Part shown: positions 1-46,530 of the stretch, one piece after another | How positions within the stretch are numbered: the first letter of the stretch is position 1 | How the letters are laid out: the number at the start of each line of letters is the position of its first letter | Virus record (IMG/VR): IMGVR_UViG_3300046656_000727 | Coordinates: 1 to 46,530 of that record | Length of the DNA: 46,530 nucleotides | Reading direction: 5' to 3' (one strand) | Origin: a virus | Translations under genes and position numbers: made by a program | The notes under the pieces: model-generated | Databases searched by the model: none | What the model was told of the DNA's origin: nothing | What the model saw: only the letters and a program-made list of their open reading frames with translations

Positions 1-127
1 CGTCGAGCGCGGCCTGCAGCGCGGCGGGATCGCCGGCAGCGGCCTTCAGGTCCGCGATGATCTGGTTCACGTTCGTCACGACGACGTCGACCTTCGCCGA
101 GAGGTCGCTCGTGTGCTGGTTGACGGC
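1..127. repeat. Left copy of 127-bp terminal direct repeat
   Basis: These bases are identical to 46404-46530. An exact 127-base overlap between contig ends is what a de Bruijn assembler with k=127 leaves on a circular or circularly permuted genome, so the unique genome is 46,403 bp. A gene reads continuously through the junction, which supports real continuity. A biological short direct terminal repeat cannot be excluded from sequence alone. Confidence 0.95.
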
Positions 128-277
128 ATCGATCGCCGCCTGGACGTCCTTGAATGCTGCCATTTCTCGTCTCCCTTGTGCTTCGATCCGCGCGAGAGCC
201 GCGAGGATCTGGTCCAGCTTCGTGGTGCAGCAGCAGTCACCCTCGGTGACGGTCCTGCTGGTCGTAATGGATCGCAT
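1..277 (-). CDS. Small coiled-coil-like phage protein, 5' part (crosses the contig junction)
   Basis: The ATG at 277 overlaps the stop of the preceding gene (TGATG) and has GAGG five bases upstream. Reading continues to base 1, then from 46403 to a stop at 46300, giving 126 aa. A second in-frame ATG at 163 with AAGGGAG upstream could give an 88-aa form. The sequence begins MRSITTSRTV, has a CCC run near residue 16, then amphipathic helical segments rich in A, L, D and Q, and ends in a PLPPPPVVG tail. This looks like a helical oligomerising protein. It is the last gene of the virion operon. No family was recognised; a minor structural or tail accessory role is inferred from position only. Confidence 0.75.
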   Translation of the reverse strand, partial: MRSITTSRTVTEGDCCCTTKLDQILAALARIEAQGRREMAAFKDVQAAIDAVNQHTSDLSAKVDVVVTNVNQIIADLKAAAGDPAALQAALD

Positions 278-987
278 CAGCCCCTCGTTTCGAGGATGCG
301 CGCGGCCGTCGCAGCGTAGTGCTTCGAGGTCCGCACGGCGTTCGTCATTTCCTGCTCGAAGATTTCCTCGTAGAGCCGCCCAGCCAGCGCGATGGCTTCG
401 GGCCCGAACCCGAAGCGCGCGAGGATCTTCGCCGAGTTGCGGACCAGGTAGAGCACGGGCTCCTTGCCGTCCTTGGTTGCGCGGCGCAGCAGCGCGGTCG
501 AATGCATCGCGCCCGTGCGCGCCTTGATCACCTCGCCGAAGAACTCGTTCTTGGTGAAGTAAGCGCGGTTCGAGTCGAGCAGCGCCTGCGGATAGAGCGC
601 GGCCGGCAGGCGGCCCGTCGTCGGCGAACGCATCGCCGCGATCGCGCGCGTCGGCACGTAGATCTCGCCCGGGTGCTTCGTGCCGCCCGTCTTCTGGCCA
701 CCGAGCTCGTGCAGCTTCATCGCCCAGAACTGGTGCCCGCCCACGACGGCCAGGCCAGGCCACTGCGACTTGTGCGTGCGGATCAGTCGGAATGCGCGCA
801 GCATCCACTTGGATCGGATTGCGAAGCGCGACGCCATGAGGTCGCGCTCCTCGTCGAGGATGATCGCGCCGAGGCGATTCAGCGCGCGCGAGGTCGCATA
901 GGGGAGCTGGTCCTCGGCGAAGAGCTGGATGTCTCGCGCGAGTTCCTTCGCGTTCGACTTGATCGTGATCTGGAACTCCGCGCCCAT
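277..987 (-). CDS. Putative minor tail / tail completion protein (gpZ-like)
   Basis: 236 aa. The pattern of a helical N-terminus, ATSRALNRLG near residue 31, a basic segment (SKWMLRAFRLIR) and a later LHELGG motif resembles minor tail protein Z and related virion morphogenesis proteins, which act at head-tail joining or tail completion. The gene follows the baseplate and fibre genes near the end of the minus-strand operon, 13 bases after its upstream neighbour, and its TGA overlaps the next ATG. A tail completion role fits the pattern, but similarity was judged by eye only. Confidence in a real gene is high; in the function, moderate to low. Confidence 0.7.
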   Translation of the reverse strand: MGAEFQITIKSNAKELARDIQLFAEDQLPYATSRALNRLGAIILDEERDLMASRFAIRSKWMLRAFRLIRTHKSQWPGLAVVGGHQFWAMKLHELGGQKTGGTKHPGEIYVPTRAIAAMRSPTTGRLPAALYPQALLDSNRAYFTKNEFFGEVIKARTGAMHSTALLRRATKDGKEPVLYLVRNSAKILARFGFGPEAIALAGRLYEEIFEQEMTNAVRTSKHYAATAARILETRG

Positions 988-1000
988 CGGCGCTCGTCGA

Positions 1001-1321
1001 TCAGGTAGGGGACGCGGGCGGCTGCTGCGCGGCCTCCGCGGCCTTGCGGCGCCAGCGGGGCGTCCGGGTCATGCCGACGATCTCCTCGTCGGGGACGTCC
1101 TCCCGCAGCTTCGGCGCGTCGTCGCGGCGGCCGACCGCCAGCGAGACGAGTCCCTCGATGCCGTGCGGCGCGATCGTGACGACCGCGCGCTCCTCGAGGA
1201 TCTTCGGGCCGCCGATCATGTGGACGAAGACGACTTCCGTCCCGACGGCGACGTCCTCGCGCTCGTCGATGCTTGGGTGCGGGGCCGCGGCCGGCGTCGA
1301 GGCCTTGGGCATCTTCCCCAT
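1001..1321 (-). CDS. Hypothetical protein, 106 aa
   Basis: No family recognised. The N-terminus is low complexity (MGKMPKASTPAAAPHP), the centre is a compact, probably beta-rich segment (about residues 22-70, with TEVVFVHMIGGP and AVVTIAPHG), and the C-terminus is basic and Ala/Pro-rich. It is spaced 13 bases from both neighbours, the same spacing seen repeatedly in this operon, which supports a real gene. No membrane segment or cysteine is visible. It may be a small virion or accessory protein; nothing in it decides a function. Confidence 0.6.
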   Translation of the reverse strand: MGKMPKASTPAAAPHPSIDEREDVAVGTEVVFVHMIGGPKILEERAVVTIAPHGIEGLVSLAVGRRDDAPKLREDVPDEEIVGMTRTPRWRRKAAEAAQQPPASPT

Positions 1322-1334
1322 GCGAGCTCGCTCC

Positions 1335-1628
1335 TCAGGACTTGCGGACGACGGCCGTGAAGATCTGGTTCACGAAGACGCGATGCGCCTTCTCGATCAG
1401 CTGCAGCCCCGACGCGCGATAGGGGCCGTCGGGGACGATGTCGCGCACGACCTGCTCGAGCGCGGCGACGGCGTCGTGCACCGCCTTCGACTTGCGCCCG
1501 CCATCGGCCGCGAGCGCGGCGGCTGCCTCGGATCGGTTCTGCTCTTCGGTGACGGACTGGACCGTGACCACCGGGGCCTTGGTGGGGTCGGGCAGCTTCA
1601 CGGGCGTCTCCTTCTTCACGCGGCGCAC
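1335..1628 (-). CDS. Small Acb2/Tad1-hairpin-like protein (possible anti-CBASS/anti-Thoeris)
   Basis: 97 aa. The C-terminal half (residues 47-95) has a helical hairpin pattern: AVHDAVAALEQVV, then DIVPDGPYRA, then LQLIEKAHRVFVNQIF. This resembles the small phage hairpin family that includes Acb2, whose members sequester cyclic nucleotide signals of CBASS and Thoeris; that family typically shows a PDG(R/P)...L..LEEA...N..I pattern. The first 40 residues are polar and probably disordered. The gene lies among short genes at the distal end of the virion operon, where accessory genes often sit. Resemblance is by pattern only; if it is not Acb2-like it remains a hypothetical helical protein. Gene reality is well supported by length, frame and spacing. 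Confidence 0.6.
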   Translation of the reverse strand: MRRVKKETPVKLPDPTKAPVVTVQSVTEEQNRSEAAAALAADGGRKSKAVHDAVAALEQVVRDIVPDGPYRASGLQLIEKAHRVFVNQIFTAVVRKS

Positions 1629-1641
1629 GATAGCGTCCGCC

Positions 1642-3039
1642 TCAACTCACCGCGTAGACGGGCTCGAGATAGGTCGCCACGCGAGCATAGTCCTGGGGAT
1701 CGCGGTCGGGGCTCGCGTGCAGGTCCAGGATCGCGCGCGCCTCGGCCAGGTGGCCCAGCAGGGCGAATCCCGCGGCCGCGACCTCGGAATCGGCGACACG
1801 AGGAACGTCCCGGATGCACCCGATGCCGCCGATCGCGGCCGCGAGTTCGAACGTGTGATGGGCGGGGTCGTGGTTGGCCTTGTTCGCGGCCAGGACCTCG
1901 TCCGTGGTGAAGTCCTTCGCGCGCGAGAACGAGTACGAAATGCCGCCCGAGCTCGTGGCGCGCGCGAGCCAGTCGTCCTGGCGCGGCCGCAGCCAGGAGA
2001 TCACCTGGCTCTTGAGCGGGTCGTTCACGAGGCCCGACGCGAGCGCGTGCGCGAGCCACCAGTCGTGGATGCCGTTCTGCCAACCGAACGCGCCCTGGCA
2101 CTCGTGGCGGCCGAGGTAGCTGCCGATGTCGGGCATGCAGTTGATGTCGACGTTGCCGGCCCCGAACGGTGTGGGCCGCGCCACCAGGTCCTTCAGCAGC
2201 CCGATCAGGTGCTGCTTGGGGTCGAGCCCCGCCAGGAATCGGTCGCGGAACTCGACGCATGCCGGGCCCATGCCGACGCCGGCGAGCGCGAGCCGCGTGT
2301 AGCACCCGATCACCTCGCCGACCGCGCGCTCCTGGTCGCTGCCGCGCCAGCCTTTCGGGACACCGTGCGCGCCGCCGCCGGGGAAGGTGTTCGCGAGCGC
2401 GATCCCGAGCGCGACCAGGTGCATGGCGCACTCCTGGTCGCCCGCGATCATCCCGCCCCAGATCGCCGAGCACTCGAGATGCGCGGGGTCGAAGACGCTC
2501 CACCCGTCGGCGTCGTGGTCGTCGTACTTCCAGCCGTCGGGGCAGATGCCGTAGTACCCCGTGTATTTGAACGGCGTCCCGAGGAAGTGCCCGACTGGGC
2601 GTGGCTCCTGGTCGCGTGCGAAGCTCTTCATCGAGTCGAGCCCGTCGGGCAGGCCGCGGAGGTGACGCGCCAGGCCGATCGGAACGAAGCGGCGCCGCGC
2701 GCCGCCGGTCGTGTGCGAGCTGCGCGAGTCGTCGTGCCAGTCGTTCGAGGATCCGGCGGGGACGATGTTCGCGTTGCCGAGCAGGATCGGTGGAGCGCCC
2801 GTCGATCGATAGAAGCGGCGCATCCATTCGAGCGCGGTCGCGATGGGCAGCAGCTTCGAGGGCTGCACGACCGTCTTGGACCCGTAGGGCCTCGTGCCCG
2901 AGGGGTCGGTGTACTTCGTGCCGTTGATGCGCCCCGAGAAGCCCGTCGTCGCGTCGAAGAAGATCAGCGCCGACGGATCGGGGAACGCGAAGAACGTCGG
3001 CCAGAACGCTGAGACCTGCATGCCTTGGACTCCGCTCAT
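1642..3039 (-). CDS. Distal tail protein, possible (alpha/alpha)-toroid glycan-active enzyme, 465 aa
   Basis: The chosen ATG at 3039 overlaps the stop of the gp48-like gene (ATGA); the frame stays open further upstream but runs antisense inside gp48. No family is certain. The middle shows repeated amphipathic helices with the pattern found in six-hairpin glycosidases: DPAHLECSAIWGGMIAGD then a helical ALGIALAN segment, followed by Gly/Pro turns. It is rich in Trp, His and Asp (DWHDDS, DDHDADGWS), typical of carbohydrate-binding surfaces. Mu encodes its fibres just after gp48, so a receptor-binding or depolymerase role is inferred. It shows no fibre repeats and no signal peptide. The enzyme idea is tentative. 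Confidence 0.65.
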   Translation of the reverse strand: MSGVQGMQVSAFWPTFFAFPDPSALIFFDATTGFSGRINGTKYTDPSGTRPYGSKTVVQPSKLLPIATALEWMRRFYRSTGAPPILLGNANIVPAGSSNDWHDDSRSSHTTGGARRRFVPIGLARHLRGLPDGLDSMKSFARDQEPRPVGHFLGTPFKYTGYYGICPDGWKYDDHDADGWSVFDPAHLECSAIWGGMIAGDQECAMHLVALGIALANTFPGGGAHGVPKGWRGSDQERAVGEVIGCYTRLALAGVGMGPACVEFRDRFLAGLDPKQHLIGLLKDLVARPTPFGAGNVDINCMPDIGSYLGRHECQGAFGWQNGIHDWWLAHALASGLVNDPLKSQVISWLRPRQDDWLARATSSGGISYSFSRAKDFTTDEVLAANKANHDPAHHTFELAAAIGGIGCIRDVPRVADSEVAAAGFALLGHLAEARAILDLHASPDRDPQDYARVATYLEPVYAVS

Positions 3040-3581
3040 ACGTAGGTGAATCCGCAGGCCGTCCACGCGGGCTTCTTCGCGCGGATGGTCTGCTCGAGCG
3101 TACTGCCAATCGCCGCGGACGGGGCGACGACCTCGAAGAAGAAGTTCCACTCCTGGTCCCAGAGGCTGTCGCCGAGCGAGCTCCCCATGCCCGCCGGCAC
3201 GAACGGCCAGTACTCGATGATCGTGATGACGAACCCGAGCGCGGCCGCCGCGTCGATCAGCCCCTGCATGGCGGCGCCGCCCACTGCCGCGTACTTCGCA
3301 GCAGCTGCGGCGCGCCGCTCGTCGAGCGTCGGCTGGGGATCGAGCGATTCGATCGGAGGCAGGCCGAGCGCCTCCTCCCAATCGCCGATCATCTCCGTCG
3401 TGGTGCGCGGGTCCGACTCGAGCAGCAGCTGGTCGGCGCGCGCCTGGATCTCTGCGTGCTCCGTCGCGAGCGCGCGCAGCACCTTCTCCCGCACTCCGGC
3501 GCGTCGGACCCAGATCAGGCCGCGCGGCAGCGAACCGTAGAGCGCGCGGAGGTGCTTCTCGATCGCTGCAGCATCAGGCAT
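3036..3581 (-). CDS. Baseplate protein, Mu gp48-like (YmfQ/DUF2313 family)
   Basis: 181 aa, a usual length for this family. The order of elements fits Mu gp48: an N-terminal helix with LRALYGSLPRGLIWVRR, a helical SDPRTTTEMIGDWEEALGLP segment (residues 57-76), a DERRAAAAAKYAAVGG segment and a C-terminal beta region. Members sit at the baseplate wedge and link gp47 to tail fibres. It is normally directly after gp47 (baseplate J), but here three genes (fibre, lipoprotein, membrane protein) lie between. The stop overlaps the next start by four bases, suggesting translational coupling to the 465-aa protein. Confidence 0.8.
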   Translation of the reverse strand: MPDAAAIEKHLRALYGSLPRGLIWVRRAGVREKVLRALATEHAEIQARADQLLLESDPRTTTEMIGDWEEALGLPPIESLDPQPTLDERRAAAAAKYAAVGGAAMQGLIDAAAALGFVITIIEYWPFVPAGMGSSLGDSLWDQEWNFFFEVVAPSAAIGSTLEQTIRAKKPAWTACGFTYV

Positions 3582-3587
3582 GGCGGC

Positions 3588-3914
3588 TCACTTCGAAAAG
3601 ACCCGGTGGATCACCGACGCGACCTCCGTGAAGATCGCCAGGAACGCTGCCGCAATCGCCATGCGCATGGTCCGGCTGCGAGACGCCTCGCGCTGCTCGA
3701 CCCGGTCAAGTCTTCCGGCGTGCCCGATGTCCCGCCCGTCGCCGAGCAGCAGCGCGCGGAAGTCGGCGCGCTCCTGGTCGATCCTGTTGTTGCGCTCCTC
3801 GGCGCGCGCATTCTGCTCGCGCAGGAGGCGGTGCGTCTCCTCCTGGCCCATTTCGAGTTTGAACAGCCGGTCTCGAAACGAGCCCTTCGAGTGGATGTCG
3901 TCGGGTTCGCTCAT
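3588..3914 (-). CDS. Small C-terminally anchored membrane protein, candidate holin-type lysis protein
   Basis: 108 aa. Residues 1-80 are highly charged and look coiled-coil (EETHRLLREQNARAEERN), then one hydrophobic segment at about 84-102 (MAIAAAFLAIFTEVASVI) and a short basic tail. This architecture, cytoplasmic coiled coil plus one C-terminal transmembrane segment, is like XhlA-type accessory lysis proteins. It is next to a lipoprotein gene, as in lysis cassettes, but no endolysin is recognised nearby. Function is inferred from topology and position; it could instead be a membrane-acting accessory protein. Confidence 0.65.
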   Translation of the reverse strand: MSEPDDIHSKGSFRDRLFKLEMGQEETHRLLREQNARAEERNNRIDQERADFRALLLGDGRDIGHAGRLDRVEQREASRSRTMRMAIAAAFLAIFTEVASVIHRVFSK

Positions 3915-3931
3915 CGCGCTCCCCTGGCGGG

Positions 3932-4456
3932 TCAGGTCTTGGGGGGCAAGACCGGGTCGGTCGCCGCGGCCATCTTGTCCTTCAGGGCGTTGAGGTCTTT
4001 CGCCTTCTGGGCGCGCGCCACGACGTGCGCCTTCTTCTTTTCGAGACGGGCCCCGAGGTCGGCGGCCTTCCTGCGCAGCGCCTCCGCGTCGAGCGTCGCG
4101 GTCGCGGCCCGGTGCACGGTGCGCTTATGCGCCAGGCGGACGGCGCGCGCGGTGCCGGGGATTCCGTGCGTGATCCCGCGCACGGTCGCTGCCACCGTCG
4201 CCGCGCCGCCCGTCGCCTCGATCGGATGGTCGGCGAACAGGCTCGCCACGAAATGGATGGCGACCATCCAGAGCGGCTTCGGGACGGGGACCGCCGGCGC
4301 GATCCACTCGCCGATGATCGGGAGGTGGTCGGCCCACCACTGCCGCTGGGGCGCGCTGCAGCCCCCGAGCAGCGCCGAGAGCGCGATCAGGATCCCGACG
4401 ACGATCAGCGTCCGCCACGCCTCGGCGGCGTAGCGGCGCGGCTGCGCGTGCGCCAC
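3932..4456 (-). CDS. Putative lipoprotein with C-terminal helical region, possible spanin-type protein
   Basis: 174 aa. A basic N-terminus is followed by a hydrophobic stretch (about residues 16-31) and a lipobox-like LGGC with Cys33, so export and lipidation are likely. The mature part starts with Trp-rich sequence, continues through a second moderately hydrophobic stretch near residue 62 (LWMVAIHFVASLF), and ends with a long charged helix (about residues 120-165, RRKAADLGARLEKKK). Outer-membrane lipoproteins with coiled coils are found as phage spanins. It precedes the single-TM protein gene, consistent with a lysis cassette. The spanin assignment is inference, and 174 aa is longer than Rz1. 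Confidence 0.6.
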   Translation of the reverse strand: MAHAQPRRYAAEAWRTLIVVGILIALSALLGGCSAPQRQWWADHLPIIGEWIAPAVPVPKPLWMVAIHFVASLFADHPIEATGGAATVAATVRGITHGIPGTARAVRLAHKRTVHRAATATLDAEALRRKAADLGARLEKKKAHVVARAQKAKDLNALKDKMAAATDPVLPPKT

Positions 4457-4471
4457 AGAGTCCCCCCCGTT

Positions 4472-5689
4472 TTAGAGCTCGGCGTCCGCCTCGATGTGCG
4501 CCTGGTTCAGCGTGTCCGATCCCGATCCCGTCTGCGGGTAGCCGGTGGTCTTGGTCGAGGTGCCGACCGTCCCGGTGACGGTGACGGCCGTGCCCGCGCG
4601 GTCGATCTTGGCGGTGGCGCCCGTCGAGGGTGCGTGCCAGACGATCGTCGGCACCGCGCGCATCTCGCAGGGGAACCGGGTGTTGAGCGCCGCGCACTCC
4701 GTCCCCGTCTCCTGGCTCGAGACGCTGCCGACGACGCTCGTCGTGTCGACAGCGACGTTGCGCTCCTGCGTCTTCCAGTAGTAGCGGCTGCACTCGATCC
4801 AGTCGTTGCGCATGCCCGGGTGGACGTAGTTCGAGATCGTCCCGAGCGCCTTCATGTCGAACCAGCCGAACTCGAGGTTGTACGTCGCCGAGAGCGGCAT
4901 CTTCACGCGCATCGAGAGGTAAGGCGAGCTCGTGCCGCGCGTCTTGCCGTTGATCGCACCCAGCGTGAACGTCTTCGAGAATCGCGTCCAGGAGGTCGTG
5001 ATCGTCGCCGGCGTCGTGGTGACGATCACCGGCGAGCTCGGGCTGCCGCCGGTGCCGAAGTTCTGCTCGATCTCGACGTCGACGTCCACCGGCGTCGATC
5101 CGCTGTGGAGCCGCGCCCAGAACGACACCGTGACCTTCTTGCCCTGCGTCGTCCAAAGGATCTCCGTCTGGCGCTGCTCGAAGGAGGGCTTCGTCGTCGT
5201 CGCGGCGACGCTCTGCTGCCAGTTCATCACCTGCGCGCCGGCGCCCGGCGTTCCGCCCGCGCTGTTCGCGTCGAGGATCGCGCGCTCTTCGGGGATGTCG
5301 GCCAGGTCGAGGCCGAAGCGGATGACGCTCGCGCTGCCGCTGCCGCCGCCTCCGAAGGAGAGCCAGCGATCGGCCGTGTACTTCGCGCTCGTGACCGTCG
5401 CCGCGGCGCCCGGCAGGCGCTGCCAGAGCCAGAAGTCGGAGTTGTCGAGGAGGTTCGCGCAGCCCTTGCCGCCGCCGCCGAACGCCTGCGCCTGCACCGC
5501 GAGGGTGAGCTGCGTCAGGTCGAGCTTGATCGGAGCGATGCCTGCCGTGAGGAGGAGCGCGAGCAGGTTCCCTTGCATGTCGTTGAACCAATCCTGGGTG
5601 AACATGGTGGGCGGAACGGGCGGGATGTGACCCGGGTCGCCGTTGTACCAGGCGCCCGCGACGCTCCCGAAGCTGTCGATTGCGTGCAT
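4472..5689 (-). CDS. Tail fibre / receptor-binding protein with carbohydrate-binding-like domain
   Basis: 405 aa. The N-terminus contains FTQDWFNDMQGNLLALL, the helix used by many phage fibre proteins to attach to the baseplate, then a short linker of gp47-to-fibre type. From about residue 85 a domain begins with NLLDNSDFWLWQRLPG, the N..F..WQR start typical of jelly-roll carbohydrate-binding domains in fibres, and continues as beta-rich sequence to about residue 330. The last 80 residues are Thr/Gly/Val-rich beta sequence. It lies 13 bases after gp47, the usual place for a fibre gene. Likely role: glycan recognition during adsorption. Confidence 0.75.
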   Translation of the reverse strand: MHAIDSFGSVAGAWYNGDPGHIPPVPPTMFTQDWFNDMQGNLLALLLTAGIAPIKLDLTQLTLAVQAQAFGGGGKGCANLLDNSDFWLWQRLPGAAATVTSAKYTADRWLSFGGGGSGSASVIRFGLDLADIPEERAILDANSAGGTPGAGAQVMNWQQSVAATTTKPSFEQRQTEILWTTQGKKVTVSFWARLHSGSTPVDVDVEIEQNFGTGGSPSSPVIVTTTPATITTSWTRFSKTFTLGAINGKTRGTSSPYLSMRVKMPLSATYNLEFGWFDMKALGTISNYVHPGMRNDWIECSRYYWKTQERNVAVDTTSVVGSVSSQETGTECAALNTRFPCEMRAVPTIVWHAPSTGATAKIDRAGTAVTVTGTVGTSTKTTGYPQTGSGSDTLNQAHIEADAEL

Positions 5690-5702
5690 GGAAGGTCCCC
5701 GA

Positions 5703-6791
5703 TCAGACGAAGGTGGCGGTGCCGGGCACGATCAGCTCGCCGGCGGCCGGCACGATGTCCGCGGCCGGGATGGTGAGCACGAAGTCGTCGACGCCGGGCG
5801 CGTTCGAGATCGCCTGCCGGATCTTGCTGAGGGGCATGACCACACCCACCTGGGCGGTTTTCAGGCAGAGATCCGCAATCGCGGCCTCGACGGAGTCGCG
5901 CACGGCCGGCGTGTCGGGCGAGAGATCCGTCACGGTGTAGTCGAGATCGAGTGCGATCGGCGCGAATGCGACCGGGTGCGAAGTCACCGGCTTTCGGATC
6001 GGGTCCTCGAGGTAGGCCTGCATCTCCGCGATCTTCGGCGCGTCGGGGAAGATCGTCGGCGTCTGATGGTCGAGCACGAACCCCACGCCGACGTCATTCA
6101 GGTCAGGGAACGGCGTGATCACCCAGGCGCGCGTGACGCCGGGCACCTGCTTCGCCCAGATCAGGTAGTCGCCCACCGACCCGCCCTGCGGCGGATTCTT
6201 CCACGCCTCGAGCACGCGATTCAGGAGGTCCTCGTCGCTCTCGAGGTCGAATCCATTCGTCAGCCCGCCGCCGCTGCCGTTGTCGGCGACGACGGTCGCG
6301 CTGTTGATGTTCACGATCGGCGTTTGGACCGTGAGCGGAGTCCCGATCGACGCGTTCGTCAGCCCGCCGTGGATGCCGTCGGGCACGATGCCCGTGACCG
6401 CGATGTCCTTCGCGCCGGCGACGAGGTTCGTGTCGACGTTCGTCTGGTAGGTGATGCCGTCCGCGCGCACCAGGATCGTCCCGCCGGGCACCAGCGTCGT
6501 TCCGACGCCCGTGAAGTGCACGAGCCCGGTCGCGCCCACCGCCTGCTTCCTCGGGACCTGCTTCAGCTCCGCCATCCGGTCGAGCTCGGCGCTCTCCGTC
6601 TGCTTGCTCGGCAGGAACTGGTGTGAGAGGTTGTCGAGCTCGGCGAGCACGAGGTGGGAGTTCCCCGCCTCCGCCGCCGCAACCGCCGCGAGCGTGCTCT
6701 GCGGCAGGATCGCGCCGATCGCGAGCTCGGCCGCGAGCGCCGCTTCCATGCGCTCGCGCAGCGTCTTCAGCGTGGGTCGTGCGAACGGCAT
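5703..6791 (-). CDS. Baseplate J-like protein (Mu gp47)
   Basis: 362 aa. Family features seen: an N-terminal helix with PTLKTLRERMEA, LPSKQTESAELDRMAELKQVPRKQAVGATG (residues about 61-90, the conserved wedge core), the beta domain with VPGGTILVRADGITYQT, and the central LESDEDLLNRVLEAWKNPPQGG segment followed by YLIWAKQVPGVTRAWV. gp47/gpJ forms the baseplate wedge around the hub and is required for contractile tails. It is five bases downstream of the gp46-like gene. Assignment is strong. Confidence 0.92.
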   Translation of the reverse strand: MPFARPTLKTLRERMEAALAAELAIGAILPQSTLAAVAAAEAGNSHLVLAELDNLSHQFLPSKQTESAELDRMAELKQVPRKQAVGATGLVHFTGVGTTLVPGGTILVRADGITYQTNVDTNLVAGAKDIAVTGIVPDGIHGGLTNASIGTPLTVQTPIVNINSATVVADNGSGGGLTNGFDLESDEDLLNRVLEAWKNPPQGGSVGDYLIWAKQVPGVTRAWVITPFPDLNDVGVGFVLDHQTPTIFPDAPKIAEMQAYLEDPIRKPVTSHPVAFAPIALDLDYTVTDLSPDTPAVRDSVEAAIADLCLKTAQVGVVMPLSKIRQAISNAPGVDDFVLTIPAADIVPAAGELIVPGTATFV

Positions 6792-6796
6792 GCGGG

Positions 6797-7288
6797 CTAC
6801 CCTCGCGAGATCACGCGGATGGTCGCGGACGGGGTCTCGACCACAGCGGCGGCCTCAGCGTCCCACATCGTGCGCCAGCCGACGTCCTGGCTGCGCGTGA
6901 TGATGATCCCGATGTCGAGGCGGATCGGCCCGTTGCGCTTCACCACGACCTCGACGCTCTTCGCAATCTCACGGTCGAGCAGGAACTGCAGCGCGAGCTC
7001 AATCCACTGGCGGACCTTCGTCTCGGTCGAGTCGCGGATCACTTCGCGGTCGAGCAGCCAGAGCAGCGACCCGTAGCGATCGGCCGGCGTGTCGAACCAG
7101 ACGCCGCGCGGATCGGAGATGGCGGTCGCGCCCGTCTCCTCGTCCGGCGCGCGCGCGTCCGAGAAGAGCGCGGTCAAGACCGTTGAGCGGATGCCGTAGT
7201 CGAGCTTGAGGTCGCCGCCCTCGAGCACCCAATCGGCACCGCCTCCGTCCACGCCCACGACGACCGCGATGTCGGCAACCGACTGCAT
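6797..7288 (-). CDS. Baseplate wedge protein, Mu gp46-like (gp25/gpW fold)
   Basis: 163 aa. Between the spike and gp47 genes, as in Mu. The sequence shows LKLDYGIRSTVLTALFSDARAPDEE, then DPRGVWFDTP, then SLLWLLDREV, which is the pattern of the gp46 family (GP46, lysozyme-like gp25 relatives). The C-terminal half has helices followed by a beta strand (IRLDIGIIITR). These proteins join wedge subunits to the sheath. The start ATG at 7288 is 27 bases after the previous stop. Confidence 0.88.
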   Translation of the reverse strand: MQSVADIAVVVGVDGGGADWVLEGGDLKLDYGIRSTVLTALFSDARAPDEETGATAISDPRGVWFDTPADRYGSLLWLLDREVIRDSTETKVRQWIELALQFLLDREIAKSVEVVVKRNGPIRLDIGIIITRSQDVGWRTMWDAEAAAVVETPSATIRVISRG

Positions 7289-7315
7289 CCGTGCTGCCCC
7301 TCCCGGCCGCAGATG

Positions 7316-7879
7316 CTACATGGGCGGCGAGTTCGGCGGCGGGATTGGCAGCGTCGCCCCGCCAGGAGTGACGCCCGTCGCCGAGTGCGTGTGCGTGTTG
7401 AACGTCGTCCGCATGTCGGCCATCGTCTGCGCCGTCCCGCTCGCGTCGCTGATGTCTCCGGTCACGGTCGCGTTGCCCGTCACCTCGAGGTCGCCCTCGA
7501 TCACGACCTTCGTCGTCGCCTTGAGGCGGACCTCGCTGCGGCCGATCTTCACGTACTGCCCCTGGTCGTCGTGCAGCGCGATCTCGCCGTCGGCCAGGCC
7601 GTGGAGCTGGTAGCGGCGGTCGGCGACGAGGATGGCGATCCCCTCCTCGAGGGACCCGCCGGCGCGCAGGAAGATGCCCTCGGCTCCCGCGAACGGCTTC
7701 GCGGTCAGGCCGTAGGGCTGGAAGTGTTCGACGCCGTCGGTCGGTTCGCCGGCGTGCATCGTGATCTGCAGCTGCTGCATCTTCGCCGCGTCGTTGATGA
7801 GCGTCAGCGTGAAGCGCGAGATCTGCATCCGGATCAGGCGCTCGAGCGCAGCGAGCGCGCGTCCCAGGCTGCTCGCCAT
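7316..7879 (-). CDS. Baseplate spike / assembly protein V (Mu gp45)
   Basis: 187 aa. The ATG at 7879 overlaps the hub gene stop (ATGA). N-terminal helices are followed by an OB-fold-like part and then a beta-helix spike region: LHDDQGQYVKIGRSEVRLKA and VVIEGDLEVTGNATVTGD. The C-terminus ends with FNTHTHSATG near residue 165 and a Pro-rich PIPPPNSPPM tail. HTHS-type histidines bind the apical iron in P2 gpV and Mu gp45 spikes. It pierces the outer membrane on contraction. In-frame codons upstream of 7879 lie inside the hub gene and are unlikely to be used. Confidence 0.9.
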   Translation of the reverse strand: MASSLGRALAALERLIRMQISRFTLTLINDAAKMQQLQITMHAGEPTDGVEHFQPYGLTAKPFAGAEGIFLRAGGSLEEGIAILVADRRYQLHGLADGEIALHDDQGQYVKIGRSEVRLKATTKVVIEGDLEVTGNATVTGDISDASGTAQTMADMRTTFNTHTHSATGVTPGGATLPIPPPNSPPM

Positions 7880-9045
7880 CAGCGTTCCTCCCCGTCGCCC
7901 TGCGCGTCCGGATCGTCCTCCGGGCCGCCGCCCGAACCGTCGTCGCGCACCGTGCCGGGCTGCTGCGCGAGGTAGCGCGCGAGCGGGCCGGACTGCTTCT
8001 CGATCACGGGCTCGGGCAGGTAGGCGCCCGGACGCACGAGCTCGAGCGTCGCCGTCGCGCCCTCGCCCTGGCCCTCCTGGTACATCACCGCGTCGATCAG
8101 GAAGTCCCCGTCGATCAGCATCGGGGGGATGGTGAGCCGCACGAGCTGGTTCACGTTCCAGAGGTCGCCGGTCGCGTCGCCGCGGCGCTCCCACCCGCGG
8201 ACGGTCACGCTGACGCGATCACCGCGCGCCGCGCGGACGGCCACCTCGAACTCGGCGCGCGTCTGCAGCGACCCGGGGTCGCCGCCGGTCTCCGCCTGCA
8301 TCACCAGCGGGCGCGGGCGCTTCACCTCCTCGTCGTAGGCGACGCCAGACTGGCCGGACGCGAGGATGCCGAACGCCCCGTCGGTGCCGCGCCGCTGCCC
8401 GACGACGACGACCTTCGAGTATCGGTCGTGCGTACGGATCGCGAGCGAGACGTCGACCACGTTGCGCCCGTAGACGAGCTCCTCGGCCAGGCGCTCCTGG
8501 CTCGGGCGGCCGATGGCGAGACGGGTGCCGTTGTCCGAGTAGCAGATGAGCCCGGCGATGCGCAGCGCCCGGTCGATCACCTCGAAGGAGGACTCGCCCA
8601 CGTCGACGGCGAGGTTCCCGATCGGCTTCTCGACCGTCCCGCCGAGCACCAGCACCTTGAGGCCGAACGGCGCCAGGAGGTCGCGGCAGATCGTGGACGG
8701 GGTCGCGTTGATCCAGGACTTCGTCGGCTGCTTCGCCTTCTTCCCGACCGCGACGTCGGGGCAGGCGTCGTAGGCGTCCGAGGTCGCGTCCCGGCCGACG
8801 AACACTCGGCCCGACGACCCGCCGCGGATCTGGTGGTCGACCGCGTCGACGTAGCCGGCCGCGATGCGCGTGCGGCCCCGCCCGATGCGCACGAATGCGC
8901 CCGGGCGGAGGAAGGTCGGGTCCGAACCCGGGAGCTCGATGCGGAAGGTCCCGGCCGCCTGCATGAGCGCGCGCGCGACCTTGACCGACGTCCAGCCCCG
9001 GACCTCGATCCCGTCGGCGTCGATGCCCGTCGCGTTAGCCGACAC
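7879..9045 (-). CDS. Baseplate hub protein (Mu gpP/gp44-like)
   Basis: 388 aa. N-terminal beta-rich part (EVRGWTSVKVARALMQAAGTFRI) resembles the tube-like fold of gpP, gpD and gp27 hub proteins; GAFVRIGRGRTRIAAGYVDAVD follows, then a segment with NATPSTICRDLLAPFGLKV at about residues 125-145, typical of gp44. The C-terminal part has VSVTVRGWERRGDATGDLWNVNQLVRLTIP, a further barrel. It overlaps the gpN start by 11 bases and the spike gene by one base, so the three are probably translated together. The polar tail after residue 360 (DGSGGGPEDDPDAQGDGEER) is probably disordered. Confidence 0.88.
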   Translation of the reverse strand: MSANATGIDADGIEVRGWTSVKVARALMQAAGTFRIELPGSDPTFLRPGAFVRIGRGRTRIAAGYVDAVDHQIRGGSSGRVFVGRDATSDAYDACPDVAVGKKAKQPTKSWINATPSTICRDLLAPFGLKVLVLGGTVEKPIGNLAVDVGESSFEVIDRALRIAGLICYSDNGTRLAIGRPSQERLAEELVYGRNVVDVSLAIRTHDRYSKVVVVGQRRGTDGAFGILASGQSGVAYDEEVKRPRPLVMQAETGGDPGSLQTRAEFEVAVRAARGDRVSVTVRGWERRGDATGDLWNVNQLVRLTIPPMLIDGDFLIDAVMYQEGQGEGATATLELVRPGAYLPEPVIEKQSGPLARYLAQQPGTVRDDGSGGGPEDDPDAQGDGEER

Positions 9046-10231
9046 GACGCGTCACGATGCGCAGCGGCACGCCGCCGGGCAGGAAGAGGGGGTTCCGGAT
9101 GCGGTTCGCCTGGGCGATCGGGATCGCCTGGTCGACGTCGTCGAGCCATCGATAGGCGACCGCGAGGGCGTTCGTCGTCTGCTCGAGCGTGACGATCAGC
9201 GCCGGCGGGGCGTTGATGGCGTTGCCAGGGACCGTCCGCACGAGCGACGCCCGGAGGTCCAGGAGCGCCTGGAAGACGTCGTCGCGGTCGGTGGTGTCGC
9301 TGAGCGCGTTGATCTGGTCCAGGAGCAGCTGGCGCGTCGAGAGCGCCTCGTCCGTCGACTCCCAATCGGTCTGCGCGGCGGCCACGACGGCGCCGCCGAG
9401 CGCCCCGAGCCCGATCATGTCGACGACGATCTGGCGATTCTTGTCCGCCGCGGTCGCGTCGTCGGTGTCGCCCCCCTGGAGGTTAGGCGGGAGCCCGAAG
9501 AGCCCCTTGTAGGCCGAGAGCGCGTCGCGCGGCATCATCCCCGCCGCGCCGATCTGGCTGATGGCGTCGATGAAGGACGCCGCGAGGTCGGCGGGCGCGG
9601 TGATCAGCTCGGAGAAGGTCGCCGCGATCGTGCGGACCTTGTCGACGTAGATCGCGACGCGCCGCTCGATCCCGCCGATGAAGCTGACGCCCTGCATGGC
9701 GCGGAGCCCCAGGCCCGCCGTCTCCTCGACGCCGTCCAGCAGCGAGCTCGAGCCATCGACCTGCAGCTCCTCGGATCCGGACGCCGTCGCGGCCGCGTTG
9801 GCTGCCGCCGCCGCCGACTCGGCCGCGCGATTGGGGTTCTCGACGGGCTTGGGGAAGGGCGCGTCGGTCGTTTCTCGGGCCTGGAAGTCGAACCGGGCGA
9901 GGCGGCCTTCCGTCCAGGAGTCGCGCCGCCGGTAGCGGCTGACCTGCACCAGGCGCGACCCGTAGCGCGGCAGCACGAGCTCGGCGGGCCCGCGCTTTCG
10001 GAGCGCGTCCTCGAGCTCCTTCGCGCGCAGGTCGAAGTCGTCCCCGAAGACGAACCCGGTGACCGAGTGGTAGCGGGGCGTCGCGCCCTGGTCGTCCGTC
10101 GCGCCGTCGTTCTCGCCGGGCGTCGGGAAGGCGAACTCGACGATCGTGCGGCCGGAGGAGACCTCGTTGTCCTCGACGACGAACGAGATCCCGCGGAACG
10201 ACGCTGGTTGGAGACGCTCGCGCCATCCCAT
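9035..10231 (-). CDS. Tail/DNA circularisation protein, Mu gpN-like
   Basis: 398 aa. The first 120 residues match the gpN N-terminal family: GWRERLQPASFRGISFVVE, SSGRTIVEFAFP, FVFGDDFDLRAKELEDALRKRGPAELVLPRYG. In Mu, gpN is a baseplate/tail component linked to DNA circularisation or injection. The remainder is helical, with an Ala-rich region near residue 140 and no obvious catalytic motif. It lies between tape measure and hub genes, the same order as Mu. Confidence 0.85.
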   Translation of the reverse strand: MGWRERLQPASFRGISFVVEDNEVSSGRTIVEFAFPTPGENDGATDDQGATPRYHSVTGFVFGDDFDLRAKELEDALRKRGPAELVLPRYGSRLVQVSRYRRRDSWTEGRLARFDFQARETTDAPFPKPVENPNRAAESAAAAANAAATASGSEELQVDGSSSLLDGVEETAGLGLRAMQGVSFIGGIERRVAIYVDKVRTIAATFSELITAPADLAASFIDAISQIGAAGMMPRDALSAYKGLFGLPPNLQGGDTDDATAADKNRQIVVDMIGLGALGGAVVAAAQTDWESTDEALSTRQLLLDQINALSDTTDRDDVFQALLDLRASLVRTVPGNAINAPPALIVTLEQTTNALAVAYRWLDDVDQAIPIAQANRIRNPLFLPGGVPLRIVTRRVG

Positions 10232-10240
10232 GCGTGCATC

Positions 10241-11836
10241 CTATCGGCGGTTCGGGATCGCCTTGCCGGGATCGACGTCGATGCCCGGGTCGGCGGTGAC
10301 GCTCATCCCCGGCGGCGCGTTCTCGAATCGGATGATGATCTCGCGCTGGCCTGCCTCGGTGCCGGGCACGGGCGTCGAGTAGAGCCCCGCGGAGTCGAGC
10401 GCCGCGCGGGCGCGCTGGGCGTAGGCCATGTCCTTCGCGCGCTGCTGCAGGAACGCCTGGTGGCGCGGGTCGAAGAGGTCGGGCTCCGGGCCGGCCGTCG
10501 TCTGGAGGGCCTGCACGCCCGCCACGACGCCGCCTCCGATGCGCACCGCGCTCGAGCCGAGGAGGCGCGCCAGGAGGCCGCCGCCGGCCACGCCCGCCGC
10601 GCCGGCCGCCGCCGAACCGCCGGCCGCGGCGCCACCCTGCATCGCGAGCTGCGCGAGGTTCCGCGCGAGCTGGAACTCCGCGATGAGGCGCGGGATCGCC
10701 GTCAGCGTGGAGATGACGGGGCCGATCACCGCGGCCCCCGTGATCCCGATCACCGCGGCCGTCTGCAGCCCGGGCGGGAGGCGTCCGAACCACGTCGCCA
10801 TGCGCTCCGCGATGTCCATCAGCCGCGAGAGCATCGGGAGCAACTGGCCGCTCGCGAGCTTGATCTGCAGGTCCTCGATCGCGGAGTTGAACTTCAGCAG
10901 GTCGCCGGTCGGCCCGTTGAGCGCGTTCTTCGCCATCGTGGCGACGCTGTCGTTCGCGGAGAACGCCGCGCGCGCCGCCGCGAAGCCCCCGCCGCCGGCG
11001 CGCATCAGGACGCCCATCGCGGCGCCCGCGGGCCCCTTGAACGCCGCGAGCATCTGCTGCGGAGTGACGCCGGCGGCGACGAGATCCTGCGCCAGCCCCT
11101 GGAGCGTCTTCTTCGTGCCGCCCGCCTCGTTGAACTTCGCGAGCTCGGTGAAGAGACGGCGCAGCGCGAGCATCGGCTGGTGCTGCTCCGCCAGCGCCAG
11201 TTGCTGCATGACGGCCGCGATGTCCTCGAGAGAGGATCCGACGGAGATCGCGGTCGACCCGATGTCGGTGAGGCTGCTGGCGAACTCGCCGAGCGGCTGC
11301 TGCGCGATCTTCGATCCCTTGCCCAGGACCTCGATCACGCGCGGGATCTGGTCGTCCGCCAGGTTGAACGCGTCGAGCACGTCCATCACGGCCTGCGCCG
11401 ACTCGTCGGCCGCGGCGCTCGTGGCATGCGCGAGGTCGATCACCCCCTTCAGGTAGGTCGGAGCCTTCTGCGCCGAGACGCCCTCCGTGATCAGGACGTT
11501 CAGCGCCTTGGCCGCGTCGCCGAATCCGGAGACGGCCTCCTTCGCGACGTCGCCGACCTGGTTGCGCAGCTTGTCGAACGCCGCGCCGGTGATGCCGGTG
11601 ATGGCGCGCACGTGCGCGAAGGACTTGTCGACCTCGAGCGCGGTCTGCACGGAGGTCCGCCCGAACTGTTTGAGCGGGTTCGTGACGAACTGCGTCATCC
11701 GCGAACCGACCTGGTTCAGCGCGGACGCGACGCCGATGATCCGGGAGACGACTCCCTTGAGCTCGGCGGTGGCCTTGTCCTTGGCGCCGAGCGTGAACTG
11801 GAGCGGGAAGTTCGCTCCCTGTCCGCCGGCGGCCAT
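10241..11836 (-). CDS. Tail tape measure protein
   Basis: 531 aa. The N-terminal 250 residues show the TP901-type tape measure pattern: long helices with VDKSFAHVRAITG, FDKLRNQVGDVAKEAVSGFGDAAKALN, then ATSAAADESAQAVMDVLDAFNLA. Hydrophobic, Ala/Gly-rich segments occur at about residues 370-450. The protein sets tail length and is ejected during infection. The rule of roughly 0.15 nm per residue would give a tail near 80 nm (inference). It follows the chaperone genes by eight bases. No lysozyme or peptidase domain is visible in it. Confidence 0.92.
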   Translation of the reverse strand: MAAGGQGANFPLQFTLGAKDKATAELKGVVSRIIGVASALNQVGSRMTQFVTNPLKQFGRTSVQTALEVDKSFAHVRAITGITGAAFDKLRNQVGDVAKEAVSGFGDAAKALNVLITEGVSAQKAPTYLKGVIDLAHATSAAADESAQAVMDVLDAFNLADDQIPRVIEVLGKGSKIAQQPLGEFASSLTDIGSTAISVGSSLEDIAAVMQQLALAEQHQPMLALRRLFTELAKFNEAGGTKKTLQGLAQDLVAAGVTPQQMLAAFKGPAGAAMGVLMRAGGGGFAAARAAFSANDSVATMAKNALNGPTGDLLKFNSAIEDLQIKLASGQLLPMLSRLMDIAERMATWFGRLPPGLQTAAVIGITGAAVIGPVISTLTAIPRLIAEFQLARNLAQLAMQGGAAAGGSAAAGAAGVAGGGLLARLLGSSAVRIGGGVVAGVQALQTTAGPEPDLFDPRHQAFLQQRAKDMAYAQRARAALDSAGLYSTPVPGTEAGQREIIIRFENAPPGMSVTADPGIDVDPGKAIPNRR

Positions 11837-11844
11837 CGGTGCTC

Positions 11845-11970
11845 CTACTTGTCAGCGTCTCGAGCAGCCTCGAGCCAGAAGACCATCTCGTCGTAGGTCA
11901 GGTCGAGGATCACGTTCGGCGGCCAGTGGAACTGCAGCGCGAGCCGTCCCGCCAGCGCCTTCCAGCTCAC
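11845..11970 (-). CDS. GpE'-like tail assembly chaperone extension, 41 aa
   Basis: This short frame lies -1 relative to the upstream chaperone gene. A GTG at 11970 overlaps its stop as CAGTGA, and reading ends at TAG 11845. It encodes the signature LALQFHWPPNVILDL...FWLEAARDAD, matching the FHWPP...L..W...A pattern of P2 GpE (E'). In P2 the extension is made by -1 frameshifting from gene E. Here the -1 frame is open back through the last codons of the upstream gene, so either a fusion by slippage or GTGA-coupled initiation is possible. It is too short for most gene finders. Confidence 0.8.
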   Translation of the reverse strand: MSWKALAGRLALQFHWPPNVILDLTYDEMVFWLEAARDADK

Positions 11971-12302
11971 TGCCCGCCCGAGAGAAAAAGCGCGGCGACG
12001 ATGTTCGAACGCTTCACGTCGCGCGCGCAGAGCTCGTCGATCAGCGCCGGCTGGACCCCGGTGAGCCGCGAGGTGATCTTCATCAGCTCGCCGTCGGTGA
12101 TGTTGCTCGTGTCGAACTTGAGGTCGCGCATGTCGCGGCCGCGCGGCGGGCGATAGGTCAGGTCGACGACCGGGTCCACTTCCTTCGTGCGGATCGGCTT
12201 GCAGAGCACCAGCGTGAACGGCTGGTCCTTCTCCACCGCCTCGAGCACCGCCTGCTGCAGCTCATCCCCGGAGAGCGCGGCCTTCTTCACCTCGTCGGGC
12301 AC
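11967..12302 (-). CDS. Tail assembly chaperone (Mu gp41 / P2 GpE type)
   Basis: 111 aa. Start is GTG at 12302 with GAGGAG eight bases upstream. The central strand VVDLTYRPPRGRDMRDLKFDTS and FTLVLCKPIRTKEVDPV, then LMKITSRLTGVQPALIDELCARD, follow the gp41/E family, in which an N-terminal beta hairpin precedes helices. Such chaperones hold the tape measure before tube polymerisation. The last 25 bases contain a CTTTTTCTCTCGGGCGGGCAG stretch where a -1 shift into the downstream gpE'-like frame could occur. The slip site is not a textbook heptamer. Confidence 0.85.
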   Translation of the reverse strand: MPDEVKKAALSGDELQQAVLEAVEKDQPFTLVLCKPIRTKEVDPVVDLTYRPPRGRDMRDLKFDTSNITDGELMKITSRLTGVQPALIDELCARDVKRSNIVAALFLSGGQ

Positions 12303-12338
12303 AGGGCACTCCTCGTTTCACGTGGAACGGTTCGCCGG

Positions 12339-12704
12339 TCAGGTCTGCTCGTTCGCGGAGAGCGCGTGGTACTCCGCCTTGATCTCGCCCTCGGAGCTCT
12401 CGCCCTCCCAATCGCCGTGCCCCCAGGCGTTGCGGAAGCTGACGCTCTTGCCGTTCGCCAGCTGCAGCACGATCGTCGCGTCCTGCACCTGGTTCTCGAC
12501 CTTCAGGTCGAAGAGCAGCGAGTCGGAGAGCAACAGCGAGAGGACGCACGGGGATGGCTTCTCGGAGAACCCGTGCACCGCGTCCTGGCCGACGACGTCG
12601 TCGCGCATCTTGCCGCCGATGCGGTAGGTGGCGACGCCCTTCACGTCCTTCTGGACGCCGTTGACCGAGAGGAAGGCGATGCCGCCGCGACGCGCGATGC
12701 CCAT
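12339..12704 (-). CDS. Tail tube protein (Mu gpM-like)
   Basis: 121 aa with AGGAGA before the ATG. The sequence begins MGIARRGGIAFLSVNG, then YRIGGKMRDDVVGQDAVHGFSEKP, then a beta-rich half, as in the Mu gpM tail tube family (about 118 aa). It follows the sheath gene by 33 bases, the standard order. It polymerises into the inner tube through which DNA passes. Confidence 0.92.
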   Translation of the reverse strand: MGIARRGGIAFLSVNGVQKDVKGVATYRIGGKMRDDVVGQDAVHGFSEKPSPCVLSLLLSDSLLFDLKVENQVQDATIVLQLANGKSVSFRNAWGHGDWEGESSEGEIKAEYHALSANEQT

Positions 12705-12737
12705 GGAACTCTCCTGAGGTTTCGAGCCAGCCCCGGC

Positions 12738-14216
12738 TTACAGCCGGAACTGGATCTGGGCGGCGATGATGTAGAGCGGGTTCGCGACGTTGATCGGGAG
12801 CAGGCAGTCGATGCGCGTCGGGTCGCTCGCGTTCACCACGACGATCAGGTCGCGCTTGAACTGGTCCGGATCCTCGACCAGGCCGATCTCCTTCCAGTCG
12901 TCGAACAGGCAGAGGATCTCCGCCTTCACGATCGCCGGCGACACGATCGGCTGCGCGCTGCCGGGACGGATGCCGTCCTTCACGACCTTGTGGCGCGGGT
13001 AGCGGAGCAGCATGCGCTCCCGGAACGACCAGCGCAGGTAGGACAGCGTGTCGACCGTCGTCGTGTCGAGGTACGACGCGTCCGCGGCGCCCGACCCGCT
13101 CTTCTGGTAGGTCGTGATCGTGCGGTCGATCACCACCTGGTTCCCGATCACGACGTTCGGAGTCATGCCGCTGCGGTAGAGCTGATCGCGCTGCGCGAAC
13201 CCGTAGCGGTCGGGGACGATCGGCGGGCTGATCCCGAAGAGCGGCAGCGATCGAAGCGGCCGCGCGGGGTCGTTGCGCGAGTAGAAGCTGCGGTTCGCGC
13301 CGTAGGCCGCGGCGATCTCCCACGGAGGATCGAGCGCGCCGCGCGTCGCCATGATCGAGATGAACTTCGAGTTGTAGAGCGCGCCGAGTGCCAGCGCCGT
13401 CGCGAGGTCGGTGTTCGCCGCCATCACGGCGCTGCCCTCGAGCTGCACCGTCGGTCCCCAGCGACGCGCGAGCTCAGCGTCGATCGCGACGACGTTCGCG
13501 TTCGCCGCGTAGGGGATGATCATCAGGTCGAACTGGACTTCGCCGACCGCGGTCCAGAGCGACGTACCCGTCGTCGGGTCGGTCGTTCCGCCAGAGAGCA
13601 CGCCGGGGACGTTCGACAGCGCGACGCCCTGCGGGAGGTTTTCACCGTCGTTGTAGTTGACGCGGACGTCGATCTGCGTGCCGGAGAGCCCCTTGTTGCG
13701 CGCCGTGAAGAGCACGTGCGTCGTCGACACGACCGACGCGACGACCGGGCAGCCATCGGTTGCGTTCACCGCGGCCACGATGCTCGCCGCGATCGTCGCC
13801 GCCGTGTCGCCCGCCGCGACAGCAGCGGTGATCCTGTAGCCGGCGACGTAGAGGAAGACCGTGCCCGCGAGCACGGAGGACGCGGTGACCGTGCTGTCGA
13901 GCGTCGCCGCGACGCTGCCGCCCGCGTCGTCGAGCGCGATCGCGGTGACGTCGAACACGTGCGGGTTGGCGAAGAACGCGATCGCCATCCCGTGCAGCAT
14001 CGATCCCGCGCCGAACCACAGGCGCGCCTGGTCGACGCTCTGCAGCGCCTTGGGGACGAACTGCGCGACGGTGCCGGTGCTGAGCCGCTGGCCCACCATC
14101 AGCACCTTCCAGGGCTTGATCTGCGCGCCACCGATCGCCTTCGACGAGTCGACCTCGGTCAGCACGCTCGGGACGCGGACGTCGGCCGGGATGTCGTTGA
14201 AACCGATGGAGTCCAT
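12738..14216 (-). CDS. Contractile tail sheath protein (Mu gpL-like)
   Basis: 492 aa, close to Mu gpL. The N-terminus carries FNDIPADVRVPSVLTEVDSSKA and PWKVLMVGQRL, the gpL signature that starts the sheath handshake arm. An Ig-like variable insert lies at about residues 80-200; the C-terminus has LSYLRWSFRERMLLRYPRHKVVKDG and IIAAQIQFRL, the conserved end. A GGAGGGGG ribosome binding site precedes the ATG. This gene establishes the virion as a myovirus. Confidence 0.95.
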   Translation of the reverse strand: MDSIGFNDIPADVRVPSVLTEVDSSKAIGGAQIKPWKVLMVGQRLSTGTVAQFVPKALQSVDQARLWFGAGSMLHGMAIAFFANPHVFDVTAIALDDAGGSVAATLDSTVTASSVLAGTVFLYVAGYRITAAVAAGDTAATIAASIVAAVNATDGCPVVASVVSTTHVLFTARNKGLSGTQIDVRVNYNDGENLPQGVALSNVPGVLSGGTTDPTTGTSLWTAVGEVQFDLMIIPYAANANVVAIDAELARRWGPTVQLEGSAVMAANTDLATALALGALYNSKFISIMATRGALDPPWEIAAAYGANRSFYSRNDPARPLRSLPLFGISPPIVPDRYGFAQRDQLYRSGMTPNVVIGNQVVIDRTITTYQKSGSGAADASYLDTTTVDTLSYLRWSFRERMLLRYPRHKVVKDGIRPGSAQPIVSPAIVKAEILCLFDDWKEIGLVEDPDQFKRDLIVVVNASDPTRIDCLLPINVANPLYIIAAQIQFRL

Positions 14217-14259
14217 CTATTCCCCCTCCCGTGACGACGCCGTCCCGACCGCGCACATC

Positions 14260-17200
14260 CTAGTCGGCGTCGAGGTCCACTTCATCCTCGGCCCGCAGCA
14301 CGGTCGAGCCGGCGAATCGCCACTTGCCGTCGATCAGACGCAGGTCGGATGCGTTCGGCGGGATCTCGTCCACGCTCAGGTAGGTCCGCGCGATCCATTC
14401 CTGGCGGGCCACCATCACCGTCCGGCCGCGGCCGGCTTCGCCCCATGCGTAGGACGTCCGCTCGTACCAGAAGCGCGCCGCGCCGGTCTCCGCATTGCGC
14501 GTCGCGAGCAGGATGAAGACGCTCTCCGAGAACTGGTCGAGGCGATCGTCGCCCTTCATGGTCCGCGGCTCGGCCGACAGGCACTCGACGGCGATGCGGG
14601 TGTCGAGCTGATACTCGCGCGGCGCCTCGGTGAAGATCCGGGCGTGGTCCTCGAGGGTATAGATGCCGATGGCCGGGAGCTCGGTCGATTCCCAGGCCTC
14701 CGCCCGGTTCGTGTAGACGCGCGCGCCCGCGGCCGTGGCGCCCAAGAGCAACTGCTGGATCGCGCGGCGGACGTTGTCCCCGACGCTGCTCGAGATGATC
14801 ACCGATGGCGCGTGGCTCGTGATGAACAGCGCCGCCGTCGGCGGCGAGACCGTCGTCTCCCCCTGCGGAGGAATCCGCGGCGGGAACGAGGTGATCGTGA
14901 GCGCCCCGGCCGGCGGATAGACGGTCTTCGAGACGAGCGGGCGGCTGCGGTTCGTCAGGAGCGGCGCGGAGGGCGGGAGCGCCGAGATCACCACGCGCGG
15001 CGTCTTGGGCGTCAGCGTGAGCGCCGCGGCCGGCGGGAGCACCACCTTGCCGGGCACCGGCGCGGCCGGCGTCAGGAGCAGCTGCGCGCGCGGCGGCGCC
15101 ACCACGACCTGGCCCGAGTTGCTGGCGATCGGAGCGAACGTCGTCAGCACCAGCGGCGCGGACGGCGGCCGGGCGACCTTCACGACGACCGGGCGCTGTC
15201 CCGCGAGCGCCATGAGGCGGCGGCCGGGGATGGCGATCTTCTGCACCCGCGGCGCCTGCGGGGTCAGCGTCAGCGCGCCGGCGGGCGGTCGCGTCGTGAT
15301 CGAGACGAGAGGCGTCGATCGCGTGATCGTCAGCTGCGCGGACGGGGGCTTCGCCAGCGCCGGGTCGAGCGCGAAGAACTCGTAGGCCCCGATGTCGAGC
15401 TCGAGGTCCTCGTCGCTGCGCGCGCGCTCAGTGATGTCGCGGTAGACCTCGGGCGTGTCCTCGCCCGCGTCGATCCACGGGCTCGTCGCCTGGAGGTGGA
15501 AGTCGCCGGTGCCGAAGTTCACGAAGAGCGGGTCGACGCCGAAGAGCGCGAGCGGGCGCGCCCCCGCGTCGAATCCAGCAGCCTGCCATTGGACGAATGT
15601 CTTGTGGCTGTCGTTGAAGACGAATGCGTAGTCGGTCGAGGTCGTGATCAGCGGGTCGTAATAGGCGTTCCCGACCAGCGTGCAGTACAGGTAGTCGTCC
15701 TGCGTGCTCTGCGATCCCTGACCGAGCTGAACGAGATGGCTGTCGCCGCCGCCGCCGGGCACGCTGTTCGACTTGTGGATTCCGTTCCCGATGAAGCGCA
15801 GCGAGCGCACGCCGTTCGTACAGATCGCCTGGTTCGTCGCGCCGACGATCGTATTGAAGATCGTGTCGACGCCCTGCGTGCGCTCGTCGAGGTGCGTCTG
15901 GTGGCTGTGCCCGTAATAGATCCCGATCGTGCAATCGACGATCAGGTTGTTCTTCACGACGCCGCGATTCAGGTACTGCGCGTTCAGGCCGGTGTGGCCG
16001 TTGCGGCAGTCGTTCGCCTCGAACCAGGCGTCCTGCGCCTCACTCGACCCGTCGACCGATCCGTTGCTGCCGATCGAGACGCAGCTGTTGCCGCCGCCCC
16101 GGAAGGTGTTGTGCATCAGGACGAACTTCTGGCAGCCGGAGAGCAGCAGCGCGTCGATGACGCCGTTGTTCTCGGTGTCGAAGGTGCTCCCGCGGATCTC
16201 GAGCAGGTCGCCGTGGATGTAGGCGTTCGTCGCGCGGCCCGCCGAGTTGCCGTGGCAGTTCGCGTTCAGGATCCCCATCCAGAGGTTCCGTCCGAACCCG
16301 CTCGAAATGCCCATCCCTCCGCCGCCGGGGTGCCCGCCCGCGCCGGTCGCCTCGCAGGCGTCCCAGGTGATCATCACCGTCTGCTCGTTCGCGTCGGTCC
16401 CCTCGAACGTGCCGTTCGTCACCTTGCAGCGCAGCAGGTTCGTTCCGTGCGACGTCGCGCCGAATCGATAGTCGCTCTTGTTGTCGTCGGTGTTCGCCGT
16501 GGCCCAGCGCACGTCCCAATCCTCGACGTGGACGAATCGCCCCCACACGTCGGGCTCGGACCAGTGGCCGTCGTTCCCTCGGAACAGCCACTCGCCCGTC
16601 GCAACGTCGATGATCGGCGCCGCGCCGCTGCCGTAGGTGCCGCAGATCGACGGCACCGGGAACCGGCCCGCGTCGCCGAGGAGGCCCGGCCCTGCGTAGG
16701 CGTAGTGCTGGTCACGCTTGAGCGCGATGCGGACGGGCGACGCCTTCGTCGTGATCGTGCTGCCGACCGCGAAGGCGTGCAGCACCGTCTTGAAGGCAGT
16801 CGCCTCCGTGAGCCCGTTGTCTGCGTCGTCGCCGGTCGCGGTGTCGACGAGCAGCGTCGTCCCCGACCACGCGAGGAAGGTCTTCTTGATCGCGACCTGG
16901 TGGTAGGCGCGGCTCGAGGTCCTCACCTTCAGCGTCGGGTACTTGTCGCCGGCGGCGTCGTATCGATGTGACGCGATCGGCCCGTGCGTGTTCGGGGACC
17001 CGTCGCCCCAGGTCCACTCGTAGTCGACGATCTTCTGGCCGAAGGGACAGATCGAAGCGTAGGCGTGGAATCGGACGTAGGAGTATCCCGCGAAGAGGTA
17101 GGTGTCGGCGACGAGGTTCCCGAGGCCGTCGTCCACCAGCGGCTGCGTGATCACTGCCGTCGGGCCGGCCAGGTCGAGGGCGAACTCGAGCAGGTTCTCA

Positions 17201-18546
17201 ACGCCGTCGCCGTTGCGGTCGGTGATCCCGTCCGCGGCGCTGTTCTTGTTCAGGCCGTGCGCGTCCTCCCAATCGTCGGGCATCCCGTCCTGGTCGGTGT
17301 CGAGGCGCGTCGGACGCGAGAGCATCGTTTCGTAGCCGCCGACGTCGTCCTGCGAGTCGATGATGAGCCCGAGGCCGAGCAGAATCTGCGCGAGCACGCG
17401 CTCGTCGTGCGCGTCGCGGAACGGGCGCGAGCATCCCACCGACCAGAGGATCTGCGGCACCTCGGACGTCGGCCGCGTCGGACCGTGCGGGAATGCAAAC
17501 TCGCTCGAGGCGCGGAACGTGTGCGCCCCGTGGACCTCGGGGACTTGCGCGCCGCCGCCGGTCCGCATGAAGAGCCACTGGTCGAATCCAGGGTCGGTGA
17601 CGAACGTCCCGAAGTACGGGCCCCAGTTTCCGGAGAGCCATGCGACCATGCCCGGATCGGTCGTCGTGTCGACGTCGGGGCTGACGACGATCCACGAGAA
17701 GAATGCCGGCGAGGTCGAGTTGGGGCCCGGCACCCAGATGCAGTTCACGATGTTCAGGCGCTTCAGGCCGGCCTTCTCGATTTCGCACGGCGCGCCGGCG
17801 GTCGTGCCGTCGCCGGTGCGGCTGCCCCAGTTGCCGAAGATGCAGTTTCGAATGTCGATCTGGTCGCAGTAGGCGATCTGCGGGTTGCGCGCGTTGCAGC
17901 TCCACACGACGCATTCGTAGAGCGAGATCGCGTAGGACGGGAATCCCGGGTCGCCCGATCCAAAGAGCACGCCCATCGAGTGGATGCTGCCGTCGAGCAG
18001 CGTCTTCGAATGCTGCGAGTGTCCGAGCGCCTCGTAGATCAGGCAGGCGTGGATCGTGATGTTGTAGGCGCCGAACCAAGTCGTGCAGCTCTCGTCGATC
18101 GCCCAGCTCATCGAGCAGTGGAAGATGTAGATGTCGTGCGTGTTCGGCGTGCCGGAGACGTCGCTCGGCTGGCCGAAGTTGAAGCAGTCGACCAGGTCCG
18201 CAGTCTCCGGCCAGTCGCCGACGTCGCCCGGACGGAAGCGCATGAACATGATCACGATGTCGTGCGACTGCGCGGTCGAGTAGTCGCCTCGCACCGTGAT
18301 GCCTTCGCCGGGCGCGGTCTGGCCGAGGATCGAGCAGAACGGGTGTTTGATCTTCAGCGGCGAGTGGATCGTGATCGTGCCGTCGATGTCGAAGACGATC
18401 GTGCGCGCGCCGTTGTAGTCGATGGCGAAGCGCAGGCTGCCCGCGCCGGTGTCGTTCAGGTTCGTGACGTGGATGCAGACACCGCCGACGCCACCCACGG
18501 CGTTGCGGCCGAATCCTTCGGCGGTTGGGAACGCGAGCGCCGGCAT
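14260..18546 (-). CDS. Giant pectate-lyase/PKD/beta-helix protein with C-terminal tail-terminator-like domain, 1428 aa
   Basis: Domains in order: pectate-lyase-type right-handed beta helix (about 1-360; starts LAFPTAEGFGRNAVGG and HVTNLNDTGAGSLRFAI); DTDQDGMPDDWE calcium-binding motif and helix (414-460); PKD-like domain with EWTWGDGSPN (480-560); second beta-helix domain beginning LLVDTATGDDADNGL (565-1058); nine proline-rich repeats of about 20 aa of type PPxxALxLT...P (1065-1250); and a terminal domain (1254-1410) with VRRAIQQLL, ELPAIGIYT and VDEIPPNAS. The terminal domain resembles phage tail terminators and is shared with the 1188-aa protein. The gene lies directly upstream of the sheath, where Mu carries its terminator. 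The first part likely binds or cleaves polyuronate or a similar glycan. Substrate unknown. Confidence 0.85.
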   Translation of the reverse strand: MPALAFPTAEGFGRNAVGGVGGVCIHVTNLNDTGAGSLRFAIDYNGARTIVFDIDGTITIHSPLKIKHPFCSILGQTAPGEGITVRGDYSTAQSHDIVIMFMRFRPGDVGDWPETADLVDCFNFGQPSDVSGTPNTHDIYIFHCSMSWAIDESCTTWFGAYNITIHACLIYEALGHSQHSKTLLDGSIHSMGVLFGSGDPGFPSYAISLYECVVWSCNARNPQIAYCDQIDIRNCIFGNWGSRTGDGTTAGAPCEIEKAGLKRLNIVNCIWVPGPNSTSPAFFSWIVVSPDVDTTTDPGMVAWLSGNWGPYFGTFVTDPGFDQWLFMRTGGGAQVPEVHGAHTFRASSEFAFPHGPTRPTSEVPQILWSVGCSRPFRDAHDERVLAQILLGLGLIIDSQDDVGGYETMLSRPTRLDTDQDGMPDDWEDAHGLNKNSAADGITDRNGDGVENLLEFALDLAGPTAVITQPLVDDGLGNLVADTYLFAGYSYVRFHAYASICPFGQKIVDYEWTWGDGSPNTHGPIASHRYDAAGDKYPTLKVRTSSRAYHQVAIKKTFLAWSGTTLLVDTATGDDADNGLTEATAFKTVLHAFAVGSTITTKASPVRIALKRDQHYAYAGPGLLGDAGRFPVPSICGTYGSGAAPIIDVATGEWLFRGNDGHWSEPDVWGRFVHVEDWDVRWATANTDDNKSDYRFGATSHGTNLLRCKVTNGTFEGTDANEQTVMITWDACEATGAGGHPGGGGMGISSGFGRNLWMGILNANCHGNSAGRATNAYIHGDLLEIRGSTFDTENNGVIDALLLSGCQKFVLMHNTFRGGGNSCVSIGSNGSVDGSSEAQDAWFEANDCRNGHTGLNAQYLNRGVVKNNLIVDCTIGIYYGHSHQTHLDERTQGVDTIFNTIVGATNQAICTNGVRSLRFIGNGIHKSNSVPGGGGDSHLVQLGQGSQSTQDDYLYCTLVGNAYYDPLITTSTDYAFVFNDSHKTFVQWQAAGFDAGARPLALFGVDPLFVNFGTGDFHLQATSPWIDAGEDTPEVYRDITERARSDEDLELDIGAYEFFALDPALAKPPSAQLTITRSTPLVSITTRPPAGALTLTPQAPRVQKIAIPGRRLMALAGQRPVVVKVARPPSAPLVLTTFAPIASNSGQVVVAPPRAQLLLTPAAPVPGKVVLPPAAALTLTPKTPRVVISALPPSAPLLTNRSRPLVSKTVYPPAGALTITSFPPRIPPQGETTVSPPTAALFITSHAPSVIISSSVGDNVRRAIQQLLLGATAAGARVYTNRAEAWESTELPAIGIYTLEDHARIFTEAPREYQLDTRIAVECLSAEPRTMKGDDRLDQFSESVFILLATRNAETGAARFWYERTSYAWGEAGRGRTVMVARQEWIARTYLSVDEIPPNASDLRLIDGKWRFAGSTVLRAEDEVDLDAD
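14797..15354 (-). repeat. Proline-rich PPxxALxLT repeat array inside the 1428-aa protein
   Basis: About nine degenerate copies of a roughly 20-residue unit, for example PPSAQLTITRSTP, PPAGALTLTPQAP, PPRAQLLLTPAAP, PPAAALTLTPKTP, PPAGALTITSFPP and PPTAALFITSHAP. Similar PPxGALxL units occur in other phage structural proteins. Here they form an extended linker of about 185 residues between the beta helices and the tail-terminator-like domain. Confidence 0.85.
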
Positions 18547-18568
18547 CGGCGGAGGTCTCCGATGCGGA

Positions 18569-19000
18569 TCAGGTCAGCGTGTAGAGGCCCGCCGCGGCGA
18601 TCTCGACCTTGAGCTGCTGGCCGTCCGCGCAGGAGACGTCGACGTCCGCGGAGTCGAGCTTCGAGTAGCAGAGCACGTGGCCGCCGACCTCGTAGATCAC
18701 GGCCCATCGCGCGGAGAGCGGGCCGCCCGACGCGGTCCAGATGCCGTCGGTCGAATCGACGGTGAGCGTCGTCGTGCCCGAGAGGGTGATCGTGATCGCG
18801 GTGCCGCCGGCCGTGTAGCCGTTCGCCGCCGCGATCTCGCTCGTGGAGAGGCCGGACCAGAGCGTCGTCGTGGGGCTCGGCTGCGTGCCCGTGGACGCGT
18901 GCAGGGCCATCTTGAACGTGTCCGTGCCCGGGATCAGCGTCCCGTCCTGGAGCTTCGTCCGGCCCTCGTTCGTGAACGTCCACGTGGTCGCTGCGGCCAT
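18569..19000 (-). CDS. Small tail/fibre-associated protein, 143 aa
   Basis: AAGGGGAG precedes the ATG. The protein shows the pattern of a widespread phage family placed next to fibres: a beginning like TNEGRTKLQDGTL, then DTFKMALHAS, SEIAAANGYTAGG, DGIWTASGGPLSARWAVIYE and a final beta hairpin. It is probably an all-beta fibre attachment or capping protein. It is sandwiched between the glycine-rich fibre and the pectate-lyase fusion, supporting an adsorption role. No biochemical function is assigned. Confidence 0.75.
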   Translation of the reverse strand: MAAATTWTFTNEGRTKLQDGTLIPGTDTFKMALHASTGTQPSPTTTLWSGLSTSEIAAANGYTAGGTAITITLSGTTTLTVDSTDGIWTASGGPLSARWAVIYEVGGHVLCYSKLDSADVDVSCADGQQLKVEIAAAGLYTLT

Positions 19001-19037
19001 GAGCGTCTCCCCTTGCGCGAGATCCTAGTCGATCGGA

Positions 19038-21977
19038 TCAGAAGAACGAGGTCACCGACACCAGACCGTGCGCGCCCGCGCCGCCGCCTTGCAGCGCAGC
19101 GTTCGTCCCGCCGCCGCCACCGCCGCCGCCAGGGAACCCGCCGTTGCCGGCGTGCGTCGCCGAGTCTCCGGCGCACCCGCCGCTGCCTCCGTAGGGCAGG
19201 CGCGTCGAGTCGGTGCCGTTCGCACCGGCCGCCGCCGCGGGCGCGTTCGCGCCGCCGCCGAAACCTCCGGCAGAGGCCGTGCCCGACGATCTGCCGCCCG
19301 CGCCCCCCCCGCCGCCGCGCGTCGACCACCCGTTGTTGACCGAGGTCGTGCCCGTGTCGGCGTCGGCGCCGGACTCGCCGCCGCCGCCGCCCCATTCCGC
19401 GGGCGAGCCGCCGGTCGGACCCGTCGTGCCAGAGCCGCCGCGGCCGCCGACGGCGCCGAGCGCCGCGCCCGCGGTCGCCGCCGTAAGGTCGATGCGGGTC
19501 GTGGCGACGGCGGGTGACGCCCGGCCGCGGCCCGACCCGCAGCCGCCATCGCCGCCGTCAGTGGAAATGGCACCGACCGCGGCGGTGCCGGCGATGCGGC
19601 GCGTCGAGGTGAGCGGACCGGCGCTGCCCTTGTCGAACTCGGAGAGGACACCGGCGTTGCCCGCCGTGCCATCGACGTTCGCCGTCGCGGCGCCGCCCTT
19701 GCCGGCGTGCACGGTGACCGTGACGCCGAGGTCGATCGGGTTGAACCATGCCTCGTCGTACCCACCGCCTCCGCCTCCGCCGCCGCCCGCAGCCGTCGCG
19801 GCCTGGCGCCCTGCCGATCCGGAGCCGCCGCCATCGACGATCGCGGCCAGGACGCGCGTGGCCTCGGTCGGCCGCGTCCAGGTGTCGTCGAGGTCGGCCG
19901 GACTGCCGATGAAGAGTTGCGTCTCGGACGGTCGCAGCGCGGAGGGCGCGTCGCGATTCGCCTTCACCGCCGGGATGAAGTGGATGCGCGTACAGAGGTC
20001 CGACGAGGAGTTGGCCCAGGTCACCGTCGTCGCGCCGATGCGCCCGCCCGCGCTCTGGCAGATGCCCGTCGACATGTAGAGGAATCCGCCGACGCCGTCG
20101 GTCGTGCCGTCGTCGAACTGCTCGGTGAGGCTCGTCAGGCTCGAGTTGGTCAGCGCGGACCCTTCGGCACTCGCGTTGTCGACGTTGCCCGCGAAAATGT
20201 CGCAGACGAGCGAGTTGTCGATGCCGGCGAACGAGACTGGGCTCGTGCCCGTCGTCGACGCCGTCGACTTCCAGTTGTTGTTTCCCCAATGGAACGGGTC
20301 GCCGGTCGTCGGGCAGCCGCGCACCGCGAACATGAATCCGTAGGTGTGATCGCCCGAGTCGCCGAGCGTCGGCGCCGACTCGCTGCCGCCGTCGCGCTTC
20401 CAGAAGATCGAGAGCTTCGAGCTGCCAGCCGCTCCCGCCGTTCCGAATCCGTTCTGCGGACCGATCTGCTTGTAGTTCGTCGGCGGCGGGATGTTCGATT
20501 CGTTCGCGGACTGGAGCACGAGCACGAGGATGTCGTCCGCGAGGTGCCCGGTCGGCAGCGTCGCGGTCGGCGTGCCCGTGCTCGAGAACTCCGCTGTGAC
20601 GCTCACGATCGTCGGCGCCGTCGGCGTGCGGACCGCGGCGTCACCGGCATCCATCTGCCCCTTGTTCACCGCGTCGCTCGCGGCGGCACCATCGGCGAGG
20701 CTCGTGATCTTGTTCGATCCCATCGATTGCGGGCCGGTGAAAGCGAGCGTGCCGTCCTGCTTGATGCGTGCGACTGCGAGCGTCGGGTTGGGGAAGGTCC
20801 CGGCGAGATCACCTCCTGCGGCTCCATTCGGCGCGCGTGAATCGGACAGGCGGCTGTCGTTGCCTGCACACGCCTGCGCAGCACCCGTGCCCAAGGTCCG
20901 CATCGACGGCGTGCCCGACGCGCCGTCCTTGTTGGCCGTGGCGACCTTCGCGTCAGTGACCGCGAGGGCATCGATCGTCGGGTTCGGATAGGTCCCGGTG
21001 AGGTCGCCGCCCGCAGCTCCGTTCGGAGCGCGGGAGTTCGACAGACGAAGATCATTGCCGGCGCATGCCTGCGCGGCGCCTGCGCCGAGCGTCCGCATCG
21101 ACGGCGTGCCCGACGCGCCGTCCTTGTTGGCCGTGGCGACCTTCGCGTCAGTGACCGCGAGCGCGTCAATCGTCGGGTTCGGATAGGTCCCGGTGAGGTC
21201 GCCGGCCGCAAGCCCGGTCGGAATGCGGGGGTTCGACAGGCGGCTGTCATTGCCCGCGCATGCCTGCGCGGCACCCGTGCCGAGCGTCCGCATCGACGCA
21301 GTGCCGCTCGCGCCGTCCTTGTTCGCAGCCGCGACCTTCGCGTCGGTGACCGCAAGGTCCGCAATCGACGGATTGGGGAACGTCCCCGTGAGGTCGCCGC
21401 CGGCCGCGTCGCCATCCATCACCGCCGCAGCTTCCACCGCCGCGTCGCCAGCATCGGAGTGGGAGTTCGCGTCGGCGAGCGCCGTCGTCGCGGTATTGAT
21501 GACGAAGTCCACGTTCGCGGCATCGGTCCCGACCGCCGGCGTCCCGACGTTCGTCGCCTTGTGCCCGCCGAAGGACTGGTCGCCCGTCAGCGCCGTCGTG
21601 CCGTCCTTCTTCAGCAGCGTGTTCCCGAGCGTCGTGTCGGCAGCAGTCGCGAAGCTCTGCGCGGCAGCCTGCGCGGCGGCAGCGGCCGCATCGAGCTGCC
21701 CTTTGTTCACGCCATCGCTCGACGCCGACCCATTCCCGAGGTTCGTCGCCTTGTGGCCGCCGAAGGACTGATCCGCCTCGAGCGGGACGGATCCATCCTT
21801 CTTCAGGGCGTTCGGATCGGACCCGCCGCCCGCGCCCTCGAGCGCGAGCGGGTGCCCGCCCGGCGTCACGCCGTCGTGGACGACGATGGTGTGCTTCGTC
21901 TCGTCGACGGTGACCTCGCGGTCGGCTCCGACGAAGGGCCCGGTGGGGCCGCCGCGCAGTTGGACCTGCTTCGTCAT
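19038..21977 (-). CDS. Long tail fibre with repeat shaft and glycine-rich adhesin tip, 979 aa
   Basis: The ATG at 21977 overlaps the stop of the 1188-aa gene (ATGA); upstream in-frame codons lie inside that gene. Residues 1-45 (QLRGGPTG...REVTVDETKHTIVVHDGVTPGG) are the small N-terminal attachment module seen in Mtd-like fibres. LKKDGSVPLEADQSFGGHKATNLGNG-type units follow, then about three copies of a 65-residue repeat (residues 190-395, with AAGGDLTGTYPNPTI), a beta domain (about 435-690), and a C-terminal tip (about 710-979) packed with Gly runs such as GGGGGGGGG. Glycine-rich tips forming polyglycine-II sandwiches are known in S16 gp38-type adhesins. Likely role: receptor binding. Confidence 0.85.
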   Translation of the reverse strand: MTKQVQLRGGPTGPFVGADREVTVDETKHTIVVHDGVTPGGHPLALEGAGGGSDPNALKKDGSVPLEADQSFGGHKATNLGNGSASSDGVNKGQLDAAAAAAQAAAQSFATAADTTLGNTLLKKDGTTALTGDQSFGGHKATNVGTPAVGTDAANVDFVINTATTALADANSHSDAGDAAVEAAAVMDGDAAGGDLTGTFPNPSIADLAVTDAKVAAANKDGASGTASMRTLGTGAAQACAGNDSRLSNPRIPTGLAAGDLTGTYPNPTIDALAVTDAKVATANKDGASGTPSMRTLGAGAAQACAGNDLRLSNSRAPNGAAGGDLTGTYPNPTIDALAVTDAKVATANKDGASGTPSMRTLGTGAAQACAGNDSRLSDSRAPNGAAGGDLAGTFPNPTLAVARIKQDGTLAFTGPQSMGSNKITSLADGAAASDAVNKGQMDAGDAAVRTPTAPTIVSVTAEFSSTGTPTATLPTGHLADDILVLVLQSANESNIPPPTNYKQIGPQNGFGTAGAAGSSKLSIFWKRDGGSESAPTLGDSGDHTYGFMFAVRGCPTTGDPFHWGNNNWKSTASTTGTSPVSFAGIDNSLVCDIFAGNVDNASAEGSALTNSSLTSLTEQFDDGTTDGVGGFLYMSTGICQSAGGRIGATTVTWANSSSDLCTRIHFIPAVKANRDAPSALRPSETQLFIGSPADLDDTWTRPTEATRVLAAIVDGGGSGSAGRQAATAAGGGGGGGGGYDEAWFNPIDLGVTVTVHAGKGGAATANVDGTAGNAGVLSEFDKGSAGPLTSTRRIAGTAAVGAISTDGGDGGCGSGRGRASPAVATTRIDLTAATAGAALGAVGGRGGSGTTGPTGGSPAEWGGGGGESGADADTGTTSVNNGWSTRGGGGGAGGRSSGTASAGGFGGGANAPAAAAGANGTDSTRLPYGGSGGCAGDSATHAGNGGFPGGGGGGGGTNAALQGGGAGAHGLVSVTSFF
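20800..21400 (-). repeat. 195-bp tandem repeats in fibre shaft
   Basis: About 3.3 units with a period of 195 bp (65 codons). The units near 20968-21165 and 21166-21360 align along their length, and a block of more than 50 bases starting at 20911 recurs unchanged at 21106. The unit encodes GDLTGTYPNPTIDALAVTDAKV, then NKDGASG, then GNDSRLS. Near identity at DNA level indicates recent duplication or gene conversion. Confidence 0.85.
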
Positions 21978-24900
21978 GGCTCGGTGCTCCCCCAATCCTC
22001 GGACTCGTCCGGAGGATCCACAGTACTGCCCCAATCCTCGGACTCGTCTGCGACGACCGCCGTCGATCCCCAATCCTCAGACTGGATCGGCGGCACGCCC
22101 TCGCCCTCGCCGACGATCGGGATCACGCCGACGACCTGCGACAGCGTCGACGCATCCGGCGGGATCTCGTCGATGCGCGAGTAGTAGCGATAGGTGAATC
22201 GGACGCGGGAGGCGAAGACCACGCGCGCCCCCTCGGCGCGCACGGTCGTCGTCTGGCCGGTGTACCAGCTGCGCGCCGCGGTCCCGCGCGCGCCCTCGTC
22301 GAGCATCAGCGCCGCGCGGACCTGGCGGACCATCACCTCGATCGCGTCGTCGCCGTTCTTCCGGCCCTCCTGGCCGACGATCGCCTCGATCACGAGCGAC
22401 ACTTCGCGCTCGTACTCGAAGGGCGCCTCTAGGTTGAGGCGCGACTCCTCCGCCGGCGTGTAGACGCCGATCGCAGGGAGGTCGATCTCCTCCTCCCACG
22501 GGTCGACGCGGTTCGGGAAGACGCGGTCGCCGGCGTCGGTCGCCCCCTTCAGGATCTCGACCACTGCGCCGCGGATTCCTTCGCGGGTCTGTGGCACCTC
22601 GAGCTCGGGCGTGACCACCGCCGCCGCGACGCGGACGAAGACCACTCCGAACGGCGGCACCGCGTCGACGACGACGATGCCCGTGTCGGGCTCGAGCGTC
22701 GCGCCGACGTCCGAGACTGCGCCGAGCGCGTCGACCACCTCGAGCGCGATCTGGTCCTCGAATCCCGCCGCCGCGATCGCGTCGGAAAAGTCCCCCGCGA
22801 ATCGGGCGGTGTCGCCGGTCCAGTTGTGCAGCACGATCAGCAGCGTCGAGTCGACGCGGCTCTGCCAGACCGAGTTCAGGACCTTCGGGAAGGCTGCCCG
22901 GTCGTAGAGGACGTCGTAGCTCACGTACTGGCCGGTGTAGAAGGAATCGGCATAGCCCGTGGTCGTGTCGGACGTCTCGACGTCGACGTGCGCCGGCGGC
23001 AGGAAGCGCCCATAGGGGATGTAGTCGCGGAAGGTGATGAGCCCGCGATTCACCGCGACCCACTGGTCGCGCAGCTGGCGGACGGTGTTGCTGACGGTGC
23101 CGCCGTTCTCGATGTACTGCGCGTCGTCGAAGAAGTCGAGCCCGCTGCCATTCACGTCATCGAACCAGGTCGAGAGCGCCGGCATCGTGAATCCGTAGAC
23201 CCACTCGGCGAGCTCGTAGGCCATCGTCGCGTGCAGCACGGCGTCGGTCTTCGGCGGCCCGAGCCCGACCGGGCTCACGCTCGCGAGCGCGACCGTCGAG
23301 AGCTCGTGGTTCAGCGCGCGCCCGAAGACGCGACCGGCGTGCACGACCGAATAGAGCGGGACCGCCTTGCACCCGTGGATCGTCGGGTCGACTCCGTGCA
23401 TCACCCGGAAGAGGTCGCCGGCGCCGTTCCCGTGCCAGCAGAAGTCGATCGCGTCGTGCATCGTCTCGTCGACGTCTTCTCCCGACAGGAGAAACGCGAC
23501 CTTCCCGGTGAGATCGAACTGGCGCTGGCGCGCGGCGTCGCGATGCGCCTTCACGAGCGTGTGGTTCGCCTCGACGTACCAGCGGCCGCCGCCGAGCGGG
23601 TGGCGCTGATAGCCCGGCGCGATCCCTGCCCACCCCGAGTGGTCGCGGAAGCAGAACTCCTGCGCGACGAACGTCTGCTTGATCGACGGGGTCGTCTGGA
23701 CGTCGAGGTAGCTGTGGCAGTTGTGGCCCTTCTCGAATGGCGCCGCGGTCGCGTTCTCGACGAAGCGCGCGAGCAGCGTGGACGAATGCGCCATCGCGTC
23801 CGGGCAGTACGCATCGAGGGCGAATGGCACCTCGAACTGCTGGAACTCGGATCCCGCAGACCACACGGCGACCTGGTCGCCCGCCTGCGGGATCACTGCG
23901 GCGCCCGTCGCGTCCGCGAAGTTCCCGGTGGTCACGAGCTGCCCGTTCCCGAGCGACTGGACGCGCGTCGTGGCGAGCCGCGCCGCTCCGGAGATCGGGA
24001 TCAGGGTCGCGACCATCGTCGACACGAATCCCGAATCCGCGCCCGGGTTGCCGGTGATCGAGAGCGTTCTCGTCAGCGCATTCCACCCGGTGACGGGATA
24101 GATGCGCTCGTGGTAGTAGGCGCCGCCGCCCTGCTCGACGAGGCGATCCGATCCGCCGCCCTCGAGCGCCCCGCGGCGCGACTGCCGGAAGGAATCCACG
24201 ACGAGGTTCGTGGTCCACCAGCGCAGCTCGTCGCCCGCCCAGCGATGGATGTCCCAGGGGTTCGGTCCAATGATCCCGGGCTGCCAGACGCCGCCGAAGC
24301 TGTTCTGCTGGAACATCAGGTCGAGCGTCGATCGAAGATCCCCGATCTCGAGCTCGAACGGCAGGTAGATGTTCTGCTGCAAGACCTCGAACACGCTGAA
24401 CGACGGCGGCGGGTCGCCGGGTCGCACGGCATTGCGCGCATTCATCTGCAGCGCCGCGACCGGCGCCGAGCTGCCGTGGTAGGCCGCCATCACCGCGTCG
24501 AGGAAGAGCCACGGGCCGCGCTCGAAGCTCGACAGGTCGATGCGGTCGATCCGCTTCGGGATCAGGATCGACGGCGCGACGAGCTGCTGGCGGCGCCGGT
24601 AGTGCTCGCCGAAGCTCGCCCAGCCGTGGTAGCCGACCTGCATCGGGCGCAGACAGAAGTCCGTGATGCCGAGCGCGCGCCCGCCGTTCCCGACGACGAT
24701 CGAGTCCTCGCACGGGACGCTCGCCTGCCAGAGCAGGTTCGCGCCGTCGCTCTGGAAGAGGACGGAGAATGGCGTCCGGTCCCATCGCTCCGTCCAGACC
24801 ATCCATCCCTCGCGCGCCGCGCGCGAGTAGTACCCCCACATGCCGATCGGCGCGCCGCGCCCGGTCGGATAGGTCCAGGCGTTCCAGATGAAGTTTCCGA

Positions 24901-25540
24901 ACGTCGCCGACGGCCGCCCGCTGCCGGGGTTGTATCGGAGTGTCTCGACGGGGTCCTGCGCGAGGATGCCCGTGACGTTCGGGAGCACGGCGAAGTCGGA
25001 TCCGCGGTCGCGCGGAGCGATGCGCAGCGGCAGGACGCGGAAGGAGTCGATCGCGTAGCGCGCCGGCGTGCCGATCCACGCGAACGCGATCGCGCAGCGC
25101 AGCCAGTCCTCGCCCGCGCGCAGCTCGAGCGTCATCGTGACGTCGAAGCTGTCGACGCCGTCGATCGTATTCCCCGCCCAGAGGATCGTGATCGCGGACG
25201 CCGTCGAACTCTCGACCGAGAGGTTGTTCGGGGACGGCATGACGACGCTCGTCTGCAGCGGGTTGGCCTGCGTGCAGTCGAAGACCGTTGCGGACCAGAG
25301 ATCGGTGTCTGCCTGCGCCCACGTGCTGACGGGCAGCCCCGACTCGAGGCGCTCCATCGAGACCAGGCGGAACCCCGCGACGGTGTCGCGCTTGAACGTG
25401 AAGCGCGCGGACGCGTTCTCGAGGACATAGGTCGTCGCCGGCGCGGCGATCACGAATCGGTGCGGGACGCCCCACCCGACGCGGCCCGTCGGCGGCCGCA
25501 TCGCCCACGACTTCGCCGAGCGATTGCGCGTCACGAACAT
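21974..25540 (-). CDS. Giant glycoside-hydrolase-like protein with C-terminal tail-terminator-like domain, 1188 aa
   Basis: The N-terminal part (about 20-330) is beta-rich with the layout of the mutarotase-like sandwich that precedes TIM barrels in large glycosidases; the middle (about 340-850) has barrel-like alternation with aromatic and acidic patches (LDAYCPDAMAH, FCFRDHSGWAGIAPGYQ, DAIDFCWHGNGAGDLFR); a beta sandwich follows (about 890-980, LLIVLHNWTGD). This resembles DUF6259-type glycoside hydrolases, judged by pattern. Residues 987-1140 form a domain with IRGAVVEILKG, DLPAIGVYT and IDEIPPDAS, related to the end of the 1428-aa protein and to tail terminators of the lambda gpU type. The last 35 residues contain SEDWGST three times. 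Start at 25540 chosen by fit to the preceding stop; Met14 is an alternative. Confidence 0.8.
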   Translation of the reverse strand: MFVTRNRSAKSWAMRPPTGRVGWGVPHRFVIAAPATTYVLENASARFTFKRDTVAGFRLVSMERLESGLPVSTWAQADTDLWSATVFDCTQANPLQTSVVMPSPNNLSVESSTASAITILWAGNTIDGVDSFDVTMTLELRAGEDWLRCAIAFAWIGTPARYAIDSFRVLPLRIAPRDRGSDFAVLPNVTGILAQDPVETLRYNPGSGRPSATFGNFIWNAWTYPTGRGAPIGMWGYYSRAAREGWMVWTERWDRTPFSVLFQSDGANLLWQASVPCEDSIVVGNGGRALGITDFCLRPMQVGYHGWASFGEHYRRRQQLVAPSILIPKRIDRIDLSSFERGPWLFLDAVMAAYHGSSAPVAALQMNARNAVRPGDPPPSFSVFEVLQQNIYLPFELEIGDLRSTLDLMFQQNSFGGVWQPGIIGPNPWDIHRWAGDELRWWTTNLVVDSFRQSRRGALEGGGSDRLVEQGGGAYYHERIYPVTGWNALTRTLSITGNPGADSGFVSTMVATLIPISGAARLATTRVQSLGNGQLVTTGNFADATGAAVIPQAGDQVAVWSAGSEFQQFEVPFALDAYCPDAMAHSSTLLARFVENATAAPFEKGHNCHSYLDVQTTPSIKQTFVAQEFCFRDHSGWAGIAPGYQRHPLGGGRWYVEANHTLVKAHRDAARQRQFDLTGKVAFLLSGEDVDETMHDAIDFCWHGNGAGDLFRVMHGVDPTIHGCKAVPLYSVVHAGRVFGRALNHELSTVALASVSPVGLGPPKTDAVLHATMAYELAEWVYGFTMPALSTWFDDVNGSGLDFFDDAQYIENGGTVSNTVRQLRDQWVAVNRGLITFRDYIPYGRFLPPAHVDVETSDTTTGYADSFYTGQYVSYDVLYDRAAFPKVLNSVWQSRVDSTLLIVLHNWTGDTARFAGDFSDAIAAAGFEDQIALEVVDALGAVSDVGATLEPDTGIVVVDAVPPFGVVFVRVAAAVVTPELEVPQTREGIRGAVVEILKGATDAGDRVFPNRVDPWEEEIDLPAIGVYTPAEESRLNLEAPFEYEREVSLVIEAIVGQEGRKNGDDAIEVMVRQVRAALMLDEGARGTAARSWYTGQTTTVRAEGARVVFASRVRFTYRYYSRIDEIPPDASTLSQVVGVIPIVGEGEGVPPIQSEDWGSTAVVADESEDWGSTVDPPDESEDWGSTEP
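21980..22081 (-). repeat. Triple SEDWGST repeat at the C-terminus of the 1188-aa protein
   Basis: The motif SEDWGST occurs three times, separated by short acidic/proline linkers (AVVADE and VDPPDE). At DNA level the sequence ccccaatcctcggactcgtc and close variants recur. The repeat sits after the terminator-like domain and ends two residues before the stop. Short acidic-aromatic repeats like this may be docking peptides; nothing else identifies their role. Confidence 0.9.
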
Positions 25541-25553
25541 GCGGGAGCGACCC

Positions 25554-26306
25554 TCACGCGGCGAGCGGGATCTCGATCGGGAAGTCGCGGCGGAACGCCT
25601 TGCCCTTGTAGTTGAACGTCACCCGCGCGTTGATCGCGCGCGCGCCCGTCAGCCCGAGCATCGGCTTGGTGAAGTAGACGTTCCCGTCCGCGCCCTCGTG
25701 CAGGTCGGCGCCGGAGATCTGGACGATGTTCGGGATGGTGAGATCGCTCAGCTGGATCGTGAGCGCGGTGACGACCGTCGTGCGCCCGCCCGACGCGCCG
25801 ACGGCGGTGACCGGGAAGTCGAGGAAGTCCTTCGACCACCAGCGATGGATCGACAGGCAGCCCGTGATCTGCGGAGCGTCCGAGGGGCCGACGCTCGGCA
25901 GGATCGCCAGCTGCACGTCGAGCTCGCTGCGGACCTGGTAGGTCATCAGCAGCGGATTGAACTCGGCGCCGACCGGCTGGATCTTCAGCATGCAGTCGCC
26001 CTCTTCGGAGAGGTCGACGTCGTGCCCGCCCGAAACGCCCTCGCCCCAGAGCACCATCCGGTACATGCCGTCGCCACCGAGCGTGAGCGTCAGGTTCGGC
26101 GGGGACGCGCTCTTCACGTGGATGATCCCCGAGGGAAGGATCACCGTGGCGATCACGTGCGCGGGGTCGAGGTTCGTGCCGGTGACGCCGCCGGTGTAGG
26201 GGACGCCAGTGACGGGATCGGTTAGCTGGAAGACGACGAACTCGAAGCCGCGGTAGTGGCGCTTGATGCCGGCGTTGAAGACGCCGCCCGGAGAGAGCGT
26301 GCTCAT
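25554..26306 (-). CDS. Hypothetical structural protein, 250 aa, beta-rich
   Basis: No family recognised. Sequence is beta-rich: FEFVVFQLTDPVTGVPYTGG, HVIATVILPSGIIHVKSA, YRMVLWGEG, then a C-terminal half with TIPNIVQISGADL and ARVTFNYKGKAFRRDFPIEIPL. No membrane segments, no cysteine cluster. It sits between the connector candidate and the 1188-aa protein, spaced 13 bases from each. A role in the neck or in anchoring the large appendages is inferred from position. Two Ig-like or jelly-roll domains would fit the length. Confidence 0.6.
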   Translation of the reverse strand: MSTLSPGGVFNAGIKRHYRGFEFVVFQLTDPVTGVPYTGGVTGTNLDPAHVIATVILPSGIIHVKSASPPNLTLTLGGDGMYRMVLWGEGVSGGHDVDLSEEGDCMLKIQPVGAEFNPLLMTYQVRSELDVQLAILPSVGPSDAPQITGCLSIHRWWSKDFLDFPVTAVGASGGRTTVVTALTIQLSDLTIPNIVQISGADLHEGADGNVYFTKPMLGLTGARAINARVTFNYKGKAFRRDFPIEIPLAA

Positions 26307-26318
26307 CGAGACCTCCGC

Positions 26319-26654
26319 CTACTCGTCCCAGGCGAGGTCGCACATCGCCATGCCCTCGCCGTCCTTCTCGACCTTCACGACGACGAAGAACTGGTGCACG
26401 GGGACCGACGCCTGGACCGGGATCTCGATCTTGTCCTCGCGCGCGAGGTCGCCGCCCGGCATGTCCGCCAGCACGACGTCGAGGCGGGGCTTGTCGATCA
26501 TCACCGGCACCTGCGTGTCGGCGTCGATGCCCTGGTGCTTCGCCTGGAAGATGCCACGAAGGCCGGCGGTGGCTGACCCGCCGGCCCTCGTGACGACGAT
26601 CTGCAGTCCGTAGACCTCGACGTTCGTTCGCTGCACGACGTCGAAGTAGCCCAT
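26319..26654 (-). CDS. Putative head-tail connector protein, 111 aa
   Basis: A small beta-rich protein: VEVYGLQIVVTRAGGS, then RGIFQAKHQGIDADTQVPV, DVVLADMPGGDLAREDKIEIPVQ and FFVVVKVEKDGEGM. Placement after the decoration protein, and a pattern like lambda gpFII-type joining proteins (strand-rich, with a ...D.I.I......F.V.......G pattern), suggest a head completion or head-tail joining role. Homology is not certain. Confidence 0.6.
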   Translation of the reverse strand: MGYFDVVQRTNVEVYGLQIVVTRAGGSATAGLRGIFQAKHQGIDADTQVPVMIDKPRLDVVLADMPGGDLAREDKIEIPVQASVPVHQFFVVVKVEKDGEGMAMCDLAWDE

Positions 26655-26688
26655 CGGTGCCCCCGCGGAAGTCTCCCCCGACCCGTTC

Positions 26689-27072
26689 TCAGGTCTGGAC
26701 GACGGTCTGCGAGCCCTTGCCGAGGATCAGGTCCACCTTCGTCACGCCGTTGCCGGCGGCGATGTCGGCGACCCCTGCGAAACGGTTCACGCCCGATCCG
26801 CCGAGCGCCTTGGTCAGGCGCGCCGTCGCCGAGCCGCCGCCCGCGTTCGCGATGTCGAAGTAGAGCGGGTCGCCCGCGGCCACGACGTCGGTCGTGACCT
26901 TCAGGATGTCCCGGTAGACGCCCTCGAGCATCAGGACCGCCGTCTCGCCGATCGCAGCGTCCTTCGCGTGGATGCCCACGATGTTGCCGACGCAGTCGAG
27001 CGTGCCCGCGACGCGCGCCGTGCTCGCGACGACGAACTCGAACGTCTTGCCGTCGCGCTTCGGGTTCTTCAT
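26689..27072 (-). CDS. Capsid decoration protein, DUF2190 family
   Basis: 127 aa, usual for the family. The pattern GDPLYFDIA...T........G.FAGVA matches DUF2190: here DVVAAGDPLYFDIANAGGG at about residues 64-82, then FAGVADIAAGNG and VDLILGKGSQ at the end. Members were long misnamed RecA-like and are now regarded as capsid cement or head decoration proteins. The gene immediately follows the major capsid fusion. Confidence 0.82.
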   Translation of the reverse strand: MKNPKRDGKTFEFVVASTARVAGTLDCVGNIVGIHAKDAAIGETAVLMLEGVYRDILKVTTDVVAAGDPLYFDIANAGGGSATARLTKALGGSGVNRFAGVADIAAGNGVTKVDLILGKGSQTVVQT

Positions 27073-27130
27073 CGGTCGATCCCCTCTTCGTTCCCTGGGT
27101 TCGAATCAGACGCCGCGGGGTCCCCGTCGA

Positions 27131-29227
27131 TCAGGCGCCGGGCGACTTGTAGAGACCGCGGAACTCGATCGGCGCGACGCCGAAGTCGTGGATGACGCGG
27201 TAGAGGATGCCGTCGAACTTCGCCTCGTAGAACGACTGCACCGACGGCCCGTTCCCTCCCGTCAGGTAGGAGTGCTCGAGCATGTCGGTCATGCCGAGGT
27301 CGCCGGCGAGATACCAGGCGGTCGCCGAGTTGGCGTCGAGCAGCGGCTCGACGATCACCTTCAGCAGGCCCTGGAACGGCGACACGCCGGAGACGGCGGA
27401 CGGGGTCACGGTCGCGACCACGTTCTTGTACGCGGTCGTCTCGAGCGCGGCCGGGACGATCAGGTAGCGCGGCTCGATGTTCAGGATCGTGCCGTCGGGG
27501 TCCGTCTGCTTGCGCATCGCGGTGCGCGCGATCGTGAGCGAGGACTCCTGAAGCGCCGAGCCGGCGCCGGAGGCCTGGAGGTTGAGCCGCGTCGCCGCCG
27601 TGCTGAACAGCGCGACGCCGTCGCCCATCGTCGGGTTGCCGGTGATCACGGCCCAGGCGAGGTAGTTCTCCTTGATCGCCGCGCGCCGGCCCATGATGCC
27701 GGGGATGCGATCGAAGGCGCTCGCGTCGTCGTTGATGATCAGCCTGCGCGTGAGGCCCATCAGCTTGCCGTAGCTGGTGATCGCGTAGCTTTCCTTCGAC
27801 TCGGCGAGGTTCGAGTACTCGAGCTCCCCGTTGTCCTGGATCTCCTTCAGGTCCGAACCGAGGCCGGTCTGCACGCGGCTCATCGGCTTGAAGTCGGCCG
27901 CGGTGTTCTCGCGCGAGATCGCCTTGTAGGTCGGCGCCGCCGCCATGTACTCCTGGCGCAGCTTCTTCGCAGCGACGTTCTCCGTGATCTTCGGGAAGTC
28001 GCTCGCAGCGAACGCGAGCGCGCGCGTGGCGATCGCGTTCGGGGACATGTCCTCGAGGTCGCGCCCGCCGTTGGCGACGCGCACGCACTCCTCGGCGAGG
28101 CGCAGCAGGTTCATGCCGCGGAATCGCTTCGAGGCGTCCGTCGCCTTGTCGCGCGCGACCACGCCGGCTCGGATCAGGAGGGCCTCCTCGACGCCGGCGC
28201 GCACGTGGTCGCGCGCTTCGTCGCCGAGTCGGATGTGGCCGTTCGTGGACGGCTTCTGCTTCTTGCGCTGCTCATCGAGGATCGCGCGACCCGCGCCCGC
28301 GACGGAGATGTCGCGCGTCACGAGGTCGGCCGCGAACGCGTCGTCGAGGCCCGCCGCCCGGCAGTCGAGCTGGATGTTCTCGATGCGCTCGCGCTCTTCC
28401 TTCGCGATCGCTGCGCGGTCGAGCGTCGCGGTGGCCGCCGTCGCGCGCGTGGCCGCGGCGTCGTTCGCCGAGCGCGTCGCGAGTGCCGCGGCGTCCGCGG
28501 TGGCCTTGTCGGCGACCGCCTTGTCGGATGCGGCCTTGTCGTCGGCGGCCTTCTTGGCCGCGAGTTCCTCTGGAGTCATCGAGGCATCCCTCCCCTGATT
28601 GGCCGCCGCGCTGGACGATCCAGACGCCTCGGATCCTATCACGCGACACTCGAAAGTCGTTTCGGACGCGGACCGGACCCCGCTGTTGGGGTCGGCGCCG
28701 ATCGGCGTCATCGTGACCTCTTGCGGCACCCACTTCGTCGCGCGCAGCGTCGACGTCTCGTCGCCCTTCCGCGTCTTGTCCTCGTAGAGGTCGACGCGGT
28801 AGCCGACGCTGACCTGGCGCAGGATCCCCGCGGCGATGTCGGCGCGGATGCCCTCCATCGCCTTCTCGTCGCGCGCGCTGAGCTTCACGCGGGCGACCGC
28901 CATGCGGACGCCGTTCTTCTCGATCACCTTCGCGTTCAGCACGACCCCGATCTGCGGGCGCGAGAGGTCCGAGCGTGCCCAGGACTGGTCCTTGCCGTGC
29001 ACGTAGAGCAGGGGCCCGCCGGCGTTCAGCCAGGAGAAGTCGTACTCGCCGTCCCGGAGCCCCAGGACCTCGTTCACGATCTCGCCGTCGACCCGCATCT
29101 GGACGGGCGTCTCGGTGGCGAAGACGACGTCGAACTCCCCGGTCGCCGGGTCGAAGCTCGAAGGGCCGACGCCCCCCGAGCGGCAATGGAGGTCGAGCTG
29201 CAGCACCGCGGGGAGGGGCTTACGCAT
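27131..29227 (-). CDS. Prohead protease / major capsid protein fusion, 698 aa
   Basis: The ATG at 29227 overlaps the portal stop by eight bases; an in-frame ATG at 29266 lies within the portal gene. Residues 1-190 are an HK97-type prohead serine protease (S78): VHGKDQSWARSD with likely catalytic His77, and ILRQVSVGYRV with likely Ser140, then PQEVTMTPIGADP. Residues about 195-300 are a charged/Ala-rich coiled-coil linker suited to be a scaffold (delta-domain-like). The capsid part is about 350-698, with SDFPKITENV, KPMSRVQTG, LTRRLIINDD and EPRYLIVPAALE. Fusions of this kind are known. The protease presumably cleaves between the domains after assembly. Confidence 0.9.
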   Translation of the reverse strand: MRKPLPAVLQLDLHCRSGGVGPSSFDPATGEFDVVFATETPVQMRVDGEIVNEVLGLRDGEYDFSWLNAGGPLLYVHGKDQSWARSDLSRPQIGVVLNAKVIEKNGVRMAVARVKLSARDEKAMEGIRADIAAGILRQVSVGYRVDLYEDKTRKGDETSTLRATKWVPQEVTMTPIGADPNSGVRSASETTFECRVIGSEASGSSSAAANQGRDASMTPEELAAKKAADDKAASDKAVADKATADAAALATRSANDAAATRATAATATLDRAAIAKEERERIENIQLDCRAAGLDDAFAADLVTRDISVAGAGRAILDEQRKKQKPSTNGHIRLGDEARDHVRAGVEEALLIRAGVVARDKATDASKRFRGMNLLRLAEECVRVANGGRDLEDMSPNAIATRALAFAASDFPKITENVAAKKLRQEYMAAAPTYKAISRENTAADFKPMSRVQTGLGSDLKEIQDNGELEYSNLAESKESYAITSYGKLMGLTRRLIINDDASAFDRIPGIMGRRAAIKENYLAWAVITGNPTMGDGVALFSTAATRLNLQASGAGSALQESSLTIARTAMRKQTDPDGTILNIEPRYLIVPAALETTAYKNVVATVTPSAVSGVSPFQGLLKVIVEPLLDANSATAWYLAGDLGMTDMLEHSYLTGGNGPSVQSFYEAKFDGILYRVIHDFGVAPIEFRGLYKSPGA

Positions 29228-30755
29228 TGGCGGGATCCGGGGCGGTGGGGGCCGCTGCCTGGGCATTGGTCGTGCCGGCCGCCGCCGCGGCGATCTTGCG
29301 GGGGTCGGTGTCGAGCGTCAGCTTCAGGTCGTCGAGCGTCTGGTCGTCGGCCGCGTGCTGGGCGAGCATCGCGTCGGGGTCCTCCCCGTCCGCCATGATC
29401 TCGTCGGAGAGCGTCGAGAAGCCCGCGCGGACGCGCGCGATGCGGGCGGCGACCTCGCGCCCGGGGTCGATCATCTCCGTCTGCGGGGCGATCCAGCGAT
29501 CGGGCGGCGGCGGGCGGCGGGTGCGGATGGTCCCGGAGAGCGTCGCCACCTCCGAGAACCAGCGCCAGACCCCGAGGCAGATCCCGTTGATCGCGATCGT
29601 CTGCTGCCAGGTCGCCATCTCGGCGGCGACCTCGAGGCGGCCCATGCGGCCGGAGGTGAAGTTCACCTTCGAGTAGTCGCCCGAGATCATCTCGAACGTG
29701 ATCCCGTAGGCCGTCGCGATCTCGCGCAGCATCGCCGAGGCGAACTCGTCGAACCCGTCCGTGACCGGCGGGTGGCTGAACTCGATGGTCTTGCCGGCCG
29801 GGAGCGTCTCCCAGGTCGCGGGCTCGAAGTCCTGGACCTCGGGCGGGTTGTCGGTCGTGCTCGAGGTCGGCGGCACCGCCTCGCCGGCGATGTCGTGCAC
29901 GAATCCGACGAGCGCGCTCGCGACCTTCTTGCGCATCAGCTCGGCGTCGACGTACTGGTCCCAGTCGCGCAGGCGCAGGAAGCTCGAGTAGCCCCACGGC
30001 AGGCCGCGCACCTGGCCCGGCCGCTCGTCGCGGAACACGTGCAGGATGTCGCTCGCCGGCACGAAGTCCGACTTCCAGTTGTCGCGTGCGTAGCGATCGC
30101 CCGGGTGGTTCCTGAAGATCCAGTATCCGACGCGCACGCCGCGTCCGTCGAACTCGATCCCCTGCACCTGGTAGTGGTCGCTGCCGGGGACGGGGCCGTC
30201 CTTCGTCTCGTCGAGGAAGTCCGGCTCGAGCAGCTGCAGCCGCAGCGGCATGCGCGGCTCGCTCGTCAGCACCTTGCGGACGAGGATCTCGCCGCTCTCG
30301 ATCACCGACCGCATCGCGCGCGCCTGGATGCCGTAGAAGTTGTTCCGGCCCTCGGCGTCGCACGCCGGCGAGCCGGCCCACCAGCCCCATGTCTGGGCGA
30401 CCTCCCCCGGCGGCAGACGCGCGCGGATGCCTGTCCCAATCACGCGCGTCGTGATCGCGCGCACGGCGCGGTTCGCCCAGGCGTTGTTGCGGACCAGGTC
30501 GCGCGAGCGCGCGCGCAGCGTCGCGAGCCCGCCATAGAGCTCTTCGTTCGCGCTGGTGCCCCGCGCGTTCCAGTGCATGCCGCGCCGGCCGCGGTCGGCG
30601 CCGTCGAAGGCGCGCGTCGCGATCGCCGCCTGCATCATCCGCATGCGGCTGACGGTGCGACGCGCGACGGCGGCCGGCGCGAACGGCGCCAGCATCCGGT
30701 CCAGGAGCGGGAGCGAGCGCATCGCATCCCGCATCGGGTCGCGGCGTTCAGTCAT
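29220..30755 (-). CDS. Portal protein, lambda GpB family
   Basis: 511 aa. Features seen: ARSRDLVRNNAWANRAVRAITTRVIGTGI near residue 80 (typical lambda portal start of the wing), SVIESGEILVRKV, LQLLEPDFLDE, YWIFRNHPGDRY, VPASDILHVFRDERPGQVRGLPW, and ITFEMISGDYSKVNFTSGRMGRLE near residue 365. The portal forms the dodecameric DNA gate at one capsid vertex. It overlaps the joining-protein gene and the capsid fusion by eight bases each. No ClpP-like protease (lambda gpC) gene follows; that role is in the capsid fusion instead. Confidence 0.93.
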   Translation of the reverse strand: MTERRDPMRDAMRSLPLLDRMLAPFAPAAVARRTVSRMRMMQAAIATRAFDGADRGRRGMHWNARGTSANEELYGGLATLRARSRDLVRNNAWANRAVRAITTRVIGTGIRARLPPGEVAQTWGWWAGSPACDAEGRNNFYGIQARAMRSVIESGEILVRKVLTSEPRMPLRLQLLEPDFLDETKDGPVPGSDHYQVQGIEFDGRGVRVGYWIFRNHPGDRYARDNWKSDFVPASDILHVFRDERPGQVRGLPWGYSSFLRLRDWDQYVDAELMRKKVASALVGFVHDIAGEAVPPTSSTTDNPPEVQDFEPATWETLPAGKTIEFSHPPVTDGFDEFASAMLREIATAYGITFEMISGDYSKVNFTSGRMGRLEVAAEMATWQQTIAINGICLGVWRWFSEVATLSGTIRTRRPPPPDRWIAPQTEMIDPGREVAARIARVRAGFSTLSDEIMADGEDPDAMLAQHAADDQTLDDLKLTLDTDPRKIAAAAAGTTNAQAAAPTAPDPANA

Positions 30756-30963
30756 CGCGCGCGGTCCCCTTGCGGAATGCCGAGAGTGTGAAGCGCCGCC
30801 CTCCGCCCTGGCCCGGATTCAGTTCGCCGATCATCAGGAGGCGCAGGTCGAGCATCTGCTCGAGCGACTGGAACTCGGTGACCTTGCCCTCATACTCGAG
30901 GCGCTTCGTGCCCGTGGCGATCGCTTCCTCGAGCCGATCTAGCTGGGCTTGCGTGAAGGCCAT
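30748..30963 (-). CDS. Head-tail joining protein, lambda gpW-like
   Basis: 71 aa, normal for gpW. Pattern MAFTQAQLDRLEEAIATGTKRLEYEGKVTEFQSLEQMLDL is the gpW family hallmark: helix, beta hairpin with Y.....V.(F/Y)RS, helix. The start at 30963 lies 25 bases inside the terminase gene end. The gene order terminase, gpW, portal is as in lambda. It completes the packaged head before tail attachment. Confidence 0.88.
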   Translation of the reverse strand: MAFTQAQLDRLEEAIATGTKRLEYEGKVTEFQSLEQMLDLRLLMIGELNPGQGGGRRFTLSAFRKGTARDD

Positions 30964-32882
30964 CGCTGGAAGAACCCCCCCCGCTTCGGTCGGCGGGTCG
31001 GGGATTGGCGCACCTCGCGCACCTCGACCGCCTCGGACTTCTTCAGGCCCGATTGGAGCTCGAGCTCGAGCCGCTTCCAGTCGTCGTCGCTGTACCGATC
31101 GACCCCGACGATAGCGGCGGCGGCACGTGCGTACACGCGGCAGTCGAGCGGCTCGTTGCGGGCGAAGTGCACGTTCCAGACGTAGCCGACGCGTCCGCCC
31201 TTCTTCGCGACGGCCGACAAGTGCTCGGCGGTGAGCCCCTCGAAATGGCGCTCCCGGTACTTCGGGAAATGGCAGAAGCCCGCGTCGTAGGCCTCGGTGT
31301 CGGGGTTGAGCGGCGCAGGGATCCGCAGCCAGCCGTAGAGCTCGCGCTTGGCGACGTCGACGCCGATGTGCCAGAGGCGGACCGCCCGATAGGCCTTCTT
31401 CCCGCGCCAGGTGTAGTCGACGTAGCTCGGCGCGCCGACGAGCGTCGAGAGGTGCGACTCGCCGCGCATGGCGAACACCCGGTCGGCCGGCCAGCGGCGG
31501 CACCAGTTGTAGACGCTGTTGCCGTCGTAGCTCGAGTCGACGCCGAGCCCGGTGATCCGCAGGTCGCGGCCGTCGGCGTGCTTCCACAGGCGATCGAGCA
31601 GCTCCGCCAGCTTCGACCAGGGCGCCGGCATCGCGGTGTCGCCCGGGATCACGACATAGTCGATCGACCAGGACTCCCGCCCGCGGCCCCACGCGACGAT
31701 CTCGACCTCGATGCGGTCGCGCTGGACGTCGGCGCCGGCGGTGAGCACGAGCCCGCGCCGCGGCACCTCGCCGATCGGATAGTCCTCGCGCCGGCGGTAG
31801 AGCTCCTCCCACGGCGGCGAGTCCCCGTGCTCCTCCCAGGTCTCGCCCAGCACCTGGTTCACGAAGGCGCAGAGCTTCATCTGGTCCTTGCCTGCCTCGA
31901 GGAACTGATTCGCGATCTTGAGCCAGCTGAAGGTGCCGGCGGCCGCGTAGAGCGACGAGATGGCGAATCCCCGGTGGTAGTTCGAGAGCTCCGGGTGCTC
32001 CGCGCGCCAGATCCCGTTCTCGAGCATCCAGGGCTTCTTGCCCTCGACGATGCGCGCCTCGCACTTCACGCACTCGTACCAGACCGTCAGGTTCGGGGCG
32101 TCGCCCTCCCAGCGCAGGCACTTGCGCCCGGTCTTGGGGTCGGTGAACCACAGGACCTGGAACTCGCCGCAGAACGGGCACGGCACGAAGAAGCGGCTGC
32201 GATCCGACTGCTCGTAGTTCTGCGCGATGCGCGACCGCCCGGTGATCGTCGGCGTCGAGATCTTGAAGACCTTCCTCCGCGAGAACGTCTTCACGGCGCG
32301 CTCGGCCAGGATCTCCGGGTCGCCCTCGTTCGGCACGAACGCCGGGAAGACGTCGAGCTCGTCGAGGATCAGCACGCGCGCGGAGAGCTGGCGCAGCCCC
32401 GCGCCCGAGTTGCCGCCGGCGAAGAGCAGCACGCCGCCCGGGAACTCCTTCATGAGCGCGGTATTGCCGGCGCGGCGCGCCCCGAAGTCGCGCACGCGCT
32501 CGCGCACGGCGTCGGTCTTGACGATCAGCGGGCCGACCTTGCGGCGCGACGCGCGCTTCGCCAGGTCGAGCGTCGGCGACACCATGATGATCGTGCACGG
32601 CGACTCGGCGATCAGGAAGCAGATGTAGGCGCCGGCGCCGATCGTCATCCCGAGCTGGCTGCCCTTCATCGTCGTCACGTACTGGCAGGGGCAGTCGGGC
32701 GAGAGCGTCTCCAGGATCTCGCGCATGTAGGGCGCGCGCCGGAATCGGTACTGGCCGGGCGAGGAGGTCTCCGCCTCCTCGAGGACGACGTTCGATTCGA
32801 TCCAGTCGACGATGGAGATCTCGCGGTCGGGTCGGATGGCGTCCGCCCAAGCGGCGGCGACGATCTCCTTCCCGCTAGGCAT
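30939..32882 (-). CDS. Terminase large subunit, lambda GpA family
   Basis: 647 aa, close to lambda GpA. Order of motifs: SIVDWIESNVVLEEAETSSPGQYRFRRAPYMREI (typical N-terminus), a modified Walker A at TTMKGSQLGMT (about residue 72), Walker B VLILDELDVFPAF (about 170-182), RRKVFKISTP coupling motif, a Zn-type pair CPFCG...CVKCEA (about 231-275), and nuclease segments with TAGADVQRDRIEVEIVAWG (Asp near 412) and GLGVDSSYDG. It packages DNA into proheads; the family cuts at cos sites. It overlaps the small subunit by eight bases. Confidence 0.95.
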   Translation of the reverse strand: MPSGKEIVAAAWADAIRPDREISIVDWIESNVVLEEAETSSPGQYRFRRAPYMREILETLSPDCPCQYVTTMKGSQLGMTIGAGAYICFLIAESPCTIIMVSPTLDLAKRASRRKVGPLIVKTDAVRERVRDFGARRAGNTALMKEFPGGVLLFAGGNSGAGLRQLSARVLILDELDVFPAFVPNEGDPEILAERAVKTFSRRKVFKISTPTITGRSRIAQNYEQSDRSRFFVPCPFCGEFQVLWFTDPKTGRKCLRWEGDAPNLTVWYECVKCEARIVEGKKPWMLENGIWRAEHPELSNYHRGFAISSLYAAAGTFSWLKIANQFLEAGKDQMKLCAFVNQVLGETWEEHGDSPPWEELYRRREDYPIGEVPRRGLVLTAGADVQRDRIEVEIVAWGRGRESWSIDYVVIPGDTAMPAPWSKLAELLDRLWKHADGRDLRITGLGVDSSYDGNSVYNWCRRWPADRVFAMRGESHLSTLVGAPSYVDYTWRGKKAYRAVRLWHIGVDVAKRELYGWLRIPAPLNPDTEAYDAGFCHFPKYRERHFEGLTAEHLSAVAKKGGRVGYVWNVHFARNEPLDCRVYARAAAAIVGVDRYSDDDWKRLELELQSGLKKSEAVEVREVRQSPTRRPKRGGFFQRWPSRKPS

Positions 32883-33432
32883 GCGGCGTCGTCCCGTTCG
32901 TCTCGGGCGCCAGCACCTGGAGCGTCGACTTCTCGGCGCGCTTCGCCAGCTGCTCCATCAGCCCCTTGAACTCGCGCATCAGGATCGCGCGGACGCGCGC
33001 GGGGTCGTTCTCGAGCGCGATCTCGTCGCAGAGCGTGTCGGGCAGCTGGAACAGCTGGTTGCGCAGCGTGCGCACCATCTCGAACACGGTCTTGCGGACG
33101 TCCTCGATCTCGACCAGCTTCCCCTGGTCGCGCTCGAGCAGCATCTGCGCGCGCCGGGTCTTCACGACCCGCTCGATCGTCAGCGTCTTGCGGTAGTCGT
33201 CGGGCGCGGACGTCGGCGCGGCCTGCCCCATCCCCGATCGGGCATTGCCGGGGTGCGTGTTCGCGTCCCACTCGGCGTCGGCGAGCGCGGGGTCGATCTT
33301 GACGCGCCCCGACGGCGCGCGCGAACGGATCGCCCGGCTGATCCGGCCCGTGGAGATCGCGTCCTCGACGGCGGTGTGGGAGACCTTGCGGCGGCGCGCG
33401 TAGGCGCGGATCGACAGGAGACCTTCGGCCAT
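32875..33432 (-). CDS. Terminase small subunit, Nu1-like
   Basis: 185 aa. An N-terminal helix-turn-helix (LLSIRAYARRRKVSHTAVEDAISTG, residues 5-29) is followed by a loop, then helices typical of Nu1 homologues: RRAQMLLERDQGKLVEIEDVRKTVFEMVRTLRNQLFQLPDTL (about 93-134) and a C-terminal Ala/Glu helix that would bind the large subunit. It recognises the packaging site, usually near its own gene, which makes the 33.4-34.4 kb non-coding region the likeliest cos or packaging site. Confidence 0.88.
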   Translation of the reverse strand: MAEGLLSIRAYARRRKVSHTAVEDAISTGRISRAIRSRAPSGRVKIDPALADAEWDANTHPGNARSGMGQAAPTSAPDDYRKTLTIERVVKTRRAQMLLERDQGKLVEIEDVRKTVFEMVRTLRNQLFQLPDTLCDEIALENDPARVRAILMREFKGLMEQLAKRAEKSTLQVLAPETNGTTPHA

Positions 33433-33482
33433 GCCGCGCCGTTATAGGGGGGCGTCGCGTCCGCCAGAATCCAGACCCAAGA

Positions 33483-33530
33483 GGAAGGACTACCTTCCAG
33501 TCAGCTCGGAGGTCCGCCCGTTGGGCGGAC
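33483..33530. other. Two adjacent hairpins upstream of the terminase small subunit gene
   Basis: Perfect inverted repeats: GGAAGG-acta-CCTTCC at 33483-33498 and GTCCGCCC-gtt-GGGCGGAC at 33512-33530 (8 bp stem, 3-base loop). They lie between the small Cys protein gene and TerS, with no U-run, so they are not ordinary terminators on either strand. They could be mRNA structures controlling TerS or part of the terminase recognition site. Confidence 0.65.
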
Positions 33531-33532
33531 GA

Positions 33533-33781
33533 TCATGGGCCGCGTCGAAGGCTCGGCCCGTCCTGGCTCCTTGAGGGCCCGCCTGTCCGAGCCATCGCCG
33601 CGAACACGTTCGGATCCGAGAACGCGAGGTCCGCGCCCTTGCACTTGTGCGGGCCTCCGCCGCGGCCGGCTGGATTCTTCACGGCGAGCCCGCGCGCGCC
33701 GCGCAGCTCGACCACCAGGATCGGTTCTCTGCACTCCTCGCAGGTGATCCAGACCGGCGCGCGCAGCGAGTACTCGGCCAT
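33533..33781 (-). CDS. Small Cys protein (zinc-ribbon-like), 82 aa
   Basis: Begins MAEYSLRAPVWITCEECREP; a CxxC pair (residues 14 and 17), then HKCKG (about residue 47) may coordinate zinc. The ATG at 33781 has an AGAGGG-like ribosome binding site. It would be the first gene of the virion operon, about 100 bases upstream of TerS. The last 15 residues are Arg/Ser/Gly-rich and unremarkable. Function unknown. Many phages carry a small zinc-binding protein beside the terminase, some being HNH-like, but no HNH motif is visible here. Confidence 0.55.
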   Translation of the reverse strand: MAEYSLRAPVWITCEECREPILVVELRGARGLAVKNPAGRGGGPHKCKGADLAFSDPNVFAAMARTGGPSRSQDGPSLRRGP

Positions 33782-34412
33782 CGGAGGTCCCTCTTCACCT
33801 GGCACCTGGTGGTTTGGTGGGCGGGGGGTGGTGAGGTGAAAGGTTCCCCTTCCACCCTGCTCACCCGTACGGCCCGGAGCCGCGTCGTCTGGAGCCGGTT
33901 CAGCGTGGTCCCCTCCCGATGGTGGCTGTTGAGGCGCACCGGGCGCGCATGGCCGCGTCTTTTCACGCTGCGCGGGGCATTCGCTCCTGCGTTCCCGCGG
34001 CGCACCGCGGGGTCCCCCGTTCGCAGGCCTCCGGATGTCTCCCCGGCCTGCACGCCCGTCGAGCGTGGGCGGATCGCGAGGACGAGGCGCCGCTAAACTG
34101 GCGCCCGTCCGCTTGATTCGCACCTCCGATCGTGGCCGCCGCGTACCGGAACTTCAAGGGGACAGAGGCGGATTGGCGGGCCCCGTCGGCCACCCCCGAC
34201 GGGGCCCACAACGTCTAGTGGTCCGCGCGTCGAGGCACCCCCACCCGCACGATCCGCGCGCCAGGAGCGGAAGTTTCCGCGGTGGCCCACGATCGCATCG
34301 TCTGCCAGAAAGACGGATTCTGTCCGCCTATTCTCTGGTGCTGGCGCCTCGATATGACGAACATCCCGACGTCGCGAGCGGGATTGGCCGCCCGCGACAA
34401 AACGAGGAACCC
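33782..34412. promoter_or_regulatory. Divergent non-coding region between the virion and early operons
   Basis: About 630 bases without a supportable gene. Frames here are Arg-rich and lack ribosome binding sites. It must hold promoters for the minus-strand and plus-strand operons, though no convincing -35/-10 pair was recognised. It contains a perfect 12-bp inverted repeat at 34178-34207 and a second imperfect hairpin (34373-34396) just upstream of the first early gene. Being next to TerS, it is the best candidate for the packaging site. Confidence 0.6.
34178..34207. other. Perfect 12-bp inverted repeat in the divergent region
   Basis: Arms GGGCCCCGTCGG and CCGACGGGGCCC separated by CCACCC. 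There is no following T-run on either strand, so a simple intrinsic terminator is unlikely. Its place between divergent operons and next to terminase fits an operator, a packaging element or a replication origin element. Confidence 0.8.
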
Positions 34413-34799
34413 ATGGCAGACCGAAAGAGGACGGACGCACCGTCGGAAGCGCGCATCGCCGCGCTGACGCACGCGCACTCGAAGCTCGACGACCACGTCG
34501 ATAGCTATCCCGCGGACCAGGTCGCGGAGCTGATGGTGGGCGCGTTCGTCGCGGGGATCGACTTCGCGGCGACGAAGGTCGGCGAGGAGCTCGCGCGGCC
34601 GACCGGATGCGAGTTCGAGGTCGATGGACAGGTCAATGGAACGACCGTGCTCTGCGGCGCGCCGCCGACCTGGTCGACCGACTGCGGCGGCGGCAAGACG
34701 CTGCTCTGCACGCGCCACAAGGACGAGTGCGCGGCCGACGAAGACAACGTCGAGAACGGCGTCGAGTTCTTCCCGATCCGCACCGCGGCTCGCGCGTGA
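34413..34799 (+). CDS. Early Cys-rich protein, 128 aa
   Basis: The ATG at 34413 has GAGGAA six bases upstream. Residues 1-65 are helical (PADQVAELMVGAFVAGIDFAATKVGEELA); residues 70-108 hold Cys and His in a zinc-ribbon-like arrangement: CEFEVDG, TVLCGAPPTWSTDCGGGKTLLCTRHKDEC. It is the first gene of the plus-strand operon and so is expressed earliest. No family recognised; a small DNA- or protein-binding zinc protein is a reasonable guess. Confidence 0.7.
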   Translation: MADRKRTDAPSEARIAALTHAHSKLDDHVDSYPADQVAELMVGAFVAGIDFAATKVGEELARPTGCEFEVDGQVNGTTVLCGAPPTWSTDCGGGKTLLCTRHKDECAADEDNVENGVEFFPIRTAARA

Positions 34800-34803
34800 C
34801 GCG

Positions 34804-35076
34804 ATGAGCCAGACCACCGTCGAACAAGACGCCGGCATCGTCGCCGCGATCCTCTGCGCGATGAACGACACCGGCGGAACGGCGATCGAGGGGATCCTCT
34901 ACGCCGGCCTGATGAACGTGATGGACCTCCCGCGCTTCCAGAATCTGATCGGCGCGCTGATCGGCGCGCGGTTGCTGGTGCGCCACCCGGGCCACGTGAT
35001 CGAGATCACGAAGGACGGCCGCGACTTCGCGCGCCGGCTCGACGCCGCGGCCGCCGCGACGAAGGATCTCGCGTGA
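34804..35076 (+). CDS. Small early protein, possible winged helix, 90 aa
   Basis: The ATG at 34804 follows the previous stop by four bases. Helical segments (TVEQDAGIVAAILCAMNDTGG, IEGILYAGLMNVMDLPRFQNLIGALIGARLLVRH) followed by a beta hairpin (HVIEITKDGRDFARR) match the outline of a winged helix-turn-helix, in which a wing follows the recognition helix. No family name can be given. Its stop overlaps the next GTG (GTGA), indicating coupled translation. Confidence 0.7.
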   Translation: MSQTTVEQDAGIVAAILCAMNDTGGTAIEGILYAGLMNVMDLPRFQNLIGALIGARLLVRHPGHVIEITKDGRDFARRLDAAAAATKDLA

Positions 35077-35357
35077 AACCAAATCCTCTGTACCGGGACG
35101 GCAACCCACTGAACGTGCCAGAGGAGATTTTCGCCAAGGACGACCGGGTGTACGTCGCTCTCGACATGTTCGTGGGGGCGACGGTCTACCTCGCCGGCCG
35201 CGTTCTCTTCGACGAACAGCCCCCTGTGGAGGCGGTGGAGTTCGTCGTCGAGGAAGGCCCGTTCGACGGGCTCCACATTCGAGTGGAGCGATGGCGGGTC
35301 AACATCGACGTGGATGCCGAGGACGACGAGACGAAGAAGGTGCACGATGCGCGGTGA
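35073..35357 (+). CDS. Hypothetical protein, 94 aa
   Basis: GTG start overlapping the preceding stop. The sequence is acidic and beta-rich (DRVYVALDMFVGATVYLAGRVLF, EAVEFVVEEGPFDGLHIRVERWRVNIDVDAEDD). No cysteines and no membrane segment. Not recognised. It overlaps the next gene by 11 bases. Confidence 0.65.
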   Translation: MKPNPLYRDGNPLNVPEEIFAKDDRVYVALDMFVGATVYLAGRVLFDEQPPVEAVEFVVEEGPFDGLHIRVERWRVNIDVDAEDDETKKVHDAR

Positions 35358-35571
35358 CATCGACAGCACGAACCCCGACGAGGACGCAGAGGCGCGCCGC
35401 GTCTTCGCGCGCCCCGGCGAGAACAGCGCGCTTCGACGCGCGACCAAGACGAACCCGCGCGACCTCGCGTGCCCGACATGCAAGCGGCCGAATCGGCTCA
35501 CGCCTGCGGACGTCGCCCGCGGCTACCAGTGCGACGCTTGCGCGGACCGCGACGAAGGGGTGGGCTACTGA
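35347..35571 (+). CDS. Small zinc-ribbon protein, 74 aa
   Basis: ATG at 35347 chosen over an upstream in-frame ATG at 35314 because GAAGAAGG lies just upstream of it. The C-terminal half has CPTCKRPNRLTPADVARGYQCDACAD, a clear CxxC-x(17)-CxxC zinc ribbon. The N-terminal 40 residues are polar. Probably nucleic-acid or protein binding. Its stop overlaps the next start (TGATG). Confidence 0.75.
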   Translation: MRGDIDSTNPDEDAEARRVFARPGENSALRRATKTNPRDLACPTCKRPNRLTPADVARGYQCDACADRDEGVGY

Positions 35572-35816
35572 TGGCCGCTATGCGAAACCTCCGGCCGTGG
35601 CGCAAGCGGCCGGAGATGACGGACGGCGAGCTGGTCGCGCGCGCGATCGTCTCGCTCGGCGAGGCTTCAATCGATCGCGGCGATAACGGTTGCTGGCGGC
35701 TGGTGCTCGGCGGAGATCGGCATCTGTACGACGAGCTGCATCGCCGCCAGAAGGAGCGCGCCGACTTCGACCGCATGCAGCAGGAAGACTCCACGAAGGA
35801 AGGAGGCGGCACGTGA
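35571..35816 (+). CDS. Hypothetical protein, 81 aa
   Basis: TGATG-coupled start. Basic N-terminus (MAAMRNLRPWRKRPEM), a helix (TDGELVARAIVSLGEASIDRGD), a short beta segment (CWRLVLGGDRHLYDEL) and a charged helical C-terminus. Not recognised. It ends with the AAGGAGG that serves as ribosome binding site for the next gene. Confidence 0.65.
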   Translation: MAAMRNLRPWRKRPEMTDGELVARAIVSLGEASIDRGDNGCWRLVLGGDRHLYDELHRRQKERADFDRMQQEDSTKEGGGT

Positions 35817-36286
35817 AGTATCAGCAGTACGCTGCGGGGACCGAAGTCCCCGTCGAGCGTTCGCGCGAGGCGCTGCACAAGCTGTTGCGCGCGCACGGAT
35901 CGACGGAGCTCGCCTTCGCGAGCGGAGAGCGCGGTCACTCGCGCGTCGGCTTCAAGATCGACGGACGGCTCTACGCCATCGAGGTGCCGCGCATCGACAT
36001 CTCGAAGCTGCGCGTGCCGTCCGGCACGTTCGGATCGCTGGAGGCCCGCCGCCGCGCCGTGCTCGACGGCGAGGAGCGCCGGCTCTGGCGCTGCCTGCTC
36101 CTGGTGGTGAAGGCGAAGCTGGAGGCCGCGCGCAACGGGATCTCGACCATCGAGGATGAGTTCCTGGCGCACGTCGTGATGGCCGATGGTCGCCGCCTCG
36201 GCGACGCGCTGCGGCCCCGCATCGAAGAGCTCGCGCGCTCGGGCAGCGTGCCGTCGCTGCTGCCGAGCGGGGACGGTGGCGCATGA
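35813..36286 (+). CDS. Conserved phage protein of unknown function, 157 aa
   Basis: GTG at 35813 with AAGGAGG eight bases upstream, overlapping the previous stop. The layout (V.VE.SRE.L...L..HG.....F, then a beta hairpin VGFKIDGRLYAIEVPR, then RRLWRCLLLVVKAKLEAARNGISTIEDEFLAHVVMADGR) is one I know from many phages, where it is commonly encoded near recombination genes. No function is established. The helical WR..LLV.KAKLE...G element is the most conserved part. Confidence 0.75.
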   Translation: MKYQQYAAGTEVPVERSREALHKLLRAHGSTELAFASGERGHSRVGFKIDGRLYAIEVPRIDISKLRVPSGTFGSLEARRRAVLDGEERRLWRCLLLVVKAKLEAARNGISTIEDEFLAHVVMADGRRLGDALRPRIEELARSGSVPSLLPSGDGGA

Positions 36287-36540
36287 GCGCCCGCCAATAC
36301 GCGCTGGCCGCGTGCCCCGGCTGCCGCCGGCCGAAGTACGACTGCGCCTGCCCGCCGGAGATGGCCTGCACGAGCTGCGAGACGACGGACCACACCGTCG
36401 CGCGCCGCTTCGACAAGCACGGCATCTACGTCTCGCGGTACTGCGATCCGTGCTGGGCGAAGAACGACCCGGGCGACTACGACGACTCGGGCGAGGTGAT
36501 CGAACCGGAAGCGGACTCTTCCGGCGACGGCCTCGCCTGA
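36283..36540 (+). CDS. Small Cys-rich protein, 85 aa
   Basis: ATGA overlap with the previous gene. Residues 9-60 contain nine cysteines in CPGCRRPKYDCACPP, ACTSCETTDH and RYCDPCW, consistent with two zinc sites. The tail is acidic (DDSGEVIEPEADSSGD). Not recognised; it precedes the exonuclease gene by 62 bases. Confidence 0.7.
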   Translation: MSARQYALAACPGCRRPKYDCACPPEMACTSCETTDHTVARRFDKHGIYVSRYCDPCWAKNDPGDYDDSGEVIEPEADSSGDGLA

Positions 36541-36602
36541 ACCCCCTGTTGGTGGCGGGCGCGGGACCTCCAACCGCGCCCGCCTTTCATGGAGTTCCGT
36601 TC

Positions 36603-37637
36603 GTGAAGGCGATCGACCACGGCTACCGACAGACGGATTCCGAGTTCGAACCCTGCCTGCCGATCTTCTCGGACGCGGACGTCGAGGTGCGATCGTTCAA
36701 GACGAAGAAGGAGTGGCGCGACGCGCACTTCGGGATCGTGACGTCCTCGATCGCGGCCGGCGCGCTCGGGCTCGACGAGAAGGAGTACTCGACGCCGCTC
36801 TCCGCCTACTACCAGGTGCGCGGCGAGCTCCCCGAGGTCGAGGAAACGGCGGCGATGCGCCGCGGCCTCCTGGCCGAACCGATGATCTCGAGCGAGTGCG
36901 CGCGCGAGACCGGGCGCGTCCTGATGCGGCCGGTTGATGGCGACGGGAATCCGTTCTTCCTGATGGTCTCGAAGCGGATGCCGTGGCTCGGCGCGACGCC
37001 CGACCGGCTCTTCCCGGTCGCCGGCGGGTTCGGCGTCGCCGAGTTGAAGCTGGTGACGACCTCGCGCGCCGCCGGCGAGTGGACCGAGACGCCGCCGATG
37101 CGCCACCGCGTCCAGGTCCACGTGCAGGCGGAGGTCTGCAGCGCGCTCGCGTCGATGGTCGTCGGGATGCTCTTCGGCGGGAACCTCGGCGGGGACCTGC
37201 GCTGGCACGACGAACCGCAGGGCGACGTCGCCGCGGCGTTCCGCGCGGAGCTCTTCGAGAACCTGGAACGCTTCGCCTCGCGCTGCCAGAAGGGCCAGCG
37301 GCCCGACCCGCGCGCGGCGGACGTCGACCTGATCAAGCGCCGCCTCGAGGGCTGCTTCATCCCGAAGCGGATCAAGCTGCCCGCGACGATGGCGCCGCTC
37401 CTCACGCGCTGGAAGTCGGCCGAGAAGCTGAAGAGCGACCTGCGCGAGCAGCTGAACGTGCAGGAGGACCACCAGCGCGAGATCGAGGCGCGCGTCCGGC
37501 TCGCGCTCGGCCAGTACGCCCAGGGCGTCCTGCCCACGGGCGAGGTGTTCTATCGCGAGGAAACGCAGGTGCCCGAGGTGACGCACCGGCCGCATACGCG
37601 GCATCGGTTCGGCGTCTTCTCGAAGAACTGGAGGTGA
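36603..37637 (+). CDS. YqaJ-type viral recombinase exonuclease
   Basis: 344 aa, GTG start preceded by GGAG. The PD-(D/E)XK nuclease motifs are in order: GIVTSSIAAGALGLDEKEYSTPLSAYYQ (about residues 44-71), GLLAEPMISSECARETG with Glu92, WLGATPDRLF with Asp134, and GVAELKLV with Glu147 and Lys149. The family digests double-stranded DNA to give 3' single strands. The next gene is a RecT annealing protein, forming the usual two-component recombination cassette. The C-terminal 120 residues are helical. Confidence 0.92.
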   Translation: MKAIDHGYRQTDSEFEPCLPIFSDADVEVRSFKTKKEWRDAHFGIVTSSIAAGALGLDEKEYSTPLSAYYQVRGELPEVEETAAMRRGLLAEPMISSECARETGRVLMRPVDGDGNPFFLMVSKRMPWLGATPDRLFPVAGGFGVAELKLVTTSRAAGEWTETPPMRHRVQVHVQAEVCSALASMVVGMLFGGNLGGDLRWHDEPQGDVAAAFRAELFENLERFASRCQKGQRPDPRAADVDLIKRRLEGCFIPKRIKLPATMAPLLTRWKSAEKLKSDLREQLNVQEDHQREIEARVRLALGQYAQGVLPTGEVFYREETQVPEVTHRPHTRHRFGVFSKNWR

Positions 37638-37641
37638 TGGC

Positions 37642-38841
37642 GTGGCGCAGATGAAGTCGAAGGCGAAGGTGGTCGAGGACGCGCGCAACGAGTGGCAGCG
37701 CCGCTACGACGCGCTCGCGGCCTACCTGAAGGACCGCGCGAATGCCTTCAGCGGCGCGCTGCCGGAGAAGGGTGCGAACGTCGATCGGTTCGTGCAGACG
37801 GTGCTCTACAACGTCTACCGGGTGCCGAGCCTGATCGACTGCACGCGCGGGTCGCTCTTCATGGCGGCGATGGGCGCGGCGAAGCTCGGCCTCGAGCCCG
37901 ACCAGGTCCTGGGCCACGCCTACCTCGTCCCGTTCGAGAATCGGGACCGCCGGCCCGGCGCGCCCGAAGGCGCGACGATCCTCGAGGCGCAGCTGATTAT
38001 CGGCTACCGCGGGATGGTCGCCCTCGCCTGGCGCGACGCGAAGATCATGATCCGGCCCGGCGTCGTGCGCGCGCGCGACGTCTACACCTGGCGCGACGGG
38101 CTCCGCCCGATCCTGCGCCACGTGCCGACCGACGCAGAGGACCCCGGCCCGCGCGTCGCCGCCTGGGCGATCGCGGACCTGGAAGACGGGCGCCGCATCC
38201 CCCGCTGGTGCTTCCGGCGCGAGGTGCTGGAGGCGAAGGCGTCGAGCCGCGGTTCCGACAACGCCCGTTCCCCGTGGCAGATGCACGAGGACTCGATGTG
38301 GATGAAGACGCCGGTGCGCCGCCTCTGGCCCTTCCTGCCGGTGCACCCCGACACGACGCGCACGCTCGAGATCGTCGAGGCAGGCGAGCCCGTCCCCGAG
38401 GCGATGGAGTTCTCGGACGCGCTCGACGGCACGCCGGCGCATGACCCCGGCGCGACGATGGCGCGCGCCGATGGCGACCTCGCCAAGGCGACCGACGCGA
38501 TGCGCCGCGCGAACGGGAAGGCGCTGCCCGAGCCGCGGAAGGGCGACACGATGGCCGACGTCCTCGGCGAGCCGAACCTGCGCCAGCCCGAGAAGGTCGC
38601 CGCGCCGCGCGGCAACCCGGTGCGCAGCCCCGCGGAGCAGAAGCAGATCGACGCGACCGCCGAGGCGCGGCGCCGCTTCTTCGACTTCGTGACCGAGCTC
38701 CCGGCCAGCAAGTGGGACGAGGTCTTCAAGCGCGCGAGCGTCACGCCGCCGGCGTCGATCACCGAGGCCTGGATCGAGGCGCAGACGTTCTCGACGCTGA
38801 ACAACCTGTCCGAGATCGCTTCGAAGATTCTGCACGGGTGA
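37642..38841 (+). CDS. RecT-family single-strand annealing protein
   Basis: 399 aa from GTG at 37642, following the exonuclease by four bases with GGAGGTGATGG upstream. RecT pattern: RFVQTVLYNVYRVPSLIDCTRGSLFMAAMGAAKLGLEPDQVLGHAYLVPFENR (about 50-101) and EAQLIIGYRGMVALAWRD (about 115-132), then AWAIADLEDGRRIPRW and SPWQMHEDSMWMKTPVRRLWPFLPV. It anneals complementary strands made by the exonuclease. The C-terminal 140 residues are polar/Ala-rich and more variable. Confidence 0.92.
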   Translation: MAQMKSKAKVVEDARNEWQRRYDALAAYLKDRANAFSGALPEKGANVDRFVQTVLYNVYRVPSLIDCTRGSLFMAAMGAAKLGLEPDQVLGHAYLVPFENRDRRPGAPEGATILEAQLIIGYRGMVALAWRDAKIMIRPGVVRARDVYTWRDGLRPILRHVPTDAEDPGPRVAAWAIADLEDGRRIPRWCFRREVLEAKASSRGSDNARSPWQMHEDSMWMKTPVRRLWPFLPVHPDTTRTLEIVEAGEPVPEAMEFSDALDGTPAHDPGATMARADGDLAKATDAMRRANGKALPEPRKGDTMADVLGEPNLRQPEKVAAPRGNPVRSPAEQKQIDATAEARRRFFDFVTELPASKWDEVFKRASVTPPASITEAWIEAQTFSTLNNLSEIASKILHG

Positions 38842-38863
38842 GAACCCAACCAAGGAGATCGAC

Positions 38864-39532
38864 GTGGGACGACGAGCGAAGGGTGTCATGAAGGACGGGG
38901 TCGAGGTCCTCGGCGGAGGCGCAGAGGCGGCGACCGGCACGGAGGACGGCGCGACGACGCGGCGCGGGCCGCGGCTCCTGCCGCCGGGCGGGATCCCGGT
39001 CGAGCCCCCTGCGGTGGACCCGCCGCTCGGCAAGACGCCGCGCAAGTCGCCGGTGGAGGAGGCCAAGGAGCTCGCCCGGCGCCTCGAGGGGGAGGACGAC
39101 AAGGCGAGCGCGGGAGCGCGCGGGAAGGGCCGGCGCGCGCCGCCGAAGCAGCGCCTGATCGACGGCAGCGAGGAGAAGGAGGAGATCGACTCTGGGCCCG
39201 ACACGCCGTGGCGCGTCTTCCGCGACGGCGGCAACCTCGTGGTCGAGTTCACCAAGGAGGCGGCTCTCTTCGATTTCAACAAGCGCCAGTGCGTGAACCT
39301 GACCGGCCACATGGGGGTCGAGGCGCGCGAGCTCCCCGTGATCTCGAGGCACGGTGAAGAGGCGCCCGACGAGATCGACTACGGCGCGGACATCCGCCTC
39401 GCCGACGGCGTCGTCCGCATCGAGTTCAACGAGACCACGAAGAGGTGGGTGATGACGAAGCTCGCGGCGAAGCTCGCGATCGGGGAGATCCGCGCGAAGG
39501 CCGCCGTGCTGCCGTCGAAGTCGGCGGGCTGA
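38864..39532 (+). CDS. Hypothetical protein, 222 aa
   Basis: GTG start with AAGGAGA upstream. The first 115 residues are Gly/Pro/Lys/Arg-rich and probably disordered (GPRLLPPGGIPVEPPAV, GARGKGRRAPPKQR). Residues about 120-222 form a beta-rich part (PWRVFRDGGNLVVEFTKEAALFDF, IRLADGVVRIEFNETTKRW). It lies between RecT and the RuvC-like gene, so a role in recombination or replication is possible, perhaps binding single-stranded DNA, but no motif proves it. Confidence 0.65.
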   Translation: MGRRAKGVMKDGVEVLGGGAEAATGTEDGATTRRGPRLLPPGGIPVEPPAVDPPLGKTPRKSPVEEAKELARRLEGEDDKASAGARGKGRRAPPKQRLIDGSEEKEEIDSGPDTPWRVFRDGGNLVVEFTKEAALFDFNKRQCVNLTGHMGVEARELPVISRHGEEAPDEIDYGADIRLADGVVRIEFNETTKRWVMTKLAAKLAIGEIRAKAAVLPSKSAG

Positions 39533-39534
39533 CG

Positions 39535-40233
39535 ATGCCCTGGGACCGCATCGTGGGGATCGATCCGGGGCTGCGGCACACGGCGGTGGTGTCGGTCACG
39601 GAGAGAGGCTTCTCTTGGAAGTTGCTACGCACTCGCGGACCGAAGCCGGGCCGCATCAAGATCCCCCACGAGGCGGTCTTTCGCGACCAGCAGGACGCCG
39701 CGGCGATGGCGAACCAGCTGCGCCTCGAGCTCGACGACGGGACCGTCCGCCTGGTCGCGTCCGAGCTCGCCACGCACGCGGAAGGCGATCGCGCGGGCGC
39801 GTGCATGTTCATGATCCGCGGCGTCCTGGCCGCGATCGAAGGGCAGTTCCGCTACCCGCCGGCGCGCTGCCGGATCGTCCACGTGCTGCCCGACGAGGTG
39901 AAGAAGGCGTGCGCAGTCAGCCGCTGGCAGCGCCCGAAGCTGCCGCGCCTGCTGACGGAGGAGGACCGCGCGTCGATCCGCGCAGCGAAGACGCAGCGCG
40001 CGAAGGGGATCAAGCTCGAGGTCGAGGGCCACGTGCTGGCGCACTTCCCCGAGCTGTTCGCCGTCGAGGCCGACGTCGGGTCGGTGCTGAAGAACCACAT
40101 CTTCGACGCCATCGGCATCCTGATCGCCGCGGTCCGCAAGGAAGGCAACGTCGAGATGTTCCAGACCGTCGGGTCGAAGATGGGGGCGCGGCTCGCCGCC
40201 GCGCACGCGCCCGTCGACCGAGACCCTTTCTGA
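39535..40233 (+). CDS. RuvC-like Holliday junction resolvase
   Basis: 232 aa, ATG at 39535. RNase H-fold features: IVGIDPGLRHTAVVSV with Asp10, a strand plus acidic residue at VASELATHAEG (Glu77), and LKNHIFDAIGILIAAV with Asp191, the order of catalytic acids in RuvC-like nucleases. The segment HVLPDEVKKACAVSRWQRPK is similar to the K...G..A.K region. It probably resolves branched DNA from recombination or before packaging. Poxvirus A22-like and RuvC-like families cannot be separated here. Confidence 0.85.
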   Translation: MPWDRIVGIDPGLRHTAVVSVTERGFSWKLLRTRGPKPGRIKIPHEAVFRDQQDAAAMANQLRLELDDGTVRLVASELATHAEGDRAGACMFMIRGVLAAIEGQFRYPPARCRIVHVLPDEVKKACAVSRWQRPKLPRLLTEEDRASIRAAKTQRAKGIKLEVEGHVLAHFPELFAVEADVGSVLKNHIFDAIGILIAAVRKEGNVEMFQTVGSKMGARLAAAHAPVDRDPF

Positions 40234-40331
40234 TGAAGCCATTCGGAACCGCGGGGTCATTCGCTGTCCAGCGACTTCCTCACCGCGGTGACCGCCAAAC
40301 CTGCTGGCAGACCGGGTTGGCAGCGTCTGCT

Positions 40332-40362
40332 GCCGGGGAGGGCAACCTCCCCGGCTTTTCTT
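40332..40362 (+). terminator. Intrinsic terminator with GNRA-type loop
   Basis: Perfect 10-bp stem GCCGGGGAGG / CCTCCCCGGC with a GCAA tetraloop (40332-40355) followed by ttttcttt. This is the best terminator in the window and lies 99 bases after the RuvC-like gene. It would end, or attenuate, transcription of the recombination module before the next genes, which begin 14 bases later with their own AAGGAG. Confidence 0.9.
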
Positions 40363-40375
40363 TCAAGGAGCGCCC

Positions 40376-40519
40376 ATGAACGTCGAGACGATCGTCTGCG
40401 GCCTCTTCGTCGTCGCGCTGCTCGGCCTGCTCGCGTGGGACGTCGTGCGCGATCACCGGGCCGTGCAGAAGCACCGGCGCGAGATCCGGGGGTTCTTCGA
40501 GCGGCGGATCCGGCCGTGA
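40376..40519 (+). CDS. Small membrane protein, 47 aa
   Basis: ATG at 40376 with AAGGAG six bases upstream. Sequence MNVETIVCGLFVVALLGLLAWDVVRDH gives one transmembrane segment (about residues 5-22), followed by a basic tail (QKHRREIRGFFERRIRP). The stop overlaps the next GTG. Its position just after an intrinsic terminator suggests separate control or read-through. A small inner membrane protein of unknown role; superinfection exclusion or lysis are possible guesses only. Confidence 0.75.
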   Translation: MNVETIVCGLFVVALLGLLAWDVVRDHRAVQKHRREIRGFFERRIRP

Positions 40520-41130
40520 CCCAGGACGACCCACGCCACCATCGGACGCACGTGATCCAGGACACGACGATGGACGCCTTCACCCAGGCGCAGGGTGACG
40601 GGATCGACGACCGGGCCAGGAAGATCGTCTTCGCACTGCTGGATCCTGCGGGGCCGCGCGGGATGACCGATCGCGACGTCTTGCTCGAGGTCCGCAAGCT
40701 GCCCGGCCTCGAGCACGCGAAGAAGGACACCTTCTCGCCCGCGCGGACGCAGCTGTTCGCCGAGTTTGCCGTCATCCCGACCGGCACGAAGCGACCGCAG
40801 CGGAGCCTCGAGACGGGCGAACCGACGAACCGGGACGCGATCGTCTGGTGCCTGACCAAGTACGCGACCGATCGACAGGTCATGGCCGCCGCAGCCGTCT
40901 GGCGGAAGCGATTCCCGTTCAGCGTGCACGAGTTCGATCGCGCGCGGAGCCAGATCGCCGACTGCCGGCGTCGCGGCCAGCTCTACGTCACGGTCGCGCC
41001 CGACTTCCTGGAGCGGCTGCTGAACTGGTCGACGGCGGGCGTCGCGCCGTCGAACTTCGACCCGCGCGCGCTGGCGGCGGGGGATGGGCGAGACGAAGAC
41101 GACGACCGCGAGTTCCCGCAGGAGCCGTGA
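40516..41130 (+). CDS. Hypothetical protein, possible winged-helix DNA-binding, 204 aa
   Basis: GTG at 40516 overlaps the previous stop; GTG 40551 or ATG 40570 are alternatives. Residues about 25-90 contain RKIVFALLDPAGPRGMTDRDVLLEVRKLPG followed by FAEFAVIPTGTKRPQRSLETGEPTNRD, which resembles a helix-turn-helix and wing. Residues 100-165 are mixed helices (AIVWCLTKYATDRQVMAAAAVWRKRFPFS). The C-terminus is acidic. No family recognised. It may be a regulator or replication accessory. Confidence 0.65.
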   Translation: MTQDDPRHHRTHVIQDTTMDAFTQAQGDGIDDRARKIVFALLDPAGPRGMTDRDVLLEVRKLPGLEHAKKDTFSPARTQLFAEFAVIPTGTKRPQRSLETGEPTNRDAIVWCLTKYATDRQVMAAAAVWRKRFPFSVHEFDRARSQIADCRRRGQLYVTVAPDFLERLLNWSTAGVAPSNFDPRALAAGDGRDEDDDREFPQEP

Positions 41131-41132
41131 CG

Positions 41133-41513
41133 ATGGACGAGACGAAGGACGAGCTCTGGTGGAAGTGCACGCGCGGGGGCTGCAGCGACCGCGCCGTCGT
41201 CTTCCCGGTCGGGATGCTGCCGTGCAAGTGCGGCGTCTGCGGCGGGAACGGCCCGCCGGTCCTCTGCGTCGTGATGGCCGTCCCGCTCTGCGGGCCGTGC
41301 AGCACGATCGTGACGGCCGCCGACCTCATGTCCGATCGCGTGATCGGGTTCGTGCAGGGGGCGACCGCGACGAACGCCCACGGCCACCCGATGCCCGACA
41401 AGGGCGACTTCAAGCTCGAGATGCGGATGCTCGAGCACTTCGTCGCGCCCAACCCCAACGTGCATCTCCCCGAGAAGACGTGGCGACCCAACAAGAGGAC
41501 CCGACCGAAATGA
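41133..41513 (+). CDS. Cys-rich protein, 126 aa
   Basis: ATG at 41133. Cysteines in CTRGGCSD, LPCKCGVCGGNG, PVLCVVMAVPLCGPCST suggest two zinc sites in residues 12-57. The rest is mixed. Its stop overlaps the methyltransferase start (ATGA). Not recognised. Confidence 0.65.
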   Translation: MDETKDELWWKCTRGGCSDRAVVFPVGMLPCKCGVCGGNGPPVLCVVMAVPLCGPCSTIVTAADLMSDRVIGFVQGATATNAHGHPMPDKGDFKLEMRMLEHFVAPNPNVHLPEKTWRPNKRTRPK

Positions 41514-43096
41514 CGACCCCGCCCCAGATGCTCGTTTCCATGAAGGTGTCCGACCTCGAGAAGGCGCGCGCCACCTACAACCCGCGCGTGATGCCCGAGG
41601 CGGAGGCCGCCGCACTCCAAACGTCGATCGCGCGGTTCGGCGAGCTGCAGCCCATCGTCTTCAACAAGCGGACGAAGACGATCGTCGGCGGGCACCAGCG
41701 CGTCTCGGCGCGCGCAGCGATGAAGCGCAAGACGGCGCTCGTGATGGTCGTCGACCTCGACGAGAACGACGAGAAGGCGGCCAACCTCGCGCTGAACAAG
41801 ATTCACGGCGATTGGGACTTCCCGAAGCTGCAGCAGCTGCTCGACGAGCTCGGGTCGATCAACAGTGATCTCCCCGCGATCGCCGGATTCACGGAGCAGG
41901 AGCTCCGCAGCATCGAGCAGTCGGGCAACCTCCTCGGACTGCGGATCTCCGACGCGCGCAAGAGCCAGCAGGAGATCGACGCCGCAGCGAACGAGGTCGA
42001 CCAGGACGAGATCCCGCTCCCGCCCGACGCGCCCACGACGCGGCGCGGCGACATCTGGCAGCTCGGCGACCATCGCCTCATGTGCGGGGACTCGTCCGTC
42101 GAGGCGGACCTCGACCTGCTGCTCGACGGCGCGATCGTCCATCTGGCGAATATAGATCCCCCGTACAACGTGAAGATGGAACCGCGGTCCAACAACGCGA
42201 TCGCGTCATCGATGCGTGGCGCGAAGACTTCGCACCATCAAAAACTCGACGTGATGCGCCATCCGTCGAAGTCGAAGGGCACCACGAAGCAAATGCGCGC
42301 GAAGGACCGCGCGCTCGTGAACGACTTCATCTCGGACGGCGACTTCGAGAACCTACTGGCCCGCTGGTTCGCCAACTTCGCGCGCGTCTTGAAGCCGGGC
42401 CGCGCTTTCTACTTGTGGGGCGGCTACTCGAACATCTCCAACTACCCGCAGGCGATGAAGGCTGCCGGCCTCTTCTTCAGCCAGGCGCTGATCTGGGTGA
42501 AGGGCCATCCGGTCCTGACGCGAAAGGACTTCCTCGGCGATCATGAGTGGTGCTTCTATGGATGGCGCGAGGGCGCCGCGCACCAGTTCTTCGGACCCAA
42601 CAACATCGCCGATGTCTGGGTCGTGAAGAAGCTGCCGCCGCAGAAAATGATCCACCTCTGCGAGCGCCCCGTCGATCTCTACGCGCGTGCGATCATGTAC
42701 TCGTCGAAGAAGGGGGAGAACGTTCTCGACATGTTCGGTGGCAGCGGATGCACGATCATTGCCTGCGAGCATCTAGGCCGGCACGGGTTCTCGCTCGAGA
42801 TCGACCCGGCCTACTGCGACGTCATCCTCGCCCGATGGCAGGCGCTGACGGGGAACTTCGCGACGCTCGTCGCGTCGACGGACGGCGCGTCGATCAATCC
42901 GAAGCACCCCCACGGGCCGACGATCACGGCGGTCCGCGACTGGCGCGAGATGAAGGCGGCGCGCGGGCTCGCCGACGCGACGAAGGCACTCGCCGCCGGC
43001 GCGACCGTTATTGGCCCAACTGGCGCAGCAGGCGGCGGCGCGCCTCATCCACCAAGGAGTGGCCGCTCCTCTTCGCGGCGCGCCGCATCTCTTTGA
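41510..43096 (+). CDS. ParB-domain / beta-class DNA methyltransferase fusion
   Basis: 528 aa. Residues 12-115 form a ParB/Srx-like domain (NPRVMPEAEAAALQTSIARFG, PIVFNKRTKTIVGGHQRVSA). The methyltransferase follows: DIWQLGDHRLMCGDS, catalytic DPPY at 216-219 (motif IV), then the AdoMet-binding MFGGSG at 408-413 (motif I). Motif IV before motif I marks the beta class (N6-adenine or N4-cytosine). No partner restriction enzyme is visible, so it is an orphan, likely protecting phage DNA or altering regulation. The last 90 bases overlap the antisense regulator gene, and the C-terminal 30 residues look non-conserved. Confidence 0.92.
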   Translation: MTTPPQMLVSMKVSDLEKARATYNPRVMPEAEAAALQTSIARFGELQPIVFNKRTKTIVGGHQRVSARAAMKRKTALVMVVDLDENDEKAANLALNKIHGDWDFPKLQQLLDELGSINSDLPAIAGFTEQELRSIEQSGNLLGLRISDARKSQQEIDAAANEVDQDEIPLPPDAPTTRRGDIWQLGDHRLMCGDSSVEADLDLLLDGAIVHLANIDPPYNVKMEPRSNNAIASSMRGAKTSHHQKLDVMRHPSKSKGTTKQMRAKDRALVNDFISDGDFENLLARWFANFARVLKPGRAFYLWGGYSNISNYPQAMKAAGLFFSQALIWVKGHPVLTRKDFLGDHEWCFYGWREGAAHQFFGPNNIADVWVVKKLPPQKMIHLCERPVDLYARAIMYSSKKGENVLDMFGGSGCTIIACEHLGRHGFSLEIDPAYCDVILARWQALTGNFATLVASTDGASINPKHPHGPTITAVRDWREMKAARGLADATKALAAGATVIGPTGAAGGGAPHPPRSGRSSSRRAASL

Positions 43097-43211
43097 TGAG
43101 CGCGCTGGGTAGGCGCCAGGTAACTCGCTGTTCCATGGCACCGGAATCGAACTTTGGAGGACGGCCAGGGCCAGTCCTCGCATGAACGAAGGTTCTGTTA
43201 TCTCTTTTCAT
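43008..43211 (-). CDS. Arc-type ribbon-helix-helix regulator, 67 aa
   Basis: Reads antisense to the methyltransferase 3' end. ATG at 43211, stop at 43008. Residues 27-64 (EQRVTWRLPSALIKEMRRAAKRSGHSLVDEARRRLLRQL) match the Arc/MetJ-like ribbon-helix-helix: strand RVTWRLP, helix, SGHSLVDEA turn, helix. The first 22 residues are basic. Such proteins bind operators as dimers of dimers. No strong ribosome binding site is visible. The only minus-strand gene in the early region, adjacent to a divergent regulatory region, so it probably autoregulates and controls the genes from 43383. Confidence 0.85.
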   Translation of the reverse strand: MKRDNRTFVHARTGPGRPPKFDSGAMEQRVTWRLPSALIKEMRRAAKRSGHSLVDEARRRLLRQLGQ

Positions 43212-43382
43212 TGCGGCGGACGTTATCACAGGGGGCGTTCCGAAGGAAGAATCGTCGGAAGGCCGTCGCGCGCGGGCTAACGCTGGGGAGCACCCCGGGC
43301 TAGTGGCGTCGGGCAGGCTGCCAAAGGGTGGCCCGACAGTAATCGCGCGACGCCCTCCCGGCGATTCCACGAGGAGACGAAC
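43212..43382. promoter_or_regulatory. Divergent regulatory region with hairpins and GATAAC repeats
   Basis: 171 bases between the Arc-like gene and the next plus-strand gene. It and the adjoining gene start are less GC-rich than the flanks. On the minus strand GATAAC occurs twice about 25 bases apart (TGATAACGTCC and AGATAACAGAAC), possible operator half-sites around the Arc-like start. Hairpins: CTGGGG-agca-CCCCGG (43283-43298) and GTCGGGC...GCCCGAC (43308-43337). The region is the likely promoter/operator for both sides. Confidence 0.65.
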
Positions 43383-43685
43383 GTGCCGCAGGACTTCGCA
43401 GGCCGTCACCATTGGGCGATGACGAACGCCGCCAAGGACGCATTCCTGAATGGCGTCATTGGGACCGGGACGGCGACGCTGACGCCGCACGAGAAGTGCG
43501 CATGGCTCGAGGCGAAGATGCGCGTCCGCATCAGCCACAACGGGAACGTCTGCCTCGAGCTCGTCGACGAGCGGCACGGCGAGGAGATCGTCCTGTTCTG
43601 GTTCGACGTCCCGACGCTGCCTGGCACGACCGTCGATCTCGACGGCCTGCGCGGCCGCGCCGAGATCAAGATCGGGAGCGTCTGA
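43383..43685 (+). CDS. Hypothetical protein, 100 aa
   Basis: GTG at 43383 with GAGGAG eight bases upstream. Sequence is helical, then beta-rich: HHWAMTNAAKDAFLNGVIGTG, KCAWLEAKMRVRISHNGNVCLELVDERHGEEIVLFWFDVP. No family recognised. First gene of the second early block, so it is likely under the Arc-like regulator. TGATG overlap with the next gene. Confidence 0.65.
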   Translation: MPQDFAGRHHWAMTNAAKDAFLNGVIGTGTATLTPHEKCAWLEAKMRVRISHNGNVCLELVDERHGEEIVLFWFDVPTLPGTTVDLDGLRGRAEIKIGSV

Positions 43686-43951
43686 TGGGAACCGGCCACC
43701 CGGATTACCTGGGATTGAAGACGGCGAACTGCGTCGACTGCGTCCGCCAGCAGTCGGGGCACGAACCCTGCCACTTCTGGACGGGCCACGTGCACGCGCT
43801 CGTCGGCTCGCAGGACGTGATGATCACCGCGGGCTACTGCGAGGAGACCCCGCGCGATCCGCTCCCAAAGCCGATCGGCTACGAGTGCCCGAACGGCGGG
43901 GCAGGATGCGCCGGAGCATGGAAGCGCGAGATGGGGATCTCCGCGTCATGA
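43685..43951 (+). CDS. Small Cys-rich protein, 88 aa
   Basis: ATG at 43685. CVDCVRQQSGHEPCHFW, YCEETP and YECPNGGAGC place six or more cysteines plus histidines in a probable zinc-binding fold. Not recognised. Stop overlaps the next ATG. Confidence 0.65.
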   Translation: MGTGHPDYLGLKTANCVDCVRQQSGHEPCHFWTGHVHALVGSQDVMITAGYCEETPRDPLPKPIGYECPNGGAGCAGAWKREMGISAS

Positions 43952-44694
43952 ACGAACCGATCGACGCAGATGCCGCGCGCCGCGGCGAGTTCTGCAAGGA
44001 CGGTCTCCCGGGGTGCTTTTGCAGAATCGGGTGGCCCATCGAACGGACCTGTCCGGAGTGCCGCAATCTCCGCCAGGTCGGGACATCAGACGCATTCTCG
44101 TTCTGCATCTGCCCGCCACCGCCCGACAAGACCGAACGCGGCCGAGACGTCCCCGGCGACGGCATCGAACTCGTGGTCCCAGGCCACTGGAAGCCGATCG
44201 ATCCCGACGACGAGATCCGTCGCGGCGCCAACGGGGAGATGGTCATCGTGCGACGCGTCAAGCTCGAACCGAAGTGGGCGTTCCTGCGGCCGTTCCCGAT
44301 CTACATCGACGGGCTGCTCTACCTGTGGCGGCTCCGCATCCTCGAGACGCCGTGGTTCGCGATCTGGCTGCACGCGATCCACCGGCCCGACAACCAGCGC
44401 GAGGACCTGCACGACCACCCGCGCGCGTTCGCGTCCTTCGTGCTGCGCGGGAAGTACATCGAGGTCTTCCCGCAGAGCTACCCGTCGCAGTTCTGCTGGC
44501 GCGTCGTCCGGTGGCTGAACGTGAAGCGCGCGACCGACGCGCACCAGATCGTGAAGCTTTCGCGATCGCCGGTCTGGACGCTCGTCTTCTGCGGGCCGCG
44601 CTGGCGCCGCTGGGGGTTCGTGACGAAGGACGGGTGGGTCGACGCCGACGCCTACATCGCAGCGAAGGAGAGCGCCAAATGCCCGAGAACGTGA
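43948..44694 (+). CDS. Cys-containing cupin-like protein, 248 aa
   Basis: ATG at 43948 (ATGA overlap). Residues 16-55 hold Cys-rich sequence (FCKDGLPGCFCRIG, RTCPECR, FSFCICPPP) that may bind zinc. Residues about 130-240 match a cupin-like double-stranded beta helix: REDLHDHPRAFASFVLRGKYIEVFP with the HDHP metal-binding motif, then AHQIVKLSRSPVWTLVFCGPRWRRWGFVTKDGW. This HDHP...WTL...GPR...WGF pattern occurs in phage genomes; activity unknown. Fusing a zinc-type N-terminus to it is unusual. Confidence 0.75.
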   Translation: MNEPIDADAARRGEFCKDGLPGCFCRIGWPIERTCPECRNLRQVGTSDAFSFCICPPPPDKTERGRDVPGDGIELVVPGHWKPIDPDDEIRRGANGEMVIVRRVKLEPKWAFLRPFPIYIDGLLYLWRLRILETPWFAIWLHAIHRPDNQREDLHDHPRAFASFVLRGKYIEVFPQSYPSQFCWRVVRWLNVKRATDAHQIVKLSRSPVWTLVFCGPRWRRWGFVTKDGWVDADAYIAAKESAKCPRT

Positions 44695-44966
44695 AGGTGA
44701 CGGTGGAGGAACAGATCGACCTCGTTCAAACGGCGTGCGACATCGCGTTCGACATGGACGATGGCTGCGATTCGTGCAATGACCAGCGCAAGGTGCGCGA
44801 CGCGGTGATCGCCGCGATACGCGACGTCGCCGCGCTGCGCGGGGTGGAGAAGGCTGCGGCGGAGGTGGCGGTTTGCCTCGTAGGACTCGGCGAGGTGCCC
44901 GACTCTGCGCTCGACGCCCTCAAGGCCGCGCTCGCGGCGGTGGGATGGGAATGGGAACGAAAATGA
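44679..44966 (+). CDS. Hypothetical protein, 95 aa
   Basis: ATG at 44679 with GAAGGAG upstream, overlapping the cupin gene by 16 bases. Acidic helical protein (VTVEEQIDLVQTACDIAFDMDDGCDSCNDQRKVRDAVIAAIRDVAAL). A CxxC (GCDSCN) may be redox- or metal-active. Not recognised. Confidence 0.65.
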   Translation: MPENVKVTVEEQIDLVQTACDIAFDMDDGCDSCNDQRKVRDAVIAAIRDVAALRGVEKAAAEVAVCLVGLGEVPDSALDALKAALAAVGWEWERK

Positions 44967-45430
44967 GACTAATGGCGTTCAGCCTGACGCGCGTGCAGTT
45001 GCTGCGCGGCGATAAGACCGTCACCCGACGCCTCGGCTGGCGCGACCTGAAGGTCGGCGAGCTCGTCCAGGCGGTCACGAAGGCGCAGGGGCTGAAGAAG
45101 GGCGAGAGCCCCGAGCGCCTGATGCGCATCGAGGTCGTCTCCGTCCGCCGCGAGCCGCTCGATGCGATCACGGCGGCGGAGGTCGCGCTCGAGGGATTCG
45201 CCGGCCGCGACCCCGAGTGGTTCATCGACCACTTCCTACGCGCCCACGGCAAGAAGCCCGACGCGCGCGACGTCGATGTGACGCGCATCGAGTTCCGCAG
45301 GGTCCGCCCGGTCTACCTGCCGCCGCCGCCGCGCGGCCCGGGCCTCATGGCGACCGACGCGCAGCGCCGGCACTTCGACGACATGCTCGCGCAAACGCCG
45401 CCGCCTGGTGGCCCGGAGGAATCAACGTGA
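44963..45430 (+). CDS. ASCH-domain protein, 155 aa
   Basis: The ATG at 44963 overlaps the previous stop (ATGA). Residues 4-110 follow the ASCH/PUA-like pattern used by small phage proteins: MAFSLTRVQLLRGDKTVTRRLGWRDLKVGELVQAVTKAQG, then RIEVVSVRREPLDAITAAEVALEGF, then FIDHFLRAHG. ASCH domains bind RNA or act on modified nucleosides. The Pro-rich tail after residue 120 is likely disordered. Its partner, the next gene, is coupled by GTGA. Confidence 0.8.
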   Translation: MRLMAFSLTRVQLLRGDKTVTRRLGWRDLKVGELVQAVTKAQGLKKGESPERLMRIEVVSVRREPLDAITAAEVALEGFAGRDPEWFIDHFLRAHGKKPDARDVDVTRIEFRRVRPVYLPPPPRGPGLMATDAQRRHFDDMLAQTPPPGGPEEST

Positions 45431-45804
45431 GATACGGGAACATGACGACGGCGACGAAGAACGCACTCTCGGTCCTGCGCCACATCGACGACGGCAGTCT
45501 TGGACGGCCGCTGACGATCGTCGTTCTTCCGACCGGCGGGCGGGGATTGGATGACCCGAGCTACATCGACGACGGCGACACGATCGTCGTCAGCTTCCAG
45601 GACGAAGTTTCGGTCTGGATCAACGTCACCGCCCATGGCGCCGGCGTCGACCGCATCTATGCCCCGCGGCACGACGCGATCTGGCACACCGAGATGGATC
45701 GGCTGACGGCGGAATGGAGCGCGATCCGCGGATGGCCCGTGCACAGCGACGTCGCGCGGCGGGTGATGGATGCGGTCGATCGCCAGCGCCACCCGCCTGC
45801 CTGA
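45427..45804 (+). CDS. Hypothetical protein, 125 aa (last early gene)
   Basis: GTG start overlapping the previous stop. Helical start (TTATKNALSVLRHIDDG), then beta (LTIVVLPTGGRG, DTIVVSFQDEVSVWINVTAHGAGVDRIY), then a C-terminal helix. Not recognised. It ends the plus-strand operon, 36 bases before a strong hairpin. Confidence 0.65.
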   Translation: MRYGNMTTATKNALSVLRHIDDGSLGRPLTIVVLPTGGRGLDDPSYIDDGDTIVVSFQDEVSVWINVTAHGAGVDRIYAPRHDAIWHTEMDRLTAEWSAIRGWPVHSDVARRVMDAVDRQRHPPA

Positions 45805-45840
45805 CAGTTCGGAAACTGCCTGACAGATCCGCGAGATCCC

Positions 45841-45872
45841 ACACGAAACCGCAAGCGGGTTTCAGATCGTGT
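45841..45872 (+). terminator. Hairpin after the early operon, possible terminator
   Basis: ACACGAAACCGC-aa-GCGGGTTTC with outer arms ACAC/GTGT folds into a roughly 12-bp stem with a short bulge (45841-45872). It lies 37 bases after the last plus-strand gene. There is no clear U-run afterwards (CACCCCTC), so it may be a structural or factor-dependent end rather than an intrinsic terminator. Confidence 0.5.
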
Positions 45873-46211
45873 CACCCCTCATTCGAGGCCGAGAAACAGG
45901 AACTGCCCCGGGGAGAGTCGCGTCGGCGCACGACGTTGGCCCACGGCGCGCAGCGGCGCAGGACGGATGGAAGTACGACGAGGACGGCCCGTCGCGCACC
46001 CGTGCCAACGTCGCGAACGGCAATGCGAAACTTTGCCCCCCGGGCTAGCGAAACGCCGGCGCGCGCGGCACCCCCGCGAAAAAGGCCCAAAAAGGACCCA
46101 TTACGGGGGGGGGTAGGGCCGCCTGGCACGCGGGTTGATTCGCCTCGCTCGGCCGCCCGGAACGCCGTGCCGACCGCCCGCTCCAATCGTCGGTCCGTCG
46201 CGCCGACGAAA

Positions 46212-46248
46212 GGGCGCGCGCCGAGGGTTCGTGACCCGGCGCGCGCCC
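46212..46248 (-). terminator. Strong hairpin after the virion operon, possible terminator
   Basis: Arms GGGCGCGCGCC (46212-46222) and GGCGCGCGCCC (46238-46248) pair perfectly, with an inner GGGT/ACCC stem around a TCGTG loop. It lies about 50 bases downstream of the last minus-strand gene (stop at 46300). On the minus strand it is followed by TTTCGTC, a weak T-run. Likely end of the late transcript. Confidence 0.7.
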
Positions 46249-46299
46249 GATGGGTCGATCGCCCGCTGTGGTGTCCGCTCGTCGTGAGGGAGTGCCCGA

Positions 46300-46530
46300 T
46301 CAACCCACGACGGGCGGGGGCGGCAGCGGGTTCGTCGAGTCCTGTCCGATCGCGTCGAGGTGCGTCGAGATCGCATCGAGGTTCGTGCCGACCGTCCCAA
46401 GCTCGTCGAGCGCGGCCTGCAGCGCGGCGGGATCGCCGGCAGCGGCCTTCAGGTCCGCGATGATCTGGTTCACGTTCGTCACGACGACGTCGACCTTCGC
46501 CGAGAGGTCGCTCGTGTGCTGGTTGACGGC
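46300..46530 (-). CDS. Small coiled-coil-like phage protein, 3' part (crosses the contig junction)
   Basis: This is the end of the 126-aa gene that begins at 277 (plus a repeat of its middle because of the terminal overlap). The coding frame runs from 46403 to TGA/TAG at 46300 in the circular molecule. Seen here: AAAGDPAALQAALDELGTVGTNLDAISTHLDAIGQD then PLPPPPVVG. Taken alone it would look like a 60-aa protein starting at a GTG at 46482, which is an artefact of linearisation. Confidence 0.75.
   Translation of the reverse strand, partial: AVNQHTSDLSAKVDVVVTNVNQIIADLKAAAGDPAALQAALDELGTVGTNLDAISTHLDAIGQDSTNPLPPPPVVG
46404..46530. repeat. Right copy of 127-bp terminal direct repeat
   Basis: Identical to bases 1-127; see the left copy. 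One copy should be dropped when the genome is treated as a circle. Confidence 0.95.

Follow-up and report, generated by a model that had tools for sequence, protein, structure and literature searches.

The window analysed here is the whole of a 46.5-kb IMG/VR virus contig (46,530 nucleotides), which encodes a full Mu-like contractile tail cassette comprising sheath, tube, tape measure, hub and wedge proteins. Read on the minus strand from the head side, the genes follow the order capsid, cement, Hc1 stopper, a 250-aa protein, a giant fusion of 1188 aa, a 979-aa fibre, a 143-aa phrog_644 protein, a second giant fusion of 1428 aa, sheath, tube and tape measure (Table 1). The start of the fibre gene overlaps the stop of the 1188-aa fusion (ATGA). 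For the 250-aa protein, we found neither a convincing family match nor a counterpart among the first 80 relatives.

Other parts of the window carry a DNA methylase joined in a single ORF to a weak ParB_N domain (N6_N4_Mtase, 41084-43096) and the RecT and YqaJ recombinases (37642-38841 and 36186-37637). Near the baseplate genes, a tail-fibre-like protein (4472-5689) contains a CBM_4_9 carbohydrate-binding domain, so that this phage would also have conventional sugar binding at the tail tip.

Table 1. Features of the neck interval of the window, and Hc1 fusions of related loci (positions in the window unless a locus is named)
Feature	Positions	Strand	Evidence or remark
Tail tube	12339..12704	-	phrog_185 2e-20
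Tail sheath (Mu gpL-like)	12738..14216	-	phrog_165 9e-147
Giant fusion 1, 1428 aa: pectate-lyase-like arm, tail terminator at C-terminus	14260..18546	-	
Sheath-joining C-terminal tail of terminator, residues 1390-1428	14263..14379	-	myophage-terminator tail profile
gpU-type tail terminator domain, residues 1252-1394 (~140 residues)	14365..14793	-	AF2, Foldseek, HMM
Linker of nine proline-rich repeats, residues ~1067-1251	14794..15348	-	read directly from sequence
Second beta-helix, ~residues 565-1057	15376..16854	-	NCBIfam NF041518 9e-6; weak NosD
PKD domain, residues 482-546	16909..17103	-	Pfam PKD_4 3.9e-5 (slightly below curated cut-off); ColH PKD
Calcium-binding-type motif DTDQDGMPDDWE...DRNGDG, residues 416-448	17203..17301	-	sequence
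Pectate-lyase-like beta-helix, residues 5-433	17248..18534	-	phrog_27797 E 1e-38; PelZ E 5e-32 (far under equivalog cut-off); PDB 9buj E 7e-24
143-aa protein, function unassigned	18569..19000	-	phrog_644 1e-18
Fibre protein, 979 aa from ATG at 21977	19038..21977	-	Mtd_N-like start, repeats
Giant fusion 2, 1188 aa: DUF6259-like arm (tentative), tail terminator at C-terminus	21974..25540	-	
Atypical C-tail of fusion 2, three DWGST repeats, without sheath-joining tail	21977..22162	-	tail profile
Second gpU-type terminator domain, residues 982-1126	22163..22597	-	phrog_4204 4e-9; phrog_6774 1e-10
N-terminal part of fusion 2, tentatively DUF6259 (glycoside-hydrolase-like)	22616..25441	-	PF19773, hhalign
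250-aa protein between stopper and terminator, family unassigned	25554..26306	-	
Head-closure stopper Hc1 (lambda gpFII-like)	26319..26654	-	PF05354 1e-9; phrog_82
Fused head protease and major capsid protein	27131..29266	-	phrog_4523 1e-160; anchors the head side of the operon
Hc1 fusions	L146:40-2832; L149:56-2011; L113:1-1845; L130:3-1538		

The arms of the two giant proteins

A first-pass annotation of this DNA had described an uninterrupted frame of 1428 codons, and this frame is real, although it runs on the minus strand. Its in-frame GC3 is 87-98% in 14/14 blocks of 100 codons and resembles that of the sheath, capsid and tape-measure genes. This uniformity indicates that the frame is one coding unit. 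Profile and sequence evidence also bears out the domain order proposed for it, from a lyase helix through a calcium motif, a PKD domain and a second beta-helix to nine proline-rich repeats. The lyase domain begins at residue 4-5 with no signal peptide ahead of it, unlike a secreted enzyme. SWAIDES at residue 147 aligns with SWSVDET of 9buj, and ARNPQ at 219 is a candidate for the catalytic arginine site. The two parts of the calcium motif, DTDQDGMPDDWE and DRNGDG, start at residues 416 and 443, respectively, and the second beta-helix terminates in a choice-of-anchor Q domain (residues 1013-1057).

The same annotation had described one armed terminator and overlooked the second giant terminator fusion of 1188 aa, whose in-frame GC3 is also 87-98% throughout. 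Its N-terminal ~980 residues are unrelated to the arm of the 1428-aa protein. Tentatively, this arm may be DUF6259-like, i.e. glycoside-hydrolase-like. The PF19773 match reaches an E-value of 0.001 with 12.7 bits against a cut-off of 28.7, and hhalign aligns the arm with DUF6259 over its N-terminal ~190 columns (probability 92.7, E 4e-7); the best-scoring frames of a phmmer comparison with DUF6259 loci point the same way. The AlphaFold2 model of this part was too poor for a structure search (pLDDT 39), and no relative of it was found in phages, plasmids, viral contigs or 294 genomes from the phylum of one surveyed locus, L167, whose record title reads Planctomycetota.

Two terminator domains in one neck interval

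The last domain of the 1428-aa protein carries the motif R.AI..LL / NR / ELPAIGIYT at residues ~1258-1300 and had been taken for a tail terminator of the lambda gpU or Mu gp37 type. An AlphaFold2 model built from 38 window and locus sequences, the terminator fold being modelled for the 1428 copy only, reached a pLDDT of 86.3 and a pTM of 0.75. Lambda gpU was its top PDB match in Foldseek (E 5e-7, probability 1.00). The matches at E<=1e-3 were mostly annotated terminator, neck or connector structures, including those of T5, Mu, Milano and phage Chi, and the pyocin R2 terminator followed just past this limit (1.1e-3). At the sequence level, the phrog_4204 match is weak (E 0.03 for the whole protein, 1e-3 for the domain cut out), and a profile of relatives that itself includes the 1428 domain gives 7e-29. 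Neither terminator domain of the window was matched in a Pfam search. The sequences that group with the 1428 domain sit in the terminator slot of related phages. Because the fold, the alignment with the 1188 copy (see later in the text) and the slot of the related sequences agree, the last domain is almost certainly a tail terminator. It belongs to the gpU family, represented by PF06141, phrog_4204 and phrog_37, and the Mu gp37 half of the earlier assignment falls away: PF08873, the Mu gp37 family (phrog_490), matched neither domain at E<=10, whereas Mu gp37 itself scored 3e-17.

The alignment score of the 1428 and 1188 terminator domains is 232, compared with a mean of 33 (SD 5.6, maximum 63) in 500 shuffles, and the two are sisters with 99/95 support in a tree of 97 rows. 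The branch leading to the 1428 domain is 1.37 long and that leading to the 1188 domain 0.57; the 1428 domain evolves faster, and the better-conserved core lies in the 1188 copy. Both retain the core motifs LPAIG.YT, EAP.EY and GDD, which include the positions P43, P61 and D89, near-invariant when the family is aligned. A six-frame profile search of the whole record found no terminator other than these two copies. The discovery elsewhere in the genome of a separate terminator gene with strong homology had been named as an argument against the first-pass reading of the 1428-aa protein. Such a copy does exist, the 1188 domain scoring 4e-9, yet it is itself fused to a giant enzyme-like protein. 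Since it is also fused, the terminator of this phage corresponds to a pair of armed paralogues.

The two copies differ in what follows the core. In siphovirus-type relatives, terminators end directly after the core domain, whereas those of sheath-bearing relatives extend ~25-45 residues past it in a recurring pattern. In Mu (PMC11915804), XM1 (PMC10457771) and Milano (PMC10491603), the extended C-terminus of the terminator pairs with the top sheath ring. A profile of such myophage tails gives 13.1 bits with the C-tail of the 1428-aa protein (0/500 shuffles as good) and 1.4 bits with that of the 1188-aa protein (70/500). As the profile fits the former and not the latter, the 1428 copy looks like the sheath-engaging terminator.

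The gene order points to the same interval. In gpU-type sheath-bearing relatives, it comprises capsid, cement, Hc1, a stand-alone terminator of 168-212 aa, DUF2635 and sheath, and the window order (MCP, cement, Hc1, terminator slot, sheath, tube, TMP) is that of the relatives with a stand-alone terminator. Where these have a single small terminator gene, the window has two giant fusions together with a fibre gene and two further small ones, so that its terminator slot has been greatly enlarged. A DUF2635 gene is present in 5/5 relatives tested, and none was found in the window. The placement of the 1428 gene directly before the sheath gene holds, the fusion adjoining the sheath and carrying the myophage-type tail; the parallel drawn with Mu does not, for Mu has a DUF2635 gene in between.

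Taken together, we consider that both fusions are probably virion neck components, namely duplicated armed terminators that display arms of a glycan-active type covalently. A gpU-type terminator would have been duplicated, and both copies would have become C-terminal anchors of giant arms, of the pectate-lyase/PKD/beta-helix type in the 1428-aa protein and of a DUF6259 glycosidase-like type in the 1188-aa protein. One or more hexameric rings of terminator domains would cap the tail tube beneath the head-closure stopper, and the C-terminal strand of the 1428 copy would also reach into the uppermost ring of the sheath. Through the repeat linker, the N-terminal enzyme modules could project radially, so that up to six glycan-active arms would be held at the neck; polysaccharides of surfaces or matrix might be bound or cut by them, with the cell itself left to the baseplate fibres. 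A point against this reading is that the canonical terminator is a single hexamer, for which there are two candidate paralogues. Each copy could be half a terminator, the 1428 domain being fast and weak-scoring and the 1188 copy having no sheath tail.

Alternatively, there could be a division of labour, with just one copy capping the tail and its paralogue serving another purpose. The terminator might be the conserved 1188 copy, with the 1428-aa protein as a neck anchor contacting the sheath; or it might be the 1428-aa protein, with the 1188-aa protein in a second ring or elsewhere. The unequal branch lengths, the unequal profile scores (4e-9 versus 0.03) and the retention of the sheath tail by the 1428 copy alone are in accordance with this view. 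However, the three core motifs are kept by both copies, whose genes share the neck slot of one operon, and we regard such a division as rather unlikely.

Processing of the giant proteins, or a terminator made from an internal start, would leave a small terminator in the virion and the enzyme free. Nested starts and proteolytic maturation are known in phage structural genes, and the nesting of Mu I/Z is annotated. However, no ATG and no good ribosome-binding site was found ahead of either terminator domain, GTG codons being the only candidates, whereas the sheath gene and the full-length 1428 frame each have a GGAG-type site before their start, which makes this explanation improbable. It is still harder to see both proteins as enzymes released at lysis, with a terminator-like fold serving oligomerisation only. 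PHROGs does file the pectate lyases of phrog_27797 under moron, auxiliary metabolic and host-takeover genes, but these genes lie in the neck slot, one of them encodes a sheath-joining tail, and the phage must have a terminator, of which no other was found; we consider this very improbable.

Extended neck proteins in related phages

We surveyed 242 loci, in which 115 gpU-type ORFs were found. The only convincing giant fusions of this type were the two of the window, and a terminase-based scan of 79 further loci had the same outcome. In the surveyed relatives, the terminator is a stand-alone, single-domain protein of ~140-210 aa, compared with 1428 and 1188 aa in the window. No close relative with the fusions of the window emerged: judged by MCP, sheath and terminase, the best relatives are ~35-44% identical. 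Conservation of the fusions is thus unsupported, which counts against the reading as armed terminators. Neither single proteins nor a two-sequence alignment retrieved a close relative, and a twelve-sequence terminator alignment yielded no usable pattern.

Several candidates were rejected. N-terminally extended ORFs of terminators (L046, L062, L066-L068, L074, L173, L221, L316) and of gpS (L111, L156) proved to be false high-GC frames or overlaps with the upstream gene, and a 496-aa ORF that precedes the L119 sheath gene did not hold up when tested as a terminator. Such false extensions in high-GC relatives (L173, L221 and others) raise the idea that the window fusions are an assembly artefact or a false high-GC ORF as well, but their N-terminal parts, unlike the false extensions, have in-frame database homologues, their GC3 is uniformly high and the same event would be needed twice, so that we give this explanation practically no weight.

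A comparable architecture was observed for the neighbouring neck ring. In five contigs (L146, L147, L149, L113 and L130), Hc1 stands at the C-terminus of long adhesin-like proteins of up to 930 aa; as L146 and L147 are near-identical, these represent about four independent sequences. The proteins carry SIxSxEAFGxPT repeats (SI-S-EAFG), and their N-terminal modules are exchanged. Among the proteins with the N-terminus present, that of L146 has a DUF2341 domain and, after it, a stretch resembling a jelly roll, whereas L149 and, in part, L113 have a BspA-type leucine-rich region. A stand-alone terminator gene lies downstream of the Hc1 fusions. Moreover, gp37-type terminators of two loci (L110:5096-6316 and L181:8352-9614) have C-terminal extensions of ~210-240 residues, which are jelly-roll-like by eye and among which Pfam identifies none. 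A BFVD search with the terminator model matched a 404-aa 'DUF1566 domain-containing protein'. Armed neck rings are thus not confined to the phage of the window, and the form with an enzyme on the terminator is seen only in the window.

Further observations were made in the survey. About ten ORFs lie between the cement gene and the probable terminator of L081 (12546-19900), several of them resembling glycosyltransferases, other sugar-related or methyltransferase enzymes, which suggests that the neck genes are a hot spot for insertions. One contig has two sheath-like ORFs (L121:9304-10773 and 11533 onward). In L238 (10001-11293), whose title reads Thermoplasmatales archaeon, a sheath-like match at 24% identity hints weakly at a contractile tail or an injection system.

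Proposed neck display in this phage, and known systems

If the 1428-aa protein is in the virion, fusion of the terminator to a lyase-like arm implies an enzyme displayed at the neck. Virtually all such enzymes are known at the tail tip, and those of the window would instead be built into the neck. Six catalytic arms would then be attached by covalent linkage, with the enzyme copy number tied to the symmetry of the ring, and tail assembly would have to tolerate subunits of ~150 kDa in the capping ring. The twin copies also raise the direct question of mixed hexamers. The Hc1 fusions of relatives suggest that neck rings were armed more than once, which would make these rings a predictable place in which to look for domains that act in host range or on biofilms and that would be classed by annotation pipelines as stray enzymes or minor tail proteins. 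Going further, the neck rings (Hc1, terminator) of contractile-tailed environmental phages may perhaps serve as covalent, exchangeable display platforms, built of an N-terminal glycan-active or adhesive module, a repeat linker and a C-terminal ring subunit, with a mixed ring presenting two enzymes in this phage; for this generalisation, we hold the chances to be slightly short of even.

An enzyme fused to a tail terminator, or a virion of such a layout, was not found in the searchable open-licence literature, in agreement with the first-pass annotation, whose author knew of none. Described depolymerases reside in tail fibres or tailspikes, with one described exception, the pre-neck appendage pectate lyase Dpo7 of Staphylococcus phage IPLA7, which involves no connector fusion (reviewed in PMC5380687). 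According to the same review, the sole virion-associated lysin described at the neck is P22 gp4, a connector and muramidase of 18 kDa; it has no giant arm and is not a terminator.

The terminators of the lambda gpU / phrog_4204 type (Bordetella phage PY223, Roseobacter phages) have the same fold and occupy the same slot between head closure and sheath or tube. However, they are single-domain proteins of ~140-210 aa, whereas each copy of the window adds an N-terminal arm of ~980-1250 residues. The Hc1 fusions (L146, L149, L113, L130) from uncharacterised metagenomic contigs share with the window proteins the succession of an N-terminal adhesin-like module, a repeat linker and a C-terminal neck-ring protein, but their ring partner is the head-closure stopper and their terminator stands alone.

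The neck passage structures of lactococcal phages (TP901-1, 936) also have long arms at the neck, with glycosidase-like or carbohydrate-binding modules in their C-terminal parts (PMC4493119, PMC6669499). These are encoded by a separate gene, with an N-terminal collar-forming domain near portal and adaptor and no connector fusion. Likewise, gp40, the collar spike of Vibrio phage XM1 (PMC10457771), is tailspike-like, displayed at the neck and in contact with gp4 and the terminator gp5, but it is a trimeric product of a separate gene, held non-covalently through an N-terminal Ig-like domain. In both known cases a separate protein binds the neck by its N-terminal domain; in the window the arms are N-terminal, and the C-terminal anchor is the terminator itself.

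Follow-up and report, generated by a model that had tools for sequence, protein, structure and literature searches.

What occupies the interval between the head-closure and sheath genes of this virus, and where on the particle would its products be displayed? The window analyzed here is the whole 46,530-nt stretch of IMG/VR record IMGVR_UViG_3300046656_000727. Because an exact 127-bp repeat is present at both ends, leaving 46,403 unique bases, the genome is probably complete. Four co-directional, closely spaced genes on the minus strand form a single operon running from head closure to sheath and cover 11,281 of the unique bases (24.3%), in agreement with an earlier estimate of about a quarter of the genome from a sequence-only reading. 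The order and coordinates given there also hold. The same reading drew its comparison with Mu-like phages, which is apt for the tail, whereas the packaging and portal set is lambda-type (phrog_15, phrog_21). The features of the locus are as follows.

26319..26654, minus strand: Hc1, head closure, bounding the block on its upstream side (Pfam Phage_attach, E=1.2e-9; phrog_82, E=3.4e-9)
25554..26306, minus strand: P0005, open frame of 250 aa between Hc1 and P0004
21974..25540, minus strand: P0004, 1188 aa, large N-terminal module and predicted C-terminal tail terminator domain (phrog_6774, E=9.9e-11; phrog_4204, E=3.8e-9)
22166..22597, minus strand: predicted terminator domain of P0004, residues 982-1125 (AF2, VIA-align, leave-out profile, alignment)
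21977..22081, minus strand: C-terminal end of P0004, with three SEDWGST repeats where the sheath-arm sequence would normally be expected (translation)
19038..21977, minus strand: P0003, fiber, 979 aa, with Mtd-like N-terminus, DUF5907 repeats, YadA-type stalk, and glycine-rich tip
18569..19000, minus strand: P0002, tail-associated, 143 aa (phrog_644, E=1.4e-18)
14260..18546, minus strand: P0001, 1428 aa, with predicted pectate lyase, PKD, beta-helix, repeat linker, and C-terminal tail terminator
17248..18534, minus strand: predicted pectate-lyase-like domain of P0001, residues 5-433 (phrog_27797, E=1.1e-38; PDB 9buj, E=7e-24)
14797..15372, minus strand: linker of P0001, residues ~1059-1250, ~20-residue PPxAxLxLTxxxP repeats
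14263..14796, minus strand: predicted terminator domain of P0001, residues 1251-1428, including the putative C-terminal arm region (leave-out profile, AF2, VIA-align)
12738..14216, minus strand: tail sheath, bounding the block on its downstream side (phrog_165, E=9e-147)
4472..5689, minus strand: conventional tail fiber, 405 aa, among the baseplate genes, as reported earlier (phrog_4492, E=4.1e-34)

The block had been thought to replace the terminator region; instead, it contains two terminator copies, each fused to a larger protein. Both domains were recovered by PHROGs, six-frame search, a profile built without the window sequences (E=3e-30 for P0004 and 1.3e-20 for P0001), and predicted fold. 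In VIA-align, the P0004 terminator model was closest to T5 p142 (Z 15.8) and the P0001 model reached a best Z of 15.7 to solved tail terminators, with tail terminators and caps dominating the 50 entries listed for each. The AlphaFold2 pLDDT was mostly above 90 in the P0004 terminator domain, the only part modeled in the full-length prediction, which was otherwise useless. Sequence profile and model agree that P0004 and P0001 each have a predicted terminator domain of the gpU / Mu gp37 type; at 1188 and 1428 aa, respectively, they lie outside the standalone size of about 130-200 residues, which speaks against an ordinary terminator but not against a terminator domain. No third terminator was detected among 454 frames with the leave-out profile or by six-frame search. 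The two copies differ at the C-terminus, where the match to an iterated terminator profile of 179 positions stops at position 151 in P0004 and reaches 179 in P0001.

The modules preceding these domains are unequally characterized. The N-terminal domain of P0001 is well supported as a predicted pectate-lyase-like domain, so the earlier label of lyase stands. The PelZ model NF041900 matched P0001 at E=5e-32, yet its 111 of 840 bits fall under the curated equivalog cut-off. The N-terminal part of P0001 is also similar to bacterial carbohydrate-active enzymes. Its linker carries eight copies of the motif at residues 1067-1235 and shows weak similarity (E 0.002-0.09) to mycobacterial prophages, in which linker-like repeats lie among tail-tip genes. 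For the ~975-residue N-terminal part of P0004, a fragmentary match to the glycoside hydrolase-like DUF6259 (12.1 of 28.7 bits, E=0.1, below the Pfam gathering score) suggests that it may be a glycoside hydrolase, and the earlier label of glycosidase is accordingly weak. Pfam, NCBIfam, and PDB searches gave this part no convincing family, with PDB matches at chance level. P0004 went unmatched across 50,697 phage records and 72,556 plasmid records, as did its N-terminal part across 392 Planctomycetota genomes, a search without a positive control. The preceding P0005 had no PHROG match, no supported Pfam or NCBIfam match, and no tblastn match at E<=0.1 in the 50,697 phage records.

The fusions themselves appear genuine. 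Third-codon G+C is 0.86-0.97 in each 120-codon block of P0001 and P0004, and because it stays flat and near the values of the TerL, head, and sheath genes (0.95-0.96), both look coding across the fusion junctions. A standalone terminator adjoins the sheath gene in Bordetella phage PBb002, Mu, Salmonella phage ST64B, and loci L007-L011, L013, and L016-L018. Of 80 sheath loci, 56 had a terminator, ending 91-863 bp before the sheath match, and 24 had none detected, partly since contigs end near the sheath. Among 134 terminator loci (E<=1e-4, not deduplicated, window copies left out), five had an open frame of more than 300 residues before the terminator, and only L196 was truly fused. This independent 4.4-kb IMG/VR contig resembles the window: immediately ahead of its sheath, a single frame encodes the end of a beta-helix, the repeat linker, and the terminator. 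Its sheath is 70% and its terminator 54% identical to those of the window, and the linkers align over 194 codons. The contig ends inside the fusion, so any enzyme, fiber, or second terminator lies outside its range. Apparent fusions in L100, L109, and L218 were rejected for a start codon at the terminator domain, and the 1188-aa frame of L237 for a head gene in another frame (E=4e-168) and a third-position G+C of 0.48. Terminator matches in 11 of 398 Pseudomonadota and 4 of 392 Planctomycetota genomes were accompanied by open frames of at most 331 aa, and single-sequence scans of IMG/VR retrieved no close relatives of P0001 or P0004. With an alignment of just the two terminators as query, 39 stretches were retrieved, none confirmed. 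In a tree, the terminators of P0001, P0004, and L196 cluster with P0004 outside P0001+L196, at a support (89/78) under the 95/80 mark.

Where such proteins would reside can be judged from known necks. Solved terminators form a hexamer between head and tail whose C-terminal arm grips the top sheath ring (PMC11915804, PMC10457771, PMC10491603). In Vibrio phage XM1, six trimers of the collar spike gp40 contact the terminator, and a host-sensing role is proposed (PMC10457771). The window is comparable in that a contractile phage would carry proteins of adsorption type on its neck, touching the terminator, although here the site is inferred from genes. The XM1 spike consists of separate gp40 trimers, each protein having an Ig-like neck-binding domain at its N-terminus and a tailspike at its C-terminus; in P0001 and P0004, by contrast, the module is covalent to the terminator, with the enzyme N-terminal and the anchor C-terminal. 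The domains are homologous to the terminators of Mu (gp37, PMC11915804), PBb002, and ST64B, and share their gene neighborhood before the sheath, but those proteins are single-copy, ~180 aa, and standalone, with a small gene next in order (DUF2635 in Mu and ST64B). Neck spikes are thus already known, and it is the covalent fusion to duplicated terminators that was not found in the literature searched: searches of open-licence PMC text listed no paper recognized as reporting a receptor-binding or enzymatic module on a terminator, and the accessible portions of PMC9025141, PMC10276861, PMC7296036, and PMC12796354 describe no such fusion.

Given that the only two terminators detected are both on giant proteins, the large N-terminal module of at least one of them is expected at the neck, unless it is cleaved away. 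Our best explanation, held with somewhat more confidence than doubt, is that duplicated terminators with large N-terminal modules are displayed at the neck together with a cassette of fiber and P0002. The tail terminator gene would have been duplicated in this lineage, with a very large module joined to the N-terminus of each copy. P0001, beside the sheath gene and apparently with an arm region, would cap tube and sheath as a hexamer, and its enzymes, as many as six on each particle, would extend outward from the neck on flexible tethers. There, they may bind or digest polysaccharide of the capsule or slime, leaving the baseplate fiber to find the final receptor. P0004, apparently without an arm region, could either mix with P0001 in its ring or build another ring above it. 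P0003 and P0002, encoded between the fusions, would probably be a receptor-binding cassette mounted at the neck, and this is the weakest step, as their placement rests on gene order. The Mtd-like start of P0003 and the neck spikes of XM1 count in favor of the explanation. Counting against it are the C-terminus as anchor, the single further fused relative (partial, in L196), tree support below the mark, the lack of a convincing family for the N-terminal part of P0004, and the chance that proteolysis or internal initiation separates enzyme from terminator. In known virion fibers, the anchor is usually the N-terminus.

Two rivals question whether the modules stay on a neck cap at all. P0001 and P0004 might be polyproteins from which an internal start or a protease frees a normal small terminator, the enzymes being soluble or attached elsewhere. 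A GTG, the codon of P0004 residue 982, lies exactly at the start-codon position of standalone relatives in the alignment, and in both models the terminator fold begins where solved terminators have their N-terminus (chain residue -1 to 13 in the rows listed). However, no clear ribosome-binding site precedes this GTG by eye, the corresponding region of P0001 offers no start codon preceded by one, and the linker is conserved with L196; we consider this route unlikely. Rather less probable still is that the terminator-like domains have retired from capping and became ring-forming docks for receptor-binding proteins at the baseplate. The apparent lack of an arm region in P0004 fits this proposal, as do linker-like repeats and phrog_644 among the tail-tip genes of mycobacterial prophages; against it, tail capping should still fall to one copy or both, since no further terminator was detected, and P0001 apparently retains an arm region and lies beside the sheath gene. 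An assembly artefact joining unrelated bacterial enzyme genes to a phage terminator would account for the bacterial resemblance of P0001, but the flat coding signature, operon spacing, and terminal repeat leave it a nearly negligible prospect. Chimeric assembly is unlikely because L196, an independent contig, has the same linker-terminator fusion.

A further alternative is compatible with our reading of the fusions and concerns only the genes between them: the two enzymes alone would sit at the neck, with the fiber and P0002 being ordinary tail-tip proteins whose genes were inserted there by chance. In P0003, the ATG at 21977, which overlaps the stop codon of P0004, is a likelier start than the listed TTG at 22073 and gives 979 aa, of which residues 1-45 are 58% identical to a gene annotated as major tropism determinant in Pseudomonas phage AH02. 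The phrog_644 relatives of P0002 span 208 phage records, all from Mycobacterium or Mycolicibacterium, and the nearest adjoin or follow minor tail protein genes (two neighborhoods). This tail-tip context, together with a fiber placed by gene order, favors chance insertion. Conversely, the baseplate fiber at 4472-5689 already has its own N-terminal module (62 of its N-terminal residues align at 40% identity with a fiber-like gene of L018, E=8e-7), and in L083 a duplicated terminator is directly followed by a DUF5907 fiber-like gene. We therefore regard the alternative as somewhat improbable, though the strongest of the rivals. The earlier proposal of two adsorption sites is retained for the two fusion proteins, which are the only detected terminators and would occupy the site that solved structures assign to terminators, between head and tail; for the fiber and P0002 it depends on gene order.

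Adhesion or digestion machinery is thus probably present at the neck as well as at the tail tip. A bolder and more tentative reading, possible but short of an even chance, is that the terminator acts as a docking chassis: paralogues with different large, probably carbohydrate-active modules would assemble in mixed or stacked rings and, with the fiber, form a second adsorption site of reversed polarity, enzyme N-terminal and anchor C-terminal. Terminators are usually regarded as housekeeping caps, small and present in one copy. If they can carry ~100 kDa enzymes, host recognition would also evolve at the neck of phages, annotation that seeks receptor-binding proteins only after the baseplate genes would miss it, and the neck-appendage function proposed for XM1 would gain a system with predicted enzymes to assay.

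The closest parallel for the duplication is L083/G794, which shares with the window a duplicated terminator and a DUF5907 fiber-like gene, with ~5 kb from terminator to sheath. There, the two tandem terminators are fused to each other, without enzymes, and the small 128-aa neighbor was rejected as a P0002 relative because it matches phrog_240, not phrog_644. Were the docking-chassis reading true, this duplication beside a fiber gene would show a comparable change arising independently. A locus picked up by the linker-terminator alignment (L276) was set aside, having no terminator or sheath in the stretch examined. In L272, where no terminator was detected, a 1049-aa frame ends 0.8 kb before the sheath match. 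Among the 44 of 80 head-gene-scan loci listed, several have frames longer than 600 aa in the 4 kb that follow the head gene.

The 46,530-base window carries 127 identical bases at its two ends and therefore most likely represents an entire genome, with 46,403 unique bases (G+C ~69%). By PHROG match, it encodes packaging and portal genes of families that we take to be lambda-like, together with a protease-capsid fusion as the head gene and a Mu-like tail, with sheath and tube genes, a tape measure of just 531 aa, and genes for the hub and wedge of the baseplate. Every structural gene lies on the - strand. The sequence-only reading had placed an adsorption block of about a quarter of the genome between the head and sheath genes. 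This layout was borne out: the block spans 14260-25540 (24.3%), and the order from head closure gene Hc1 to the sheath gene is as follows.

Genes between Hc1 and the sheath gene, and a repeat within them (- strand)
First after Hc1, before P0004: gene of 250 aa without family assignment
After the 250-aa gene: P0004, 1188 aa
21977-22081, - strand: three SEDWGST repeats at the end of P0004, from translation
After P0004: fibre P0003, 979 aa counted from the ATG at 21977
After P0003: P0002, 143 aa
After P0002, before the sheath gene: P0001, 1428 aa

From the 250-aa gene to the sheath gene, the spacing (13 bp, a 4-bp overlap, then 37, 22, and 43 bp) is as in one operon. The ordinary fibre reported at 4.5-5.7 kb was also recovered, at 4472-5689 beside the baseplate genes. 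Between it and a gp48-like gene, 3588-3914 and 3932-4456 (- strand) encode a small protein with a hydrophobic segment at its C-terminus and a protein resembling a lipoprotein, by eye possibly lysis genes in an unusual location. After the gp48-like gene, 1645-3009 (- strand) encodes a 455-aa protein with no Pfam or PHROG match that, by appearance, could be a further enzyme. Elsewhere, 41084-43096 (+ strand) encodes a 670-aa protein in which a ParB-like part is combined with a DNA methyltransferase part (phrog_498, E=1.7e-105).

P0001 and P0004 each end in a tail terminator domain. The P0004 C-terminus matches terminator-type PHROGs (phrog_6774, E=9.9e-11; phrog_4204, E=3.8e-9), and P0001 does so more weakly (E=5e-4 and 0.03). 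When all six frames of the genome were searched with phrog_4204 (E<=10), only these two C-termini were returned. A rebuilt 74-row profile, which omitted the window copies but drew its rows from an iterated search whose initial seed alignment included both, matched them at E=3e-30 and 1.3e-20, with no third match among 454 frames at E<=10. AlphaFold2 models of both domains (pLDDT mostly above 90) were compared with solved structures using VIA-align, giving T5 p142 as the best match for each (Z 15.8, 134 residues, 2.2 A; Z 15.7, 132 residues, 2.1 A). Next came lambda gpU, Mu gp37, and further terminators and caps. In all 50 entries listed per model, the aligned part starts at chain residue -1 to 13; thus, in these solved terminators no domain precedes the fold.

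Both reading frames are open end to end, with third-position G+C of 0.86-0.97 in every 120-codon block. A further fusion occurs in L196, a 4.4-kb IMG/VR contig whose sheath is 70% identical to that of the window. Its single frame encodes a beta-helix-like end, a proline-rich repeat linker, and a terminator, which over the aligned part are 35%, 43%, and 54% identical to P0001. Synonymous distance exceeds non-synonymous distance in all three parts (1.5/0.79, 0.86/0.66, and 0.69/0.44), modestly so in the linker. L196 is the only other fused case among 134 terminator-bearing loci. The named phages Bordetella PBb002, Mu, and ST64B have a standalone protein of ~180-200 aa at this position, as do comparison loci L007-L011, L013, and L016-L018. 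In 56 of 80 IMG/VR sheath loci a terminator was detectable, ending 91-863 bp upstream of the sheath match. Of 790 sampled bacterial genomes, 15 gave terminator matches, none of them at an open frame >331 aa. At another locus (L272:6059-9205), a 1049-aa open frame with no detected terminator ends 0.8 kb upstream of the sheath match; it may be non-coding. A different arrangement appears in L083 (record G794; 9913-11082), where one 389-aa protein carries two tandem terminator domains, mutually 41% identical, that could form a threefold neck ring. A 791-aa DUF5907 fibre-like gene follows, and then two genes of similar look (282/274 aa) and a gene that by eye is DUF2635-like, within the ~5 kb to the sheath.

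A 71-terminator tree pairs P0001 with L196 as sisters (100/95). P0004 joins them with support of 89/78, the second value falling below the usual mark, and in 86% of 200 bootstrap trees. This is consistent with duplication of the terminator within the lineage before L196 branched off. P0001 retains a region aligning with the sheath-binding C-terminus of Mu gp37, whereas in P0004 the iterated profile stops at position 151/179, before the SEDWGST repeats. Because an earlier profile containing P0004's own row aligned P0004 to its end, this difference is one of sequence likeness only.

The enzyme names proposed for the two fusions fared unequally. Residues 5-433 of P0001 are pectate-lyase-like (phrog_27797, E=1.1e-38; PDB 9buj, E=7e-24), with no signal peptide by eye, and are followed by a PKD domain (~490-546; E=5e-6 on a fragment), a beta-helix-like part whose end matches choice-of-anchor Q, and a linker of 20-residue repeats. 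"Lyase-terminator" is thus a good name, whereas "glycosidase-terminator" is a conjecture, possibly a correct one, the sole match of the P0004 N-terminal part being DUF6259 (E=0.1).

As a rule of thumb, a 531-aa tape measure corresponds to a tail near 80 nm and an extended 190-residue linker reaches up to ~60 nm, which could let a tethered enzyme act far from the neck. In published structures, terminators form hexamers at the head-tail junction, and those of contractile phages extend a C-terminal arm that supplies a strand to the uppermost sheath ring (PMC11915804, PMC10457771, PMC10491603). In the gene transfer agent RcGTA, the N-terminal helix of the terminator contacts the stopper and thus faces the head (PMC7296036), so a module attached to this end would emerge from the ring toward the head. 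Phage XM1 shows that six trimeric spikes can be mounted at the neck. From terminator position, RcGTA N-terminus, linker reach, and XM1 spikes, we read the fusions as putative neck-mounted, polysaccharide-active appendages: neck appendages of a known kind, here in a new form. We recognised no earlier report of a terminator fused to such modules in the open-licence texts searched. The proposal of two adsorption sites, at neck and baseplate, is accordingly likely for the fused enzymes and possible for fibre P0003.

P0003 has an Mtd-like start, of which 45 residues share 58-60% identity with two phage records; one of these carries the annotation major tropism determinant. DUF5907 repeats and a YadA-type stalk come next, and the fibre ends in a part rich in glycine. 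P0002 belongs to phrog_644, with relatives in 208 Mycobacterium or Mycolicibacterium phage records; in the two neighbourhoods examined, these relatives come after minor tail protein genes. In four M. abscessus prophages (GD91-2, GD17-2, GD21-2, and GD15-1; order from gene numbering, one neighbourhood examined), a gene weakly matching the P0001 linker directly precedes the phrog_644 relative, suggesting that linker and phrog_644 may belong together. In prophiGD91-2 (L278), this pair, genes 102-103, closes the minor tail genes.
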